From Lactarius indigo (lineage: Eukaryota > Basidiomycota > Agaricomycetes > Russulales > Russulaceae): 64,000 bases of DNA. The translations under genes were made by a program, and so were the position numbers. The first letter of the stretch is position 1; each line of letters begins with the position of its first letter. Location of the stretch: positions 186,001-250,000 of the forward strand of contig JAFKAC010000064.1 in assembly GCA_025766275.1 (NCBI GenBank). The letters run 5' to 3'. This document shows, piece after piece, positions 1 through 64,000 of the stretch. Below the pieces are notes generated by a model. It searched no databases, was not told the origin of the DNA, and saw nothing but the letters and a program-made list of their open reading frames with translations.

Positions 1-1818
1 GCCCGGAGCTGACGTCAACGTGCGAGACGGTTCGTGCTGCGGTTTGATGCACCAGAGTCGATACGAAGACACATACACGCTTCTCAGCACAGCGGTCTTA
101 ATCTATGGGTGATATGAGCGTAGCGCCCTTGCACCCATGGACCATTGAGCGAACGCTTCGGAGTTACTTGGGTCTTCATCGAGTCACAGAGCTAATGTTA
201 GCGCACAAAGATAACGATAACGTCGTACTAGTGGGTCGAGGAACGAAAAGATCGAGCGAGGTGTTGCACAAGGCGGATACGCGTGTCAAGGTGCGTGTGA
301 GTTACTAGACGGAAGGAAACTATCTCAGAAGACTGTCTAGAGGACCCTATGAAGTTGTACGACTGATGTTGACATACAGTGAGAAGAAATACATATGCTT
401 GGAAATGATCCATCTACATCTCTCTTAGGATACTCGTTTCACACTGCCAGCTATAGGGTCTCAGAGAAATCCCTGGGGTTTACGTGGACGACGTCCACGT
501 TCAATGATTCTGTAAAATATCATATCGGTGTCAAGATTGGCGCCTAACTCGCATACTCCGCCCCACCCTAAGTCCGCCTTGAAAGGTCGCCCGGGTGAGA
601 AAACTGGGCAGGAGTGGGATAAACGTTCGTCCCTGAATGCCATGAGGTATGAGTCACTTAACTAAGTCAGTCAGGACCCTGTTCTGATGGTGGTTGAGAG
701 TGAGAATGATATGCAGGAGTGACGCTCTAACAAAGCAAACAAAGCAAGGCCGCTGACCGTATGTCACGATATGGGTCTGTCCGCAAGTCTGTCCGCCCAC
801 GGCGGTCGACACTAGTTCAAGCACTAGTTCCGCCAGTGTGTTCGAAAATAAACGCTGAACATCACGCGGGCCATTTTCGAATTCCTCCCATTTAGTTCAT
901 ACTATTTCCAACATGGGTTCAGTGCTATACCAATGCATGGCGACTGACGCACGAGGGTTGACGGAACTGCGTAGTATAAAGTTTGATAGAGATGAAATGG
1001 GCTTTTAGCAGGCATATTTTGACGCTAACGCTACACTCACCCTCTTATCGCGGTTTTGTTACAGTACTGTAACGAATATATACGCCATAATACAGTACAA
1101 TACTCTGTATTGTAGGGTCACAACTTGCAGTCCTATAGGCGGACTTCCAGTTAATGGTTCAAAGCGGAGGCAAAATAATTTGGGCGGACCAAGCGCCGGC
1201 AAAGGATGCCGGAGCTTCAGGATTGGTGGCCTAAACTGGTATTCAAATATTCAAACCTCGCCTATGCTGTGGTTGCGAGGGGCCTGACTATACTGTATCG
1301 ATATGAAAACCGCGATCCAATAGTTGTCTTATGCGTGCTTGCATTTGCGACGGGCCGTAAGTTACAACAATACAAGACACTATCTCGGACAGGTGCCGTG
1401 CTGTCACCAGGGGGGCAGACTTTTTTTTTAGGCACAGGTCATGGGCGAGACTGCTTACACTGGCTCGGAATTTGGAAGTTGTCTCTGACGGACATCTTAG
1501 TCCAACACACGGTGTTATGGTTCGGTCCCGTTTGCACTCACGATTCGCATTAGAAAGGCCTCGTGGACACATTCACATCCCTCACTGTCTCTACCTTCTC
1601 TTGGTGCTACTGTGGCGCTCATGTCTTCGACTTCCGAGATAATAAGGGCTGGGTCACCATCCGCTTCCCCGGACATTAAGAAAATGTAGGTGTATATTTT
1701 ACGGTATTACTATAGCGATTTATCTCATCCCCTGCCGATCTTTCGCAGAGCTTCCCCTCTTGTATGTTTGGCCTCGTTCTGTTGTCCATGCAGCCAATAT
1801 CCTCAACCATGCACATAG
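1..1818. other. Host DNA without a recognisable gene
   Basis: No protein family is recognisable here. The longest open frames (for example 1206-1553 +, 1803-2294 -) have no domain, no consistent splice structure and overlap each other on both strands. The first exon or exons of the DUF6534-like gene should lie in the last few hundred bases: the stretch near 1590-1625 (+) reads PSLGATVAL, which resembles the usual start of that family, but I could not connect it by a convincing donor site. Confidence 0.4.
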
Positions 1819-3435
1819 CTCTTCGGCCCTCTATGCAACTGGGCTCTGTACGGCGTCCTCTGTGTCCAGTTTTGTATGAGACTTTTCCCTTGAAAGCTCG
1901 GCTTATTCCACTCACACACGTTCAGACGTATACAGCTACAATTTTCCAAAAGACAGGCGATCCGTAAAATTTCTAGGTTGGTCTTTGACATTTCACGGAA
2001 GCTTTGTGATGTCAACGTTTCTTCTGAGCAGCTTATTTCGTTTTCCTGCTGGAGACCGCTCAAACTGCACTGAATGGGGCCGATGTCTACTATTGGTTTA
2101 TTGCAGGATTTGGCGACGTGGAACGCCTCGCAAATTCCCATTTTGCCCCCATAGACATTCCTATCATTACTGTAGTTATCGCGCTTGCCGTTCAAGCCCA
2201 CTTCTGTTATCGAATTTGGGTGCTGACCAGACGGTCGTGGATCTGTTGGATCATTGCTGTCGTATGTATTCCTGACCCTCCCCGCATTCTTCAAACTGCT
2301 GACGGTTTCTTGGATACAGTGTACGGTTACTCAATCAGTCGGGGGTGTGTGGTCGGGCATCAAAGTTGGTTCTGCACGCACTGTACCGAAATCGCTTATC
2401 TCACGGCATTTAGGCATTCATGATTAGAAAATATGCGGTTAGCAAGACAGGTGTATATGTACGCACGCTCGTTTTGGTCAAAGTGGCTATACAACCTGAT
2501 ACTTTGCCTTGTTAGTTATGGTCTATATCAAGTGCCATGGCGGACATTCTGATTGCGGTGGCAATGATTCTACTGGTACGGCATCACCCTATTGGATCCT
2601 TTAGTGCATTGTCCGAGAATTTCTTTTGCACAGCTGAGAAAGACGAGTGGCAAGCTCTGCAACTTCATATTAGTTCGCGTGATACGGCTTACTATTGAGA
2701 CAAACGCACTTACCGGTATCTATCTCCCGGAATCACACAGGCGTGCATCTGACTCCCTGTTGAGCTAGCGCAGCTGTCATGACCCTTGTGCTATATGTCG
2801 CCTTCCCCGTAAGTCCCACTGAGATATACTACGACTCACCGTCTGACCTGGTCACATTGTTCATAGGACGATATGTATTACGCATACATGTACGTTCTCT
2901 TGACCCATCACTACGCACCTTTGCGGCTGATGTCGCAAAAGCAGTGAGATCATCGGGAAACTGTGAGCGACACATGCGCCATGTTAGAAGCCAGAGCACT
3001 AACAAATGTGCCAGGTACTCCAACACGCTCTTTGTGAGCCTCAACAATCGCATCTACTTCCGTGACCATCAATCGTCCGAATGTAGCGATAGCGCAAGCG
3101 TCCTGGACTTCGACCCGGTTCGTGCCACCGCAGCGACGTCGCTCCATTTCGCCGGAACTGGGATACGGTCGCAAGTACCAACAGATGAGAGTTTCCAGCT
3201 CTCCACCAATACCCAGGCAGTAGAGCTAAACAAGAGAAAAGGCGACGACACCAGCATTAACGGGTCTCTAGTAAGTGCAATTACAGCCGCTATCCGATTC
3301 CAACTTTTCTGAATGTTTCGATTCGCTGTCCAGTCCCACCCTAGGAAAGGTCGTCTGCTTTCTGATGACCCCGAGTGTGCGGTTGACACGTTGCCTCCTG
3401 TCCATGATCAAAGGGGCGAGGAGTATGTGATATAG
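1819..3435 (+). CDS. DUF6534-like multi-spanning membrane protein (5' exon missing from model)
   Basis: I assembled this gene from short exons whose phases agree: about 1819-1869, 1936-1976, 2032-2261, 2320 to about 2364, 2516-2575, 2634-2715, 2774-2808, 2867-2889, 2988-3270, 3334-3435. Introns are GT-AG and 50-100 bp, apart from the longer gap after the 2320 exon. Diagnostic stretches are NWALYGVLCV, YNFPKDRRSVKFL, FLLETAQTALNGADVYYWF, TQSVGGVWSGIK, AMADILIAVAMILL, VRVIRLTIETNALT and YSNTLFVSLNNRIYFRDH. Their order matches the basidiomycete DUF6534 family (about 300 residues, several membrane helices, polar C-terminal tail, function unknown). I see no in-frame stop from 2032 on, so the gene may be intact. 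The start codon, the exon joins before 2032 and the 3' end of the 2320 exon are uncertain. Confidence 0.7.
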
Positions 3436-3451
3436 TAAGAAGTGGGTAGCC

Positions 3452-3601
3452 ATGGCGGTGCGGCTTGGCTTGGATGCTACTCTTGGTGCCACCTTCATTC
3501 CGCTCCTGTACATAGGCAACGGAGATTGGCTGCAGGATCGGACCCGGCGTCACGCTGAATTTGTGGGTCATTGCATTGGGAATGGCGCACGTTTCGCGTA
3601 G
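3452..3601 (+). CDS. Possible start of a second DUF6534-like gene
   Basis: A 49-codon open frame begins 16 bp after the stop of the preceding gene. Its first 18 residues contain LDATLGATFIPLL, which resembles the N-terminus of DUF6534 family proteins. A donor-like GTACAT follows this stretch. I found no matching second exon in the next 600 bp, so this is either a truncated tandem copy or chance. Confidence 0.25.
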   Translation: MAVRLGLDATLGATFIPLLYIGNGDWLQDRTRRHAEFVGHCIGNGARFA

Positions 3602-4890
3602 ATCGTGGACGTCTCGAGTCCCTAAAAATTATGCCTCATATGGGCGGTAGCAGTGTATAATCCAGGCCCTTGACCCCCGGCTTCTCTCGTGACTAGCACA
3701 ATCTCTCTGCGAGCTGTCTTCCCCACCATTCACTGCGATACGGACCAACCGACCAAGGCTTGTCTTCGCTGTCTGGCCCGGTCTGGAAGCTTGTTCATGT
3801 CTATACTTTCCCTCACCTGGTGCACCTGGTCGTCGGACAGTCACGGATTGTCGCACTCCCCATTGAAACCCCGCTTGGCCGACTCAATTTCCAGTGTGGT
3901 GTGTGCAACGTCAGCATGCGGCAGACTACTAGATTATTTGACCCTGAATTGTAGGCGTCTCGTAGATACTATGGTGGTAATATGGTTGATAGGTATGCTG
4001 GGGGACTCTGCACAAGCAACCCAGGTCTGTCTTGTGGTCAGGGGAGGTGCGAAGCTTAGCAACCGGTCGCACCGGTCTCCGCGTGGTGTGAAACCTCGTA
4101 CGGACATTTTCCTGGTACAGGAACATGGTATGATCGGATTGCTAAGGCTGTGTGCACATGCTGCGTTCTGGGTAACATGAACAATGAACCACCCAGACTA
4201 TATAGTGATCAGCAGCGAAACGAATCGCGCCCGCCCACGCATGGCATAAGATCTGGAATACCTGACTGCAATAATCAGTGATCTGATGTGCTTGGGTTTC
4301 TAAGGACGCATGTAAGTGCAGAACGCTGGTGAACCCAACAACGCAAGCCGAGGGAGTTCTCTTGGGAGTTCTTCCCCATCGTTGATGCCTTGGCTTATGG
4401 CCTTTAGTAGGCAATCGCAGTAGCATTAAATGAAGGATATACCCCAAGCAACCCATTTTCAGAATAAATAAATTGTGATTTGGATCATTGGAAAGGTGAC
4501 CACCGTCTCGCGTCGCCAAGCACATCCGAGTTGCAGCTGTAGAAGAATCACGTGACCTATCTTGTCTCGTAAATACAGTACATCGCAAGGTACACCTTGT
4601 CCCCAACCAGCACTGATCCACCCCGAGTTGGATAGCACATAATGATCTGCCATCACTTCCATTGTTGATGGGCCACCCAATGGGCAGATTCCCTCATGAC
4701 TCATGGGCCAACCGACATCGGCCGATGCACTAGATTTTTCCAGAATTCATGGGCTACCCAATGTCAGTTCAGAGTTCTTTTGCTCCAGAGAAATTTCTTG
4801 AAGTGGGAATAGTCAATAGAATACACATATGTCTAAATGTATCTGGAGACTTAGATAACACATTGCAATGGGACTGGTTAGCATATGGAA
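3602..4890. other. Host DNA without a recognisable gene
   Basis: Overlapping short open frames on both strands, none with a domain or a believable exon structure. I see no mobile-element termini or repeats here. Confidence 0.4.
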
Positions 4891-4896
4891 CATCAA

Positions 4897-5578
4897 ACAT
4901 TCCATGTAGTGACAACTACAGAAGCTATGCATTCCATATAATGGCCAGCATGGAACACTCACCTTCCATGTAGTGGCCAACATGGAAGAAATGCTTTCCA
5001 TGTAGCGACTAGCAAAGAGGACAAGCCTTCCATGTAGTAGCCAACACGGAAGGATTGCCTTCCATGAAGCGGCCAACATGGAAGACTCACCACGGAGGAC
5101 ATGCTTTCCGTGTAGTGACCAAACACGGAAGACATGCCTTCCGTGTAGTGACTAACACGGAAGAAATGCCTTCTGTGTAGTGACTAACACAGAAGACATG
5201 CCTTCCGTGTAGTGACTAACACGGAAGAAATGCCTTCTGTGTAGTGACTAACACAGAAGACATGCCTTCCGTGTAGTGACGGAAAGCATGTCTTCCATGT
5301 AGTGACTAACATGGAAGAAATGCCTTTCGTGTAGTAACTAACATGGAAGACATGCTTTCCGTGTAGTGACTAACACGGAAGATATGCTTTCTGTGTAGTG
5401 ACAACACGGAAGACATACTTTCTGTTTAGTGATTACTACACAGAAGACATGCCTTCCATGTAGTGACTAACATGGAAGACACGCCTCCTGTGTAGTGACT
5501 AACATGGAAGAAATGCTTTCCATGTAGTGACTAACACGGATGACATGCCTTCCATGTAGTGACTAACACGGATGACAC
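4897..5578. repeat. 32-bp hairpin minisatellite (about 19 units)
   Basis: The consensus unit is CTTCCGTGT-agtgacta-ACACGGAAG followed by about 6 bases such as acatgc. The period is 32 bp in the best part (for example 5168 to 5200). Every unit is an inverted repeat with 9-bp arms and an 8-bp loop, and the boundary between units is a second inverted repeat. The arms vary mainly at one CpG (CCG, CCA or CTG), and the two arms of a unit usually change together. It lies about 250 bp beyond the 3' end of the multi-exon gene at 5825-7824 (-). It is not coding. Confidence 0.9.
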
Positions 5579-5824
5579 AACTGGCCTTACATGAATCTTC
5601 CTGGAATGGGTGAGGAAATGCTGTGAGTTATCTAGAATCCAGAATGGGAGGCAGATCCCAGTAAACTGTTCACATTTAAACATATTCTAATATTTCTACA
5701 AAATGTTATTGTAACCCTAATGATCTCTCTGAAGGTATGTAGGATCAAGTCCACCTGAACCCCTACCAGTGTCTGCATTTCTATATAATTGTCAGATAAT
5801 GATGTATGTGCTTACTATAATTGT

Positions 5825-7824
5825 TTACCTGGCTTTGTGTGTGATCTTAACCACTCGCTTGACTGGCTCTTGCTCAAGCTCTGGTGGATCTGAGTTGAAG
5901 TGTGTTGTAGGTCTAATTGGAGTTCCTCTTTGAATCCAATGATGTGCTTGGAAACTTTTGGGTCTTGATATACTTGATGGAGGAGGATGTGGTGATTCAC
6001 CAATGTCTATAAGATAGTGTGAATGGGTATATAAACATAGGAGAAGGGATAGGCTGCTCACCAGGAATGGATGTCTGTTCAATCTCCTCGTTTCTACGGA
6101 AGGGAGATGGAGAAGGAGATGGTGGAAGGGGTGGTGTCACAGATGGAGAGTGTAGAGCCTGAATCTCCTTTGCAAAGTCCTCCTCTTCACTTTGATTGTC
6201 AGACTCTGGCTCATTGAATTTGGAACTTCTTCTGCAGGTCCGTTTTGGGTTCTGGATATGCTGTACAGGGTGATCCACATTAGCAAGAAGCTCACAGGAC
6301 GGGTTCCAGATCAGTGGGATCAACCCCTCCCTCTGGCGTTGCCTCCAGTGGTCTAGCAACTGGAGCACCTGAACCAGACAAAGTTTTGATGGGTCTGCCC
6401 ACAGAAACCCCAAAGGGTAGCACTCTTCTTCAATCCATGTGGGTGGATCACTGGAAAGTTTACTCCATGGGATGGTTGCATTCTTCCTTCTGGAGACATA
6501 CCCTGACTCACTTATGTTATTCAGAACTCCATAGAGTATATGAAACACTCACGGATGTGTGAATTACAATAATCCCTCAGCACAGTTTGAATGGTCTTCG
6601 CTGAATAGCCATCCTCCAGAGTAACAGAAGGAATGTCTGGTTCACCATCTGTGTCTATCACAATCTTCACTTTGGTCCGGAGGACCTTTGAGCGCCTGGA
6701 ATGGGCACCTTGATCATTCTCTGTTTCATAAATATGAGATGGGGCTTGTAGCTGTATTGGGATTTGTGAATGTTACAACCTGGGACAAAGCACTTCCTGC
6801 AATATTTCATCCATTCCTGCCAGATTGAGGCATTTCTCCAATCTGGGCAGAAATCAGAAAAGGACATGCCATCATCCAGGACCTTATTCCAGTCATCCCT
6901 GTAAATAGATGGGAACAGATATAACAGTGCTTCAACCAGATAATTCTTAGGAATACATACATGGCAGCTCTGGGTCTTCCATCTGTGTCTGCATATGCTA
7001 CTAGAACTATTGAGCGCATTCCACATGTCTTGAATAGCTGGGTCTGGAAGTCCCTAACTATCCGGCTATGGAATTTAGCCTGGGCCATTCTGAACAAGTA
7101 AATAAGATTGGTGGATCACTAACACATGATTGACCACTTACTTGGCTTGGATATCCCTTGGGGGTCTATCCTCTGACCACTCCTTTGCTATTTCTGCATA
7201 TGGTTCTTGCTCTTCAATAGACAGCTTCTTCCATAGTGATGTTGTTGCATCTTGGAGGGCTCCGAGGAATGCCTGAGATCCAGGAATTCCACCAGACACA
7301 CTCTGTGCAAGTTCCATAATCTCTTCCTTGTTCTCATGGTAGAATGCATTTCTGGCTGACCACTTCCGAGTCAACTTGATAAGCTGACGATGAGGATGTG
7401 AGTAGTGATTGTAAAACCATGTCCTTATTTTCTGGAGGTCATTTTGTGTCCATGAGTGATTACATGGATAGAGTGCAAGTATGCATACCATCTTGGCCAC
7501 CTTCTTATTGAATGTAGAGTTTGGAGGCCAAAGAGTATATAGCTCCCCCATAGCCTTCTCAAGGATGGTCTTCTGTATCTCTGTGTCAGCCTTTTGAAAC
7601 TCTTCAACATACCCCTTCAGGATGTGGGCATCCTGAGAAGTGATGGAAAACCTGTCACCAAGGGCATGGATAGATGGACGGGAAACCTCAGATTCCCCAG
7701 CTGAGCTCCCAGATAGATGATCAGACTGCATAGTGATGTTGGTAGAAGTATGAGGAAGTGTGTTGTAGAACGATGTGATATTTGTGGAATTGTGCTGCAT
7801 ATAATGAGGTTTAAATAGACTCAT
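5825..7824 (-). CDS. Uncharacterised multi-exon gene, paralogue 1
   Basis: Minus-strand gene with at least five exons. Exon 1 (7824-7142) is followed by exon 2 (7089-6961) and exon 3 from 6898, with GT-AG sites and matching phases. Downstream exons cover a VIDTDGEPDIPSVTLEDGY block (about 6680-6560), a PPTWIEEECYPLGFLWADPSK block (about 6450) and an acidic, Pro-rich tail ending at 5825. The paralogue at 53652-55630 aligns with the methionine at 7731, so the true start may be 7731 rather than 7824. Exon 1 has a basic segment ending in RKWSARNAFYHENKEE and a segment LWKKLSIEEQEPYAEIAKEW; their spacing recalls an HMG box, but that is only a resemblance. The function is unknown to me. The gene sits between two hairpin minisatellites. 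Confidence 0.65.
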
Positions 7825-7872
7825 GAGTGGTATGGTGATACAGGTTTCTTACTGGGAAGGAATGTGGGATGG

Positions 7873-8535
7873 GACATGTGTTCACGGACATGCTACATGG
7901 TTTCATGGACTCAGATTGCGTTTCCGTGAACACATTACATGTATTCACAGACATGCTACATGTGTTCACGGACATGCTACATGGTTTCACGGACTCAGAC
8001 TGCGTTTCCATGAACACATTACATGTATTCATAGACATGGGACATGTGTTCATGGACATGCTACATGGTTTCACGGACTCAGATTGCGTTTCTGTGAACA
8101 CATTACATGTATTCATAGACATGGACATGCAACATGGTTTCATGGACCCAAAAGGTGTTTCCATGAACATATTAAATTTGTGTCCTTGTACACCTTACAA
8201 GTGTTCATGGACATTCTACAGGCTTCCATGGACTTAGAACGCGTTTCCGTGAACACGTTACATGTATTCACGGACATGGTGTATGTGTTCATGGACATGC
8301 AACACCAAAAGGTGTTTCCATAAACACATGTAATGTGTGTCCTTGTACACCTTACATGTGTTCATGGACATGCTACAGGCTTCCACGGACTTAGAATGCA
8401 TTTCCGTGAACACAGAACATGTATTTGCAGACATTTCTGTGAACGCATTTGTATTGCATGTATACGTGGACATTGTGGATGTGGAATATACTTCCATGGA
8501 AATATAACATGTTTCCATAGACACAGTGTGAGACA
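7873..8535. repeat. 84-bp minisatellite with inverted motifs
   Basis: The motif TTTCA(C/T)GGACTCAGA recurs at 7901, 7985 and 8069, an exact 84-bp period. More diverged copies continue to about 8535. Each unit contains forward (GTGTTCACGGACATG) and inverted (TTTCCGTGAACAC) versions of one core, again with CCG, CCA and CTG variants as in the 32-bp array. Met/Cys-rich open frames on both strands across it are products of the repeat. It lies just upstream of the gene at 5825-7824 (-). Confidence 0.85.
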
Positions 8536-8882
8536 TGTATGATAAATTATTCCGCAAACTCCAGATATATTCCTATGCATTAACATTGCTTCCACATATT
8601 ACAAAGTGTCTTTGGATGACACCTTGATTGCAGGCAGTGGACCAAGTCACACATCCACACTGTAACATGTCTATGGTCACAAGGAACTTCTCCGTTGCTA
8701 TTTCAAGTGGTAATATCGGTACAAGACTATTTAGGACCTCTTCTTATGCTCATCAGATTCTCTATGCTTGTAAAGCCTGTCCCTAATATACGAGAAATCT
8801 GCATGGAAGTCGAATACAATGCCCATAAGGATTGTACATCACTCAATGAGGTCCCCCATGTGATTGGATGGGTCGAGCCTCA
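8536..8882. other. Intergenic stretch, nothing recognised
   Basis: AT-rich stretch between the 84-bp array and the 3' part of the interrupted host gene. I see no gene, RNA or element terminus. Confidence 0.4.
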
Positions 8883-9406
8883 TCAGCTTGCAGTAGGCAG
8901 CAGTGAAGTGACGTCCTGAATGAAGCTCTGGATATGGTGCCCTAGCCACCTAGTGAGGAGCGTTAGTGCCATCATTCCACATTTGCTAAGGCAGTATGGA
9001 TGGAAACAATGCACATGCATGACAGGGTGAACAATGCTCTGAGAATCGCTCCCAGAGTCTTCACCTTGCTGAATGGAATCCGTGTCCATCCTTTGCTCAC
9101 TGCTGGAACCATCTGCTTCTGGAGGTGTGTTGTGAACATCTGCCTGGATGGAAGGTGCAGTGTCCTGTGCCTCACAAGACTCAGGAGCTGCAGCTTCCCA
9201 TGGTGGATCATTGACAGAAGAAGGCTCAGGAACTGGGGGTTCAGGAAGCACACTAGAAAATGGAGCTACAGCTCCCCCTGACAAACCGTGGATGTGAGAA
9301 GGCTTGGGAGCTGCAGATTCCTGCGATGCACCTGGAACAGGAGATGGTTCAGGAGCTATAGATTCCTGCAATGTACCAGAAACGGAAGATGGCTTGAGAG
9401 CTACAG
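8883..9406 (-). pseudogene. 3' part of Pro/Ser/Ala-rich host gene, cut off by Gypsy-A
   Basis: This continues the open frame of the segment at 17298-17894 once Gypsy-A and one copy of its 5-bp target duplication are removed. It encodes degenerate repeats of the type ESAAPKPSHIHG and PEPSSV, then an acidic Ser-rich stretch, then a Leu-rich end with a stop at 8883. The same repeat style (for example APRPSCVPGAS) occurs upstream of the insertion, which confirms that the pieces belong together. Function unknown. Confidence 0.65.
9402..9406. repeat. Target-site duplication of Gypsy-A (left)
   Basis: TACAG immediately before the left LTR; the same five bases follow the right LTR at 17298-17302. 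Confidence 0.9.
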
Positions 9407-9932
9407 TGTAACGTCGTCACGACGTTAGCTCGACTTGAGCACGAATGGTGGTAACAACTTAGCGATAGGACAATCTCGGGGGCTTGAAGACGCAGAGGTC
9501 CAAGCTTCTGCCTTAGTGAATACGTGAAGGTACACCGGCAGGTCGACTATTCTTCTGGTCACGAGCGAAGTCGGACGGCCTTAGAAGAGCGAAGAGGATG
9601 AAAGAGAAAGAGACAAGTGACGATTCAAGAAGACCAAGATGGCGTATCTTGGTCTTCACAAGACAGTTTAAATACATATTCAGCAGGCTTTCAAGCACTG
9701 CTATGAGTCTCCGTAAGTAAGCGTCCAACGTATCGCGTAAGTAGCTCAAACCCTAGTACTACTAGTACTAGTATCAGTGGCGTCCGTTCTCAGTCAGCTA
9801 TCAGTACTGTATCTCCTATTGTATCACCGTATCACCGCGCTATTGTAGGTAAGTCCGCAACTAATATACCTTACCGCCGTAGTTGCAACCGGTACAGTAA
9901 GGGTCCTCAGTCGTACAAGTCGAAACGTGACA
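9407..9932 (-). repeat. Gypsy-A 3' LTR
   Basis: 526 bp, TG...CA ends when read on the minus strand. It is preceded on that strand by a polypurine tract (GAAGGGGGGTGA, 9933 onward). It contains a TATTTAAA box and the AAGACCAAGAT/ATCTTGGTCTT inverted pair seen in all related LTRs here. Confidence 0.95.
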
Positions 9933-9962
9933 TCACCCCCCTTCTAGCATGAGACCCCAGAC

Positions 9963-12900
9963 TCACCGAAAGTCGCGAGCCGGCCAGTCGCGCTGCTCGT
10001 CCGCGATGCGCTCCAAGGCGGTGGCGCGCTCCAGGCGGTAAATAGCGTCCTGCCTGTCGTCCTGCGCGCATTCGATCATGGCGCGGAGTTGGCTCACCCG
10101 AGCCTGAAGTCGATCCAGCTTGTAGCTGGCCGCGCGGAAGCGCGTGACTTCCGCAGTGAGCGACTCATTGTTGATACGATTGAGCGCGCGGTCGGTGATC
10201 TTGTCCACTTCGAAGACGACAAGGTCCTCGTGCGGATACGTGGGGCGGAGCGTGGCGGAGACGTAAGGCTCGGCGTAGAGGGGCTTACCGTAGACGTGTG
10301 GCGACCCTGGTATGACTCCCAATATGAGGGGGTCCGCCCCTCCAATGATCTGGACGTGCGGCGCATCTCTCTCTACTCTGTCGGGCCCGGTGATGGGGTA
10401 TCGAATGTAATGGGGTCGTCGGTTCGCCCGGAACCCTTCAGGTGCAATGACATGCGCGGGGTCCTCGGCGGCGGTGAACGGACGGTGATCGGCGGCGCCA
10501 GGCACGCGCACACGTCCTTGATACATGGGGGAGCCGTCGGTGTAGACGAGCCAGGGCGTGACGAGGGGATTATGAGGGTCGCGTTTCGTTTGAAGGAAGG
10601 AGTGTCTCGCCGGGTAATAATCTTCGTCGTCATGGCCAGCCTCAGCTGCTGCCATCGCTGCCAATGCTCGCGCATCTCCCTCAGTCGGGCCGCTGCTGAG
10701 TCCAGCTGCTCCTTCTGCCACGCCGCCGCTACCCTCTTCCAGCCCTCCAACTCGTATTCCATCAGCGCTTGAACGCTGGTTGTTGCTTGGGAAAACTCCG
10801 CAAACACCGATGAGGTCGTCGCTTGGGGGGATAGCGGCGATGGGTTCGCGCTCACCGCGATCGTTTCAGAAGACGTGGACAACGGCTCGGTCGTCGTCGG
10901 GAGCGGTTGTCGGGTCTGGGAATCTTGTGACGACGTTGATCCATTCTTGCGCGGTGATGGGCCCCTCTGCTGGTGCAAGAGGTGTCCATGGCGTGAGTTG
11001 AGTGTTGGGAACTTCAGTGTCGTCGTCCTCAGCCAAGAGGGCGCGTGCGTCTTCTGCAAGGGAGTCGAGGAGCTGCGCCTGTGTGACATGTCGCAATGGA
11101 GAAGTGGGCATGAGAGTAATGGCTGAGCGAAGGAGAAGAGGATGACTGTCCTCTGTACAAGCGACCCCCACTTTATCCCTTTTGCTGTGGGCCTATGCTT
11201 CCTGATACAGGCGGAGTGCCTCTGGTGCAAAGACGTCATCTTTGTTAACCCACTGATTCTCCGAGTCAGGGTATCCCTTCCATTTGATGAGGTACTGGAG
11301 GCGTCTTCCCCTGCCAACGTGCCAAGTGTCTAGAATGGCCTCGACTTCGTATTCCTCTTCTCTGTCTATCAATTCGGGCGGTGGTCGTGGGAAATTTTCC
11401 CGTGCAAAGGAGTTTGTTTGTACGGGGTGAGAAGATCGATGTGAAACACTGAGTGGATGCTCCACTGCGTGGGAAGTTCCAATCGATAATTGTAAGGGGA
11501 CATCACCTGTATTACCCGAAAGGGTCCGTGGCGTCGTGCCGCTAATTTCGCCGTTGGTTGATTGGTCCAAAGATGCTTGCCCTCGAGCCACACGAGGTCG
11601 TTGACGCTGAACTTGGGCATATCTTTATTGCGTACCCATGATTCCTGAGCCTTCTTTATAAGGCGTTGGGCGTTGTCTCGAGCTTCTTTCAGCTGCGTTA
11701 GTCGTGCGGTTACGAGGGGAAGCGGGGAAGGCTTATCAGTCCAATCTGCTTGAGGATCATATCCCATGAGAAGGTGAAACGGCAATTGCTTGGTATGTTC
11801 GTGCGGCCAGTTGTTATGTGCGAATTCTGCGATTGGCAGATAAGCAGTCCAGTCGTCTTGACGTCCATTCACCCAGAAGCGCAAATATTGCTCCAACCAT
11901 TGGTTGGTCCTTTCTGACTGTCCGTCCGTGCGCGGGTGATACGCCGTTGATATGTTCTGCTGAATTCCGAGGATTCGGCATGTTTCCCAAACGAACTTTG
12001 ATGTGAAGCGTGGGTCGCGATCACTGATAACTTTGCACGGTAACCCGAAGCGTTTGAAGACGTGAGTTACGTACAGGGCGGCCGTTTCCTCTGCGGTAAT
12101 CTCCTCCTTGCATGGAATGAAGACCGAGGCTTTGCTGCAGTCGTGGTCGGTGACGGTTAGTATGCTGTCGTACCCCTTCGATGAAGGGAGTTTCATGATG
12201 AAGTCCATGGCCACCGTATAAAATGGCGTGGCTTCTAGTGTCGGCGTAATAGGGTGTAGCGCCGCCCGTATGGGTCAAGTGTTCACCTTATTCCGCTGGC
12301 ATTCCGCGCACCCCTGTACGTATTCACATACGTCTCGTCACAGTCGCGGCCACCAGTAGTGTCGTTCCAAGATTCGTTGGGTCCTCGCGATCCCCGGGTG
12401 GCCGTGTATCGGTAGGTCATGATGATCGTGTATTAGTACGCGGTGTGTCGACGCTGGTCCGGTTACCACGAACCTGCCGTCTTTGTACCACTCTCCCTGT
12501 ATCTTTTTGAGTTGATGGGGGTCTACCCACATCTTGATGACTTCTTCGTCTTGCTGATGGCGCGGCCGTTGTAGCTTTGGGTTCACGATAAGGGTGCGCA
12601 CCGCGTTGAGGGTTCTCACAAAGACTTCGGGAGGGAGAACGATGACTTTGCTGTTGTCTTCAACCCCTTGGTCGTAGTCGGGTCGTCTTGATAAGGTGTC
12701 CGCTCTTCCGTTGTTCTTTCCCTTAATGTGGTGAATCTCGAAGTCGTACTCGGATAGCTCGAGTACTTCCCTGGCAACTCATCTACTGATTTTCTGTGGC
12801 GACTTCCAGTACTGTAAATTGAGGTGGTCGGAGTAAATTTTGATTTTGTGTGGGGCTCCCGCAAGTAATGGCCTCCAATTTCTGAGCACTTTGACGATGG

Positions 12901-14701
12901 CCAGCAACTCCAGGTCGTAAATATCGTAGTTGCGTTCTGCTTCCGAGAGCGTCGCGGAGTAGTACCCTATGGGGTGCAGCTTTCCGTCAGCCTTTTTCTG
13001 TAGTAGGACAGCTCCCACCGCATATCCTGATGCGTCAACTTCTAATTCGAATGGGTCTTGAAGCACCGGATGCGCCAGCACTGGTTCTTCAGTTACGAGA
13101 CTCTTCAGCGTGTTGAATGCTTTGTCTTCCTCGCTTGTCCATCGCCATTCTTCGTCTTTTCACGTTAGTTTGGTGAGTGGTTTGGCGTGATTGGCGAAGC
13201 CGCGAATGAATAGTCTGTAAAAGTTGCAGAAGCCGAGGAAGGATCGAACATCCTTGACCTTTGTGGGTGTTGGCCAGTCTTTGATGCCTTGAACTTTTAC
13301 GGGATCCATGCGAGTTACCCCCCTTTCAAGGATTACCCCCAGGTAATCCATTCGCGGCTGGTGAAATAGGCATTTCTCTAATTTGAAGTACAGATTGTGC
13401 TCCTCCGCCACGCGGAGGACGTCACGCACTGCTGCGGTGTGGGCTGCAAGGTCACGATCGAAGTGAGTAGTGATGCCGATGTCATCCATATAGACACGTA
13501 TCGTAGTTCCGAGGCGTTCATGCTTCGCTATCGTGTCTCGGTAGATGTGGTTCATCATCGCTTGGAAGGTTGCGGGGGAATTGGTGAGGCCAAAGAACAT
13601 GACGGTGGGTTCAAAGAGGCCAAACTTGGTTTTGAATGCTGCCTTCTCCTGATCGCCGTTGCGGATACGTACATTGTTGTACCCCCATCAAATGTCGAGT
13701 TTGGTGTAGATATGGGCGTTGCTGAGGTCCAGAATGAGATCTTGAATGAGCGGCAGGGGGTACTGGTTGCAAATAGTGTGCGAGTTGATGACCCGGTAGT
13801 CCTGTACCGGTCATAGTTTTCCGTCCTTCTTTTTAATGAAAAAGAAGGATGATGCGTACGGGGAGATGGAAGGGCGTAAATAGCCTTGTTTTAGTTTCTC
13901 GTTTAAGAACTCCTTGAGTTCGCTTTCTTCCTTCTGCGTCATGGGATATATCTTGCAGTCTATGGCAGCCGGCGCGGATGGTTTAAAGTCAATTGCATGG
14001 TCCCACGGCCGAGCCGGGGGGAAGCGGTGCGAGGCTTGCTCGCTGAACAGCTTGCTGAATACCGCATATTCCGGGGGGAGTACGGTCGTTGCCTGTTGCT
14101 GTTTTGCTTGTATGGCCAGTTCCGTCGAGGTGGTGGCTCTGGCGTACGTCTCTTCTTCTAGTTCTCGTACAATGTCTTCCTTCTCGGCCACTATTAGAGC
14201 TCGAGTAGCGGTTGTTGCGAGTAGCGCTTCTGTAGTGGCCAGCACCACGGGCTGCATGTTGGGATGTATCGTTGCCGTGGCCCATTGAATAGTGGGTTCA
14301 AAGGCGCTGAGCCAGGGATAGCCGAGTACGATGTCCTCGCTTCCGAGGTCTGTGACCAGGAAGGTCATCTTCTTTATCTGTCCTCGTGTTTTCACTTCTA
14401 GGTTAACATAATGAGTGATTAACCCAGCTTTGTTTTCTGTGTTGTCTATGTTCCATATTTTTCGTGGCGTTTCTAATGGATATACCAGGACTCCTGCCCG
14501 TTTCGCCATACTTGGCCGGATGAAATTGTCGGTCGCTCCCGAGTCGACCAGTACGTTGGTTTCAGTCGTTTGGTATTCCGTTCGGACAGTTACTGGAATT
14601 CGCAATGATCGGTAGCGCGTTGTCACGATTACAGAATTACAATGTAAGGCCCTCACCCAGACTGACGGGTTCAGGCGTCCCGAAAATCCTCCTTCCCCCA
14701 T
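9963..14701 (-). pseudogene. pol: Gypsy-A pol (protease, RT, RNase H, integrase, chromodomain, tail), broken
   Basis: Domains in order on the minus strand: protease (LVDSGATDNF near 14550), RT with VYMDD near 13490, RNase H (LEVDASGYAVGA near 13045), integrase HHCC and DD35E (about 12430-11870), GPF motif, chromodomain (about 11350-11220), then the long C-terminal tail ending at 9963. In-frame stops lie near 13811, 13688, 13160, 12779, 12338, 12275, 11193 and 10866. A 1-base deletion near 11400 shifts the frame between integrase and chromodomain. Several stops look like CGA to TGA changes. It cannot make a full polyprotein. Confidence 0.9.
10373..11089 (-). CDS. ORF X of Gypsy-A (overprinted in +1 frame of pol tail)
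   Basis: A 238-residue open frame overlapping the pol tail, starting at an ATG that encodes MSHRRSSSTP. The equivalent start is kept in Gypsy-B, D and F. The N-terminal half is Ser/Thr/Pro-rich and basic; a helical segment follows (LEGWKRVAAAWQKEQL, then RLREMREHWQRW), and then a C-terminal part with PGSSTPTAPPC. It is open here although pol is riddled with stops. Expression is unproven; see findings. Confidence 0.45.
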   Translation of the reverse strand: MSHRRSSSTPLQKTHAPSWLRTTTLKFPTLNSRHGHLLHQQRGPSPRKNGSTSSQDSQTRQPLPTTTEPLSTSSETIAVSANPSPLSPQATTSSVFAEFSQATTSVQALMEYELEGWKRVAAAWQKEQLDSAAARLREMREHWQRWQQLRLAMTTKIITRRDTPSFKRNATLIIPSSRPGSSTPTAPPCIKDVCACLAPPITVRSPPPRTPRMSLHLKGSGRTDDPITFDTPSPGPTE

Positions 14702-16752
14702 AGGTCTTGGAGTATGAGGTCTTTTACCTCATCCGTACTATTGGCCACCTGTGTGAGCCATTCCTTCGCCTGCTCTCCGGCCGTCTTTGTGCTTGCTGCA
14801 TTGATTTGGGGCGCGGGCGTTACGCTTGGCGCTGGCGACATGTATCCTGGCAACGAAGGGGCGTACTGCGAGGGTGCGTATTGTGATACTGGTCCTTGGG
14901 GGTATCCGGTGGTTTCGGTCATTCTGCTGCTGGACGGGGCAGCCGACCATTGCTGCTGGGCGTGTGGATGTGGGCAGTTTCGTGAGAGATGTCCTGGAGC
15001 GTGACAATTATAGCAAAGGACATTCCTTAAGTCCCTTCGAGATCCTCCCCTTCCTCGTCCTCTAGCTCCGGGTCCTCCTCGCGGCGGGAATGGCGGCGTT
15101 GGCCAGTTGTGGTGCGGCAATTTGTTGAAATTGATGTCTTCGGACCCTGCTAGCCTCACTTTAGCTCAGTCGGCCGAAGTGTCCATTGCCCAGGGGTTTG
15201 TTTGGGGTAAGTTCTGTGGAAGTGCCCATCCTGTGTTGCTGCTCTGTTTCTTCGGCTGTGTCATTGTGTTTTTGTACTCATTGAGTCTCGCTTTGAGATG
15301 TATGTAATTTTTCTGTCGCTTGAGGACAGCCCTCTTCCAGTCATCAAACGTGACAGGGTCGTCAAACTGGAAGGCATTTTTGAAGAGTTCCTTGGGCAAA
15401 CCCGACGTAAAAAGGTCGATGGTTTGCGGTTCGTTGAGGCGGTAGTGAGCCTTCCGCGCGAGCTGCTCAAAGTCATTGACGTACTTGTCAATATCCTCGC
15501 CCGTCATCTTAAAGCCTTTGCGTAGTATTGCTTGGGCCTGCTCTCGTTCTAACGTGTTTTCGAAGCGCTGGCTGAAACCGTCGGCGACGGCTTCCCAGAG
15601 TGCTGGAGTATAGGGGTTGATTCCTCGTTGTATTTGTCGATTCAGCCAGTTCAGGAAGGATAATACCCATTCGCTGATGGCTCCGCCCTTGATGTAGGAT
15701 AGGAACAGGAGGCATCTCCTGTAGCCGTTTCACATGATGGGGGCGTCCAAATTCATGCCCCAATAGACGTGCCACTGTGTCAGGAATTGATCGATTTTGA
15801 GTCTGTCTCCGTCAAAAATGGAAGGGGGCTCGCCGGTGAGTTTTTCGCTATGGTGCCCTCCTCCTCTTCCAGCGTCTCCTCCCCCATCTCCTCCTCCACC
15901 TCCACCTCCACCTCCTCCCCCTGGTGGTCCACTGGGTGGTCTTCGCGGTGGTTCAGTCCGTCGCAGGTCGAAGGGGACTCCCCCTCCTGGTGGCGGTGGC
16001 GGGTCTCCACTGGGTCCACCTATTCCTGGAGGTAGTTCCAGTACGATGGGTCTTCCTGACGGTGGGTCTCCTCTGTCGGACCCTATTGCTCGAAATATTG
16101 CGGCGTCATCTGCCGTCATCCGTCTTCCAGTTTCTGGGTGGATAGGCATGAGTATTTCTCTTGCCTCTGTTCGTATGGCGCGTGACTCTTCGAGCGCCAC
16201 TCCTAACATAGCTTGCGTGATAGTTGCCATAATGGCTGGCGACCGAATGTGAATTGGTTCTGGCTCTGTGATATGGGCGGACTCAGCTCGTTCGAGAAGG
16301 AGATCTTGTATTGCTCCTCCACTTGTTTCTGTTTGCTCTGGCTCTCGCCCTTCGTCTTCTTGGCTTTGTTCCTCTGCTTCTTCCGACTCTTCCGACACTA
16401 CTTCTCCGGTAGAGTGTTCTCTTACTTGCCTGTCAATAGGACCCCAATCGGCTCGAGTATTGAGTTCTCTTGCGTCGATATCGCAACGATACCTGGGTCC
16501 CGCTGGTCGTACTGCGTCCCACTGAGAGTCTATGGGGTTCCACGTAACCTCTACCCAGCACAAGTGGTCGAAGTTGAACTCAACTGGGCGGAACCTGGTT
16601 GGTCCGTTAAATTCTACAAAGTATCCTGTTTCTTCTTGTCTTTCCCTCCAGGAGGCAGCTTGTAAAAAGCGCGTGGGGACGTTGCGTTCTCCTCTTCTTT
16701 GGAGCGAGTATGGACGGAAGTTCGTCCACAGATCTCTTGTTGTTTCGGCCAC
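14671..16752 (-). pseudogene. gag: Gypsy-A gag, broken
   Basis: Same order as the Gypsy-F gag: N-terminal region, poly-Gly/Pro linker (about 15900), capsid-like region, and a CCHC zinc knuckle CYNCHAPGHLSRNCPH near 15000. Two in-frame TGA codons (near 15730 and 15161) interrupt it; the second replaces an Arg codon that is intact in Gypsy-B. The frame begins with GTG in the context ATCGTGG, as in the sister elements, not with ATG. Confidence 0.85.
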
Positions 16753-16771
16753 GATGGTATCTTGGTCTTAA

Positions 16772-17297
16772 TGTAACGTTGTCACGATGTTAGCTCGACT
16801 TGAGCACGAATGGCGGTAACAACTTAGCGATAGGACAATCTCGGGGGCTTGAAGACACGGAGGTCCAAGCTTCTGCCTTAGTGAATACGCGAAGGTACAC
16901 CGGCAGGTCGACTATTCTTCTGGTCACGAGCGAAGTCGGACGGCCTTAGAAGAGCGAAGAGGATGAAAGAGAAAGAGACAAGTGACGATTCAAGAAGACC
17001 AAGATGGCGTATCTTGGTCTTCACAAGACAGTTTAAATACATATTCAGCAGGCTTTCAAGCACTGCTATGAGTCTCCGTAAGTAAGCGTCCAACGTATCG
17101 CGTAAGTAGCTCAAACCCTAGTACTACTAGTACTAGTATCAGTGGCGTCCATTCTCAGTCAGCTATCAGTACCGTATCTCCTATTGTATCACCGTATCAC
17201 CGCGCTATTGTAGGTAAGTCCGCAACTAATATACCTTACCGCCGTAGTTGCAACCGGTACAGTAAGGGTCCTCAGTCGTACGAGTCGAAACGTGACA
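16772..17297 (-). repeat. Gypsy-A 5' LTR
   Basis: 526 bp, about 98 percent identical to the other LTR by eye. On the minus strand it is followed after two bases by the predicted primer site AAGACCAAGAT (complement of about 16759-16769). Confidence 0.95.
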
Positions 17298-18270
17298 TAC
17301 AGCTTCGCCTGATGAATCGTGGATGTTAGAAAGCTCTGGGGGTAGGGATACCTATGACGCACCAGGAACGCAAGATGGCCTGGGAGCAACAGATTCGCAT
17401 GACATGCCGAGGACCTGAGACAATTCAGGAACCATAGTGCCTGGCTCAGGAGCCGTCATGGCCAGCTCAGGAGCTATGGATGCCAGGACATCACAAGGAG
17501 TATGCGATGCCTCGGGAGTTGCAGTTTCCTGTGTCTCACCCAGGGCTGGTGACAGTTCCGCAGCTGTGGCATCCTGCAACCTGTGGGGCACAGTTGCACC
17601 AACCACCACGGCCTCAGACACTTCGCGAACAGGTGCAGCCTCACAATCTGGTAAAGGTGTGTTGGGGACTTGTTCCTGGTTGGACATGGGTGCTATCCCA
17701 GACTCGGAGGCATCCTGTTGCCCAGCAGGAACTGATGCTACATTTGGCATGTGTGCAGGCTCTTCCAGTTGAGGAGTAGCTCTCAGCCTATGGAGGAATG
17801 CTGTGTGACGGGCCTGAGGAGGTGGAGGTGGAGGAAGGGCCTCATTTCTGGCCTCACTAGCCAATGAGGATGGCAATACACCCACAGTGTTCTGCTATTA
17901 ATTAGCACTATATAAAGGCATAGATGATAAGACCTACCACTGGAGAAGGCTGGGAAGGTGAAGTGTGCATAGGCACCGGAGGTGGGGGCATTTCGTGAGC
18001 TGAGTTACATTGTTGAAGGAACTGGTATCTTGGAGAGGATTGCACCTCTCCTATTGCAGATGGCGTGGGCTGTCCGAGATCTATGGGAGGATTCAAAGAA
18101 GGCGTTACAGAGGAAGGGGATGGATGTGTAGGAGGTGTCCTTGCAGCAGACGATGCATAGGTGGGGGGGCGTGGAGGCATCTTTCCTGTGTATGCCCACT
18201 GACCTGGAAATCCCCTTTCATACTTATCGGGTAATGGTCTACTAAATAGGGATGAACCTGATTGCGACAT
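17298..18270 (-). pseudogene. 5' part of Pro/Ser/Ala-rich host gene
   Basis: Exon 1 (18270-17938) starts with MSQSGSSLFSRPLPDKYERG and is Pro/Ser-rich. A 43-bp GT-AG intron (17937-17895, donor GTAGGT) leads in phase to exon 2 (17894 onward), which carries long Pro runs and Ala/Pro/Glu-rich repeats. An in-frame TAG near 17352 and then Gypsy-A interrupt exon 2; the frame resumes at 9406. No catalytic domain is visible; it may be a disordered regulatory or structural protein. The start at 18270 is chosen because it is the first ATG and gives consistent splicing. Confidence 0.65.
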
Positions 18271-18781
18271 CCCACCTATGACAATTGCTCAGGGGTGGAA
18301 TGCGAGCTCTGTATATGCTGAGGGTTGTGTTTACTCCACTTCCCATGATGATCTATAATATACAGTGTATTTACTAGGGTCTAGACTCTCCAATCTAGGC
18401 AGCGGACAAACTGGTGTCCGTCTGGTCACATGTGCATCAAACGTTTTCTTGCTTCCACGGAGTTCCATCATGTTCCGTGTTGACGTCAAAACTACCGGGA
18501 ATGGACGGAAATATGTCAGCCCATTCCCACGGGCCATCTGAGAGCAGTAACCCCCCCCAAAGACCGATCGCAAGCTCACAAACACTCATTGATTCCACTA
18601 TGCCCCCAAAACGCAGGAGTCTCGTCGACCTACTGACTAATGATGAGAAAGTGGTGATGGGCAGCGCAGTTCGCATGTTCTGTGCACTGTGATATAGGGA
18701 GAGGAACGGAGGTGCTGCAGACGATGCATGGTACTCCAAGTGCATCAATTCTGAGTTAGTACGTGCAGGTGCCTCTCAATA
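18271..18781. other. Host flank between Gypsy-A's gene and Gypsy-B
   Basis: About 500 bp with opposing open frames (18414-18692 + and 18437-18748 -), neither recognisable. It may hold the promoter of the minus-strand gene that starts at 18270. Confidence 0.4.
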
Positions 18782-19308
18782 TGTAACGTCGCCACGACGT
18801 TAGCTCGACTTGAGCTCTAGGGGCGGTAACGACTTAGCGATATATCGATGCGCTGACTTGAAGACATGGAGGTCCAAGCCTCTGCCTTAGTGAATACACG
18901 GAGGTACACTGGCAGATCCCACTATGTTGGTCACGAACGAAGTCGGAGTTGCTTTAGGTTCAAAGAGAGAGAGAAGCGAAAAGAGAAACAAGTGGCGATT
19001 CAAGAAGACCAAGATGGCGTATCTTGGTCTTCGCAAGACAGTTTAAATACACAAACTAGCAGGCTTAGAAGCGCTGCTATGAGTCACAGTAAGTAGCGTC
19101 CAACGTATCGCGTAAGTAGCTCGAACCAGATACCACTACTACCAGTATTAGTGGCGTCCGTCATCAGTCAGCAATCAGTACCGTATCACCTATCGTGCTA
19201 CCGTATCACCGTGGTTTAAGTCCGCAACTAATCTACCTTACCGCCGTAGTTGCAACCGGTACAGTAAGGGTCACGAGCGCAAGAGTCCGTACAAGTCCAA
19301 ACGTAACA
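18782..19308 (-). repeat. Gypsy-B 3' LTR
   Basis: 527 bp with TG...CA ends on the minus strand, preceded on that strand by the purine tract AGAGGAGGGTGA. It carries the TATA box and the ATCTTGGTCTT start motif. Confidence 0.95.
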
Positions 19309-19337
19309 TCACCCTCCTCTCAGCGTGAGACCCCGAC

Positions 19338-22300
19338 TCACCGAAAGTCTCTCGCCGGCCAATCTTGCTGCTCGTCAGCGATGTGCTCGAGTGCGGTAGC
19401 GCGTTCTAGCTGGTAGATACAGTCTTGCCGGTCGCTCTGGGCGCACGCGATCATGTCGCGGAGCTGCGCTATTCTGGCACGAAGTCGCTCCAGTTCGAAA
19501 CTGGCCGCGCGGTAGCGCGTGACTTCGGCGGTGAGCGATTCGTCGTTGATGCGGTTGAGGGCGCGGTCCGTAATCTTGTCCGCCGCGAAGATGACAAGAT
19601 CTTCGTGGGGGTACGTGGGGCGCAGCGCGGCGTTGACGTGGGGCTCGGCGTAAAGGGGCTTACCGTACAAGTGTGGCGAGCCCGGTATCACTCCCAGTAT
19701 GAGGGGGTCGGCCCCCCCTATGATCCGGACGTGCGACGCGTCCCTCTCTACGCCGTCGGGTCCGGTGATGGGGTATCGAATATAATTGGGTCGTCGGTTT
19801 GCCCTGAACCCCTCAGGCGCAATAACGTGTGCGGGGTCGTCAGCGGCGGTGAAGGGACGGTGGTCGGCGGCGCCCGGTACACGCACACGTCCTCGGTACA
19901 TGGCGGACCCGTCGGAGTTGACGAGCCAGGGCGTGATGCTGGGATTAGCAGGGTCACCTTTCGTTCGAAGGAAGGCGTGGCGTGCCGGGTAGTAATCGTC
20001 GTCGTCATGGCCAGCCTCAGCAGCCTCCATCGCTGCCGCCGCTCTCACATCTCTCTCAGTCGGGCCGCGGCTGAGTCTAACTGTTCCTTCTGCCACTCCG
20101 CCGCTACCCTCCTCCATCCTTCCAACTCGTACTCCAGGAGAGCTTGAACGCTCGTCGTTGCGCGGGAAAATTCCGCGAACGCCGATGAGGTCGTCGCTTG
20201 GAGGGATGGCAGCGATGGGTTCGCGCTCACCTCGTTCGTCTTTGAATACGTGGGCGACGGCGGACTCGTCGTCGGGCTGTTGCGTGGGGTCTGGGAAGCG
20301 GGCAAGCACGTTGGCCCACTCTTGTGCGGTGATGCGGCCCTCTGGTTGGCTGACAGGTGTGTACGGGGTGATTTGGGCGTTGGGAATCTCAGTCTCTTCG
20401 TCGTTGGCGAGGAGAGCCCGAGCGTCTTCTGCAAGGGAGTCGAGGAGGATCGCCTGGGTGACATGTCGCAGAGGGGAAGTCGGCATAAGAGTGGAGATGG
20501 TAGAGCGAAGGAAGAGGGGATGACTCTCCTGAGCGTAGGTGGCTCCCTTCTTAACTGTTACTCCGTGTGCTTGTGCTTCCTGATAAAGGCGGAGCGCCTC
20601 TGGCGCAAAGACGTCTTCCTTGTTGACCCACTGGTTTTCCGAGTCCGGATACCCCTTCCACTTGATGAGATACTGGAGTCGCCGCCTCCTGCCGAAATGC
20701 CGAGAGTCCAGAATGGCCTCAACCTCATATTCTTCCTCCCCATCGATTAGCTCTGGCGGTGGTCGTGTGAAACTTTCCCCATGAAGTGACGTTTGCTTGT
20801 ACGGTGTGAGAAGATCGATGTGGAATACTGGGTGGATGCTCCACTGTGTGGGAAGTTCCAATCGATAATTGTAAGGGGACATCACCTGCGTCACCCGAAA
20901 GGGTCCGTGGCGTCGCGCCGCTAATTTCGCTGTGGGCTGATTGGTGCGAAGATGTTTGCCTTCCAGCCACACAAGGTCTCCAATCTTGAACTTGGGTGTA
21001 TCTTTATTACGGACCCACGCTTCTTGCGCCTTCTTTATGAGTCGTTGGGCGTCCTCTCTAGCTTCTTTTAGCTGCGTCAGTCTTCTTGTGACCTGGGGAA
21101 GGGGAGACGGCTTATCAGTCCAGTCCGCGTGTGGGTTGTATCCCATCAGGAGTTGAAATGGCGATTGCTTCGTATTCTCATGTGGCCAGTTGTTATGCGC
21201 GAATTCGGCGATTGGTAGATAAGCGGCCCAGTTGTCCTGCCGTTCGTTTACCCAAAAGCGCAGATATTGCTCCAACCATTGATTGGTACGCTCGGACTGC
21301 CCGTCGGTTCGTGGGTGATACGCCGTCGATATGTTCTGCTGGATGCCCAAGATACGGCATATTTCTCGGGTGAACTTTGATGCGAACCGAGGATCTCGGT
21401 CACTGATACATTTGCGCGGTAATCCGAAACGTTTGAATACGTGAGCGACGTACAGGGCTGCCGTTTCTTCCGCGGTTATCTCCTCTTGGCATGGGATGAA
21501 GATTGAGGCCTTGCTACAGTCGTGGTCTGTGACAGTTAGTATGCTGTCATGCCCTTTTGACGGCGGGAGCTTGGTGATGAAGTCCATGGCGATCGTCTGG
21601 AAGGGAGTTGCCTCTAATTCCGGCGTAATGGGATGCAATGCGGCCCGTATGGGCCTTGTGTTGACTTTGTTTCGTTGACATTCCGCGCAGCCTTGCACGT
21701 ACTCGTATACGTCTTTCCGCAGTCGTGGCCACCAATAGTGTCGTTCTAAGATTCGTTGTGTCCTCGCGATCCCAGGGTGTCCGTGTATTGGCAGGTCGTG
21801 GTGGTCGTGTATCAGTACTCGGTATACGGATGCCGGCCCGGTTATTACGAACCTGCCATCCTTATACCATTCCCCTTCTATTTTCTTGAGACGATGGGGT
21901 TCGACCCATAGCTTGATCACCTCGTAATCTTGTTGGTGTCGCGGTTGTAGTAGGTTTGGAGTTGCCACGAAGGTTCGTGTGGTGTTGAGAGTTCTCACGA
22001 AGACTTCGGGGGGTAAGACGACAACCTCGCTGTTGTCGCCTATTCCCTGATCGTAGTCCGGGCGTCTTGAAAGAGCGTCTGCCCTACCGTTATTTTTTCC
22101 TTTAATGTGGTGAATCTCGAAGTCATACTCCGAGAGCTCGAGTACTTCCCTGGCTACCCGTCGGCTGATCTTCTGTGGCGACTTCCAGTATTGCAAGTTG
22201 AGGTGATCAGAGTATATTTTGATTTTGTGCGGGGCTCCCGCGAGTAGCGGCCGCCAGTTTCGTAATGCCTTGACTATTGCGAGCAATTCTAGGTCGTAAA

Positions 22301-24079
22301 TGTCGTAGTTTCGTTCTGCTTCCGAGAGTGTGGCGGAGTCATAGCCTATGGGGTGTCGTTTTCCGTCAGACTTCCGTTGTAATAATACGGCTCCCACCGC
22401 GTATCCAGAGGCGTCAACCTCTAATTCGAAAGGATCCTGCAGGACTGGGTGTGCCAGCACTGGTTCTTCAGTTACTAGGCGTTTTAGGGTGTTGAAGGCG
22501 TCGTCTTCCTCTTGTGTCCACCGCCATTCTTCGTTTTTCGTGTCAGTTTGGTAAGGGGCTTGGCGTGAGTTGCAAAACCGCGGATGAAGAGTCGGTAAAA
22601 GTTGCAAAAACCGAGGAAAGACCGGACGTCCTTGACTTTGGTCGGCGTTGGCCAGTCTTTGATTCCTTGCACTTTTACAGGGTCCATGCGGGTCACCCCC
22701 CTTTCAAGGATTACCCCCAGGTAATCCATCCGCGGCTGATGGAACAGGCATTTCTCCAGCTTGAAATAGAGGTCGTGTTCTTGCGCGACGCAGAGGACGT
22801 TGCGTACTGCGTTGATGTGGGCTGCCAAATCGTGATCAAAGTGAGTGGCTATGCCGATGTCGTCCATGTAAACACGTATCGTGGTCCCCAAACGCTCATG
22901 CTTTGCGATCGTGTCACGATAAATATGGTTCATCATTGCTTGAAAGGTGGCGGGAGAGTTAGTGAGGCCGAAGAACATGACCGTGGGTTCAAAAAGGCCG
23001 AATTTGGTTTTAAACGCCGCCTTTTCCTGATCGCCGTCGCGGATACGAATGTTATTGTATCCCCAGCGAATATCGAGCTTCGTGTAGATGTGTGCGTTAC
23101 TGAGGTCTAGAATGAGGTCCTGGATCAGAGGCAGCGGGTATTGGTTGCGAATGGTGTGCGAATTAATGACACGATAGTCCTGTACAGGGCGTAGCTTTCC
23201 ATCCTTCTTTTTGATGAAGAAGAATGACGATGCGTACGGGGAGATAGAAGGGCGTAGATAGCCCTGCTTCAACTTCTCTGCGAGAAAGTCCTTCAACTCG
23301 TCCTCTTCCTTTTGAGTCATTGGATACACCTTGCAGTCGATTGCCGCAGGTGCCGAAGGTTTGAAGTCGATAGCGTGGTCCCACGGTCGTGACGGTGGGA
23401 AGCGGTGCGAGGCCTGCTCATTGAATAGCATGCTAAATTCTGCATAGACTGGTGGCAGCACAGCTGCCTTCTGCTGTTGATTCGCGGATATTGCCAACTC
23501 TGTCAAAGTGGTGGCTCGCGCGAAGGTTTCTTCTTCCAATTCTTGGACAATCGCTTCTTTTTCTGTTGTGATTAGAGCCCGTATAAGGGGCGTGGTGAGT
23601 AAGTCCTCGGTGGTGGCCAAGGCCACCGGTTGCATGTCCGGATGCATAGTAGCGGTTGCCCAACTGATCGTGGGTTCGAAGGCGCTTAGCCATGGATAAC
23701 CCAGTACCATGGCCTCGCTGCCCAGGTCGGTGACCAGGAAGGTCATCTTTTTGATCTGTCCGCGTGTTTTCACCTCTAGGTTAACGTAATGAGTGATTAA
23801 CCCAGCTTTGTTTTCCGTGTTATCTATATTCCATATCTTGCGGGGCGTTTCTAGGCGTTCCATCGGGACTCCCGCCCGCGTTGCCATTCCTGGTTTGATA
23901 AAGTTGTCGGTGGCTCCGGAGTCCACTAACGCGTTGGTTTCAGTCGTTCGGTAATTCGTATGGACGGTTACTGGGATTCGCAGAGATCGATAGCGCGTTG
24001 TCACAATTACAGAATTACATTGTAAGGCCCTCACCCAGACTGACGGGTTCAGGCGCCCTGAAAACCCTCTTTTCCCCAC
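19338..24079 (-). pseudogene. pol: Gypsy-B pol with a single frameshift
   Basis: Two open frames together cover all pol domains. 24079-22484 holds protease (LVDSGATDNFI) and RT (VYMDDIGI). 22607-19338 (1089 residues) holds RNase H, integrase (HHCC; DD35E; GPF), chromodomain (YEVEAILDSRHFGRRRRLQY and on) and the long tail ending in a coiled-coil-like segment. Compared with Gypsy-F, one base is missing near 22540 in an A-rich run between RT and RNase H. The pol frame lies -1 relative to gag and overlaps its end by about 30 bases. A one-base error in the assembly cannot be excluded. Confidence 0.9.
19748..20464 (-). pseudogene. ORF X of Gypsy-B (one stop)
   Basis: It starts at an ATG encoding MSPRRSSSTP in the +1 frame of the pol tail. 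It is interrupted by one TGA right after RLREM, where Gypsy-C has CGA, and then open to 19748. The helical segment (YELEGWRRVAAEWQKEQL) is present before the stop. Confidence 0.45.
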
Positions 24080-26121
24080 AAGTCTTGAAGTATGAGGTCT
24101 TTTACCTCATCCGTGCTATTGGCCACCTGTGTCAGCCATTCCTTTGCTTGTTCTCCCGCCATCTTCGTTGCTTTGATCTGCGGCGCCGGCGTTGCACTGG
24201 GCGCTGGGGTGGCGTATCCTGGTAGCGATGGCTCGTACTGGGATACGGGTCCTGGAGATCCCGGCCATTGCGGTGGCCACGCGGTTTCTGTCATCCTACT
24301 GCTGGACGATGGATGTTGCCACTGTCTCTGCTGTCGGGGGTGTGGACAATTTCGTGAGAGATGTCCGGGGGCGTGACAGTTATAACAGAGCACGTTCCTT
24401 AGGTCTCTCCTAGATCCGCCTCTTCCTCGTCCTCGGGCTCCAGGACCTCCGCGTGGTGGGAATGGTGGTGTGGGCCAGTTGTGATTGGGTAGTTTGTTGA
24501 AGTCGATGTCTTCCGATCCGGCCAGTCTTACCTTGGCGCGATCGGCGGAGGTGTCCATGGCCCACGGGTTGGTTTGTGGCAAATTTTGCGGCAGGGCCCA
24601 TCCGGCGTTCCCGGTTTGCTTCTTTGGTGCCGTTGTACTCTTGTATTCGTTCAACCTTGCCTTGAGGTGGATGTAGTTCTTCTGTCGTTTGAGGACTGCC
24701 CTCTTCCAGTCGTCAAATGTTATGGGCTCGTCGAATTGGAACGCGTTCTTGAACAGTTCCTTGGGCAAACCCGACGTAAACAGGTCAATGGTTTGCGGTT
24801 CGTTGAGGTGGTAATGAGCCTTCCGTGCCAACTGTTCGAAGTCGTTGACGTACTTGTCAATGTCCTCTCCGACCATCTTGAAGCCTTTTCTTAGTATGGC
24901 TTGCGCTTGCTCCCTTTCCAACGTATTTTCGAATCGTTGGCTGAATCCGTCGGCCACAGTGTCCCAAAGTCCGCGGGTGTAGGGGCTGATCCCTCGTTGT
25001 ATTTGTCGATTGAGCCAGTTCAGAAAGGACAGTACCCATTCGCTAACTGCTCCGCCCTTGATATACGAAAGGAACAGGAGGCATCTCCTGTAGTCGTTAC
25101 GCATGATAGGGGCGTCCAAATTCATGCCCCAATAGACATGCCACTGTGTAAGGAATTGGTCGACTTTAAGTCGGTCCCCGTCAAAAATGGAAGGTGGCTC
25201 GCCGGTTAGCTTCTCGCTGGGGTGTCCTCCTCCTCCAGCACCACCACCACCTCCTCCGCCTCCTCCGCCTCCTCCGCCTCCTCCGCCTCCTGGCGGGTCG
25301 CGGGGTGGTCCTCTTGGTGGTTCGGTTCTTCGTAGATCGAATGGGATGCCCCCTCCTGGTGGCGGTGGCGGGTCATCTCCCGGTCCTCCCACTCCCGGGG
25401 GCAGTTCTATTATCGGTTGTCGCTCTGACGGAGGGTCCCCCCTGTCTGACCCTATTGCCCGGAAAATCGCGGCATCGTCTGCGGTCATACGTACCCCCGT
25501 TTCTGGGTTGATGGGCATGATGATATTTCTTGCTTCGTCTTGTATCACTTGCGCTTCTTCTATCGCGACTTCTTCCATTGCGCGTGTTATTGTAGCCATG
25601 ATGGCTGGGGATCGGATGTGAATAGGCTCTGGTTCTGTGATGTGCGCGGACTCAGCTCGTTCTATAAGGAGGTCTTGTATGGCCCCTCCGCTAGTCTCTG
25701 TCTGGTCTGGTCCCCGTCCTTCGCTTTCTTCCTGACTTGGCTCACTTTCTTCTTCTTCTGCCGATACTACTTCTCCGGTGGAGTGTTCTCGTAGTTGCCC
25801 GTCAATGGGGCCCCAGTCTGATCTGGTGTTGAGTTCTTGCGCGTCGATGTCGCAGCGGTACCTGGGTCCGGCCGGTCGTATTGCGTCCCACTGGGAGTCT
25901 ATAGGGTTCCACGCAACCTCTACCCAGCACAGATGATCGAAGTTGAACTCAACTGGGCGGAACCTGCTAGGTCCGTTGAATTCCACGAAGTACCCGGTTT
26001 CTTCTTGTCTTTCCCTCCAACTGGCAGCTTGTAAAAAGTGCGTAGGGACGTTGCGTTCTCCTCTTCTTTGGAGCGAGTAAGGACGGAAGTTCATCCACTG
26101 GTCTCTTGTCGTTACGGCCAC
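24049..26121 (-). CDS. gag: Gypsy-B Gag
   Basis: A 690-residue open frame. N-terminal region with a conserved TRDQWMNFRPYS start, acidic stretch, Gly/Pro-rich linker with a long Gly run (about 25300-25240), capsid-like helical region (GDRLKVDQFLTQWHVYWGMN and on), basic RG-rich segment, CCHC knuckle (CYNCHAPGHLSRNCPH) and a conserved C-terminal DLWGKEGF. The frame starts with GTG in the context ATCGTGG; the next in-frame ATG is codon 10 and is Thr in the sister elements. The GGGTTTT heptamer lies just before the stop. Confidence 0.85.
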   Translation of the reverse strand: MAVTTRDQWMNFRPYSLQRRGERNVPTHFLQAASWRERQEETGYFVEFNGPSRFRPVEFNFDHLCWVEVAWNPIDSQWDAIRPAGPRYRCDIDAQELNTRSDWGPIDGQLREHSTGEVVSAEEEESEPSQEESEGRGPDQTETSGGAIQDLLIERAESAHITEPEPIHIRSPAIMATITRAMEEVAIEEAQVIQDEARNIIMPINPETGVRMTADDAAIFRAIGSDRGDPPSERQPIIELPPGVGGPGDDPPPPPGGGIPFDLRRTEPPRGPPRDPPGGGGGGGGGGGGGGGGGAGGGGHPSEKLTGEPPSIFDGDRLKVDQFLTQWHVYWGMNLDAPIMRNDYRRCLLFLSYIKGGAVSEWVLSFLNWLNRQIQRGISPYTRGLWDTVADGFSQRFENTLEREQAQAILRKGFKMVGEDIDKYVNDFEQLARKAHYHLNEPQTIDLFTSGLPKELFKNAFQFDEPITFDDWKRAVLKRQKNYIHLKARLNEYKSTTAPKKQTGNAGWALPQNLPQTNPWAMDTSADRAKVRLAGSEDIDFNKLPNHNWPTPPFPPRGGPGARGRGRGGSRRDLRNVLCYNCHAPGHLSRNCPHPRQQRQWQHPSSSSRMTETAWPPQWPGSPGPVSQYEPSLPGYATPAPSATPAPQIKATKMAGEQAKEWLTQVANSTDEVKDLILQDLWGKEGFQGA

Positions 26122-26140
26122 GATGGTATCTTGGTCTTAA

Positions 26141-26671
26141 TGTAACGTCGCCACGACGTTAGCTCGACTTGAGCTCTAGGGGCGGTAACGACTTAGCGAT
26201 ATATCGATGCGCTGACTTGAAGACACGGAGGTCCAAGCTTCTGCCTTAGTGAATACACGGAGGTACACTGGCAGATCCCACTATGTTGGTCACGAACGAA
26301 GTCGGAGTTGCTTTAGGTTCAAAGAGAGAGAGAGAGAAGTGAAAAGAGAAACAAGTGGCAATTCAAGAAGACCAAGATGGCGTATCTTGGTCTTCGCAAG
26401 ACAGTTTAAATACACAAACTGGCAGGCTTAGAAGCGCTGCTATGAGTCACAGTAAGTAGCATCCAACGTATTGCGTAAGTAGCTCGAACCAGATACCACT
26501 ACTACCAGTATTAGTGGCGTCCGTCATCAGTCAGCAATCAGTACCGTATCACCTATCGTGCTACCGTATCACCGTGGTTTAAGTCCGCAACTAATCTACC
26601 TTACCGCCGTAGTTGCTACCGGTACAGTAAGGGTCATGAGCGCAAGAGTCCGTACAAGTCTGAACGTAACA
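26141..26671 (-). repeat. Gypsy-B 5' LTR
   Basis: 531 bp; differs from the other LTR at roughly a dozen places by eye, including a GA-repeat length change. On the minus strand it is followed after TT by AAGACCAAGAT. Confidence 0.95.
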
Positions 26672-28288
26672 GCGCAAGAAGCATGGGTCCGTAATAAAGA
26701 TACGCCCAAGTTCAAGATTGGAGATCTCGTGTGGCTGGAAGGCAAACATCTCCACACCAATCAGCCCACAGCGAAATTAGCGGCGCGACGCCACGGACCC
26801 TTTCGGGTGACGCAGGTGATGTCCCCTTACAATTATCGATTGGAACTTCCCACGCAGTGGAGCATCCACCCAGTATTCCACATCGATCTTCTCACACCGT
26901 ACAAGCAAACGTCACTTCATGGGGAAAGTTTCACACGACCACCGCCAGAGCTAATCGATGGGGAGGAAGAATATGAGGTTGAGGCCATTCTGGACTCTCG
27001 GCATTTCGGCAGGAGGCGGCGACTCCAGTATCTCATCAAGTGGAAGGGGTATCTGGACTCGGAAAACCAGTGGGTCAACAAAGAAGACGTCTTTGCGCCA
27101 GAGGCGCTCCGCCTTTATCAGGAAGCACAAGCACACGGAGTAACAGTTAAGAAGGGAGCCACCTACACTCAGGCGATCCTCCTCGACTCCCTTGCAGAAG
27201 ACGCTCGGGCTCTCCTCGCCGACGACAAAGAGACTGAGATTCCCAACGCCCAAATCACCCCGTACACACCTGTCGGCCAACCAGAGGGCCGCATCACCGC
27301 ACAAGAGTGGGCCAACGTGCTCGCCCGCTTCCCAGACCCCACGCAACAGCCCGACGACGAGTCCGCCGTCGCCCACGTATTCAAAGACGAGCGAGGTGAG
27401 CGCGAACCCATCGCCGCCATCCCTCCAAGCGACGACCTCATCGGCGTTCGCGGAATTTTCCCGCGCAACGACGAGCGTTCAAGCTCTCCTGGAGTACGAG
27501 TTGGAAGGATGGAGGAGGGTAGCGGCGGAGTGGCAGAAGGAACAGTTAGACTCAGCCGCGGCCTGACTGAGAGAGATGCGAGAGTGGCGGCAGCGATGGA
27601 GGCTGCTGAGGCTGGCCATGACAACGACGATTACTACCCAGCACGCCACGCCTTCCTTCGAACGAAAGGCGACCCTGCTAATCCCAGCATCACGCCCTGG
27701 CTCGTCAACTCCAACGGGTCCGCCATGTACCGAGGACGTGTGCGTGTACCGGGCGCCGCCGACCACCGTCCCTTCACTGCCGCTGACGACCCCGCGCATG
27801 TTATTGCGCCTGAGGGGTTCAGGGCAAACCGACGACCCAATTATATTCGATACCCCATCACCGGACCCGACGGCGTAGAGAGGGACGCGTCGCACGTCCG
27901 GATCATAGGGGGGGCCGACCCCCTCATACTGGGAGTGATACCGGGCTCGCCCCACTTGTACGGTAAGCCCCTTTACGCCGAGCCCCACGTCAACGCCGCG
28001 CTGCGCCCCACGTACCCCCACGAAGATCTCGTCATCTTCGCGGCGGACAAGATTACGGACCGCGCCCTCAACCGCATCAACGACGAATCGCTCACCGCCG
28101 AAGTCACGTGCTACCGCGCGGCCAGTTTCGAACTGGAGCGACTTCGTGCCAGAATAGCGCAGCTCCGCGACATGATCGCGTGCGCCCAGAGTGACCGGCA
28201 AGACTGCATCTACCGGCTAGAACGCGCTACCGCACTCGAGCGCATCGCCGACGAGCAGCGAGATTGGCCGGCGAGAGACTTTCGGTGA
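26672..28288 (+). pseudogene. pol: Gypsy-C pol 3' part
   Basis: Open from the integrase C-terminal region (AQEAWVRNKDTPKFK) through GPF, chromodomain and tail to the stop at 28286-28288. Relative to Gypsy-B it lacks roughly 70 bases near 27172, apparently lost between two short CAGG-type matches. This removes the start of ORF X but keeps the pol frame. By chance the frame is also open leftward through the adjoining LTR to 26558, giving a 576-residue LTR-pol fusion frame. Confidence 0.85.
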
Positions 28289-28317
28289 GTCGGGGTCTCA
28301 CGCTGAGAAGAGGGTGA

Positions 28318-28846
28318 TGTTACGTTCGGACTTGTACGGACTCTTGCGCTCGTGACCCTTACTGTACCGGTTGCAACTACGGCGGTAAGGTAGATTAGTT
28401 GCGGACTTAAACCACGGTGATACGGTAGCACGATAGGTGATACGGTACTGATTGCTGACTGATGACGGACGCCACTAATACTGGTAGTAGTGGTATCTGG
28501 TTCGAGCTACTTACGCGATACGTTGGACGCTACTTACTGTGACTCATAGCAGCGCTTCTAAGCCTGCTAGTTTGTGTATTTAAACTGTCTTGCGAAGACC
28601 AAGATACGCCATCTTGGTCTTCTTGAATTGCCACTTGTTTCTCTTTTCACTTCTCTCTCTCTCTTTGAACCTAAAGCAACTCCGACTTCATTCGTGACCA
28701 ACATAGTGGGATCTGCCAGTGTACCTCCGTGTATTCACTAAGGCAGAAGCTTGGACCTCCGTGTCTTCAAGTCAGCGCATCGATATATCGCTAAGTCGTT
28801 ACCGCCCCTAGAGCTCAAGTCGAGCTAACGTCGTGGCGACGTTACA
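28318..28846 (+). repeat. Gypsy-C 3' LTR
   Basis: 529 bp, TGTTACG...GTTACA. It appears identical by eye to the solo LTR at 48841-49369. TATTTAAA, AAGACCAAGAT and ATCTTGGTCTT are all present. Confidence 0.95.
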
Positions 28847-31800
28847 TTCGGCCTCTTTGAACCCACCGTCATGTTCTTTGGCCTCACCAATTCCCCCGCA
28901 ACCTTCCAAGCGATGATGAACCACATCTACCGAGACACGATAGCGAAGCATGAACGCCTCGGAACTACGATACGTGTCTATATGGATGACATCGGCATCA
29001 CTACTCACTTCGATCGTGACCTTGCAGCCCACACCGCAGCAGTGCGTGACGTCCTCCGCGTGGCGGAGGAGCACAATCTGTACTTCAAATTAGAGAAATG
29101 CCTATTTCACCAGCCGCGAATGGATTACCTGGGGGTAATCCTTGAAAGGGGGGTAACTCGCATGGATCCCGTAAAAGTTCAAGGCATCAAAGACTGGCCA
29201 ACACCCACAAAGGTCAAGGATGTTCGATCCTTCCTCGGCTTCTGCAACTTTTACAGACTATTCATTCGCGGCTTCGCCAATCACGCCAAACCACTCACCA
29301 AACTAACGTGAAAAGACGAAGAATGGCGATGGACAAGCGAGGAAGACAAAGCATTCAACACGCTGAAGAGTCTCGTAACTGAAGAACCAGTGCTGGCGCA
29401 TCCGGTGCTTCAAGACCCATTCGAATTAGAAGTTGACGCATCAGGATATGCGGTGGGAGCTGTCCTACTACAGAAAAAGGCTGACGGAAAGCTGCACCCC
29501 ATAGGGTACTACTCCGCGACGCTCTCGGAAGCAGAACGCAACTACGATATTTACGACCTGGAGTTGCTGGCCATCGTCAAAGTGCTCAGAAATTGGAGGC
29601 CATTACTTGCGGGAGCCCCACACAAAATCAAAATTTACTCCGACCACCTCAATTTACAGTACTGGAAGTCGCCACAGAAAATCAGTAGATGAGTTGCCAG
29701 GGAAGTACTCGAGCTATCCGAGTACGACTTCGAGATTCACCACATTAAGGGAAAGAACAACGGAAGAGCGGACACCTTATCAAGACGACCCGACTACGAC
29801 CAAGGGGTTGAAGACAACAGCAAAGTCATCGTTCTCCCTCCCGAAGTCTTTGTGAGAACCCTCAACGCGGTGCGCACCCTTATCGTGAACCCAAAGCTAC
29901 AACGGCCGCGCCATCAGCAAGACGAAGAAGTCATCAAGATGTGGGTAGACCCCCATCAACTCAAAAAGATACAGGGAGAGTGGTACAAAGACGGCAGGTT
30001 CGTGGTAACCGGACCAGCGTCGACACACCGCGTACTAATACACGATCATCATGACCTACCGATACACGGCCACCCGGGGATCGCGAGGACCCAACGAATC
30101 TTGGAACGACACTACTGGTGGCCGCGACTGTGACGAGACGTATGTGAATACGTACAGGGGTGCGCGGAATGCCAGCGGAATAAGGTGAACACTTGACCCA
30201 TACGGGCGGCGCTACACCCTATTACGCCGACACTAGAAGCCACGCCATTTTATACGGTGGCCATGGACTTCATCATGAAACTCCCTTCATCGAAGGGGTA
30301 CGACAGCATACTAACCGTCACCGACCACGACTGCAGCAAAGCCTCGGTCTTCATTCCATGCAAGGAGGAGATTACCGCAGAGGAAACGGCCGCCCTGTAC
30401 GTAACTCACGTCTTCAAACGCTTCGGGTTACCGTGCAAAGTTATCAGTGATCGCGACCCACGCTTCACATCAAAGTTCGTTTGGGAAACATGCCGAATCC
30501 TCGGAATTCAGCAGAACATATCAACGGCGTATCACCCGCGCACGGACGGACAGTCAGAAAGGACCAACCAATGGTTGGAGCAATATTTGCGCTTCTGGGT
30601 GAATGGACGTCAAGACGACTGGACTGCTTATCTGCCAATCGCAGAATTCGCACATAACAACTGGCCGCACGAACATACCAAGCAATTGCCATTTCACCTT
30701 CTCATGGGATATGATCCTCAAGCAGATTGGACTGATAAGCCTTCCCTGCTTCCCCTCGTAACCGCACGACTAACGCAGCTGAAAGAAGCTCGAGACAATG
30801 CCCAACGCCTTATAAAGAAGGCTCAGGAATCATGGGTACGCAATAAAGATATGCCCAAGTTCAGCGTCAACGACCTCGTGTGGCTCGAGGGCAAGCATCT
30901 TTGGACCAATCAACCAACGGCGAAATTAGCGGCACGACGCCACGGACCCTTTCGGGTAATACAGGTGATGTCCCCTTACAATTATCGATTGGAACTTCCC
31001 ATGCAGTGGAGCATCCACTCAGTGTTTCACATCGATCTTCTCACCCCGTACAAACAAACTCCTTTGCACGGGAAAATTTCCCACGACCACCGCCCGAATT
31101 GATAGACAGAGAAGAGGAATACGAAGTCGAGGCCATTCTAGACACTTGGCACGTTGGCAGGGGAAGACGCCTCCAGTACCTCATCAAATGGAAGGGATAC
31201 CCTGACTCGGAGAATCAGTGGGTTAACAAAGATGACGTCTTTGCGCCAGAGGCACTCCGCCTGTATCAGGAAGCATAGGCCCACGGCAAAAGGGATAAAG
31301 TGGGGGTCGCTTGTACAGAGGACAGTCATCCTCTTCTCCTTCGCTCAGCCATTACTCTCATGCCCACTTCTCCATTGCGACATGTCACACAGGCGCAGCT
31401 CCTCGACTCCCTTGCAGAAGACGCACGCGCCCTCTTGGCTGAGGACGACGACACCGAAGTTCCCAACACTCAACTCACACCATGGACACCTCTTGCACCA
31501 GCAGAGGGGCCCATCACCGCGCAAGAATGGATCAACGTCGTCACAAGATTCCCAGACCCGACAACCGCTCCCGACGACGACCAAGCCGTTGTCCACGTCT
31601 TCTGAAACGATCGTGGCGAGCGCGAACCCATCGCCGCTATCCCCCCAAGCGACGACCTCATCGGCGTTTGCGGAGTTTTCCCAAGCAACGACCAGCGTTC
31701 AAGCGCTGATGGAATACGAGTTGGAGGGCTGGAAGAGGGTAGCGGCGGCGTGGCAGAAGGAGCAGCTGGACTCAGCAGCGGCCCGACTGAGGGAGATGCG

Positions 31801-32508
31801 CGAGCATTGGCAGCGATGGCAGCAGCTGAGGCTGGCCATGACGACGAAGATTATTACCCGGCGAGACACTCCTTCCTTCAAATGAAACGCGACCCTCATA
31901 ATCCCCTCGTCACGCCCTGGCTCGTCTACACCGACGGCTCCCCCATGTATCAAGGACATGTGCGCGTGCCTGGCGCCGCCGATCACCGTCCGTTCACCGC
32001 CGCCGAGGACCCCGCGCATGTCATTGCACCTGAAGGGTTCCGGGCGAACCGACGACCCCATTACATTCGATACCCCATCACCGGGCCCGACGGAGTAGAG
32101 AGAGACGCGTCGCACGTCCAGATCATTGGAGGGGCGGACCCCCTCATATTGGGAGTCATACCAGGGTCGCCACACGTCTACGGTAAGCCCCTCTACGCCG
32201 AGCCTTACGTCTCCGCCGCGCTCCGCCCCACGTATCTGCACGAGGACCTTGTTGTCTTCGAAGTGGACAAGATCACCGACCGCGCGCTCAATCGTATCAA
32301 CAATGAGTCGCTCACTGCGGAAGTCACGCGCTTCCGCACGGCCAGCTACAAGCTGGATCGACTTCGGGCTCGGGTGAGCCAACTCCGCGCCATGATCGAA
32401 TGCGCGCAGGACGACAGGCGGGACGCTATTTACCGCCTGGAGCGCGCCACCGCCTTGGAGCGCATCGCGGACGAGCAGCGCGACTGGCCGGCTCACGACT
32501 TTCGGTGA
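28847..32508 (+). pseudogene. pol: Gypsy-D pol 3' part, broken
   Basis: RT (FGLTNSPATF, VYMDDIGI), RNase H, integrase, chromodomain and tail. In-frame stops lie at 29309-29311, 29690-29692, 30131-30133, 30194-30196, 31276-31278 and 31603-31605, and a frameshift near 31070. All of these match lesions in Gypsy-A. ORF X starts at 31382 (MSHRRSSSTP) and ends early at 31885 by a TGA where Gypsy-A has CGA. Confidence 0.9.
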
Positions 32509-32538
32509 GTCTGGGGTCTCACGCTAGAAGGGGGGTGA

Positions 32539-33064
32539 TGTCACGTTTCGACTCGTACGACTGAGGACCCTTACTGTACCGGTTGCAACTACGGCGGTAA
32601 GGTATATTAGTTGCGGACTTACCTACAATAGTGCGGTGATACGGTGATACAATAGGAGATACGGTACTGATAGCTGACTGAGAACGGACGCCACTGATAC
32701 TAGTACTAGTAGTACTAGGGTTTGAGCTACTTACGCGATACGTTGGACGCTTACTTACGGAGACTCATAGCAGTGCTTGAAAGCCTGCTGAATATGTATT
32801 TAAACTGTCTTGTGAAGACCAAGATACGCCATCTTGGTCTTCTTGAATCGTCACTTGTCTCTTTCTCTTTCATCCTCTTCGCTCTTCTAAGGCCGTCCGA
32901 CTTCGCTCGTGACCGGAAGAATAGTCGACCTGCCGGTGTACCTTCGCGTATTCACTAAGGCAGAAGCTTGGACCTCCGCGTCTTCAAGCCCCCGAGATTG
33001 TCCTATCGCTAAGTTGTTACCACCATTCGTGCTCAAGTCAAGCTAACGTCGTGACGACATTACA
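32539..33064 (+). repeat. Gypsy-D 3' LTR
   Basis: 526 bp, TGTCACG...ATTACA, preceded by the purine tract GAAGGGGGGTGA. Nearly the same as the Gypsy-A LTRs. Confidence 0.95.
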
Positions 33065-33436
33065 TTATCTATAGCAGTTACAACATTACAGTACTATGTT
33101 TACCATATTAGGCAAGTCAGGGTACATACAGTAGTGGGCATATCATGTCCGGTGATGAGGAGAAGTCTCATGACTGTCTCAGAAGTGCGAAACACATCAG
33201 GCGTGTGTAAAAATGCGATATTGTGGACGCCTTTACTCATCACTTTTGCACAAATGGACATGGTGGGGCCATAGAGCATAAATATCCTCCTATGGGGAGG
33301 GAGGCGAATACAGAACTTCATACCTCTTCACTTGTGCACACTCTCCCCTCTGAAACAGTCTCTCAACCTACTGCAAAGGTGAGAACGTCCCTCCTGTGTG
33401 CTGCGCTTTAGCCTGTAAGGCTTTTGCTGCGCAACA
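33065..33436 (+). repeat. Copia-E 5' LTR (truncated)
   Basis: 372 bp matching 40217-40588. The missing first 29 bases are explained by the insertion of Gypsy-D and later loss of everything to its left. Confidence 0.9.
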
Positions 33437-33450
33437 GGTTATGGGCCCTG
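33437..33450 (+). promoter_or_regulatory. Copia-E primer-binding site (half-tRNA type)
   Basis: GGTTATGGGCCCTG directly follows the LTR. It matches, with one mismatch, the complement of the anticodon stem-loop of initiator methionine tRNA. Drosophila copia is known to prime from an internal fragment of that tRNA. The assignment is inference. Confidence 0.5.
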
Positions 33451-33814
33451 TTACAGGGCTTGCCGTTGCACTTCTTGACAAAGTAGCATCCAGTGGTGGC
33501 GCACACATACTATCTATATCTCCTATGGAAGAGCAGATTTGTTATGAGACACAGTGAACAGACCCTGGAAGGCGCCCTGGTTCATAACAGACCCAGTATT
33601 GTACTCTAGAGGAGTACACAGACTTGGCCCACTGTCTAACATTGACATGGTCAAGCAGTTCTTTTGGCATAGACTATGGTAGTCTCCAAAGACCAAAGTC
33701 TGCAGAGTTTGCTCTGTAGTCGAATGGATTAATGCTGGCTTTATTATCTCACTCAGTATTACGATGAAACTCTGATACTGACGTTCTCAAAAACCAACAG
33801 ATTCATCACCAACT

Positions 33815-36800
33815 ATGTCCTTGCAACTTACTGCTCTTGTCCCCGTGTTTGATGGCTCTAACTGGGCCATCTGGTCGAATGCCATCAAGCCTTCTTCATG
33901 TCCCAAGGACTCTGGGGTTATGTCGATGGATCTATCCCTCTCGACACAACCACCACCACCAACATTCAAGCTGCTTGGCGTCATAGTGATGAAATGGCTA
34001 GGGGTAATCTTACCCTTTGTCTTTCTCCTGTGATCCAACAAGCTGTTACTGGTACCTCTGCCCAGGTTCTCTGGAATGCAGTTAAAGATCACTATGGAGC
34101 AGTCTCTTTACCCCGCATCTACAAGGACTTTAAAGAAGCGATTTCTATTCGCTTCAATCCTAACCAGAACCCTGTCGCAACATTTGAGAAGATGGCAGCT
34201 GCCTTTTCTCATCTCGGTGCAATAACTGTCGGCACTGGTGCTAATGCTACAACGCTTGCAATAAAGCCCCCCCTTCAGGCATTAATCGCCATGTCCGCTC
34301 TTCCTCAGAAATGGGAGAATCTCATTCCCATTATCTGTAGTGCCACTGCCACTATGGATCTCAAACTCAACTCAGTTGTTGCTGTAGTCATTGGGCAGTT
34401 TGAGACCGAAACTAATCACGGACAGCATAAGGGTGCTCATAATGCGCAGAAGCTTTCTGCCGTTAAGCACAAGCGCGATAACCCTCACTTTTCTAAGCAG
34501 GGTAGTCAGCAGCAGCTGCAGCCTTCTACTTCTAATGCCCCTGGCCTGTCTTCCCAGCAGCAGCCTAACCAGCAGCGCGGAGGACGTGGATCCAGCCGTG
34601 GCAGAGGAAAAGGGAAAGGCAAAGCGCGTGGTGGCGCTCCCCAGTATTCCCACATAGCTTCCATTGCCACACTATCTCCACCTACTTCTCACAAGGTGAT
34701 CCATATTGGGTCATCTGGGGTCTCTACTCATACAGAAGTCGAATCCTCTACCCCTCAGAGGTCTCTGGGCTTCTTTCCTTCCATTAATACCACTATGATG
34801 CTCGCAGAGCGGCTGAATGTACCTGCTACAGTTCAGACCACAAAGACGCTTGAGCAGCGCTTCGCCAATGTGGATGCACAAATGTGCCCTCGGATTGAGA
34901 AGTTTATTGATGAAGAATACGACTCTGATTTCGATGTTGATATGTCGCGACCGCCTCCAGCAGGCGCACAATCAATAGTTGATATTGAGAGTCTAGATGA
35001 CTCTGAGATTGCCGCCTATTGCAGTGAGTCATCTAATTCCCTGCAAATAGACTTAAGTGATTTGACAGTATTGGATCTTGACTTGGTAACAGATTGCCGA
35101 GCTCAGACTCCTGATTACGTCGATCCAGAGACAGTTGAGGCAGACGAGATAACAAAAATGTGGGAACAACTGGGATTTACTGGTTCCGGTTCTATTCCAA
35201 GAGTTCCTTCTCACGAACTAATTCTTGCCACATGGACTAGAAACCAGCAATTCCTACACTCTCAGGGGCTTCTGATGCACCCCGACTTTGGTACTTTGGT
35301 ATCTCCGCTGGGCTCACAGGCAGAAACCCCCAAACACTTTCTAACTGGTCCAGATGAGGTCCTGGATTGGGGTTCTGATGAAGAAGAGTACGTGACTCCT
35401 TCATTTTGCTTATTACGTGCTGACAACGTTCTAGAATTAGTCCTGCCCCCAAGAAGTCTAAAGGGTGGCAGATTTAATAATAACGTAGTAGTGTCGCATG
35501 TAACGAAGTTGTCTGAAATGTACAATATTAGCAGTGCTCTTCTCGATTTTCTTGAGTGTGAGCATAATGAGTACTTCAGCCAATGCGCAGAATGTCTGAA
35601 GTGTACAAAAAATATGTGGCTCCTTGACTCAGGAGCCTCAGCACATTTTACCAACCAAATTAGTGATTTTATCAAGTATAAGTCACTACCCAAGTCTGAA
35701 AGAATACCTGTTAAAACTGCGGCTCACATGATATATGTTGAAGGAATAGGAACTGTCTTGCTTGAGCATTATCTCGCAGATAAGCTTGTAACTACATGAG
35801 TTCATCCAGTCTTTCACATACCCTCTATGAGCATGTGGCTTTTATCAATGGGAGTCTTTCTACAGCAAGGATTGCACGTTTTGGGGAATTTGCAGCATAT
35901 AACCTTGCTAAGAAAAAACAAAACAATTGTCCAATGTAAACCCCTAGTTCACGGACAATCACTATATTGGCTAGATGCCTCCATTTCTACTCTAATTGAG
36001 TCGCAATATGCAAACATATCTGCATTGCAAAATGTAGATTATGACCTTATGCATTGTTGCCTCGGACACCCATCTAAAGAGGTTCTAAGACAATCTAAGG
36101 AAAACACTAAGGGTTTCCCTGATGGGATTGTAATTCCTACCTCTGATAAACTATGTCCAGGATGTGCGCAAGGAAAAATGCCTGCAGCATCTCATCTGCC
36201 TTCCGAAACTAGGGCTAAAGCTTCTTTTAATCGAATTCATTCCGATTTAAAAAGCTTCCCTATACTGTTGTATCACAAGTACAAGTATTTTATTGTCTTC
36301 TTTGACGATTATACTTCCTTTGCTTGGATCACTCTTTTACGGGACAAAGCCTCTGCTATTACTGCTTTAAAGCAGTGGCTTGCGTTAATAAAAAATCAAT
36401 TTAATGCTACCATAAAAGAATGGATGTCTGATGCCGGCAGTGAATATAAGTCGGATGCTTTCCTAAAGCAATTAAAGGATGCCGGCATTACAGTGCTACA
36501 GTCTGCACCACATACGCCACAACAAAATGGGCGCACTGAGCGCTTTATGTGCACCATAATGGACAAAGCTCAGGCTATGCGCCTTGATGCTTGTTTACCT
36601 CAGAGTTGGTGGGAATTTGCAGTCTTACATGCTACACATTGTTACAATAGAACTCCAATTAGTTGCCTTCAATGGCAGACTCCTTATAAACTATTGTACA
36701 ATGAAGTACCTGATATTTCTCATCTTCAAGTGTTTGGTTCAGGTGCATATGTCCATATCCCTAAGGCTCACCAGGTGAATAAACTTTCCCCTAAAAGCGA

Positions 36801-39705
36801 ACTCATGATCTACCTTGGTAGAGGATCTGGGATGAAGGCTGATGTCTTCATGCACACACCCAATACTTTGTTCTATTCGGACAAAGCACTCTTTGATGAA
36901 GGATTATTTCCTAAGTGTCCTTCTGACAGTGTCAGGAGTAAACCTAAAGGTGTAACTCAGTTAGATGATACAGCTTCAGATGATGAGCTGTCTGTAGACA
37001 ATACCACTCCTGGTGTTGATGATGACCCTCCACCTGAGCCTCCAAAATGGAGAAGCACTCCCCAGCCTGTTGGGCCTGGACCTCCTAGTACATCTACTGG
37101 AGGTACTGGATCGCTGCTACCTCCGCCTTTACCACTGCAACCTGTACCAGGTCCTAGTCAACCTAGGAGAACAGCGTGTACAAGGAAACCCACTTCTTGT
37201 CCAGATAATGTCTATGGAGATAGGCCTCCTACTATGATAATTTGTGACATTGAGTGGACTCGCACATGGTGACAATTGACTGGTGACCAGCCAAGTAGCT
37301 CTCAGTTGCGTTCCCATCAAGATCAGATGGTACCAGGAGATTTTCCTGAGCAACCCGAGTCTGGTCCTTCTAGTGCACCGGGTGATAATCCGCACCTTTC
37401 GGATGATGAAGTAGAGCAACAATTGCTTGCCCGCCTTGCTCAGGAAGGGGGAGTCAAATTTCTAGATCTTCTGCTTGCCAAAGCAGTTTCACCAATAGAT
37501 CTAGATGCACCTGATACCTCTAATATTTGTGAATGGACCTATCGGGACATTCTTAAAATGCCAAGTGACTCTCAGGAGGAGTGGCGTAATGCATGCAAAG
37601 AGGAACTTGCTTCCCTTCGCAATCACAAAGTCTACAAACTTGTTAACCCACTGAAAGGCAGAAAGGTTATCAAGAATCGATGGGTATTTGACTTAAAGTC
37701 AGATGGTCGAAAGAAAGCCAGGCTAGTTGCCAAAGGCTTTTCTCAGGTTGAAGGCATTGATTATGACGAAATATTCTCACCTGTGGTACACTTTGAGACT
37801 GTCTGGATGATGCTCGTGCTTACAGCGCTGAAGGATTGGCACATCTCTGGACTGGACGTCAAAACAGCCTTCCTATATGGAGACCTTGATGAGGAACTCT
37901 ACATGGAACAACCTGAAGGGTTTAAAATCCCTGGCCAACAAAACAAAGTGATACACCTTAGAAAAGCCATCTACGGACTTAAACAAGCTGCTCTTGCTTG
38001 GTGGAGAGCGCTGGATAAATCCATGGGCACTCTAAGTTGTACACGTCTACAATCAGACTCAGGTCTGTTTGTAAATGAGGATAAAACAATTGTAGTAATT
38101 GTCTATGTCGATGATGTCCTCTTCCTCGGGAAACACAAAAAACACATTGATTCCCTGAAGCAGCGCTTCATGAGAATCTGGGAATGCAGAGACCTTGGTG
38201 ATACCAAAGAGTTTCTTTGAATGCACATACTACGTTCTAAAGGTAGAATCCTGATCAATTAGCAGGATTATCTTCAGAAAGTGTTGCAGCGCTTCAAACT
38301 GATTAATGCCAAATCAGTACCCACTCCACTACTGGAAGGGTATCATCCTACCCCTAATAAGGGAACTGCATCTCCAGATCTCCGTGCTTCATACCAACAA
38401 GTGATAGGATCACTCCTATACATTATGATTGGTACGCGACCGGATATTGCCTATGCTGTTACCAAAATGGCGCAGTTTGCTGCCAACCCATCAGAAGACC
38501 ATTTAAAGTGTGCTCTTTACATATGCCGCTACTTACTTGGTACTTCAAACTATGCCTTAGTCTATGACGGCAAGAGTGATGCTGGTATAATAGCATACGC
38601 AGATTCTGACTGGGCTTCAGACCCAGTTACCAGGAAGTCCACTATGGGCTACTTAGTAAAAATTGATGAACAGCAAAGACATAACCAGTACTCACAGAGG
38701 CAAAGAGTCTGTGGTGAGATACTAGTGGCAAGCTGGTTAGCAGCAGAGGGGAATGTCAAGCAGTGAAGTAGAGGGTGTCTGGCACACAAGCAGTGAGAAC
38801 TGATGTTGTTACATTAGAGGGAAGGGAGCTTACCTGGCACACAAGCAGTGAGAACTGATGTGGACCAGGAGCATACATGGTACTCTACTTATACTCCTAC
38901 AGAGGGTGACAGTAGTACAAGGCAAGTAATGCTAGTCACAGAATACAAAGGAGCTATTGTTCTACAAAGGGACAAAAGAGTGGACGCTTTGAGAACAACG
39001 GGAAGGAGAACAAGAAGAGTCCAGAACTAGATGATATCATACTGACATCATAATAAGGATAATACCAAGTAAAGAACAAAGGAAAGTACAAAGGCGTTAT
39101 ACAACGCAGAGTCCGGATGTATGATGTCATAGAAGTACAGTGATGTCATAGATGACGCAATGATAAGTCCAGATTGTACAGATCAAATAGTATCTAATCT
39201 ACAAGTCCTGTATATCTAATCTAAAGCAGTCCATGCTGCAAGTCCGGTCCGTTAGAGCTGCTAAGTGCGCAAGGGTCACTTATCAACAAAAATGGCAAAT
39301 GGAATATTTTGCTGGAATTTGAGAGCACAAAAGTCAATTGCACTCTCATCCACTGAAGCAGAATATATGTCGCTGTGTGATACAAGCAGACAATTGGTTT
39401 GGATACAATCACTCTTTCATGAGCTTGGAATAAATCTAGAACCAATTCCATTATGCGGAGATAATCAAGGCTCCATATTCCTATCTTCTAATCCGGTTCA
39501 AGAAAAACGGATTAAACACATTGATTTATGTCACCACTACATATGTGAAGTAATCCGTGATAAGAAGATAGAGTTATTCTTTATAGAAGGAGCTGAGAAC
39601 CCCGAAGATCTTTTTACTAAGAACCTGGGTTGCATTAAGTTCCTAAAATTCAGGGAACAGCTTGGGCTTGAGTTTTCCTTGCCTACGCAAGCTCAAGCAA
39701 CTTGA
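33815..39705 (+). pseudogene. pol: Copia-E gag-pol
   Basis: Gag begins at 33815 (MSLQLTALVPVFDGSNWAIW); one base is missing near 33885, after which a single frame runs to the end. Order: gag, an RG-rich basic block (about 34570-34640) in place of a zinc knuckle, a roughly 300-residue acidic spacer, protease (WLLDSGASAHF near 35620), GAG-pre-integrase and integrase (35827-37000), RT (37550-38220, YVDDV) and RNase H. In-frame stops are at 35797-35799, 37270-37272 and 38218-38220, with one TAG near 38260. RNase H is split by the solo LTR at 38664-39288; removing it and one TSD copy restores GYLVKMANGIFCW. Confidence 0.9.
38664..39288 (-). mobile_element. Solo LTR (Copia-G family) inside Copia-E
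   Basis: 625 bp, related to the Copia-G 3' LTR at 55951-56566. It is flanked by a perfect TSD AAAAT (38659-38663 and 39289-39293). In element orientation it starts TGTTGATAAGTG and ends TTCATCA. It splits RNase H of Copia-E and so is younger than that element. Confidence 0.95.
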
Positions 39706-40178
39706 CCACTATGCCTGAAGGGTAGTAGATAAAAAGGGTTTTTCATAGCTTCTCCGTGTACATCGCTTCTTCTTTAGAAGTGAGTCACGAACGACTTGTT
39801 CTGAGAAAGCTCTTTTGTCACAAACCATAGAAGTTTATTGAGTCATCTGACTCTAAGCCTCTCATGGTTTTGCATCAAACAACCCTGGTATCTCTACCAG
39901 AAGGAAGTTCACACATCCTGTTCTATCAAGGTGTAGTACGAGAGGTCAAATTGCTCATGAGAAACTGAGGATCGACGACCATTGTTGGGATGTAGCATCT
40001 TTACTACAATTTACAAAACTCCTCACAAAAAGGATGTTGCGATGACCCCACAACCAAATCCCCTATACATCCCTATGACATTTGAGGGTTGAGGCCTTTC
40101 CAGTCGATGTTTATTACCCATCCTTATGTCTATAGAGTAAGGCTATTGCTTAGAAGCGCTTTACTAGCTGCACTAAGC

Positions 40179-40187
40179 AAGGGGGAG
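40179..40187 (+). promoter_or_regulatory. Copia-E polypurine tract
   Basis: AAGGGGGAG immediately upstream of the 3' LTR; the usual primer for plus-strand DNA synthesis. Confidence 0.7.
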
Positions 40188-40588
40188 TGTTGGAACGTGA
40201 TAAGTACGTAAGGACCTTATCTATAGCAGTTACAACATTACGGTACTATGTTTACCATATTAGGCAAGTCAGGATACATATGGTAGTGGGCATATCATGT
40301 CCGGTGATGAGGAGAAGTCTCATGACTGTCTCAGAAGTGTGAAACACATCAGGTGTGTGTAAAAACACGATATTGTGGACACCTTTACTCATCACTTTTG
40401 TGCAAATGGACATGGTGGGGCCATAGAGCATAAATATCCTCCTATGGGGAGGGAGGCGAATACAGAACTTCACCCCTCTTCACTTGTGCACACTCTCCCC
40501 TCTGAAACAGTCTCTCAACCTACTGCAAAGGTGAGAACATCCCTCCTGCGTGCTGCACTTTAGCCTGTAAGGCTTTTGCTGCACAACA
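40188..40588 (+). repeat. Copia-E 3' LTR
   Basis: 401 bp, TGTTGGAACG...CACAACA. A possible TATA-like ATAAATA lies near 40430. No ATG occurs between there and the host ATG at 40602, so this LTR could drive the downstream gene. Confidence 0.9.
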
Positions 40589-40760
40589 CTCCCGTGCACC
40601 CATGGAGCCCACAGCTGATCGCCACATTGCTGGCATCGACTACATCAGCTCTGGAGACGAGGAGAGGGTAGTCACAGTGCGCAGAAAGCATAAGCGGCCT
40701 GCGAGCATTGTCGAAGATTCAGCATCAGAGCTAGAGACTGGTCCCACTGACACGGTAAGC

Positions 40761-40765
40761 CATAC
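40761..40765. repeat. Target-site duplication of Gypsy-F (left)
   Basis: CATAC, repeated at 48446-48450. Confidence 0.95.
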
Positions 40766-41220
40766 TGTTACGGTTCTCGTGTTGAGGACCCTTACTGTAC
40801 CGGTTGTGACTACGGCGGTAAGGTAGATTAGTCACGGACTCGGGGTTTACGAAGGAGTTAGGTGTTTACGAATGACTCGATCCTAGTACAGGTAGTAGTA
40901 GTATTAGGATTGCGGTACTTACGCGATACGTTGGACGCTACATTACTGTGACTCATAGCAGCGCTTGAAAGCCTGCTCTTCTTGTATTTAAGGTAGCTGC
41001 GGAAGACCAAGACACGCCATCTTGGTCTTCTTCAATCGTCACTTCTTGTCTCTATCCTCCTTTCGCCTTTGCCGCAGTGAGAGCAGGGCCGCAGTTATAC
41101 TAGTGTCTTCGAACATCTAGACAAAGCCTTCGTGCCATACGCCTTGAGGCGTGACCAGCTAAGTCATCGGAAGTCGCCTTTATCGAGCTCAAGTCGAGCT
41201 AACGCTGTGACGGCGTTACA
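40766..41220 (+). repeat. Gypsy-F 5' LTR
   Basis: 455 bp, TGTTACGG...GCGTTACA. Two blocks (40786-40825 and 40917-40976) are nearly the same in the otherwise different LTRs of Gypsy-A, B, H and the solo LTRs. The TATA box and predicted transcript start are listed separately. Confidence 0.97.
40985..41029 (+). promoter_or_regulatory. Gypsy-F core promoter: TATA box, inverted pair and predicted start
   Basis: TATTTAAG at 40985-40992 is followed 34 nt after its first base by ATCTTGGTCTT (41019-41029), the predicted 5' end of the RNA. A near-perfect inverted copy, AAGACCAAGAC, lies at 41003-41013, so the start site sits beside a DNA inverted repeat. The same spacing is found in Gypsy-H (TATA 62504, start motif 62538). 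Confidence 0.65.
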
Positions 41221-41222
41221 TT

Positions 41223-41233
41223 AAGACCAAGAT
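41223..41233 (+). promoter_or_regulatory. Gypsy-F self-primer binding site
   Basis: AAGACCAAGAT, two bases inside the LTR boundary. It is the exact reverse complement of the 11 bases at 41019-41029. It does not begin with TGG as a tRNA-primed site would. In the Tf1/sushi group the first 11 bases of the RNA fold back onto such a site and serve as primer; the length and position agree. Confidence 0.7.
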
Positions 41234-41241
41234 CATTCATT

Positions 41242-43239
41242 GTGGCGACTGTCAATACCAGAGATCAGTGGACGAACTTCCGTCCCTACTATCTAGACCG
41301 AAGAGGAGATCGCAACGTACCAACTCGATTCCTAGGAGCAGCCAGGTGGAGAGACCGAGGAGACGAGACCGGATACTTTGTAGAGTTCAACGGACCTACA
41401 AGGTTCAGACCTGTTGAGTTCAATTTCGACCACCTGTGTTGGGTAGAGGTTACTTGGAACCCCATAGATCATCGCTGGGACGTTATCAGACCAGCAGGGA
41501 GGCAATACCAGTGCGACATAGACGCACGCGAACTCAATTCACGGGCCGATTGGGGACCTATTGACGGCCAGTTGCAAGAACATTCCACTGGAGAAGCGGT
41601 TAGCGAAGAAACTGAAGAAGAACAAAGTGAGGAAGGACAACCCGCGAGTGTCGGACCAATCGAGCAATATACCATCCAACGAGCTGAGTCCCTACACATC
41701 TCAGAAACCCCAGAAGTCATTCACGTACGATCACCAGCAGCAGAAATGGCGACAACCACTATGATGGCCGAAGAAATCATGGTCGTCAGAGAACAAGCGG
41801 CGCGAGAAGCTGCCGAAGCAATCAGACAAGAGTCACAACGAAACCTCATGCCTATTAACCCTGAAACAGGACATCGCATGACGGCAGATGACGCAGCAAT
41901 TTTTCGGGCTATCGGACCCGACCAAGGAGATCCCCCGTCAGGAGATAGAGCAAGACGAGAACTACCACTAGACCCTCCACCAGGATGGGGAGGGCCACCA
42001 GGGGACGACTTTCCCCGGCGCCCAGGAAGAGGAGGAAACCCGCCTGACCTCCCAAATAACCCACCAGGAGAAGGACCCCCAGGTGGAGGCGGAGGAGGCG
42101 GAGGAGGCGGTGGTGGCGGCGCAGGAGGGGGAGGACATGGACATGAAAAACTAACCGGTGAACCCCCCACCATCTTTGACGGAGACCGTACTAAAGTGGA
42201 TTCGTTCCTCACGCAATGGCACGTATATTGGGGGATGAATCTCGACACCCCCGTCATGCGCAACGACTACCGACGAAGCCTCCTCTTTCTGTCATATATA
42301 AAGGGGGTATCAGTCAGCGAATGGGTACTCTCGTACCTCAAATGGCTCAACCGGCAGATACAACGAGGAATAGATCAACATACACGCGATTTATGGAACG
42401 CGGTAGCGGAGGGGTTTAACCAAAGGTTCGTCAACACCCTCGAACGAGAACAAGCTCAAGCGCTTCTTAGAAAAGGACTCAAGATGGTTGATGGAGATAT
42501 TGACAAGTACGTCAATGAGTTCGAAGAAGCCGCCAGGAAAGCCGGATACCGCCTCAACGACCCCCAAACAATCGATCTCTTCACAAAGGGGTTACCCAAA
42601 AAACTCTACGAGAAAACCTATGATCTGGACGAACCAGAAACGTTCGACGAGTGGAAGCGAGCGACGCTCCGAAGGCAACGTAACTACATCCATATCCGTG
42701 CACGAGTGGATGAGTACAAGGACACCAAACCCAAGAAGACGGGCAACGCCGGGTGGACCGTCCCCCAAAACCTCGCCAACCCATGGGCGATGGACACCTC
42801 CGCAGATCGAACAAAGGCACGACTAGCAGGGTCGGAAGAAATCGACTACAGTAAGCCGCCATATACTGGCCTACCCCCCTTCCCGCCAAGGGGAGGACCG
42901 GGAGCCAGAGGGCGAGGACGGGGAGGGTCACGACGAGACCTAAGGACGGTGTTGTGTTACAACTGCAACGCGCCGGGTCATCTCTCACGAAATTGCCCCC
43001 ATCCCAGACAGCCACGACAATGGCAACCACAAAACCCCGGACCCTCCAATGTTCGGACAACGGAGACCGACTACTACGCGCAAGAGTCCCCACCAGCCCA
43101 GATACAGGCCGCCTCGACCAGCAAAACAGCCGAAGAACGCGCCAAAGAATGGCTTACCGGAGTTGCGAACGCGCCCGACGAAGTAAAAGACCTGATATTG
43201 CAGGATCTGTGGGGGAAAGAGGGTTTTCGGAGCGCCTGA
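41242..43239 (+). CDS. gag: Gypsy-F Gag
   Basis: 665 residues. It opens with VATVNTRDQWTNFRPYYLDR at a GTG with A at -3 and G at +4. No ATG in any frame occurs between the predicted RNA start (41019) and about 41746. Acidic stretch (about 41590-41640), Pro/Gly linker with a Gly run (42084-42135), capsid-like region (FDGDRTKVDSFLTQWHVYW and on, 42174-42720), RG-rich basic segment (42888-42940), one CCHC knuckle with Cys/His codons at 42955, 42964, 42979 and 42994, and a conserved end DLWGKEGF. Role: capsid and RNA packaging. Pol follows in the -1 frame. Confidence 0.92.
   Translation: MATVNTRDQWTNFRPYYLDRRGDRNVPTRFLGAARWRDRGDETGYFVEFNGPTRFRPVEFNFDHLCWVEVTWNPIDHRWDVIRPAGRQYQCDIDARELNSRADWGPIDGQLQEHSTGEAVSEETEEEQSEEGQPASVGPIEQYTIQRAESLHISETPEVIHVRSPAAEMATTTMMAEEIMVVREQAAREAAEAIRQESQRNLMPINPETGHRMTADDAAIFRAIGPDQGDPPSGDRARRELPLDPPPGWGGPPGDDFPRRPGRGGNPPDLPNNPPGEGPPGGGGGGGGGGGGGAGGGGHGHEKLTGEPPTIFDGDRTKVDSFLTQWHVYWGMNLDTPVMRNDYRRSLLFLSYIKGVSVSEWVLSYLKWLNRQIQRGIDQHTRDLWNAVAEGFNQRFVNTLEREQAQALLRKGLKMVDGDIDKYVNEFEEAARKAGYRLNDPQTIDLFTKGLPKKLYEKTYDLDEPETFDEWKRATLRRQRNYIHIRARVDEYKDTKPKKTGNAGWTVPQNLANPWAMDTSADRTKARLAGSEEIDYSKPPYTGLPPFPPRGGPGARGRGRGGSRRDLRTVLCYNCNAPGHLSRNCPHPRQPRQWQPQNPGPSNVRTTETDYYAQESPPAQIQAASTSKTAEERAKEWLTGVANAPDEVKDLILQDLWGKEGFRSA
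43221..43227 (+). promoter_or_regulatory. Putative -1 frameshift heptamer GGGTTTT
   Basis: In the gag frame it reads G GGT TTT, a canonical X XXY YYZ slippery site, four codons before the gag stop. Slipping here enters the pol frame, which is open from 42954. Gypsy-B has the same heptamer at the same place; Gypsy-A has GGATTTT. Confidence 0.55.
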
Positions 43240-46200
43240 ACCCATCGGCCTGGGTGAGGGCTTTAAACTGTAATTCTGTAATCATGACGCGCTTTCGTTC
43301 TCTTCGAATTCCAGTCTCGATTCGCACGAATTACCGAATGGCCGACATAAGAGCGTTGGTGGATTCAGGGGCCACCGACAACTTCATACACCCGAACTTT
43401 ATCAAAAAAATGGGCATAGGGGTCCAGCAATTAAACCAACCACGGAAGGTCTGGAACATAGACAGCACGGAAAACAAAGCTGGGTCCATCACTCACTTCA
43501 CCGACCTAGACGTATACGCCAATGGGTATCACAGAACCATGCGATTCCTCATCACAAATCTTGGGAATGAAGAAATCGTCCTAGGATATCCTTGGCTGGC
43601 AACCTACGAGCCGACCATCAATTGGCGAGATGCGGTCATACATGAAAAGGTTATGCCGGTCGTAATCAGCACGCAGGACAGTCTAGACCGTCATACCATC
43701 ATCGCGACCACTCTAACTAACGACGAAAAGGAAGCAATAACCTCCGAATTAGAAGAAGAAGATACGTACTTGCGAGCAACTACGTCTACAGAACTGGCCA
43801 TTCAAGCGAAAGGGGAGGAGAACCCCGTGGAACTGCCGGCAGTCTACCACGCTTTTCAACAGCTCTTCAGCGAAGAGGCATCACAACGATTCCCCCCTGC
43901 CAGGCCATGGGATCACGCAATAGACTTTAAACCCAACACCCCCTCGGCAATAGACTGCAAGATATACCCGCTAACGCAGGAAGAAGAAGGGAAACTAAAA
44001 GAGTTCTTAGACGAAAAGCTGCAGCAAGGGTATTTAAGACCCTCCATCTCCCCGTACGCATCTTCGTTCTTTTTCGTTAAAAAGAAGGACGGAAAGCTAC
44101 GCCCCGTGCAGGACTATCGTACCATAAATTCGCACACCATACGAAATCAGTACCCACTCCCCCTGATTCAAGACCTCATTTACGACCTCAGCAACGCCCA
44201 CATCTATACGAAGCTCGACATCCGCTGGGGATACAACAACATCCGCATACGGGATGGTGACCAAGAAAAGGCGGCCTTCAAAACCAAGTTTGGCCTTTTT
44301 GAGCCGACGGTCATGTTCTTCGGTCTCACCAACTCGCCGGCCACCTTCCAAACGATGATGAACCATATCTACCGTGACACCATCGCAAAACACGAACTCC
44401 GCGGAACCGTTATCCGCGTCTACATGGACGACATTGGCATAGCCACACGTGAGGGCTCTACATCCGCTGACCACATTGCTGCGGTCACAGATGTTCTCCG
44501 CGTTGCTCAAGAACATGACCTCTATTTCAAGCTCGACAAATGCCTCTTCCATCAACCTCGGATGGATTACCTGGGGGTAATCCTTGAAAGGGGGGTGACG
44601 CGTATGGACCCGGTAAAAGTCCGCGGTATCAGAGACTGGCCAACACCAACTAAGGTCAGGGATGTACGGTCATTCTTGGGCTTTTGCAACTTTTACCGTC
44701 TTTTCATCCGAGGTTTCGCAACCCATGCACGACCACTCAACCGACTAACGAGGAAAGATACCGAGTGGAAGTGGGGAGACGAGGAAGATCGGGCCTTCAA
44801 GACCCTCAAACGACTCGTGACCGAAGAACCGGTGCTAGCGCACCCCAATTTACAAGACCAGTTTGAGCTAGAAGTCGACGCATCAGGATTCGCGGTAGGC
44901 GCAGTACTCCTGCAAAAGAAAAATGACGGTCGCAAGCACCCCATAGGATACTACTCGGCGACGCTAAACGAAGCGGAGCGAAATTACGATATCTACGACC
45001 TAGAACTCCTTGCCATCGTCAAAGCTCTCCGCCACTGGAGACCCCTACTCGCAGGATCTCCACACAAGATCAAAATATTTTCAGATCACCTCAATCTCCA
45101 ATACTGGAAGACCCCACAGAAGATCAGTCGACGGGTCGCCCGAGAAGTACTGGAGTTAATGGAATACGACTTCGAGATCCACCACATCAAAGGGAAGAAT
45201 AATGGAAGAGCGGATGCGCTATCAAGGCGACCAGACTATGACCAAGGAGAAGGAGACAACCAAGGTGTGGTCGTCTTACCTCCAGAGGTATTCGTACGAG
45301 CCACTAACGTTGCGCGTACGCTGGAAATACATCCTATGATGCAACCACCGAGGCGACGACAAGATCCCGCCATAATCAAAGCCTGGGTCGACGCCCATCG
45401 CCTCAAAAAGATAGAAGGAGAATGGTATAAGGACGGACGACTGGTAGTCACGGGACCCATGACGACGTACCGAGCCATCATCCAAGATCACCACGACCCA
45501 CCAGTACACGGACACCCCGGGATAAGTAGGACGCAGCGAATCGTGGAGCGACATCACTGGTGGCCGAACATCCGCCGGGACGTATATGAATACGTTACGG
45601 GGTGTGCTGACTGCCAGCGAAACAAAGTCAATACCAGACCAACTCGGGCCCCATTACACCCAATCACCGCCATCACGGACGCCCCTCCTTTCCATACCAT
45701 CGCCCTTGATTTCATCACTAAACTGCCAGTCTCTCAGTCGTACGATAGCATTCTGACTGTCACCGACCACGACTGTAGCAAGGCGTCCATATTTATCCCA
45801 TGCAACGAGGGAATAACAGCGGAAGAGACCGCCATTCTGTACGTCAATCATGTGTTCAGACGATTCGGGTTACCGCGTAAAATCATCAGTGATCGAGACC
45901 CTCGGTTCACTTCCAAGTTCACACGAGAAGCATGCCGCATACTGGGCATTCAACAGAATATCTCCACAGCCTATCACCCGCGCACGGATGGGCAGTCAGA
46001 ACGGACCAATCAATGGCTGGAGCAGTATCTACGATTCTGGGCCAACGAGCGCCAAGATAACTGGGCAGAGTATCTTCCTATAGCGGAATTCGCTCACAAC
46101 AATTGGCCCCACGAACATACAAAGCAATCGCCATTTATGCTTCTGATGGGGTACAATCCGACGGCTGATTGGACGGATAAGCCCTCCCCAATTCCAAACG

Positions 46201-47960
46201 TGATCACCAGACTGACACAATTAAAGGAGGCGCGTCAACTTGCCCAAGACCTTATCAAAAAGGCACAAGATAGCTGGGTCCGGCACAAAGATACCCCGCG
46301 CTATCAAGTCGGCGATCAGGTGTGGTTAGAAGGAAGGCACTTGCGAACCAATCAGCCCACAGCGAAATTAGCGGCGCGACGCCACGGACCGTTTAGGGTG
46401 GTGCAGGTGATGTCCCCATACAACTACCGGCTTGAACTTCCCACGCAGTGGAGCATCCATCCAGTATTTCACATTGACCTCCTTACGCCCTACAAAACCA
46501 CGGCCCTGCACGGTGAAAACTTCTCACGACCGCCACCGGATCTTGTGGAAGGTGAGGAGGAATACGAAGTTGAGGCCATTCTAGATTCGCGGCATTTCGG
46601 CCGTCGCAAAAAGCTCCAGTACCTCGTCAAGTGGAAGGGTTACCCAGACTCGGAGAACCAGTGGGTCGATAAGGATGACGTCTTCGCACCAGATGCGATC
46701 AAAGCGTATCAAGCGGGCCGGATGGCCGTACGATCCCTTAAAAACCAGCTCGTGAACGACCAAGGAGAGTATCCCTCCTATCTCCGATCCGCTCATACGT
46801 CTATGCCCTCTTCTCCTCTCAGACATGTCACCACGGCGATCCTCCTCGACCAAGTCGCACAAGACGCCGCCAACCTCCTCGAAGACGACGAAGAAACCGT
46901 GGTTCAACAGGTCCAGCTCACTCCGTACACACCTGCAAACCTGCGAGCGGGGCATATCACCGCTCAAGAATGGGCTAATGTCTTACAGAGATTCCCCGAC
47001 CCGACTCACCAGCCCGACGACGAGCAGCAGCATGCCGTCGCTCACATCTTCAGAGACGACAACGGCAATCGAGAACCCGTTGCCATCATCCCCCCAGGGG
47101 ACGACCTCATCGGCACAAGGGGAATTCTCCCTGCCGACCGTCCCCTCGAAGACCCAACAGGAGTTAGAAGCAGCGGAGGACTGGCGGAGGGTGGCGAAGG
47201 AGTGGGCCAACGAACAACTGCGCTTAGCGCAGAGGAGATTGAGCGAGTTGCGGCAGCGCAGGCAGCGCTCCCTAACGACGAGGCTCACGCTGACGACGAG
47301 GATTACTACCCGGTCAGACACCCCCTCCTTCGAACGCACAGCCACCCTACTAATCCCCGAATCACCCCATGGCTCGTCCACACCGACGGGACCCCCATGT
47401 CTCGAGGACGTGTGCGATTGCCCGGCGTCGCACTTCACACCCCCATCACGCACGACGACGACCCGGCGCAGGTCCTTGCGCCTGAAGGGTTCAGGGCGAA
47501 TCGACAGCCCCATTACATTCACTTCCCCATCACCGGGCCCGATGGCATAGAGAGGAATGCCAGTCACATTCAGATTGTCGGAGGTGCGAATCCCTTTGTA
47601 TTGGGACTCATCCCGGGTTCCCCCTATCTCTACGGCAAACCTCTCTACGCCTTCCCGATGCTATCGGCCGCGGGACGCGCCTTCATCGCCCACGAGGATC
47701 TAGTCATCCTCGCCGCCGACAGGATCACCGACCGTGCACTGAACCGCATCGGGGACGAGTCCCTGACTGCGGAGGTGACGCGTTATCGAGCAGCCACGTA
47801 CGAAGAAGAACGGCTCGCGGCTCGCATTCGCCAGCTTCAGGCAATGCGACTGTCGGCCAGGGACGACAAGCGGGATTGCATCTACCGCTTGGAGAGGGCC
47901 AACGTTTTCGAGAGGATTAGCGACGAGCAGTCCACGTGGACGGCGCGAGATTTTCGGTGA
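43226..47960 (+). CDS. pol: Gypsy-F Pol (protease, RT, RNase H, integrase, chromodomain, long tail)
   Basis: About 1577 residues downstream of the presumed frameshift; the open frame extends from 42954. Protease Asp codon at 43362 (DSGATDNF). RT YMDD at 44421-44432. RNase H first Asp at 44877. Integrase HHCC (first His near 45490, Cys codons 45603 and 45612); catalytic Asp 45708, Asp 45891, Glu 45999, spaced as DD35E; GPF motif near 46385. Chromodomain about 46554-46683 with the aromatic pattern YEVEAIL...LQYLVKWKGY, which in chromoviruses steers integration to modified histones. A tail of about 415 residues follows (46700-47960), unusually long, ending in a Glu/Arg-rich coiled-coil-like stretch and TARDFR. 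Confidence 0.95.
46825..47550 (+). CDS. ORF X of Gypsy-F (overprinted +1 frame inside pol tail)
   Basis: 241 residues starting at an ATG (MSPRRSSSTKSHK). It is in the +1 frame of pol, as in Gypsy-A, B and D, where the start is also MS(P/H)RRSSST. The N-terminal half is basic and Ser/Thr/Pro-rich. A probable helix follows (EDWRRVAKEWANEQL, then RRLSELRQRRQRS), then ITTRSDTPSFERTATLLIPE, then a Cys-containing PPCLEDVCDC segment. Around the helix the X frame is more alike between families than the pol frame. How it would be translated is unknown. It might also be reached from pol by frameshifting. Confidence 0.5.
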   Translation: MSPRRSSSTKSHKTPPTSSKTTKKPWFNRSSSLRTHLQTCERGISPLKNGLMSYRDSPTRLTSPTTSSSMPSLTSSETTTAIENPLPSSPQGTTSSAQGEFSLPTVPSKTQQELEAAEDWRRVAKEWANEQLRLAQRRLSELRQRRQRSLTTRLTLTTRITTRSDTPSFERTATLLIPESPHGSSTPTGPPCLEDVCDCPASHFTPPSRTTTTRRRSLRLKGSGRIDSPITFTSPSPGPMA

Positions 47961-47979
47961 GTCTGGGGACTCACGCTAC

Positions 47980-47990
47980 GAAGGGGGTGG
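47980..47990 (+). promoter_or_regulatory. Gypsy-F polypurine tract
   Basis: GAAGGGGGTGG directly before the 3' LTR. Confidence 0.8.
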
Positions 47991-48445
47991 TGTTACGGTT
48001 CTCGTGTTGAGGACCCTTACTGTACCGGTTGTGACTACGGCGGTAAGGTAGATTAGTCACGGACTCGGGGTTTACGAAGGAGTTAGGTGTTTACGAATGA
48101 CTCGATCCTAGTACAGGTAGTAGTAGTATTAGGATTGCGGTACTTACGCGATACGTTGGACGCTACATTACTGTGACTCATAGCAGCGCTTGAAAGCCTG
48201 CTCTTCTTGTATTTAAGGTAGCTGCGGAAGACCAAGACACGCCATCTTGGTCTTCTTCAATCGTCACTTCTTGTCTCTATCCTCCTTTCGCCTTTGCCGC
48301 AGTGAGAGCAGGGCCGCAGTTATACTAGTGTCTTCGAACATCTAGACAAAGCCTTCGTGCCATACGCCTTGAGGCGTGACCAGCTAAGTCATCGGAAGTC
48401 GCCTTTATCGAGCTCAAGTCGAGCTAACGCTGTGACGGCGTTACA
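47991..48445 (+). repeat. Gypsy-F 3' LTR
   Basis: 455 bp; I see no difference from the 5' LTR. Followed by TSD CATAC. Confidence 0.97.
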
Positions 48446-48840
48446 CATACACCATTCATACGACATCAATATCTCTCATAGCGTTTTATAGGGAGCTTGT
48501 GGCCCTTGCAAGGACAGCGGCCACAAGTGTAAGCCTCATGGCACTTCTTCAAAGGCCCTCTCATGCAGGTTGTGTATCAAACAGAAGATCAAATGTGTTC
48601 CGCTCTCTGCGGCATTGCAGGAGATAGCCAATTCACGCAAGAGGAAGCACTCACTCGGTGAGGTCTCACTTCTGCACCAAATCTAATCGCAGTGCTAATG
48701 GTCCTGCAGAAGACGTCATCAAAAGGCTCAATGAAGTGTCCAGATTGCAGAAAGTGTTCAACACAGCCATCCACGACTTCATATACAATACGGACACTAT
48801 GCTACACGCCCTGTGCACCCAGGGACAAGAAAACGTCAAT

Positions 48841-49369
48841 TGTTACGTTCGGACTTGTACGGACTCTTGCGCTCGTGACCCTTACTGTACCGGTTGCAAC
48901 TACGGCGGTAAGGTAGATTAGTTGCGGACTTAAACCACGGTGATACGGTAGCACGATAGGTGATACGGTACTGATTGCTGACTGATGACGGACGCCACTA
49001 ATACTGGTAGTAGTGGTATCTGGTTCGAGCTACTTACGCGATACGTTGGACGCTACTTACTGTGACTCATAGCAGCGCTTCTAAGCCTGCTAGTTTGTGT
49101 ATTTAAACTGTCTTGCGAAGACCAAGATACGCCATCTTGGTCTTCTTGAATTGCCACTTGTTTCTCTTTTCACTTCTCTCTCTCTCTTTGAACCTAAAGC
49201 AACTCCGACTTCATTCGTGACCAACATAGTGGGATCTGCCAGTGTACCTCCGTGTATTCACTAAGGCAGAAGCTTGGACCTCCGTGTCTTCAAGTCAGCG
49301 CATCGATATATCGCTAAGTCGTTACCGCCCCTAGAGCTCAAGTCGAGCTAACGTCGTGGCGACGTTACA
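48841..49369 (+). mobile_element. Solo LTR (family B) in exon 3 of the zinc-cluster-like gene
   Basis: 529 bp, apparently identical to the Gypsy-C 3' LTR. The flanks (TCAAT before, AATCT after) do not form a 5-bp duplication, which suggests recombination between elements rather than simple LTR-LTR excision. Joining the flanks at the shared AAT keeps the host frame open. Confidence 0.9.
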
Positions 49370-49493
49370 AATCTTGCATCCCTGGGCCTCTGCCTACCTA
49401 CTGTTCCCCTCTTTTCCACCTCCGAGCCTGCGACACCTGGTGCGTCCTCTGTGGCCAGTGGTGCCCCATTGTCAGTTTCAAGTCTGGGTCTTG

Positions 49494-50006
49494 TGTCACG
49501 TTTCTGCTTGTATGGGTAGTGCTGTGTCGGACCCTTACTGTACCGGTTGCAACTACGGTGGTAAGGTAAATTAGTTGCGGACTTACCTATGGTGATACGG
49601 TAGTGCGATAGGCAATATGACTGATAGCTGACTGAGCGGTGCCTGGATGACTCGATACTAGTACAGGTACTAGTAGTTGTGGCGATTGAGATACTTACGC
49701 GATACATTGGACGCTACTTACTGTGACTCGTAGCAGCGCTTCTAAGCCTGCTGGTTTGTGTATTTAAACTGTCTTGTGAAGACCAAGATACGCCATCTTG
49801 GTCTTCTTGAATCATCACTTGTTTCCTTTCTTCTATCTCTCTCTCTCTCTCGTCTGAACCTTGAACCGCCTTAGGTGTGCCTACGCGCATTCACCAGAAT
49901 ATACGCCTTGGACCTCCGAGTCTTCAAGCCAGAGACACCCGGTGACCGCTAAGTTGTTACCGCCTCTAATGTGCTCAAGTCGAGCTAACGTCGTGACGAC
50001 GTTACA
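49494..50006 (+). mobile_element. Solo LTR (TGTCACGTTTCTGC family) in the zinc-cluster-like gene
   Basis: 513 bp with perfect TSD TCTTG (49489-49493 and 50007-50011). It contains the conserved U3 block (49530-49570), TATTTAAA and the AAGACCAAGAT/ATCTTGGTCTT pair, so it belongs to the same group of chromoviruses. Confidence 0.93.
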
Positions 50007-50247
50007 TCTTGGTTGCATGATGATCAACAGTTCGGGTGTTTCTGGCCCTTCCGGACATCACGGCAAACCTGAGGACAGAGAATGTAAGTCCATTTCAGCT
50101 CTGTAATGCCTATCGGATGCATAATCCACTTCCGTTATTATTGCAGCATCCCATCCAGGTCTCCATAGGCACATCGCACACAGTGTGCCATCCAGCAAGG
50201 CTCAGTTGAGAGCCGGATCACGGCAATCATCGCAGGGCCATAAATGA

Positions 50248-50688
50248 TTCATTTCAACATAATAAATATGTCATTTACCTTTGTTTTGTGTGGCTCCATG
50301 TAATGTACAGTATATAGTGTCCCCAAATACATGACGTGAGTTGGGATACACCTCCATACTTGTGCTGGTGATTGTGTAACGTCTTAGCATCCCCAAAGTG
50401 CAGCACTCGATCAGCAGGTACCAATACACACACGGATGAAGCCCAAGAGTCCATAACATGTCCTGTATTCGGACTGTGTGAGGTGCAATTGGTGTGTGTT
50501 GCATACAAGACACCTGTGACCAATGAGTAGACATGCATAACATGTCTGACATGTGGACGTAGCATATGAAGCTCAATATGAAGTAGACGGTTTCCTTGAC
50601 GGTTTCCGCTTGTGTGTGCATATAAATTATAGCCTGTACCACATTACACCCAGACACACCTACTACCTCACCCCACACGGAACCTCAC
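50248..50688. other. Intergenic region with a core promoter
   Basis: No gene recognised. A TATA box (TATAAATTA, 50621-50629) lies about 60 bp upstream of the ATG at 50689 and probably serves that gene. Confidence 0.45.
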
Positions 50689-51123
50689 ATGTCCAACATC
50701 ATGAATGTTTCCAAACGGAAGGACATCAATGTCCATATCCCAGATGTCCGTGACACTCATACTGGGCTTTCTGACCCAGAAGATGATGCATCATCTGGTC
50801 TGGAGTCATTCGACGAAGATGACATGTATGGATCGGATTATGGAGACAATGTCATATGCGATAGTCCAGACACAGATGAGGAATCACAGGAACTTGAGCA
50901 TTCCTTGCACAGGGTGTGTCATCTTCCTCACTCAAGGTATTCAGACATCTCATGTGTTTAACAGTTCGAAAATGTGATGGCAGAGTCACGTAGCCTTTGT
51001 GTCAGCTTTGAGAACATATATACTCTTGCAAAGGTGTTGTACCAGATCCGGAACCAGGAATATGCTTCCAAACACAATTCCACTCTGGGTACAGGTACCA
51101 GTGTTCTCTTGGCTTCCTGCTGA
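50689..51123 (+). CDS. Small acidic two-exon protein, unknown function
   Basis: Exon 1 (50689-50913, 75 codons) begins MSNIMNVSKRKDINVHIPDV and is rich in Asp/Glu/Ser (SGLESFDEDDMYGSDYGD). A 51-bp intron (50914-50964, GTGTGT...ACAG) joins in phase to exon 2 (50965-51123, FENVMAESRSLCVSFENIYT and on), which is helical and ends at TGA. Total 127 residues. A TATA box lies upstream at a suitable distance. I do not recognise the family. Confidence 0.5.
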
Positions 51124-51489
51124 TTTGGTATCCTTGCTACGGAGTGGTGCAGTGGTGATAGCAATAGAGGCAATCTCAATTAGTAGCTTTGATAAATAAT
51201 ATGCCGGATACAATGGCACACATCTGATAGTATCCAATGTGTCTTACTCTGATGATATCCGGTTTTCATTTATCGGACTCGACAGACCTCCAGTACCCTC
51301 AACATACTTTGTGACCCTGAAGGGCATCAAGTAGGAATTTCAATGTGGATGGGGAAATCCATGCACTATTCCATATCATATGAATGTAGCACATGCAGAG
51401 TATTTAAGATGCCATATACATCGCATAACCCAAAAGACAAACCACTTCGTCATCTCCATACACATTTCTGATTCACTCCTGGAAGCCAA
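51124..51489. other. Intergenic region, nothing recognised
   Basis: AT-rich, no recognisable gene or element terminus. Confidence 0.35.
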
Positions 51490-52181
51490 ATGCCTCGCAA
51501 CTGTGATGCCATTGTTCTGGACATTGTTGATGGTATTGAGGAGGTCGTAATCAAGCATACCAAGACTAAGCATGGTACAATCTGGACAATGGAAACAGTC
51601 GTTCCTGTTGTCCGTCCACAGAAAGAGTGTCCAGGACAGCCATCACGGTCAAGAAAGATGGGCACACAATCTCATCCTCATGAAGGGAATTCAACAGCTT
51701 CCAGGACACCGATCCATTCCCCTGAGGACCCACATATGCACCCATCCATGGACGAGCAGCAGTACCCACTCCAGGATACCACAGAGGACTGGGAGCCTCA
51801 TCCACGCTTGCAGGCCACCCAACAAGCTGCTGTATGTCTTGCATTGTGTTAGAATCATGTAGAGATCCTGATGAGATGTAGACTCCAATGAAACAGTGGA
51901 TCGAACTCTGGAATAGATACCTCCATATTCTATTGGAGACAGAGGCTCAGTAAAGATCCGACAAGTGTTCCAAGTGCACCAGGAAACCTGAAATAAGGTG
52001 TCCAGATTGCTTTGGTTCACCTTCCTTTTGTAAGGAGTGTTGCCTTGAGGCCCACAGGAACTTGCCATTTCACCGACCACTCATATGGAGTGTAACCCAC
52101 TACACTCCAGTGACTCTGCACTCCCTCGGGTTTGCATTATATATTGGGAATGCTGGTGCACCATGCCCTCAGACAGTCAAG
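51490..52181 (+). pseudogene. KDZ-transposon CxC2-like cysteine-cluster fragment
   Basis: Exon 1 (51490-51831) begins MPRNCDAIVLDIVDGIEEVV. A 50-bp intron (51832-51881) leads in phase to exon 2 (51882-52181). Exon 2 has the Cys pattern KCSKC...RCPDCFG...FCKECCLEAHRNLPFHRP and then LHSLGFALYIGNAGAPCP, typical of the CxC2 domains found at the N-terminus of fungal KDZ (Kyakuja-Dileera-Zisupton) transposases. An in-frame TAA lies at 51951-51953. No transposase core follows, so this is a remnant. Confidence 0.65.
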
Positions 52182-52439
52182 GTATGGGCATATTTGGTCC
52201 TGTAATTCCCCACACCCCTCACATTAGCATAGGGTATAAGAGCTGCACACACAGTCTCTGCAATTCAAAAGGGGCATGCTTTGCAGAGACGCTCCCGCTC
52301 AGCATCTCTTACTTCTGTTCCAGAGGCTCTGGAAACTTCTGATAATGCTGGCCAACCACATAATGATCAGCGGTGGCTTATGTAATTGATACCCCCAACC
52401 AACAGTGAGATTCTTTAATAGTTCATACTCAGCCGGTGC
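52182..52439. other. Tail of the KDZ fragment, no clear coding
   Basis: A possible intron (GTATGG at 52182 to TAG at 52232) leads to a short open frame to about 52380 that I cannot match to a KDZ domain. Confidence 0.3.
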
Positions 52440-53060
52440 TGGCTGATGGCGGAGATTCCACCGTAATTGATACTCCAACCGACATCGGCTGGGTCGGAGA
52501 TAGTTGGGAATAGTTGGGATTGATGAGTTACTCGAACACAGAATAGAAAGGCTTAGAGGTGGCTATTATATGTGTAGTATCCAAAGGTGATGTGTAATCA
52601 ATCAAAGGAGCAAGACTCAGGCATATAAGACCATCCACTCAGATATGTGCAAGCACATCAAATGAATACAAGTGAAACAGAATATATAAGGAGTGTCTGA
52701 TCACAGGTGACTGTCAATTGATAGTCTATGCATATTAGGGAGAATATCTAATAATAATATACCAATCGGGACACCCACTATAATTAATAGTCTAATTGAC
52801 GACAGGTGGGTTGGAGATAGTCGGGGATCTCTGAGGGTCATCATAAGTAAAATATAAATGAACAGAGATCATAGAGGCTACTATGTAGTCTATTCAGAGG
52901 TTATCTAATAAGAATATACCAATCATGACATCTCTGATAATTGATAGTGTAACTGATGATAGGTGGGTTGGAAATAGTTGGGGATCTCCAATGGACTTCA
53001 TAAATACAATGGAAATGCATTGAGGTCATAGAGGCTACTAGTCTATGTGGAGTATCCAGA
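52440..53060. repeat. Diverged tandem repeats of about 158 bp
   Basis: The motif GGGT(T/C)GGA(G/A)ATAGT(C/T)GGG recurs near 52490, 52808 and 52965. CATAGAGGCTACTA recurs near 52871 and 53029. The last two copies are about 158 bp apart; the first is more diverged. Non-coding, AT-rich. Confidence 0.6.
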
Positions 53061-53651
53061 GGTCATCTATATTCAATAAAATGAGCAGAATAGAATATTT
53101 GATCACAAGTATGTGGTGACTGCTTATAAGTGTTAGAGACAACAGACAGAGTCAAGGCACAGTGAGCTAGAGTGGAGTTCCTGCTTGTGAATACATACAA
53201 ATGCAGGCTAGTGGGTGTCAGTGAAAGGAAATACAGGGGAGTAAATAAGGTGAATACAGGATAGGGACCTCATAAGGATATACAACAGGACTTCCTAATT
53301 GAATGTGTAGAGATATAAATGGGTCCCCAATCTTTCAATTGGTGGTTTAACCCCGTAAGATCTCTATAGACATTGCAGGTATTTACAGGACTTGAATATG
53401 GTTGTGGAAGTGCGGATATCCCGAAGCTCATATGCACATACTACTGGTCAACAAATGATAGATTAGTACAGGAGAATATTAAGTAGTAAGTGGAAAACAT
53501 GTGCAGATATTCCAGTATGGAAATGTACATATAGACTACCTGGCTAGATAGCTAGGATGAACTTTTGCTGCACCCCTGCCAGTGTCCATATTCCTGGAGA
53601 ATGATTAGAAAAGTGGGATTAATGGCTGGGAAACTATTGCATTGAAAGTAC
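53061..53651. other. AT-rich intergenic region
   Basis: No gene, repeat terminus or RNA recognised. Confidence 0.35.
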
Positions 53652-55630
53652 TCACTTGATCTTCTCTGACACCTTGATAAATCGTTTCCTTTTCTCTATA
53701 AGTGGGCTAGTATTGAGTTCCTTCATTTCCTTCTGCACATGGTGTGTATCTGATGGACCTGCTATATCTGAAAGTTGGGATGCTAGTATATCTGGGTAGC
53801 TGTGATGGGATATGGATGAGGTACAAACCTAATGATGATGATCTATTGATATTTGAAGATTTATATCCTGGAGAGTCGGGTGTTCCATCATTCCCTAAAC
53901 ATATATCATGAATAAATGAAAAACACCATGATAGCAGCCATACTCACCAGGATCAGTTTCATCCTGAGACCCATGAAGTGGAGGAGATTCCGCAGCCCAT
54001 GAATGGTCAGATGGCTCATCATGGACAGATAATTCATCCAAAGAGTCATCAGTCTTGTCACCCTGAGGATTAGAGTCCTCATTATAGTGAAGGTCAAAGG
54101 ACTCTTCGTCAGATCCATCTGATTGCTTGGGTCGAGCATGTCGGATGTTCTGCTTATGTATTGTAGGCTGTTTCGTATCATTGAAGAGTGGGCATGTTGG
54201 AACCCACATCAGGGGATCAATACCTTGGTCTTGCCTATCCCTCCAATGGTTGAGAAGGTGAAAGACCTCATCAATCCGGATCTTGGATGGGTCCTTCCAC
54301 TCAAAATCATATGGAATACATTTCTCATCTATCCAGGCAGATGGATCACTTGACAATGAACCCCAAGGAATGGTCTGGTTCTCAATTCCAGTGACATATC
54401 CTTATTCACATATGTGACATACTGCAGCACATGAAATGAAGAATGACTCATGGATATGTGCAGTGCAATAGTCCCTCAGCAATGTTTGAATGACCTTAGC
54501 TTTATATCCATCATGGGAAACAACTTTCGGGAGCTCTGGGAATCCATCTGCATTGAACACAAGGGGGATTGGGGTGGTGATGGTCTTTGAGAGGTCCCTT
54601 TTCGGACATTCCTTCACAGTATCTGAGGCATACATTTATTAGATGTAATCACTTGAGACAAGATGATGGGCATAACATACCTTTGGCAAAGCACTGCATC
54701 CCAAATTGAGCCCATTGCTGCCAGAGGGCAGCACTCTTCCAGTCTGGACAGAACTTCTGAAAGTCCTTTCCATCCTGCAATATACTGTTGACATCATTGC
54801 TAAGATCGGATGAACCGATGCTCAGCGGACATGACCAAGGGATATGTATTTGATTGCTTACAAGCCTATCTTGAGGTCATTGTCTTCACCCTCATATGTG
54901 GTTAGGACAATGGAGCGGATTCCACATGTCCTATAAAGCTGACTTTGGAAGTCCTAAATGATCCGCTCATGCAGAGAGGATGCCATCCTACATAGGAGGT
55001 ATATGAGGAATCAATCAACAGGTGATTTGGATATGTGCATACCTTGATTGAATGTTCTTTGGTGGTGTCTTCTCTGACCACTCCCTAGCAGACTCTTGAT
55101 ACTCCTCTTGATCCTCAATAGACAGTTCATTCCATAGAGCAGTGGTTGCGTCCTGAAGGGCCCCTAAGAATGCAGGACTTCCTGGTTCTGTCCCAGAGGT
55201 CTCCTTTGCAAGCCTTAAGACCTCATCACAGTTCAGGTGATAGAATGTGTTCCTAGAGGACCATTTACGAGTAAACTTGATGTATTGACGCTTGGGGCAG
55301 ACATAGTGGTTATAAAACCACTTGTGGATTTTCTGGGATGGGAAATGAGAAGGATGGTCCGATATTCATAGCGAAACATGCCTTTCTTGCATCCTTCTTG
55401 TCAAAGGGTGTATTAGTGGGGTGGAGATGATACAGCTCTCCCATAGCCTTCTCAACAATCCTAGTGTGATCATGAGTATCAGCCTCTTGGAACTTATCGA
55501 GATATTCTAGTAGAATGTCTCCATCTTGAGGGGTAATAGAGAATCCTGTGTTCACAGATTGCTCCCCATAGCTCTGTAAGCTTGAGGGATCTCCACTACC
55601 ATCAGAATCATTGAGGTATTTATTCTGCAT
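53652..55630 (-). CDS. Uncharacterised multi-exon gene, paralogue 2
   Basis: Paralogue of the gene at 5825-7824. Exon 1 starts at 55630 (MQNKYLNDSDGSG) and carries ILLEYLDKFQEADTHDHTRI, then WFYNHYVCPKRQYIKFTRKW (about 55320), then LWNELSIEDQEEYQESAREW (about 55120). Later exons match paralogue 1 in order: CPDWKSAALWQQW, IPLVFNADGFPELPKV, PSAWIDEKCIPYDFEWKDPS, an acidic Ser/Asp-rich region, and a final basic exon with EKRKRFIKVSEKIK ending at 53652. The frame breaks once in exon 1 (about 55385-55330), so the gene may be damaged or have an extra intron there. Function unknown. Confidence 0.55.
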
Positions 55631-55950
55631 AATGGATGAGATGAGGATGGATAGATGGACAAGGTATGGTGATTGAGAGGATGGACAAATGTACTAGGTG
55701 TGATGCTTAAGTGGATGGATATGAACATCTCATTGTGATGGCCAGTCATTAAATATGTTCCTGTGATACAATAGAGAATTGGATGATGGTCGGGAATGGT
55801 CCGACATCAAGCACCAATACAATGAAACTGTTTGAGCAATGTGGGGTATCATATTGTGCAAGAGGATGTCCCGATGTGTAATAGCCATGGCATGACTTGG
55901 TATTACAATGTTCTAATAGTGGACCTCTGCACCTGAAGATGAGACATATG
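55631..55950. other. Intergenic, upstream of paralogue 2
   Basis: No gene recognised; borders the Copia-G 3' LTR. Confidence 0.35.
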
Positions 55951-56566
55951 TGATGAACAGCACACAAAGGTAGCATACTCACAGTGGACAAAGGAGACTG
56001 TGGTGAGATAAGCTGGGTGGCTGGAAGCAGCAAACAGGAAGTCAAGCAGTGGAAGCAAGAGGTGTCTGGCACACAGCAGTGAGAGAACTGATAATAGTAT
56101 TACAGTGGAGAGAACATACCTGGCACACAGCAGTGAGAGAACTGATGTGGACCAGGAGCGTACAAGCACTACTACTTATACTGTACAGAGGTGTGACACT
56201 AGTACAAGAGTGGTAACGTAGAGTCACAGAATACAAGGAGCGTTGTTCTACATACAGGACAAAAGGAGTGTATGAAAAGAGAACAAGGCGACTAGAACAA
56301 AGAGAGTCCAGACTAAGATGATATCATAATGACATCACAATAAAGATAAGAACTAAAGGGGAACAAAGGACTGAGTATAATGAAGTGTCCGGAGTGTTCT
56401 ACATGATGTCATAGTACATGATGTCATACATGATGCAATGATCAGTGCTAGATTGTACAGATCAAATGTAAGTAATCTACAAGTCCAATTAATCTAATCT
56501 AAAGCAGTCCAAGCTGCAAGTCTGGTCCATATGAGCCACTAAATGTGCAAGGGTCACTTATCAACA
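55951..56566 (-). repeat. Copia-G 3' LTR
   Basis: 616 bp. In element orientation it starts TGTTGATAAGTG and is preceded by the purine tract CATGGGGAGA. It contains a 27-bp direct repeat (CTGGCACACAGCAGTGAGAG near 56070 and 56120) and several TGACATCA motifs (about 56325-56440) resembling bZIP/ATF sites. Confidence 0.9.
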
Positions 56567-58685
56567 TCTCCCCATGATCTACAATCTAAGTACACAGAAG
56601 TCCCATGTCATCATTGTGCTTCTGCAGCAGGACACACGGTAGTGACTTTGTAAAGCCGTCCACAACCATATCTACAGTAGGAGTTCTAATGAGGGTGATG
56701 GTCCCCTTTTCGATGTACTCCCGAATGACATGATGCCGTATGTGTTACAATTTTCCTTGGACTTGTTCTTTCGCATACCACTGTTCCCTTCCCCAATATT
56801 ATACGAGCCCTGTATGATTACGCGGACTTTACGATTACCTGGTTCCTATCGCGCGCCCTACTTATCGATGCTCCCTTCTGATAAAGTTCGACATGTGCTA
56901 GTTTCCGTTGTGTTCTCAATCACGCGCGACCCTGCGTGATTTACCTACATCCCCAGTATGACTTCCCTTTATTCCCCTTATATCTTCCCCTTTGTCCCAA
57001 GCCTGGCGATAACACCATCTGTTTGTAGTTGTTGTACCGGCTATTAGCTATTTAAACCTAGTCCTATCTAGCTTGTACGGTAGACTAGACTTCTTGTGTA
57101 ATACTACACTCGAACGCCCTTGTGCCCTCCATCGTCTCACGAGCCCCTTGCCTTTGCTAGACCTTCGAGTCTTAGCCCTCCTCTACGATCCAAGTGACTA
57201 AACGTCCTTGTGATCCTTGTGCACCATTCTACTGAAACCAAGCCTTGGAGCTTGCGTTGCCGCAATTCGACTGACTTAGTACAGGTCGTACTCAACGCCC
57301 CTGTAGTGGCGTTACAGTATGGCAATGTGCTTAGACCGTCTCCCAGTGACAGGGTTCAAGGCCAAGTCAATGGCACCCTTATTGTCACCATGAAGTGGGA
57401 TGGGGTTGTCGACCTTGTACCCGAGTTCCGTGAGGAAGCTCTGATACCACACAGCCTGGTTAGCCGCGTCGGTCATGGCCATGTATTCCGCTTCCATTGT
57501 GTTTTGGGCAACAGTCTTTTGCTTGCACGAAGACCAGCTTATTGCACCGTTAGCTAGTAGGAACACATAACCAGAGGTGGAGTGGCGGTCATCAGTCTGA
57601 TCAGCCAGACTGGAATCAGTATAGCCGTGAAGGCCATCACCATTGGCGCCATCGTAGACAATATGCATATCCATAGTTCCCACTAGGTAGGACAGGACAT
57701 ACTGTGCAAGTCGCAGATGTTGTGGTGAGGGATTCGCTGCGTACTGCGCCAAACGTGACACAGCAAAAGAGATATCTGGCCTAGTGCCAATCTGCACATA
57801 AAGCAGACTCCCAATCAAGGATTGGTAGTGGGAAATATCTGAGGCAGTTGCCTGCGACGTATATTTAACCAGGTGCTTGTCAGCACCAGTGGGCAAGGGT
57901 GTGTTGTGTGGTGTGGCATCAGACATGCCAAAGCGTTCAAGCACATCCTTGATGTAGCCAGACTGATCTATTTTGATGCGTCTAAGGGAGCGGTCATGCA
58001 CAATGTGCATACCAAGATAAGACTCTATCTCCCTGAGATCTGTCATCTCATAGCGTTCAGACAAGTCCGACTTCAAACGCTTGATACCACTCAGCAAGGG
58101 ACCCAATATGGTGATGTCGTCAACGTAGACAATAACGAAGAGTGGATCATACCCCTCCCGTTGAGGCATCACATATATGCCAGCATCAGCAAACATCCGC
58201 TTAAAGCTGAGTGCAGTGAGCACTCCATGGAATTGCAAGTTCCATGCACGGGAGGCCTGTTTGAGACCATAGATCGCCTTAACCAGGCGACACATCTTCA
58301 TCTCAGAGCCAGTGACAGTGAAACCTTGTGGCTGCTCCATGTAAATCTCCTCGTCAAGCACACCATTGAGAAAAGCAGACTTAACATCCATCTGATGGAT
58401 GTGCCAGTCCTCCAGCGCGGCCAATGCCAGAAGTAAACGTAGTGACTCAAATCGTGCGACGGGAGAGAAGGTTTCATCAAAATCTATGCCAGGGATCTGC
58501 GTGAATCCCTTAGCCACCAAGCGAGCTCTGTAGCGGCCATCCACTTTGAGCTTAAAGACCCATTTGGATTTTACTGCCTTACGATTAGGCGGGAGATCCA
58601 CTAACTCCCAAGTCCCATTCTTAGCTAGGGCGTCCATTTCATACTGACACGCCTTAGTCCACTCATCTGCAGCTGCAGACTGCAT
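56567..58685 (-). pseudogene. pol: Copia-G RT and RNase H, split by a solo LTR
   Basis: From 58685: EWTKACQYEMDALAKNGTWE, WVFKLKVDGRYRARLVAKGF, YVDDITILG (about 58125) and RNase H with GYTDSSLADQ and AEYMAM. The frame is cut at 57317 by a solo LTR and resumes at 56742 with the usual RHHVIREYIEKGTITL end. In front of 58685 a TGA replaces a likely Arg codon. Confidence 0.85.
56743..57316 (+). mobile_element. Solo LTR (TGTTACAATTTTCC family) inside Copia-G
   Basis: 574 bp with perfect TSD GTATG (56738-56742 and 57317-57321). TATTTAAA lies near 57049. It shares TGTTACA...GTTACA ends with the chromoviruses here but lacks their conserved U3 block and the AAGACCAAGAT motif, so it is a separate family. 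Confidence 0.9.
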
Positions 58686-58699
58686 GGCCTCTGCATAAG

Positions 58700-60067
58700 A
58701 TGCAGGGTCTCAGCCCACAAAGGCAGCAGCCAATAACTCCACATACCCCAAATGCCTGCCACGCCATGCTGCATTGTCCGCATTGAAGTAACGCGGATTA
58801 GGCACAGGGACACGAGCAGTGCGCCTTGGTGCATTGTCCATCTCACACAACAGCTGACTACGGTGTGCACGATCCTCAAATCCCCAGGCATTTCTGGTGA
58901 GGGAGGAGGGACATGGCGCATAATGCGCATTGCACTAGGACATGGCGGGGGTGAAGTGGGAGTGACTTGCTCACGCTTAGGTGTGGTGGGCGGAGCTGGC
59001 AGAGCAGGTGGTGGAGTGGTGGGGCGTGGTTGGACTTGTGGGGGGTCTAAGAGCTTTTCAACATCTTCCTCCTCACTACTACTGGAGTGTGAAGGGGAGG
59101 GGGCTCGCATTGGTGGTAACACCAGTGGGTGAGGCACGGCAGTCACTGTTGTGCTAGGCACGACTGGTGGTGAAGGTGTGGGGTGTGTCTCAACACCCTG
59201 AAGGGACAGGAAGCTACTCTCGTTGAATGTCACATCCCTGGACACTCGGACGGAGCGGGTTGAGCGGTCCCAGAGCTTATAGCCCTTAGATTCAGGCTCA
59301 AACCCAATAAGCGTGACCTCAATGGCCTTCACATCCAATTTGCAACGCTTATCAGCGGGTACATGCATGTACCCCTTGCATCCAAAGACGCGAAGATGTG
59401 AGACATCGGGCACTTTGCCAGAGTGCCAGAGCTCATAGGGAGTGTGCCACTTAAGCCCACGGACTGGAGAGCGATTATAGATATGCACAGCTGCGCACAC
59501 TGCATGCTCCCAGAAGCCTTTAGACATGCCAGCTGTGTGAAGCATGGACATTGCCTTATCCATAATGGTGCGGTTAAGCCGCTCGGCTTTTCCATTGGAC
59601 TGTGGTGAACCCGGCATTGTGAGGTGATGCTCTATCCCTTTCTGCTTAAGAATGTCCTGCGTGACACTCGACATGTACTCGCCACCACGGTCAGAGTGCA
59701 GAGCGCACAGCTTATGGCCAGACTGGGTTTCACCCCAAGCCAAGTACATCTGCAGTGACTTAGCAAACTGGTCCTTCGACTTAAGGAAATGTACCACAGT
59801 GAACTTAGTGTGGTTGTCTATGAAGGTGGCAGTGTAGGTTGAGCCTTGCAAGGACTGAGTCTGCATAGGACCGGTGAGGTCACTGTGCAGAATCTCAAAT
59901 TGATGTGTTGTCCTTTTGTTGGAGGACGCAGAAAAGGGTTGGCGAGTGGATTTACCCATCTTGCACCCATGGCATACTGTGTGAGCCGTGGTAGAGCTAT
60001 CTATGTCCATGCCAGTAGTGGCAGAGGGACCATGCACCTTCAGCACCGCAGAGGAGATGTGTCCCAT
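58700..60067 (-). pseudogene. pol: Copia-G integrase and linker
   Basis: HCC-type zinc region (CHGCKMGK), catalytic motifs HSDLTGP, HSDRGGEY and the Glu in QSNGKAERLNRTIMDK, then a Pro/Ser-rich linker. The frame shifts near 58870 before RT. Confidence 0.85.
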
Positions 60068-60070
60068 GCG

Positions 60071-61486
60071 TTAATGCCAGATATCAAGTGTGGCAGCACT
60101 TGATTTTGTGTGGGCGTTGAGGCCAACGCTGGCTGCGTCCAACCAGTAAAGGTTGTCCTCAAGGTAGCCTTTAGCCACACACTTTTGGTTGATAGATATT
60201 TTAAATGAGCCACTATCAAAGGCAATCTCAGCACCCTTTTGTGCTAGGGTGCGCGTCGACAAGAAGCGCGTCTTCACCTGTGGTAGGTGTAGCACATTAC
60301 TGAGGGTGATAGAGATACCCTGGCTCGTAATAAAGACGACAGATCCGACACCCACTTGGTCTATTGTGGATTTATCCCCTAGGCGTACAGTGCCTTTAGT
60401 TGGGGTATAATCTTTGAAGTCAGACCGATGTGGTGTAATGTGGTGTGTAGCACCACTGTCCATCATCCAACGCACACGCGAGGCAGCATACAAGGCAACA
60501 GAAATGGATTGAGAAGCCCAGTCTATGGCGGGCTCTTCGACCTCCTTAATGGAGGCGGTGGTAGGTACAAGAATGTGACTATTTGCAGCCTTGTTGCCTG
60601 CCTTCTCCTTCTCCTTTGCATCAGCCTCATCTTTCTTCTTCTTCCTACAGTCAGGCTTGATGTGGCCCTTTTTGTTGCAATAGTGGCAAGTTAGACCAGA
60701 GTGGTCCTTCTTGCCCTTCTTGCCTGTCGACTTGACGGGGGCCACCTTGTTGAGGGAAGAGCCAGAGGGCCCAGCACGGCGAGCTTCTTCCGACACTATG
60801 TGCACAATTATTTCAGTGTGCTTGAGTGCGGAGGGGGCCCCACTGGCAAGGATGGTTGAGGCCAACACCTCATAAGAGGGCGGCAGCGCGTGGAGGAGAA
60901 TGAGGCAGTATTGGACATCAGAGACACCCATCTGTGCGTTGGAAAGGGCAACCCTCAGCTCATTGAGCTTGGCCAGCTGAGCGGCCATGGGTGCGGAGTC
61001 GTCGAGGTGGGCTTGTGTTAACTGAATCCACAAGTTAAAGATGGTGGTGCTGCCCGAAGCACCAGCATATACGTCTCTCAGTTTGTCCCACTTCGCTTTG
61101 AAGGTGGCATAGACAATATTGTCCGCCACAAGGGAGTAGACATCTGGCTTTAGGTAAAGGCGGAGGTACACCTTGGAGTGACGCTGGACTGAGTCCCACT
61201 CATTGGTAGTGATACCAGATGGGGGTGTGTCCAAGGTGAACACGTCTTCAGCCTCATGCAGTGTGAGGATAGCCTCAATGGTCCCAGACCATTTGTTCCA
61301 GCCAGTGCCATCAAACTGAGTGAGATGGATGCCAGATGGCATGCCAAAGTTGGCACTGTGGGCTTGAGAGAGACGTGTGGAGGGTGTGGACCCAGAAGGA
61401 GGAGGGAGTGAGCCTCCTGCAGAGCCACCGGTGGGGCTGGGAGGAGCACCAGCACCAGCAGCAGGGGTGGAAGATGAACCAGACAT
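60071..61486 (-). pseudogene. gag: Copia-G gag and protease
   Basis: 471 residues from MSGSSSTPAAGAGAPPSP. UBN2-type gag region (GIHLTQFDGTGWNKWSGTIE), CCHC knuckle CHYCNKKGHIKPDC (about 60680), protease WMMDSGATHHI (about 60460), and the start of the GAG-pre-integrase region up to LDIWH, where a TAA interrupts it. The integrase frame continues directly after. Confidence 0.85.
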
Positions 61487-62256
61487 TGGGATGATTTATC
61501 TGTCGCCAAGGAGCAGTCAGCGACAGTGCTTCATAGTTGCAAGACAAAGATAGAGGGGGATACCACTCCTGTCTGTGATTCTGTAAGGCCAGAACGCTAA
61601 CGTGTCCTGCCTCCTGATAGTATGCCAGTGATACAAGGGCTATGCCCAGGTTGGGAGAGTCCCTTTGCCATACCATGAGCTAGCTGCCAGCCAGGACGTG
61701 TCTAAGACACAGCTCAAATGGTTTGCATCAGGGGAAAGGTGAAGGGAATGCTTTCAGAGCCCAAGGCTGTCTACCTCAGCCTCCTCGGCCTGTTGGTTGC
61801 CTCATCGCCACAAGTGGCTTTACTGAATCCTTTCCCATTGCCGCTACAAGGCAGGTATCTGGTTGCAGAACACCATAATGGTGAACACCCCCCAGAGCCT
61901 GAACCAGGTTTTACACTCCCATGGTGAGGAGATCCTGCACCCAGTGTGGAGCACCAGAGACAGCTGGTGCTAAGCTCCACAATACACAACCCAGTGGGTC
62001 ATGCACGCCTGGATATTTTGAAGTTAAGGGGCTACCAGACCCAGTCTCCTTGCGCATAGCACAGGGGCTAGGAAAACAGTAGGGGTGAAAGTAGGACTAC
62101 TGGGCAGTACATACACAGGAGGTTCCTTAGCAGAGACAAGTGGCGCCCCACTGCTCTCTGCCTTGGGCAAGGCTGGTAAGGCCCCAGACAGACCTTAGCC
62201 TGGTGTGTCCTCCTAGGAAGACAGTGACCAGCCAAGTGGAGTGGCTAGGGCACCAG
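61487..62256. other. Leader region between Copia-G gag and Gypsy-H
   Basis: 770 bp without recognisable coding or LTR termini. It is probably the long 5' leader of Copia-G, but host sequence cannot be excluded. Confidence 0.35.
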
Positions 62257-62785
62257 TGTTACGTTTCGGTTCGTACGAGTTGGACCCTTACTGTACTGGT
62301 TGCAACTACAGCGGTAAGGTAGATTAGTTGCGGACTTAACCACGGTGATACGGCAGTGCGATAGGAGATACGGTACGATTGCTGACTGAGGACCGACGCC
62401 ACTAATACTGGTAGTAGTGGTATTAGGATCGAGCTACTTACACGATACGTTGGATGCTTACTTACTGTGACTCATAGCAGCGCTTCAAAGCCTGCTCGAC
62501 TTGTATTTATAGTGTCTCGTGAAGACCAAGATACGCCATCTTGGTCTTCTTGAATCGTCACTCTTCTTCTCTTCTCCTCTTTCGTCTCTATCCATCTATT
62601 TGTCTATCTAAGAAGTGTCTGACTCCGATCGTGACTCACCGTATTATAAGCTTGCCAGTGTACCTCCGCGTATTCACTAAGGCAGGGACTTGGACCTTCG
62701 AGTCTTCAAGTTGACCAATCTTACTTCGCTAAGTTGTTACCGCCATTCCGTGCTCACGTTGAGCTAATGTCGTGACGATGTAACA
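62257..62785 (+). repeat. Gypsy-H 5' LTR
   Basis: 529 bp, TGTTACGTTTCGG...TGTAACA. TATTTATA at 62504-62511 and ATCTTGGTCTT at 62538-62548, again 34 nt apart. Confidence 0.93.
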
Positions 62786-62787
62786 TT

Positions 62788-62798
62788 AAGACCAAGAT
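62788..62798 (+). promoter_or_regulatory. Gypsy-H self-primer binding site
   Basis: AAGACCAAGAT, exact complement of 62538-62548 and two bases inside the LTR, as in Gypsy-F. Confidence 0.7.
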
Positions 62799-62805
62799 CC
62801 CAACC

Positions 62806-64000
62806 GTGGCCATAACAACAAGAGATCAGTGGACGAATTTCCATCCGTATTCGCTCCCAAGGAGAGGAGAACGAAATGTTCCCACGCACTTCCTACAAGC
62901 TGCCAGTTGGAGGGAAAGACAAGAAGAAACCGGATACTTTGTGGAATTTAACGGACCTACCAGGTTCCGCCCAGTTGAGTTCAACTTCGACCACTTGTGT
63001 TGGGTAGAGGTTACGTGGAACCCCATAGACTCCCAGTGGGACGCCGTACGACCGGCCAGACCCAGATATCAGTGTGATATCGACGCACGAGAACTTAACA
63101 GCCGAGCAGATTGGGGCCCTATTGACGGGCAAGTACGAGAGCACTCCACAGGGGAAGTGGTATTGGAAGGAACCGCAGAAGACGAACAAAGCCAGGAAGA
63201 CAGCGAAGGATGAGAACCAAACCAAACGGAAACTAGCAGAGGAGCAATACAAGATCTCCTTGTCGAACGAGCTGAGTCCACGTACATCACAGAACCAGAA
63301 CCGATTCACATCCGATCACCAGCTATCATGGCGACATTAACGCAAGCAATGGAAGAAGTCGCACTAGAAGAATCACGCGCAATACGAGCAGAGGCAAGGG
63401 AAATCCTCATGCCCATCAATCCGGAAACCGGCATACGGATGACCGCTGACGACGCCACGATCTTTCGAGCAATAGGCTCCGATCGAGGAGACCCCCCATC
63501 AGAACGACAACCTGTGCTGGAACTTCCCCCGGGTGTGGGAGGACCTGGTGGAGATCCACCACCACCACCAGGAGGAGGTGTCCCATTCGACCTGCGAAGG
63601 ACTGAGCCACCAGGAAGACCACCCGCTGGACTGCCCGGAGGTGGCAGAGGCGGAGGTGGAGGAGGAGACGGCAGACACGTGGGAGGAGGGGGACACAATA
63701 ACGAGAAATTAACCGGCGAGCCACCTTCCATCTTCGACGGCGACAGACTCAAAGTAGACCAGTTCCTAACACAGTGGCACGTCTATTGGGGCATGAACCT
63801 AGACGCCCCTATCATGCAAAATGACTATAGGAGATGTCTCCTATTTCTGTCCTACATCAAGGGAGGAGTGGTCAGCGAATGGGTCCTGTCCTTCCTGAAC
63901 TGGCTCAATCGACAAATACAACAAGGGATTAGCCCCTACACAAGAGGACTATGGGACGCCATAGCAGACGGTTTCAGCCAACGATTTGAAAACACATTGG
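62806..64000 (+). pseudogene. gag: Gypsy-H gag, incomplete, one nonsense codon
   Basis: It starts at GTG (context ACCGTGG) with VAITTRDQWTNFHPYSLPRR. A TGA at 63211-63213 replaces an Arg codon present in Gypsy-A and B. The same frame then continues through the Gly-rich linker (about 63640-63690) and capsid-like region (FDGDRLKVDQFLTQWHVYW) to the window end. Confidence 0.88.

Follow-up and report, generated by a model that had tools for sequence, protein, structure and literature searches.

Behind the integrase chromodomain, the pol gene of a Ty3/Gypsy chromovirus of Lactarius indigo is overlapped by a second open reading frame, termed ORF X, which is shifted by +1 relative to pol. The question raised by this locus is whether X encodes a protein of its own, or whether the frame is a by-product of pol or of some other signal in the same DNA. 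Several copies of the frame lie in the window, i.e. the whole stretch of 64,000 nt that was analysed, and further ones were taken from the same genome. Based on the variation within families and the conservation between them, X is almost certainly an overlapping gene that is coding and under selection.

The host element and its copies of ORF X

A summary of the features is given in Table 1. The element of family F extends from LTR to LTR over about 40766-48290. By its LTRs, gag, a pol with the order PR-RT-RH-INT and the C-terminal chromodomain it fits the definition of a chromovirus, and its pol continues for a tail of about 415 aa after the chromodomain. Codon positions 1, 2 and 3 of X correspond to positions 2, 3 and 1 of pol, the wobble base of X being the first base of a pol codon. 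Apart from the chromoviruses, the window contains two Copia-type elements at 33898-38220 and 57312-61486 with RVT_2, rve, copia-type gag and Pol_BBD, both split over several ORFs.

Table 1. Coordinates of the family-F element, of ORF X and of its copies in the window
Feature	Positions	Strand	Remarks
5' LTR of family-F element	40766..41065	+	300-nt direct repeat, 100% identical to 47991-48290
gag ORF	41242..43239	+	Retrotrans_gag, CCHC knuckle
pol ORF	42954..47960	+	1668 aa; protease, RT, RNase H, integrase, SH3-like, chromodomain, long tail (Pfam)
Chromodomain, pol residues 1204-1253	46563..46712	+	Pfam PF00385, E 9.5e-14
AUG1, pol-frame ATG	46803..46805	+	weak context (pyrimidine at -3); ATG in 29/29 F copies
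ORF X, overprinted gene	46825..47550	+	ATG to TAG, 241 codons plus TAG, +1 to pol
X residues 109-151, conserved amphipathic helix	47149..47277	+	W..(V/T)A..W..EQL..A..R; AlphaFold2 helix; sliding z
X C-terminal motif	47485..47541	+	(K/R)GS(G/S)..(D/E).PI.F.S.S.SP; sliding z; alignment
Pol-only tail end, predicted ordered C-terminal part	47551..47957	+	pol third-position variability 83/136; structure model
3' LTR of family-F element	47991..48290	+	100% identical to 5' LTR
X in copy A1	10373..11089	-	238 aa
X in copy B	19748..20464	-	one internal TGA
X remnant in copy D	27171..27878	+	ATG deleted, one TGA
X in copy A2	31382..32098	+	one internal TGA

The initial annotation had assigned a second frame beginning with an ATG to each of the families A, B, D and F. 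This holds for F and for copy A1 and fails for D, where the ATG is gone through a deletion and the frame begins at RRSSST. The length of about 240 codons proposed for undamaged frames agrees with 241 aa at 46825-47550 and 238 aa at 11089-10373 on the reverse strand. Copies A1, B and D extend over 11354-9963, 20732-19338 and 26969-28288, respectively, with the assignment of letters to copies being our own. Of 27 distinct F copies fetched, 26 carry an undamaged X of 241 aa, and the TGA codons in the X frame of B, D and A2 are accordingly read as damage of single copies. The pol tail is intact in 24 of the 27, and both the ATG and the TAG of X are present in all 29 F copies (29/29). TGA accounts for most stops in the damaged related copies listed genome-wide, which is what C-to-T changes at CGA codons would produce in the course of methylation or a RIP-like decay.

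Variation within families F and L050

A site was counted as variable if at least two copies carried a minor base. The first run comprised 29 distinct F copies out of the 30 loci L017-L046, including the window's own copy, and 26 rows of the more distant L050 family. For the cleaned F set (26 tail-distinct copies) three tail-identical copies and one short match were left out. The cleaned L050 set of 24 copies is without the partial rows L065, L075 (other lineage) and L074, which all end before or early in X, and moreover without one tail-identical copy and the rows L067 and L072, whose identity is below 86%. The partial rows had raised the variability before X in the first L050 count; the cleaned result stands.

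In the 26 F copies, third positions of pol, which are the second positions of X, are variable at 42/242 sites inside X vs 452/711 outside (Fisher p=4e-37; as the copies share descent, this and the following Fisher p-values overstate independence and are descriptive, and all DNA stems from one genome). The outer sites divide into 369/575 before and 83/136 after X. The same picture is obtained with four-fold sites only (20/133 inside vs 226/345 outside) and in the first run with 29 copies (44/242 vs 453/711). First positions of pol show no significant difference, being variable at 28/242 sites inside X vs 76/710 outside. Gene conversion that recently swept across X in F was considered as well and rejected, because the first positions of pol are not reduced there.

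The 24 copies of the L050 family are variable at 54/267 third positions of pol inside X vs 372/538 outside (p=1e-40), the latter consisting of 279/420 before and 93/118 after X; a comparison with the sites after X alone yields p=1e-27. First positions of pol, hence the wobble positions of X, are raised in this family (73/267 inside vs 58/538 outside, p=7e-9). Changes at the X wobble are synonymous in X in 113 cases and not so in 3, with 1084:440 possible (p=5e-13). Restricted to transversions the ratio is 29:2 vs 599:417 possible (p=2e-5; F alone 9:1, p=0.08). Sorted by their effect on pol and X, in this order, the variants in F amount to NN 9, SN 44, NS 27 and SS 4, and the possible transitions to 218, 235, 221 and 4.

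The shift in variability in F occurs within about 20 nt of both the ATG and the stop of X. In the L050 family constraint sets in within about 60 nt of the X ATG, with less constraint at the first 20 X codons (9/20 third positions variable) and over about the last 140 nt. Excess constraint in the X frame, proposed in the initial annotation as a check, is thereby found to be strong and to cover nearly the whole length of X within two families. Random stops of X in other copies had been named as a point against it; in the X span of 27 distinct F copies 1 new stop falls into X and 46 into the third frame, while the pol frame has acquired 4.

Overlapping conserved RNA elements likewise reduce synonymous diversity, and the conserved stretch could in principle be a signal in RNA or DNA (packaging, splicing, targeting) instead of a protein-coding frame. 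We consider this extremely unlikely: the drop is confined to pol third positions, first positions being unchanged in F and raised in L050; X third positions change almost always without altering the X residue (113:3); and the X proteins can be aligned between lineages.

Conservation of both frames between deep lineages

The same X-frame segment is contained in all 30 loci fetched from more distant pol-tail families of this genome (L047-L076). Examples are EWKETAARWQREQLHIAACRRRMMKERREYW in L050, QWKETARKWQDEQLHLAEMRRKARKARQRYW in L065 and DWRRVAKEWANEQLRLAQRRLSELRQR in F. Over this segment the pol residues are Gly/Ala/acid-rich, poorly conserved and hardly alignable between lineages. An X identity of about one half over 37 positions had been estimated by eye beforehand. 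In a block of 57 codons, F and the A-like copy L077 share 49% of the X residues and 43% of the pol residues, F and B 54% and 40%.

Six representatives were chosen for closer comparison, namely F, L077, B, L065, L072 and L050. In the pol-only null each pol protein was held fixed and synonymous codons were redrawn in 2000 runs. The X similarity between clades in the 57-codon block is +1.70 BLOSUM per site vs an expected -0.03 +/- 0.13, a value reached in 0/2000 runs. In the converse null, with the X proteins fixed, pol is open with a probability of 0.08-0.18 per lineage and in all six lineages in 0/2000 runs. In fact pol is open across the block in 5/6 representatives, L077 having one TGA, and is open there in A1 and A2 of the window. 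The pol similarity exceeds the X-fixed null too (+0.88 vs +0.30 +/- 0.12). Taken with the openness of pol, this means that both frames matter. Given pol, an X frame open from ATG to stop has a chance of 0.4-1.2% per lineage under the usage null and of 0-2.6% under the shuffle null; X is open in 5/6 representatives, the exception being B with one TGA. A mere chance ORF is thus ruled out by the similarity beyond the pol-only null, by the openness of X and by the drop in pol third positions.

Applied in a sliding manner, the pol-only null locates the strongest X signal at 47163-47252 (z +9.7 to +11.6). Towards the C-terminus z reaches +6.4 at 47463-47522 and +7.7 at 47493-47552. Outside X the values range from -1.7 to +3.2, which shows the null to lie a little too low. 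Before about 47073 the X excess between deep lineages is weak (z -1.8 to +3.5). The second conserved patch at the X C-terminus sits in a stretch where pol is well conserved itself. The constraint on X is wider than the 37-residue patch noted first. With the X protein of L065 as query against the genome, the matches to other lineages have 37-45% identity and E values of 6e-28 to 6e-22 and for the most part cover residues 25-230. Among the matches listed, 63/72 rows are without stop and 9 contain a TGA (hand count).

The initial annotation had offered as an alternative that it is pol that briefly passes into the X frame. This could happen by two introns or two compensating frameshifts, and the helix would then be a part of pol and X no separate gene. 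The strongest constraint on X between lineages is indeed local, being placed at the helix between flanks conserved in pol, and the pol residues at the helix are Gly/Ala/acid-rich and poorly conserved. Nevertheless pol is kept open over the helix, in 5/6 lineages where the chance is 8-18% for each and 0/2000 for all six. Moreover, in two families almost all of X between its ATG and its stop is constrained, with an onset far 5' of the helix, the second X-frame patch falls within well-conserved pol, and splice signals common to the lineages are not seen by eye. We therefore disfavour this alternative and regard it as very unlikely. The reading of X as an overlapping accessory gene, in turn, is supported, as the constraint on the X frame is strong and the pol frame is kept open as well.

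An antisense ORF of 194 codons over 46983-47567 brings up a further reading, in which the antisense strand carries a gene whose codons line up with those of pol and whose wobble falls on the same base. Its probability is negligible. Each of the six lineages has 1-5 antisense stops over the X span, whereas sense X has none but the one TGA in B, and, averaged over the 15 pairs of lineages, the similarity amounts to +2.18 BLOSUM per site for X vs +1.03 to +1.50 for the three antisense frames.

Comparison of copies A1 and B

A swap of conservation between the two frames in the middle of X had been described at the outset, and it is recovered in the comparison of A1 and B. In 47110-47259 (F coordinates) the substitutions number 16 at pol first, 3 at pol second and 5 at pol third positions of 49 codons each, whereas pol third positions are the fastest in most of the flanking windows. 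Read from the substitutions alone, 47110-47259 has the pattern of a segment in which X, and not pol, is under selection.

The reduction of third-position variability between A1 and B is pronounced at the X helix (8/63, p=4e-5) and weak in the middle of X (13/54, p=0.03). The C-terminal motif alone gives no significant reduction (9/29, p=0.42). In the N-terminal part of X the reduction is absent, with 37/93 inside vs 90/224 outside (p=1). Hence the N-terminal part evolves freely between some families, while it is constrained within F and L050. We read it as a disordered, Ser/Thr/Pro/Arg-rich arm whose constraint may be lineage-specific, a reading with which the data are compatible but which they do not prove.

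This behaviour of the N-terminal part, together with the weak excess before about 47073 between deep lineages, would also suit a pol-X fusion, generated by a +1 (or -2) shift of the ribosome some way before the helix and ending at the X stop. However, the onset of constraint lies within about 20 nt (F) and 60 nt (L050) of the X ATG and roughly 300 nt 5' of the helix, and the X ATG is found in 6/6 lineages and in 29/29 F copies. As the constraint starts near the X ATG, such a frameshift fusion is less likely, and we hold it to be improbable.

Taken together, and judged by these comparisons of sequences, the locus has the sequence hallmarks of a dual-coding gene: pol and X each encode protein here and are each held by purifying selection, with X constrained over nearly its whole length within F and L050, and the central helix and the C-terminal motif are conserved between deep lineages.

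Predicted properties of X and of the pol tail

The X proteins are basic and hydrophilic, with a pI of 9.6-10.9, a Ser/Thr/Pro content of 35-43% and a GRAVY of -0.69 to -1.05, and no hydrophobic run, such as the membrane segment of an Env-like or FAST-like third ORF, is visible by eye in the X alignment. The AlphaFold2 model of X consists of one helix at residues 109-151, with block mean pLDDT values of 85-96 over residues 111-140; at 121/241 residues the pLDDT is below 50. In the model of the pol tail (mean pLDDT 58.8) the residues derived from the same DNA have block means of 26-47, and the C-terminus is better ordered. According to these models, the X helix is predicted to be ordered where the overlapping pol tail is modelled lowest, which is the order-disorder trade-off expected of dual coding. 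The second conserved element of X can also be written GSG..(D/E)DPITF.S.S.SP and is situated shortly 5' of the X stop. In one A-like copy (L078, G000:C239:61100-61650) the X helix contains an in-frame tandem duplication, QLDSAAARLREMRKRRQRWR being repeated, with both frames open across it.

Relatives of X were searched in several ways. Neither the X protein nor an 11-row X alignment gave a hit at E<=10 in a set of 5.8 billion proteins, in a search that needs shared 5-residue words. Pfam has no family for the X protein of F, the best of 11 X members giving E 0.15, and no solved structure in the PDB matches X (best E 1.8). In these three collections, i.e. protein set, Pfam and PDB, the searches gave no homologue of X beyond the elements of this genome itself.

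The pol tail itself (46803-47957) has homologues among the database proteins P0006-P0042, and neither a Pfam family nor a confident fold match was assigned to it. A search against viral contigs gave no relative of the tail, and Foldseek of the tail model against PDB and BFVD gave nothing at E<=0.001. The tail after the chromodomain is possibly a conserved domain that has not been described.

In summary X is very probably the gene of an accessory protein of a fungal chromovirus clade, overprinted in +1 on the predicted disordered middle of the pol tail. As to its function, we tentatively propose that X would be a mostly disordered protein in which the helix pairs with itself or a partner and the C-terminal motif docks, thereby aiding the element cycle in assembly, trafficking or regulation; we rate this proposal at somewhat less than an even chance.

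Start codons and putative expression

In 6/6 lineages the X ATG is found at -110 to -128 codons from the Trp of the helix, and a pol-frame ATG precedes it by 10-22 nt, with a pyrimidine at -3 in 6/6. The X AUG has a purine at -3 in 5/6 lineages, L065 having a C. Among the loci L047-L076 a pol-frame ATG is placed at -19, -13 or -10 from the X ATG in 29/30. The next ATG 5' of AUG1 is 46-242 nt away in the six lineages. In several distant pol tails, available as protein only, Met-Ser or Met-Thr is seen by eye at about the same place, within a variable linker. It is possible that AUG1 starts a separate pol-tail protein.

In Sendai virus P/C and influenza PB1-F2, which are overprinted genes of viruses, a second AUG stands near a weaker first one and the product is disordered. 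For X, translation from its own AUG comes close to an even chance. On a 3'-terminal mRNA, ribosomes starting at the first AUG would make the pol-tail protein and those scanning past it would make X, a scheme suggested by the pyrimidine at -3 of the upstream AUG (6/6) and the purine at the X AUG (5/6). We regard leaky scanning on a 3' mRNA as a plausible but unproven mechanism, with chances just short of even. A 3' splice site common to the six lineages was not seen by eye.

A gene model of L. indigo (P0003) resembled at first a spliced gag-to-tail message but is not taken as evidence of splicing, since its N-terminus does not match the gag of the window and residues 249-575 alone are found among the genome matches listed, in C61 as elsewhere. 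In P0003 an N-terminus of unplaced origin is joined to the F pol tail, which begins near residue 249. Either the gene model is chimeric or the tail has been co-opted.

Comparison to known accessory genes

Elements of the Drosophila MDG1 group of Ty3/Gypsy carry the accessory genes sORF1 and sORF2, as far as the accessible part of the report goes (PMC11952523). According to the same text these resemble X in that a Metaviridae element encodes small proteins in addition to gag and pol and that a helix is a main predicted feature, but sORF2 is a transmembrane protein, whereas X is hydrophilic, basic and lies wholly inside pol in another frame; an overlap of the sORFs with pol is not mentioned in that part (PMC11952523). 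In the accessible portions of two further reports, bdelloid LTR retrotransposons have ORF3s downstream of pol that include acquired env, GDSL and DEDDy domains (PMC5408684), and BcGypsy1 of Botrytis has an additional ORF, brtn (PMC8365987). From what these portions describe, both are like X a lineage-specific extra gene in an LTR element, and in contrast to both X is overprinted on pol and no relatives of it were found (PMC5408684, PMC8365987). The accessible text on fungal and other LTR elements contains no mention of an overprinted gene in the pol tail (PMC3248453, PMC2774666). Overprinted accessory genes are known from viruses and, in the passages accessible, share with X the second frame on an older gene (PMC8227390, PMC6195259). 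A sequence relation of X to the viral genes was not found. Judged by titles and the opening lines of abstracts, the open-access literature searched gave no overlapping gene for the pol tail of a chromovirus or another LTR retrotransposon; where extra genes of LTR retrotransposons are described there, they consist of captured domains or of small ORFs that accompany gag and pol.

In our view the chances are even that a chromovirus clade has gained a protein family de novo by overprinting its pol tail and kept it through deep divergence, with the pol-tail protein and X made from one 3' mRNA by leaky scanning, resulting in an accessory gene like those of complex retroviruses that would have no captured ancestor. 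If true, chromoviruses would resemble complex viruses in that they also build accessory proteins out of sequence they already have. An annotation that ends at pol would miss such genes, and the scan for synonymous diversity can be used on any high-copy element. X would then offer a candidate, open to assay, for the means by which fungal retrotransposons attain high copy numbers.
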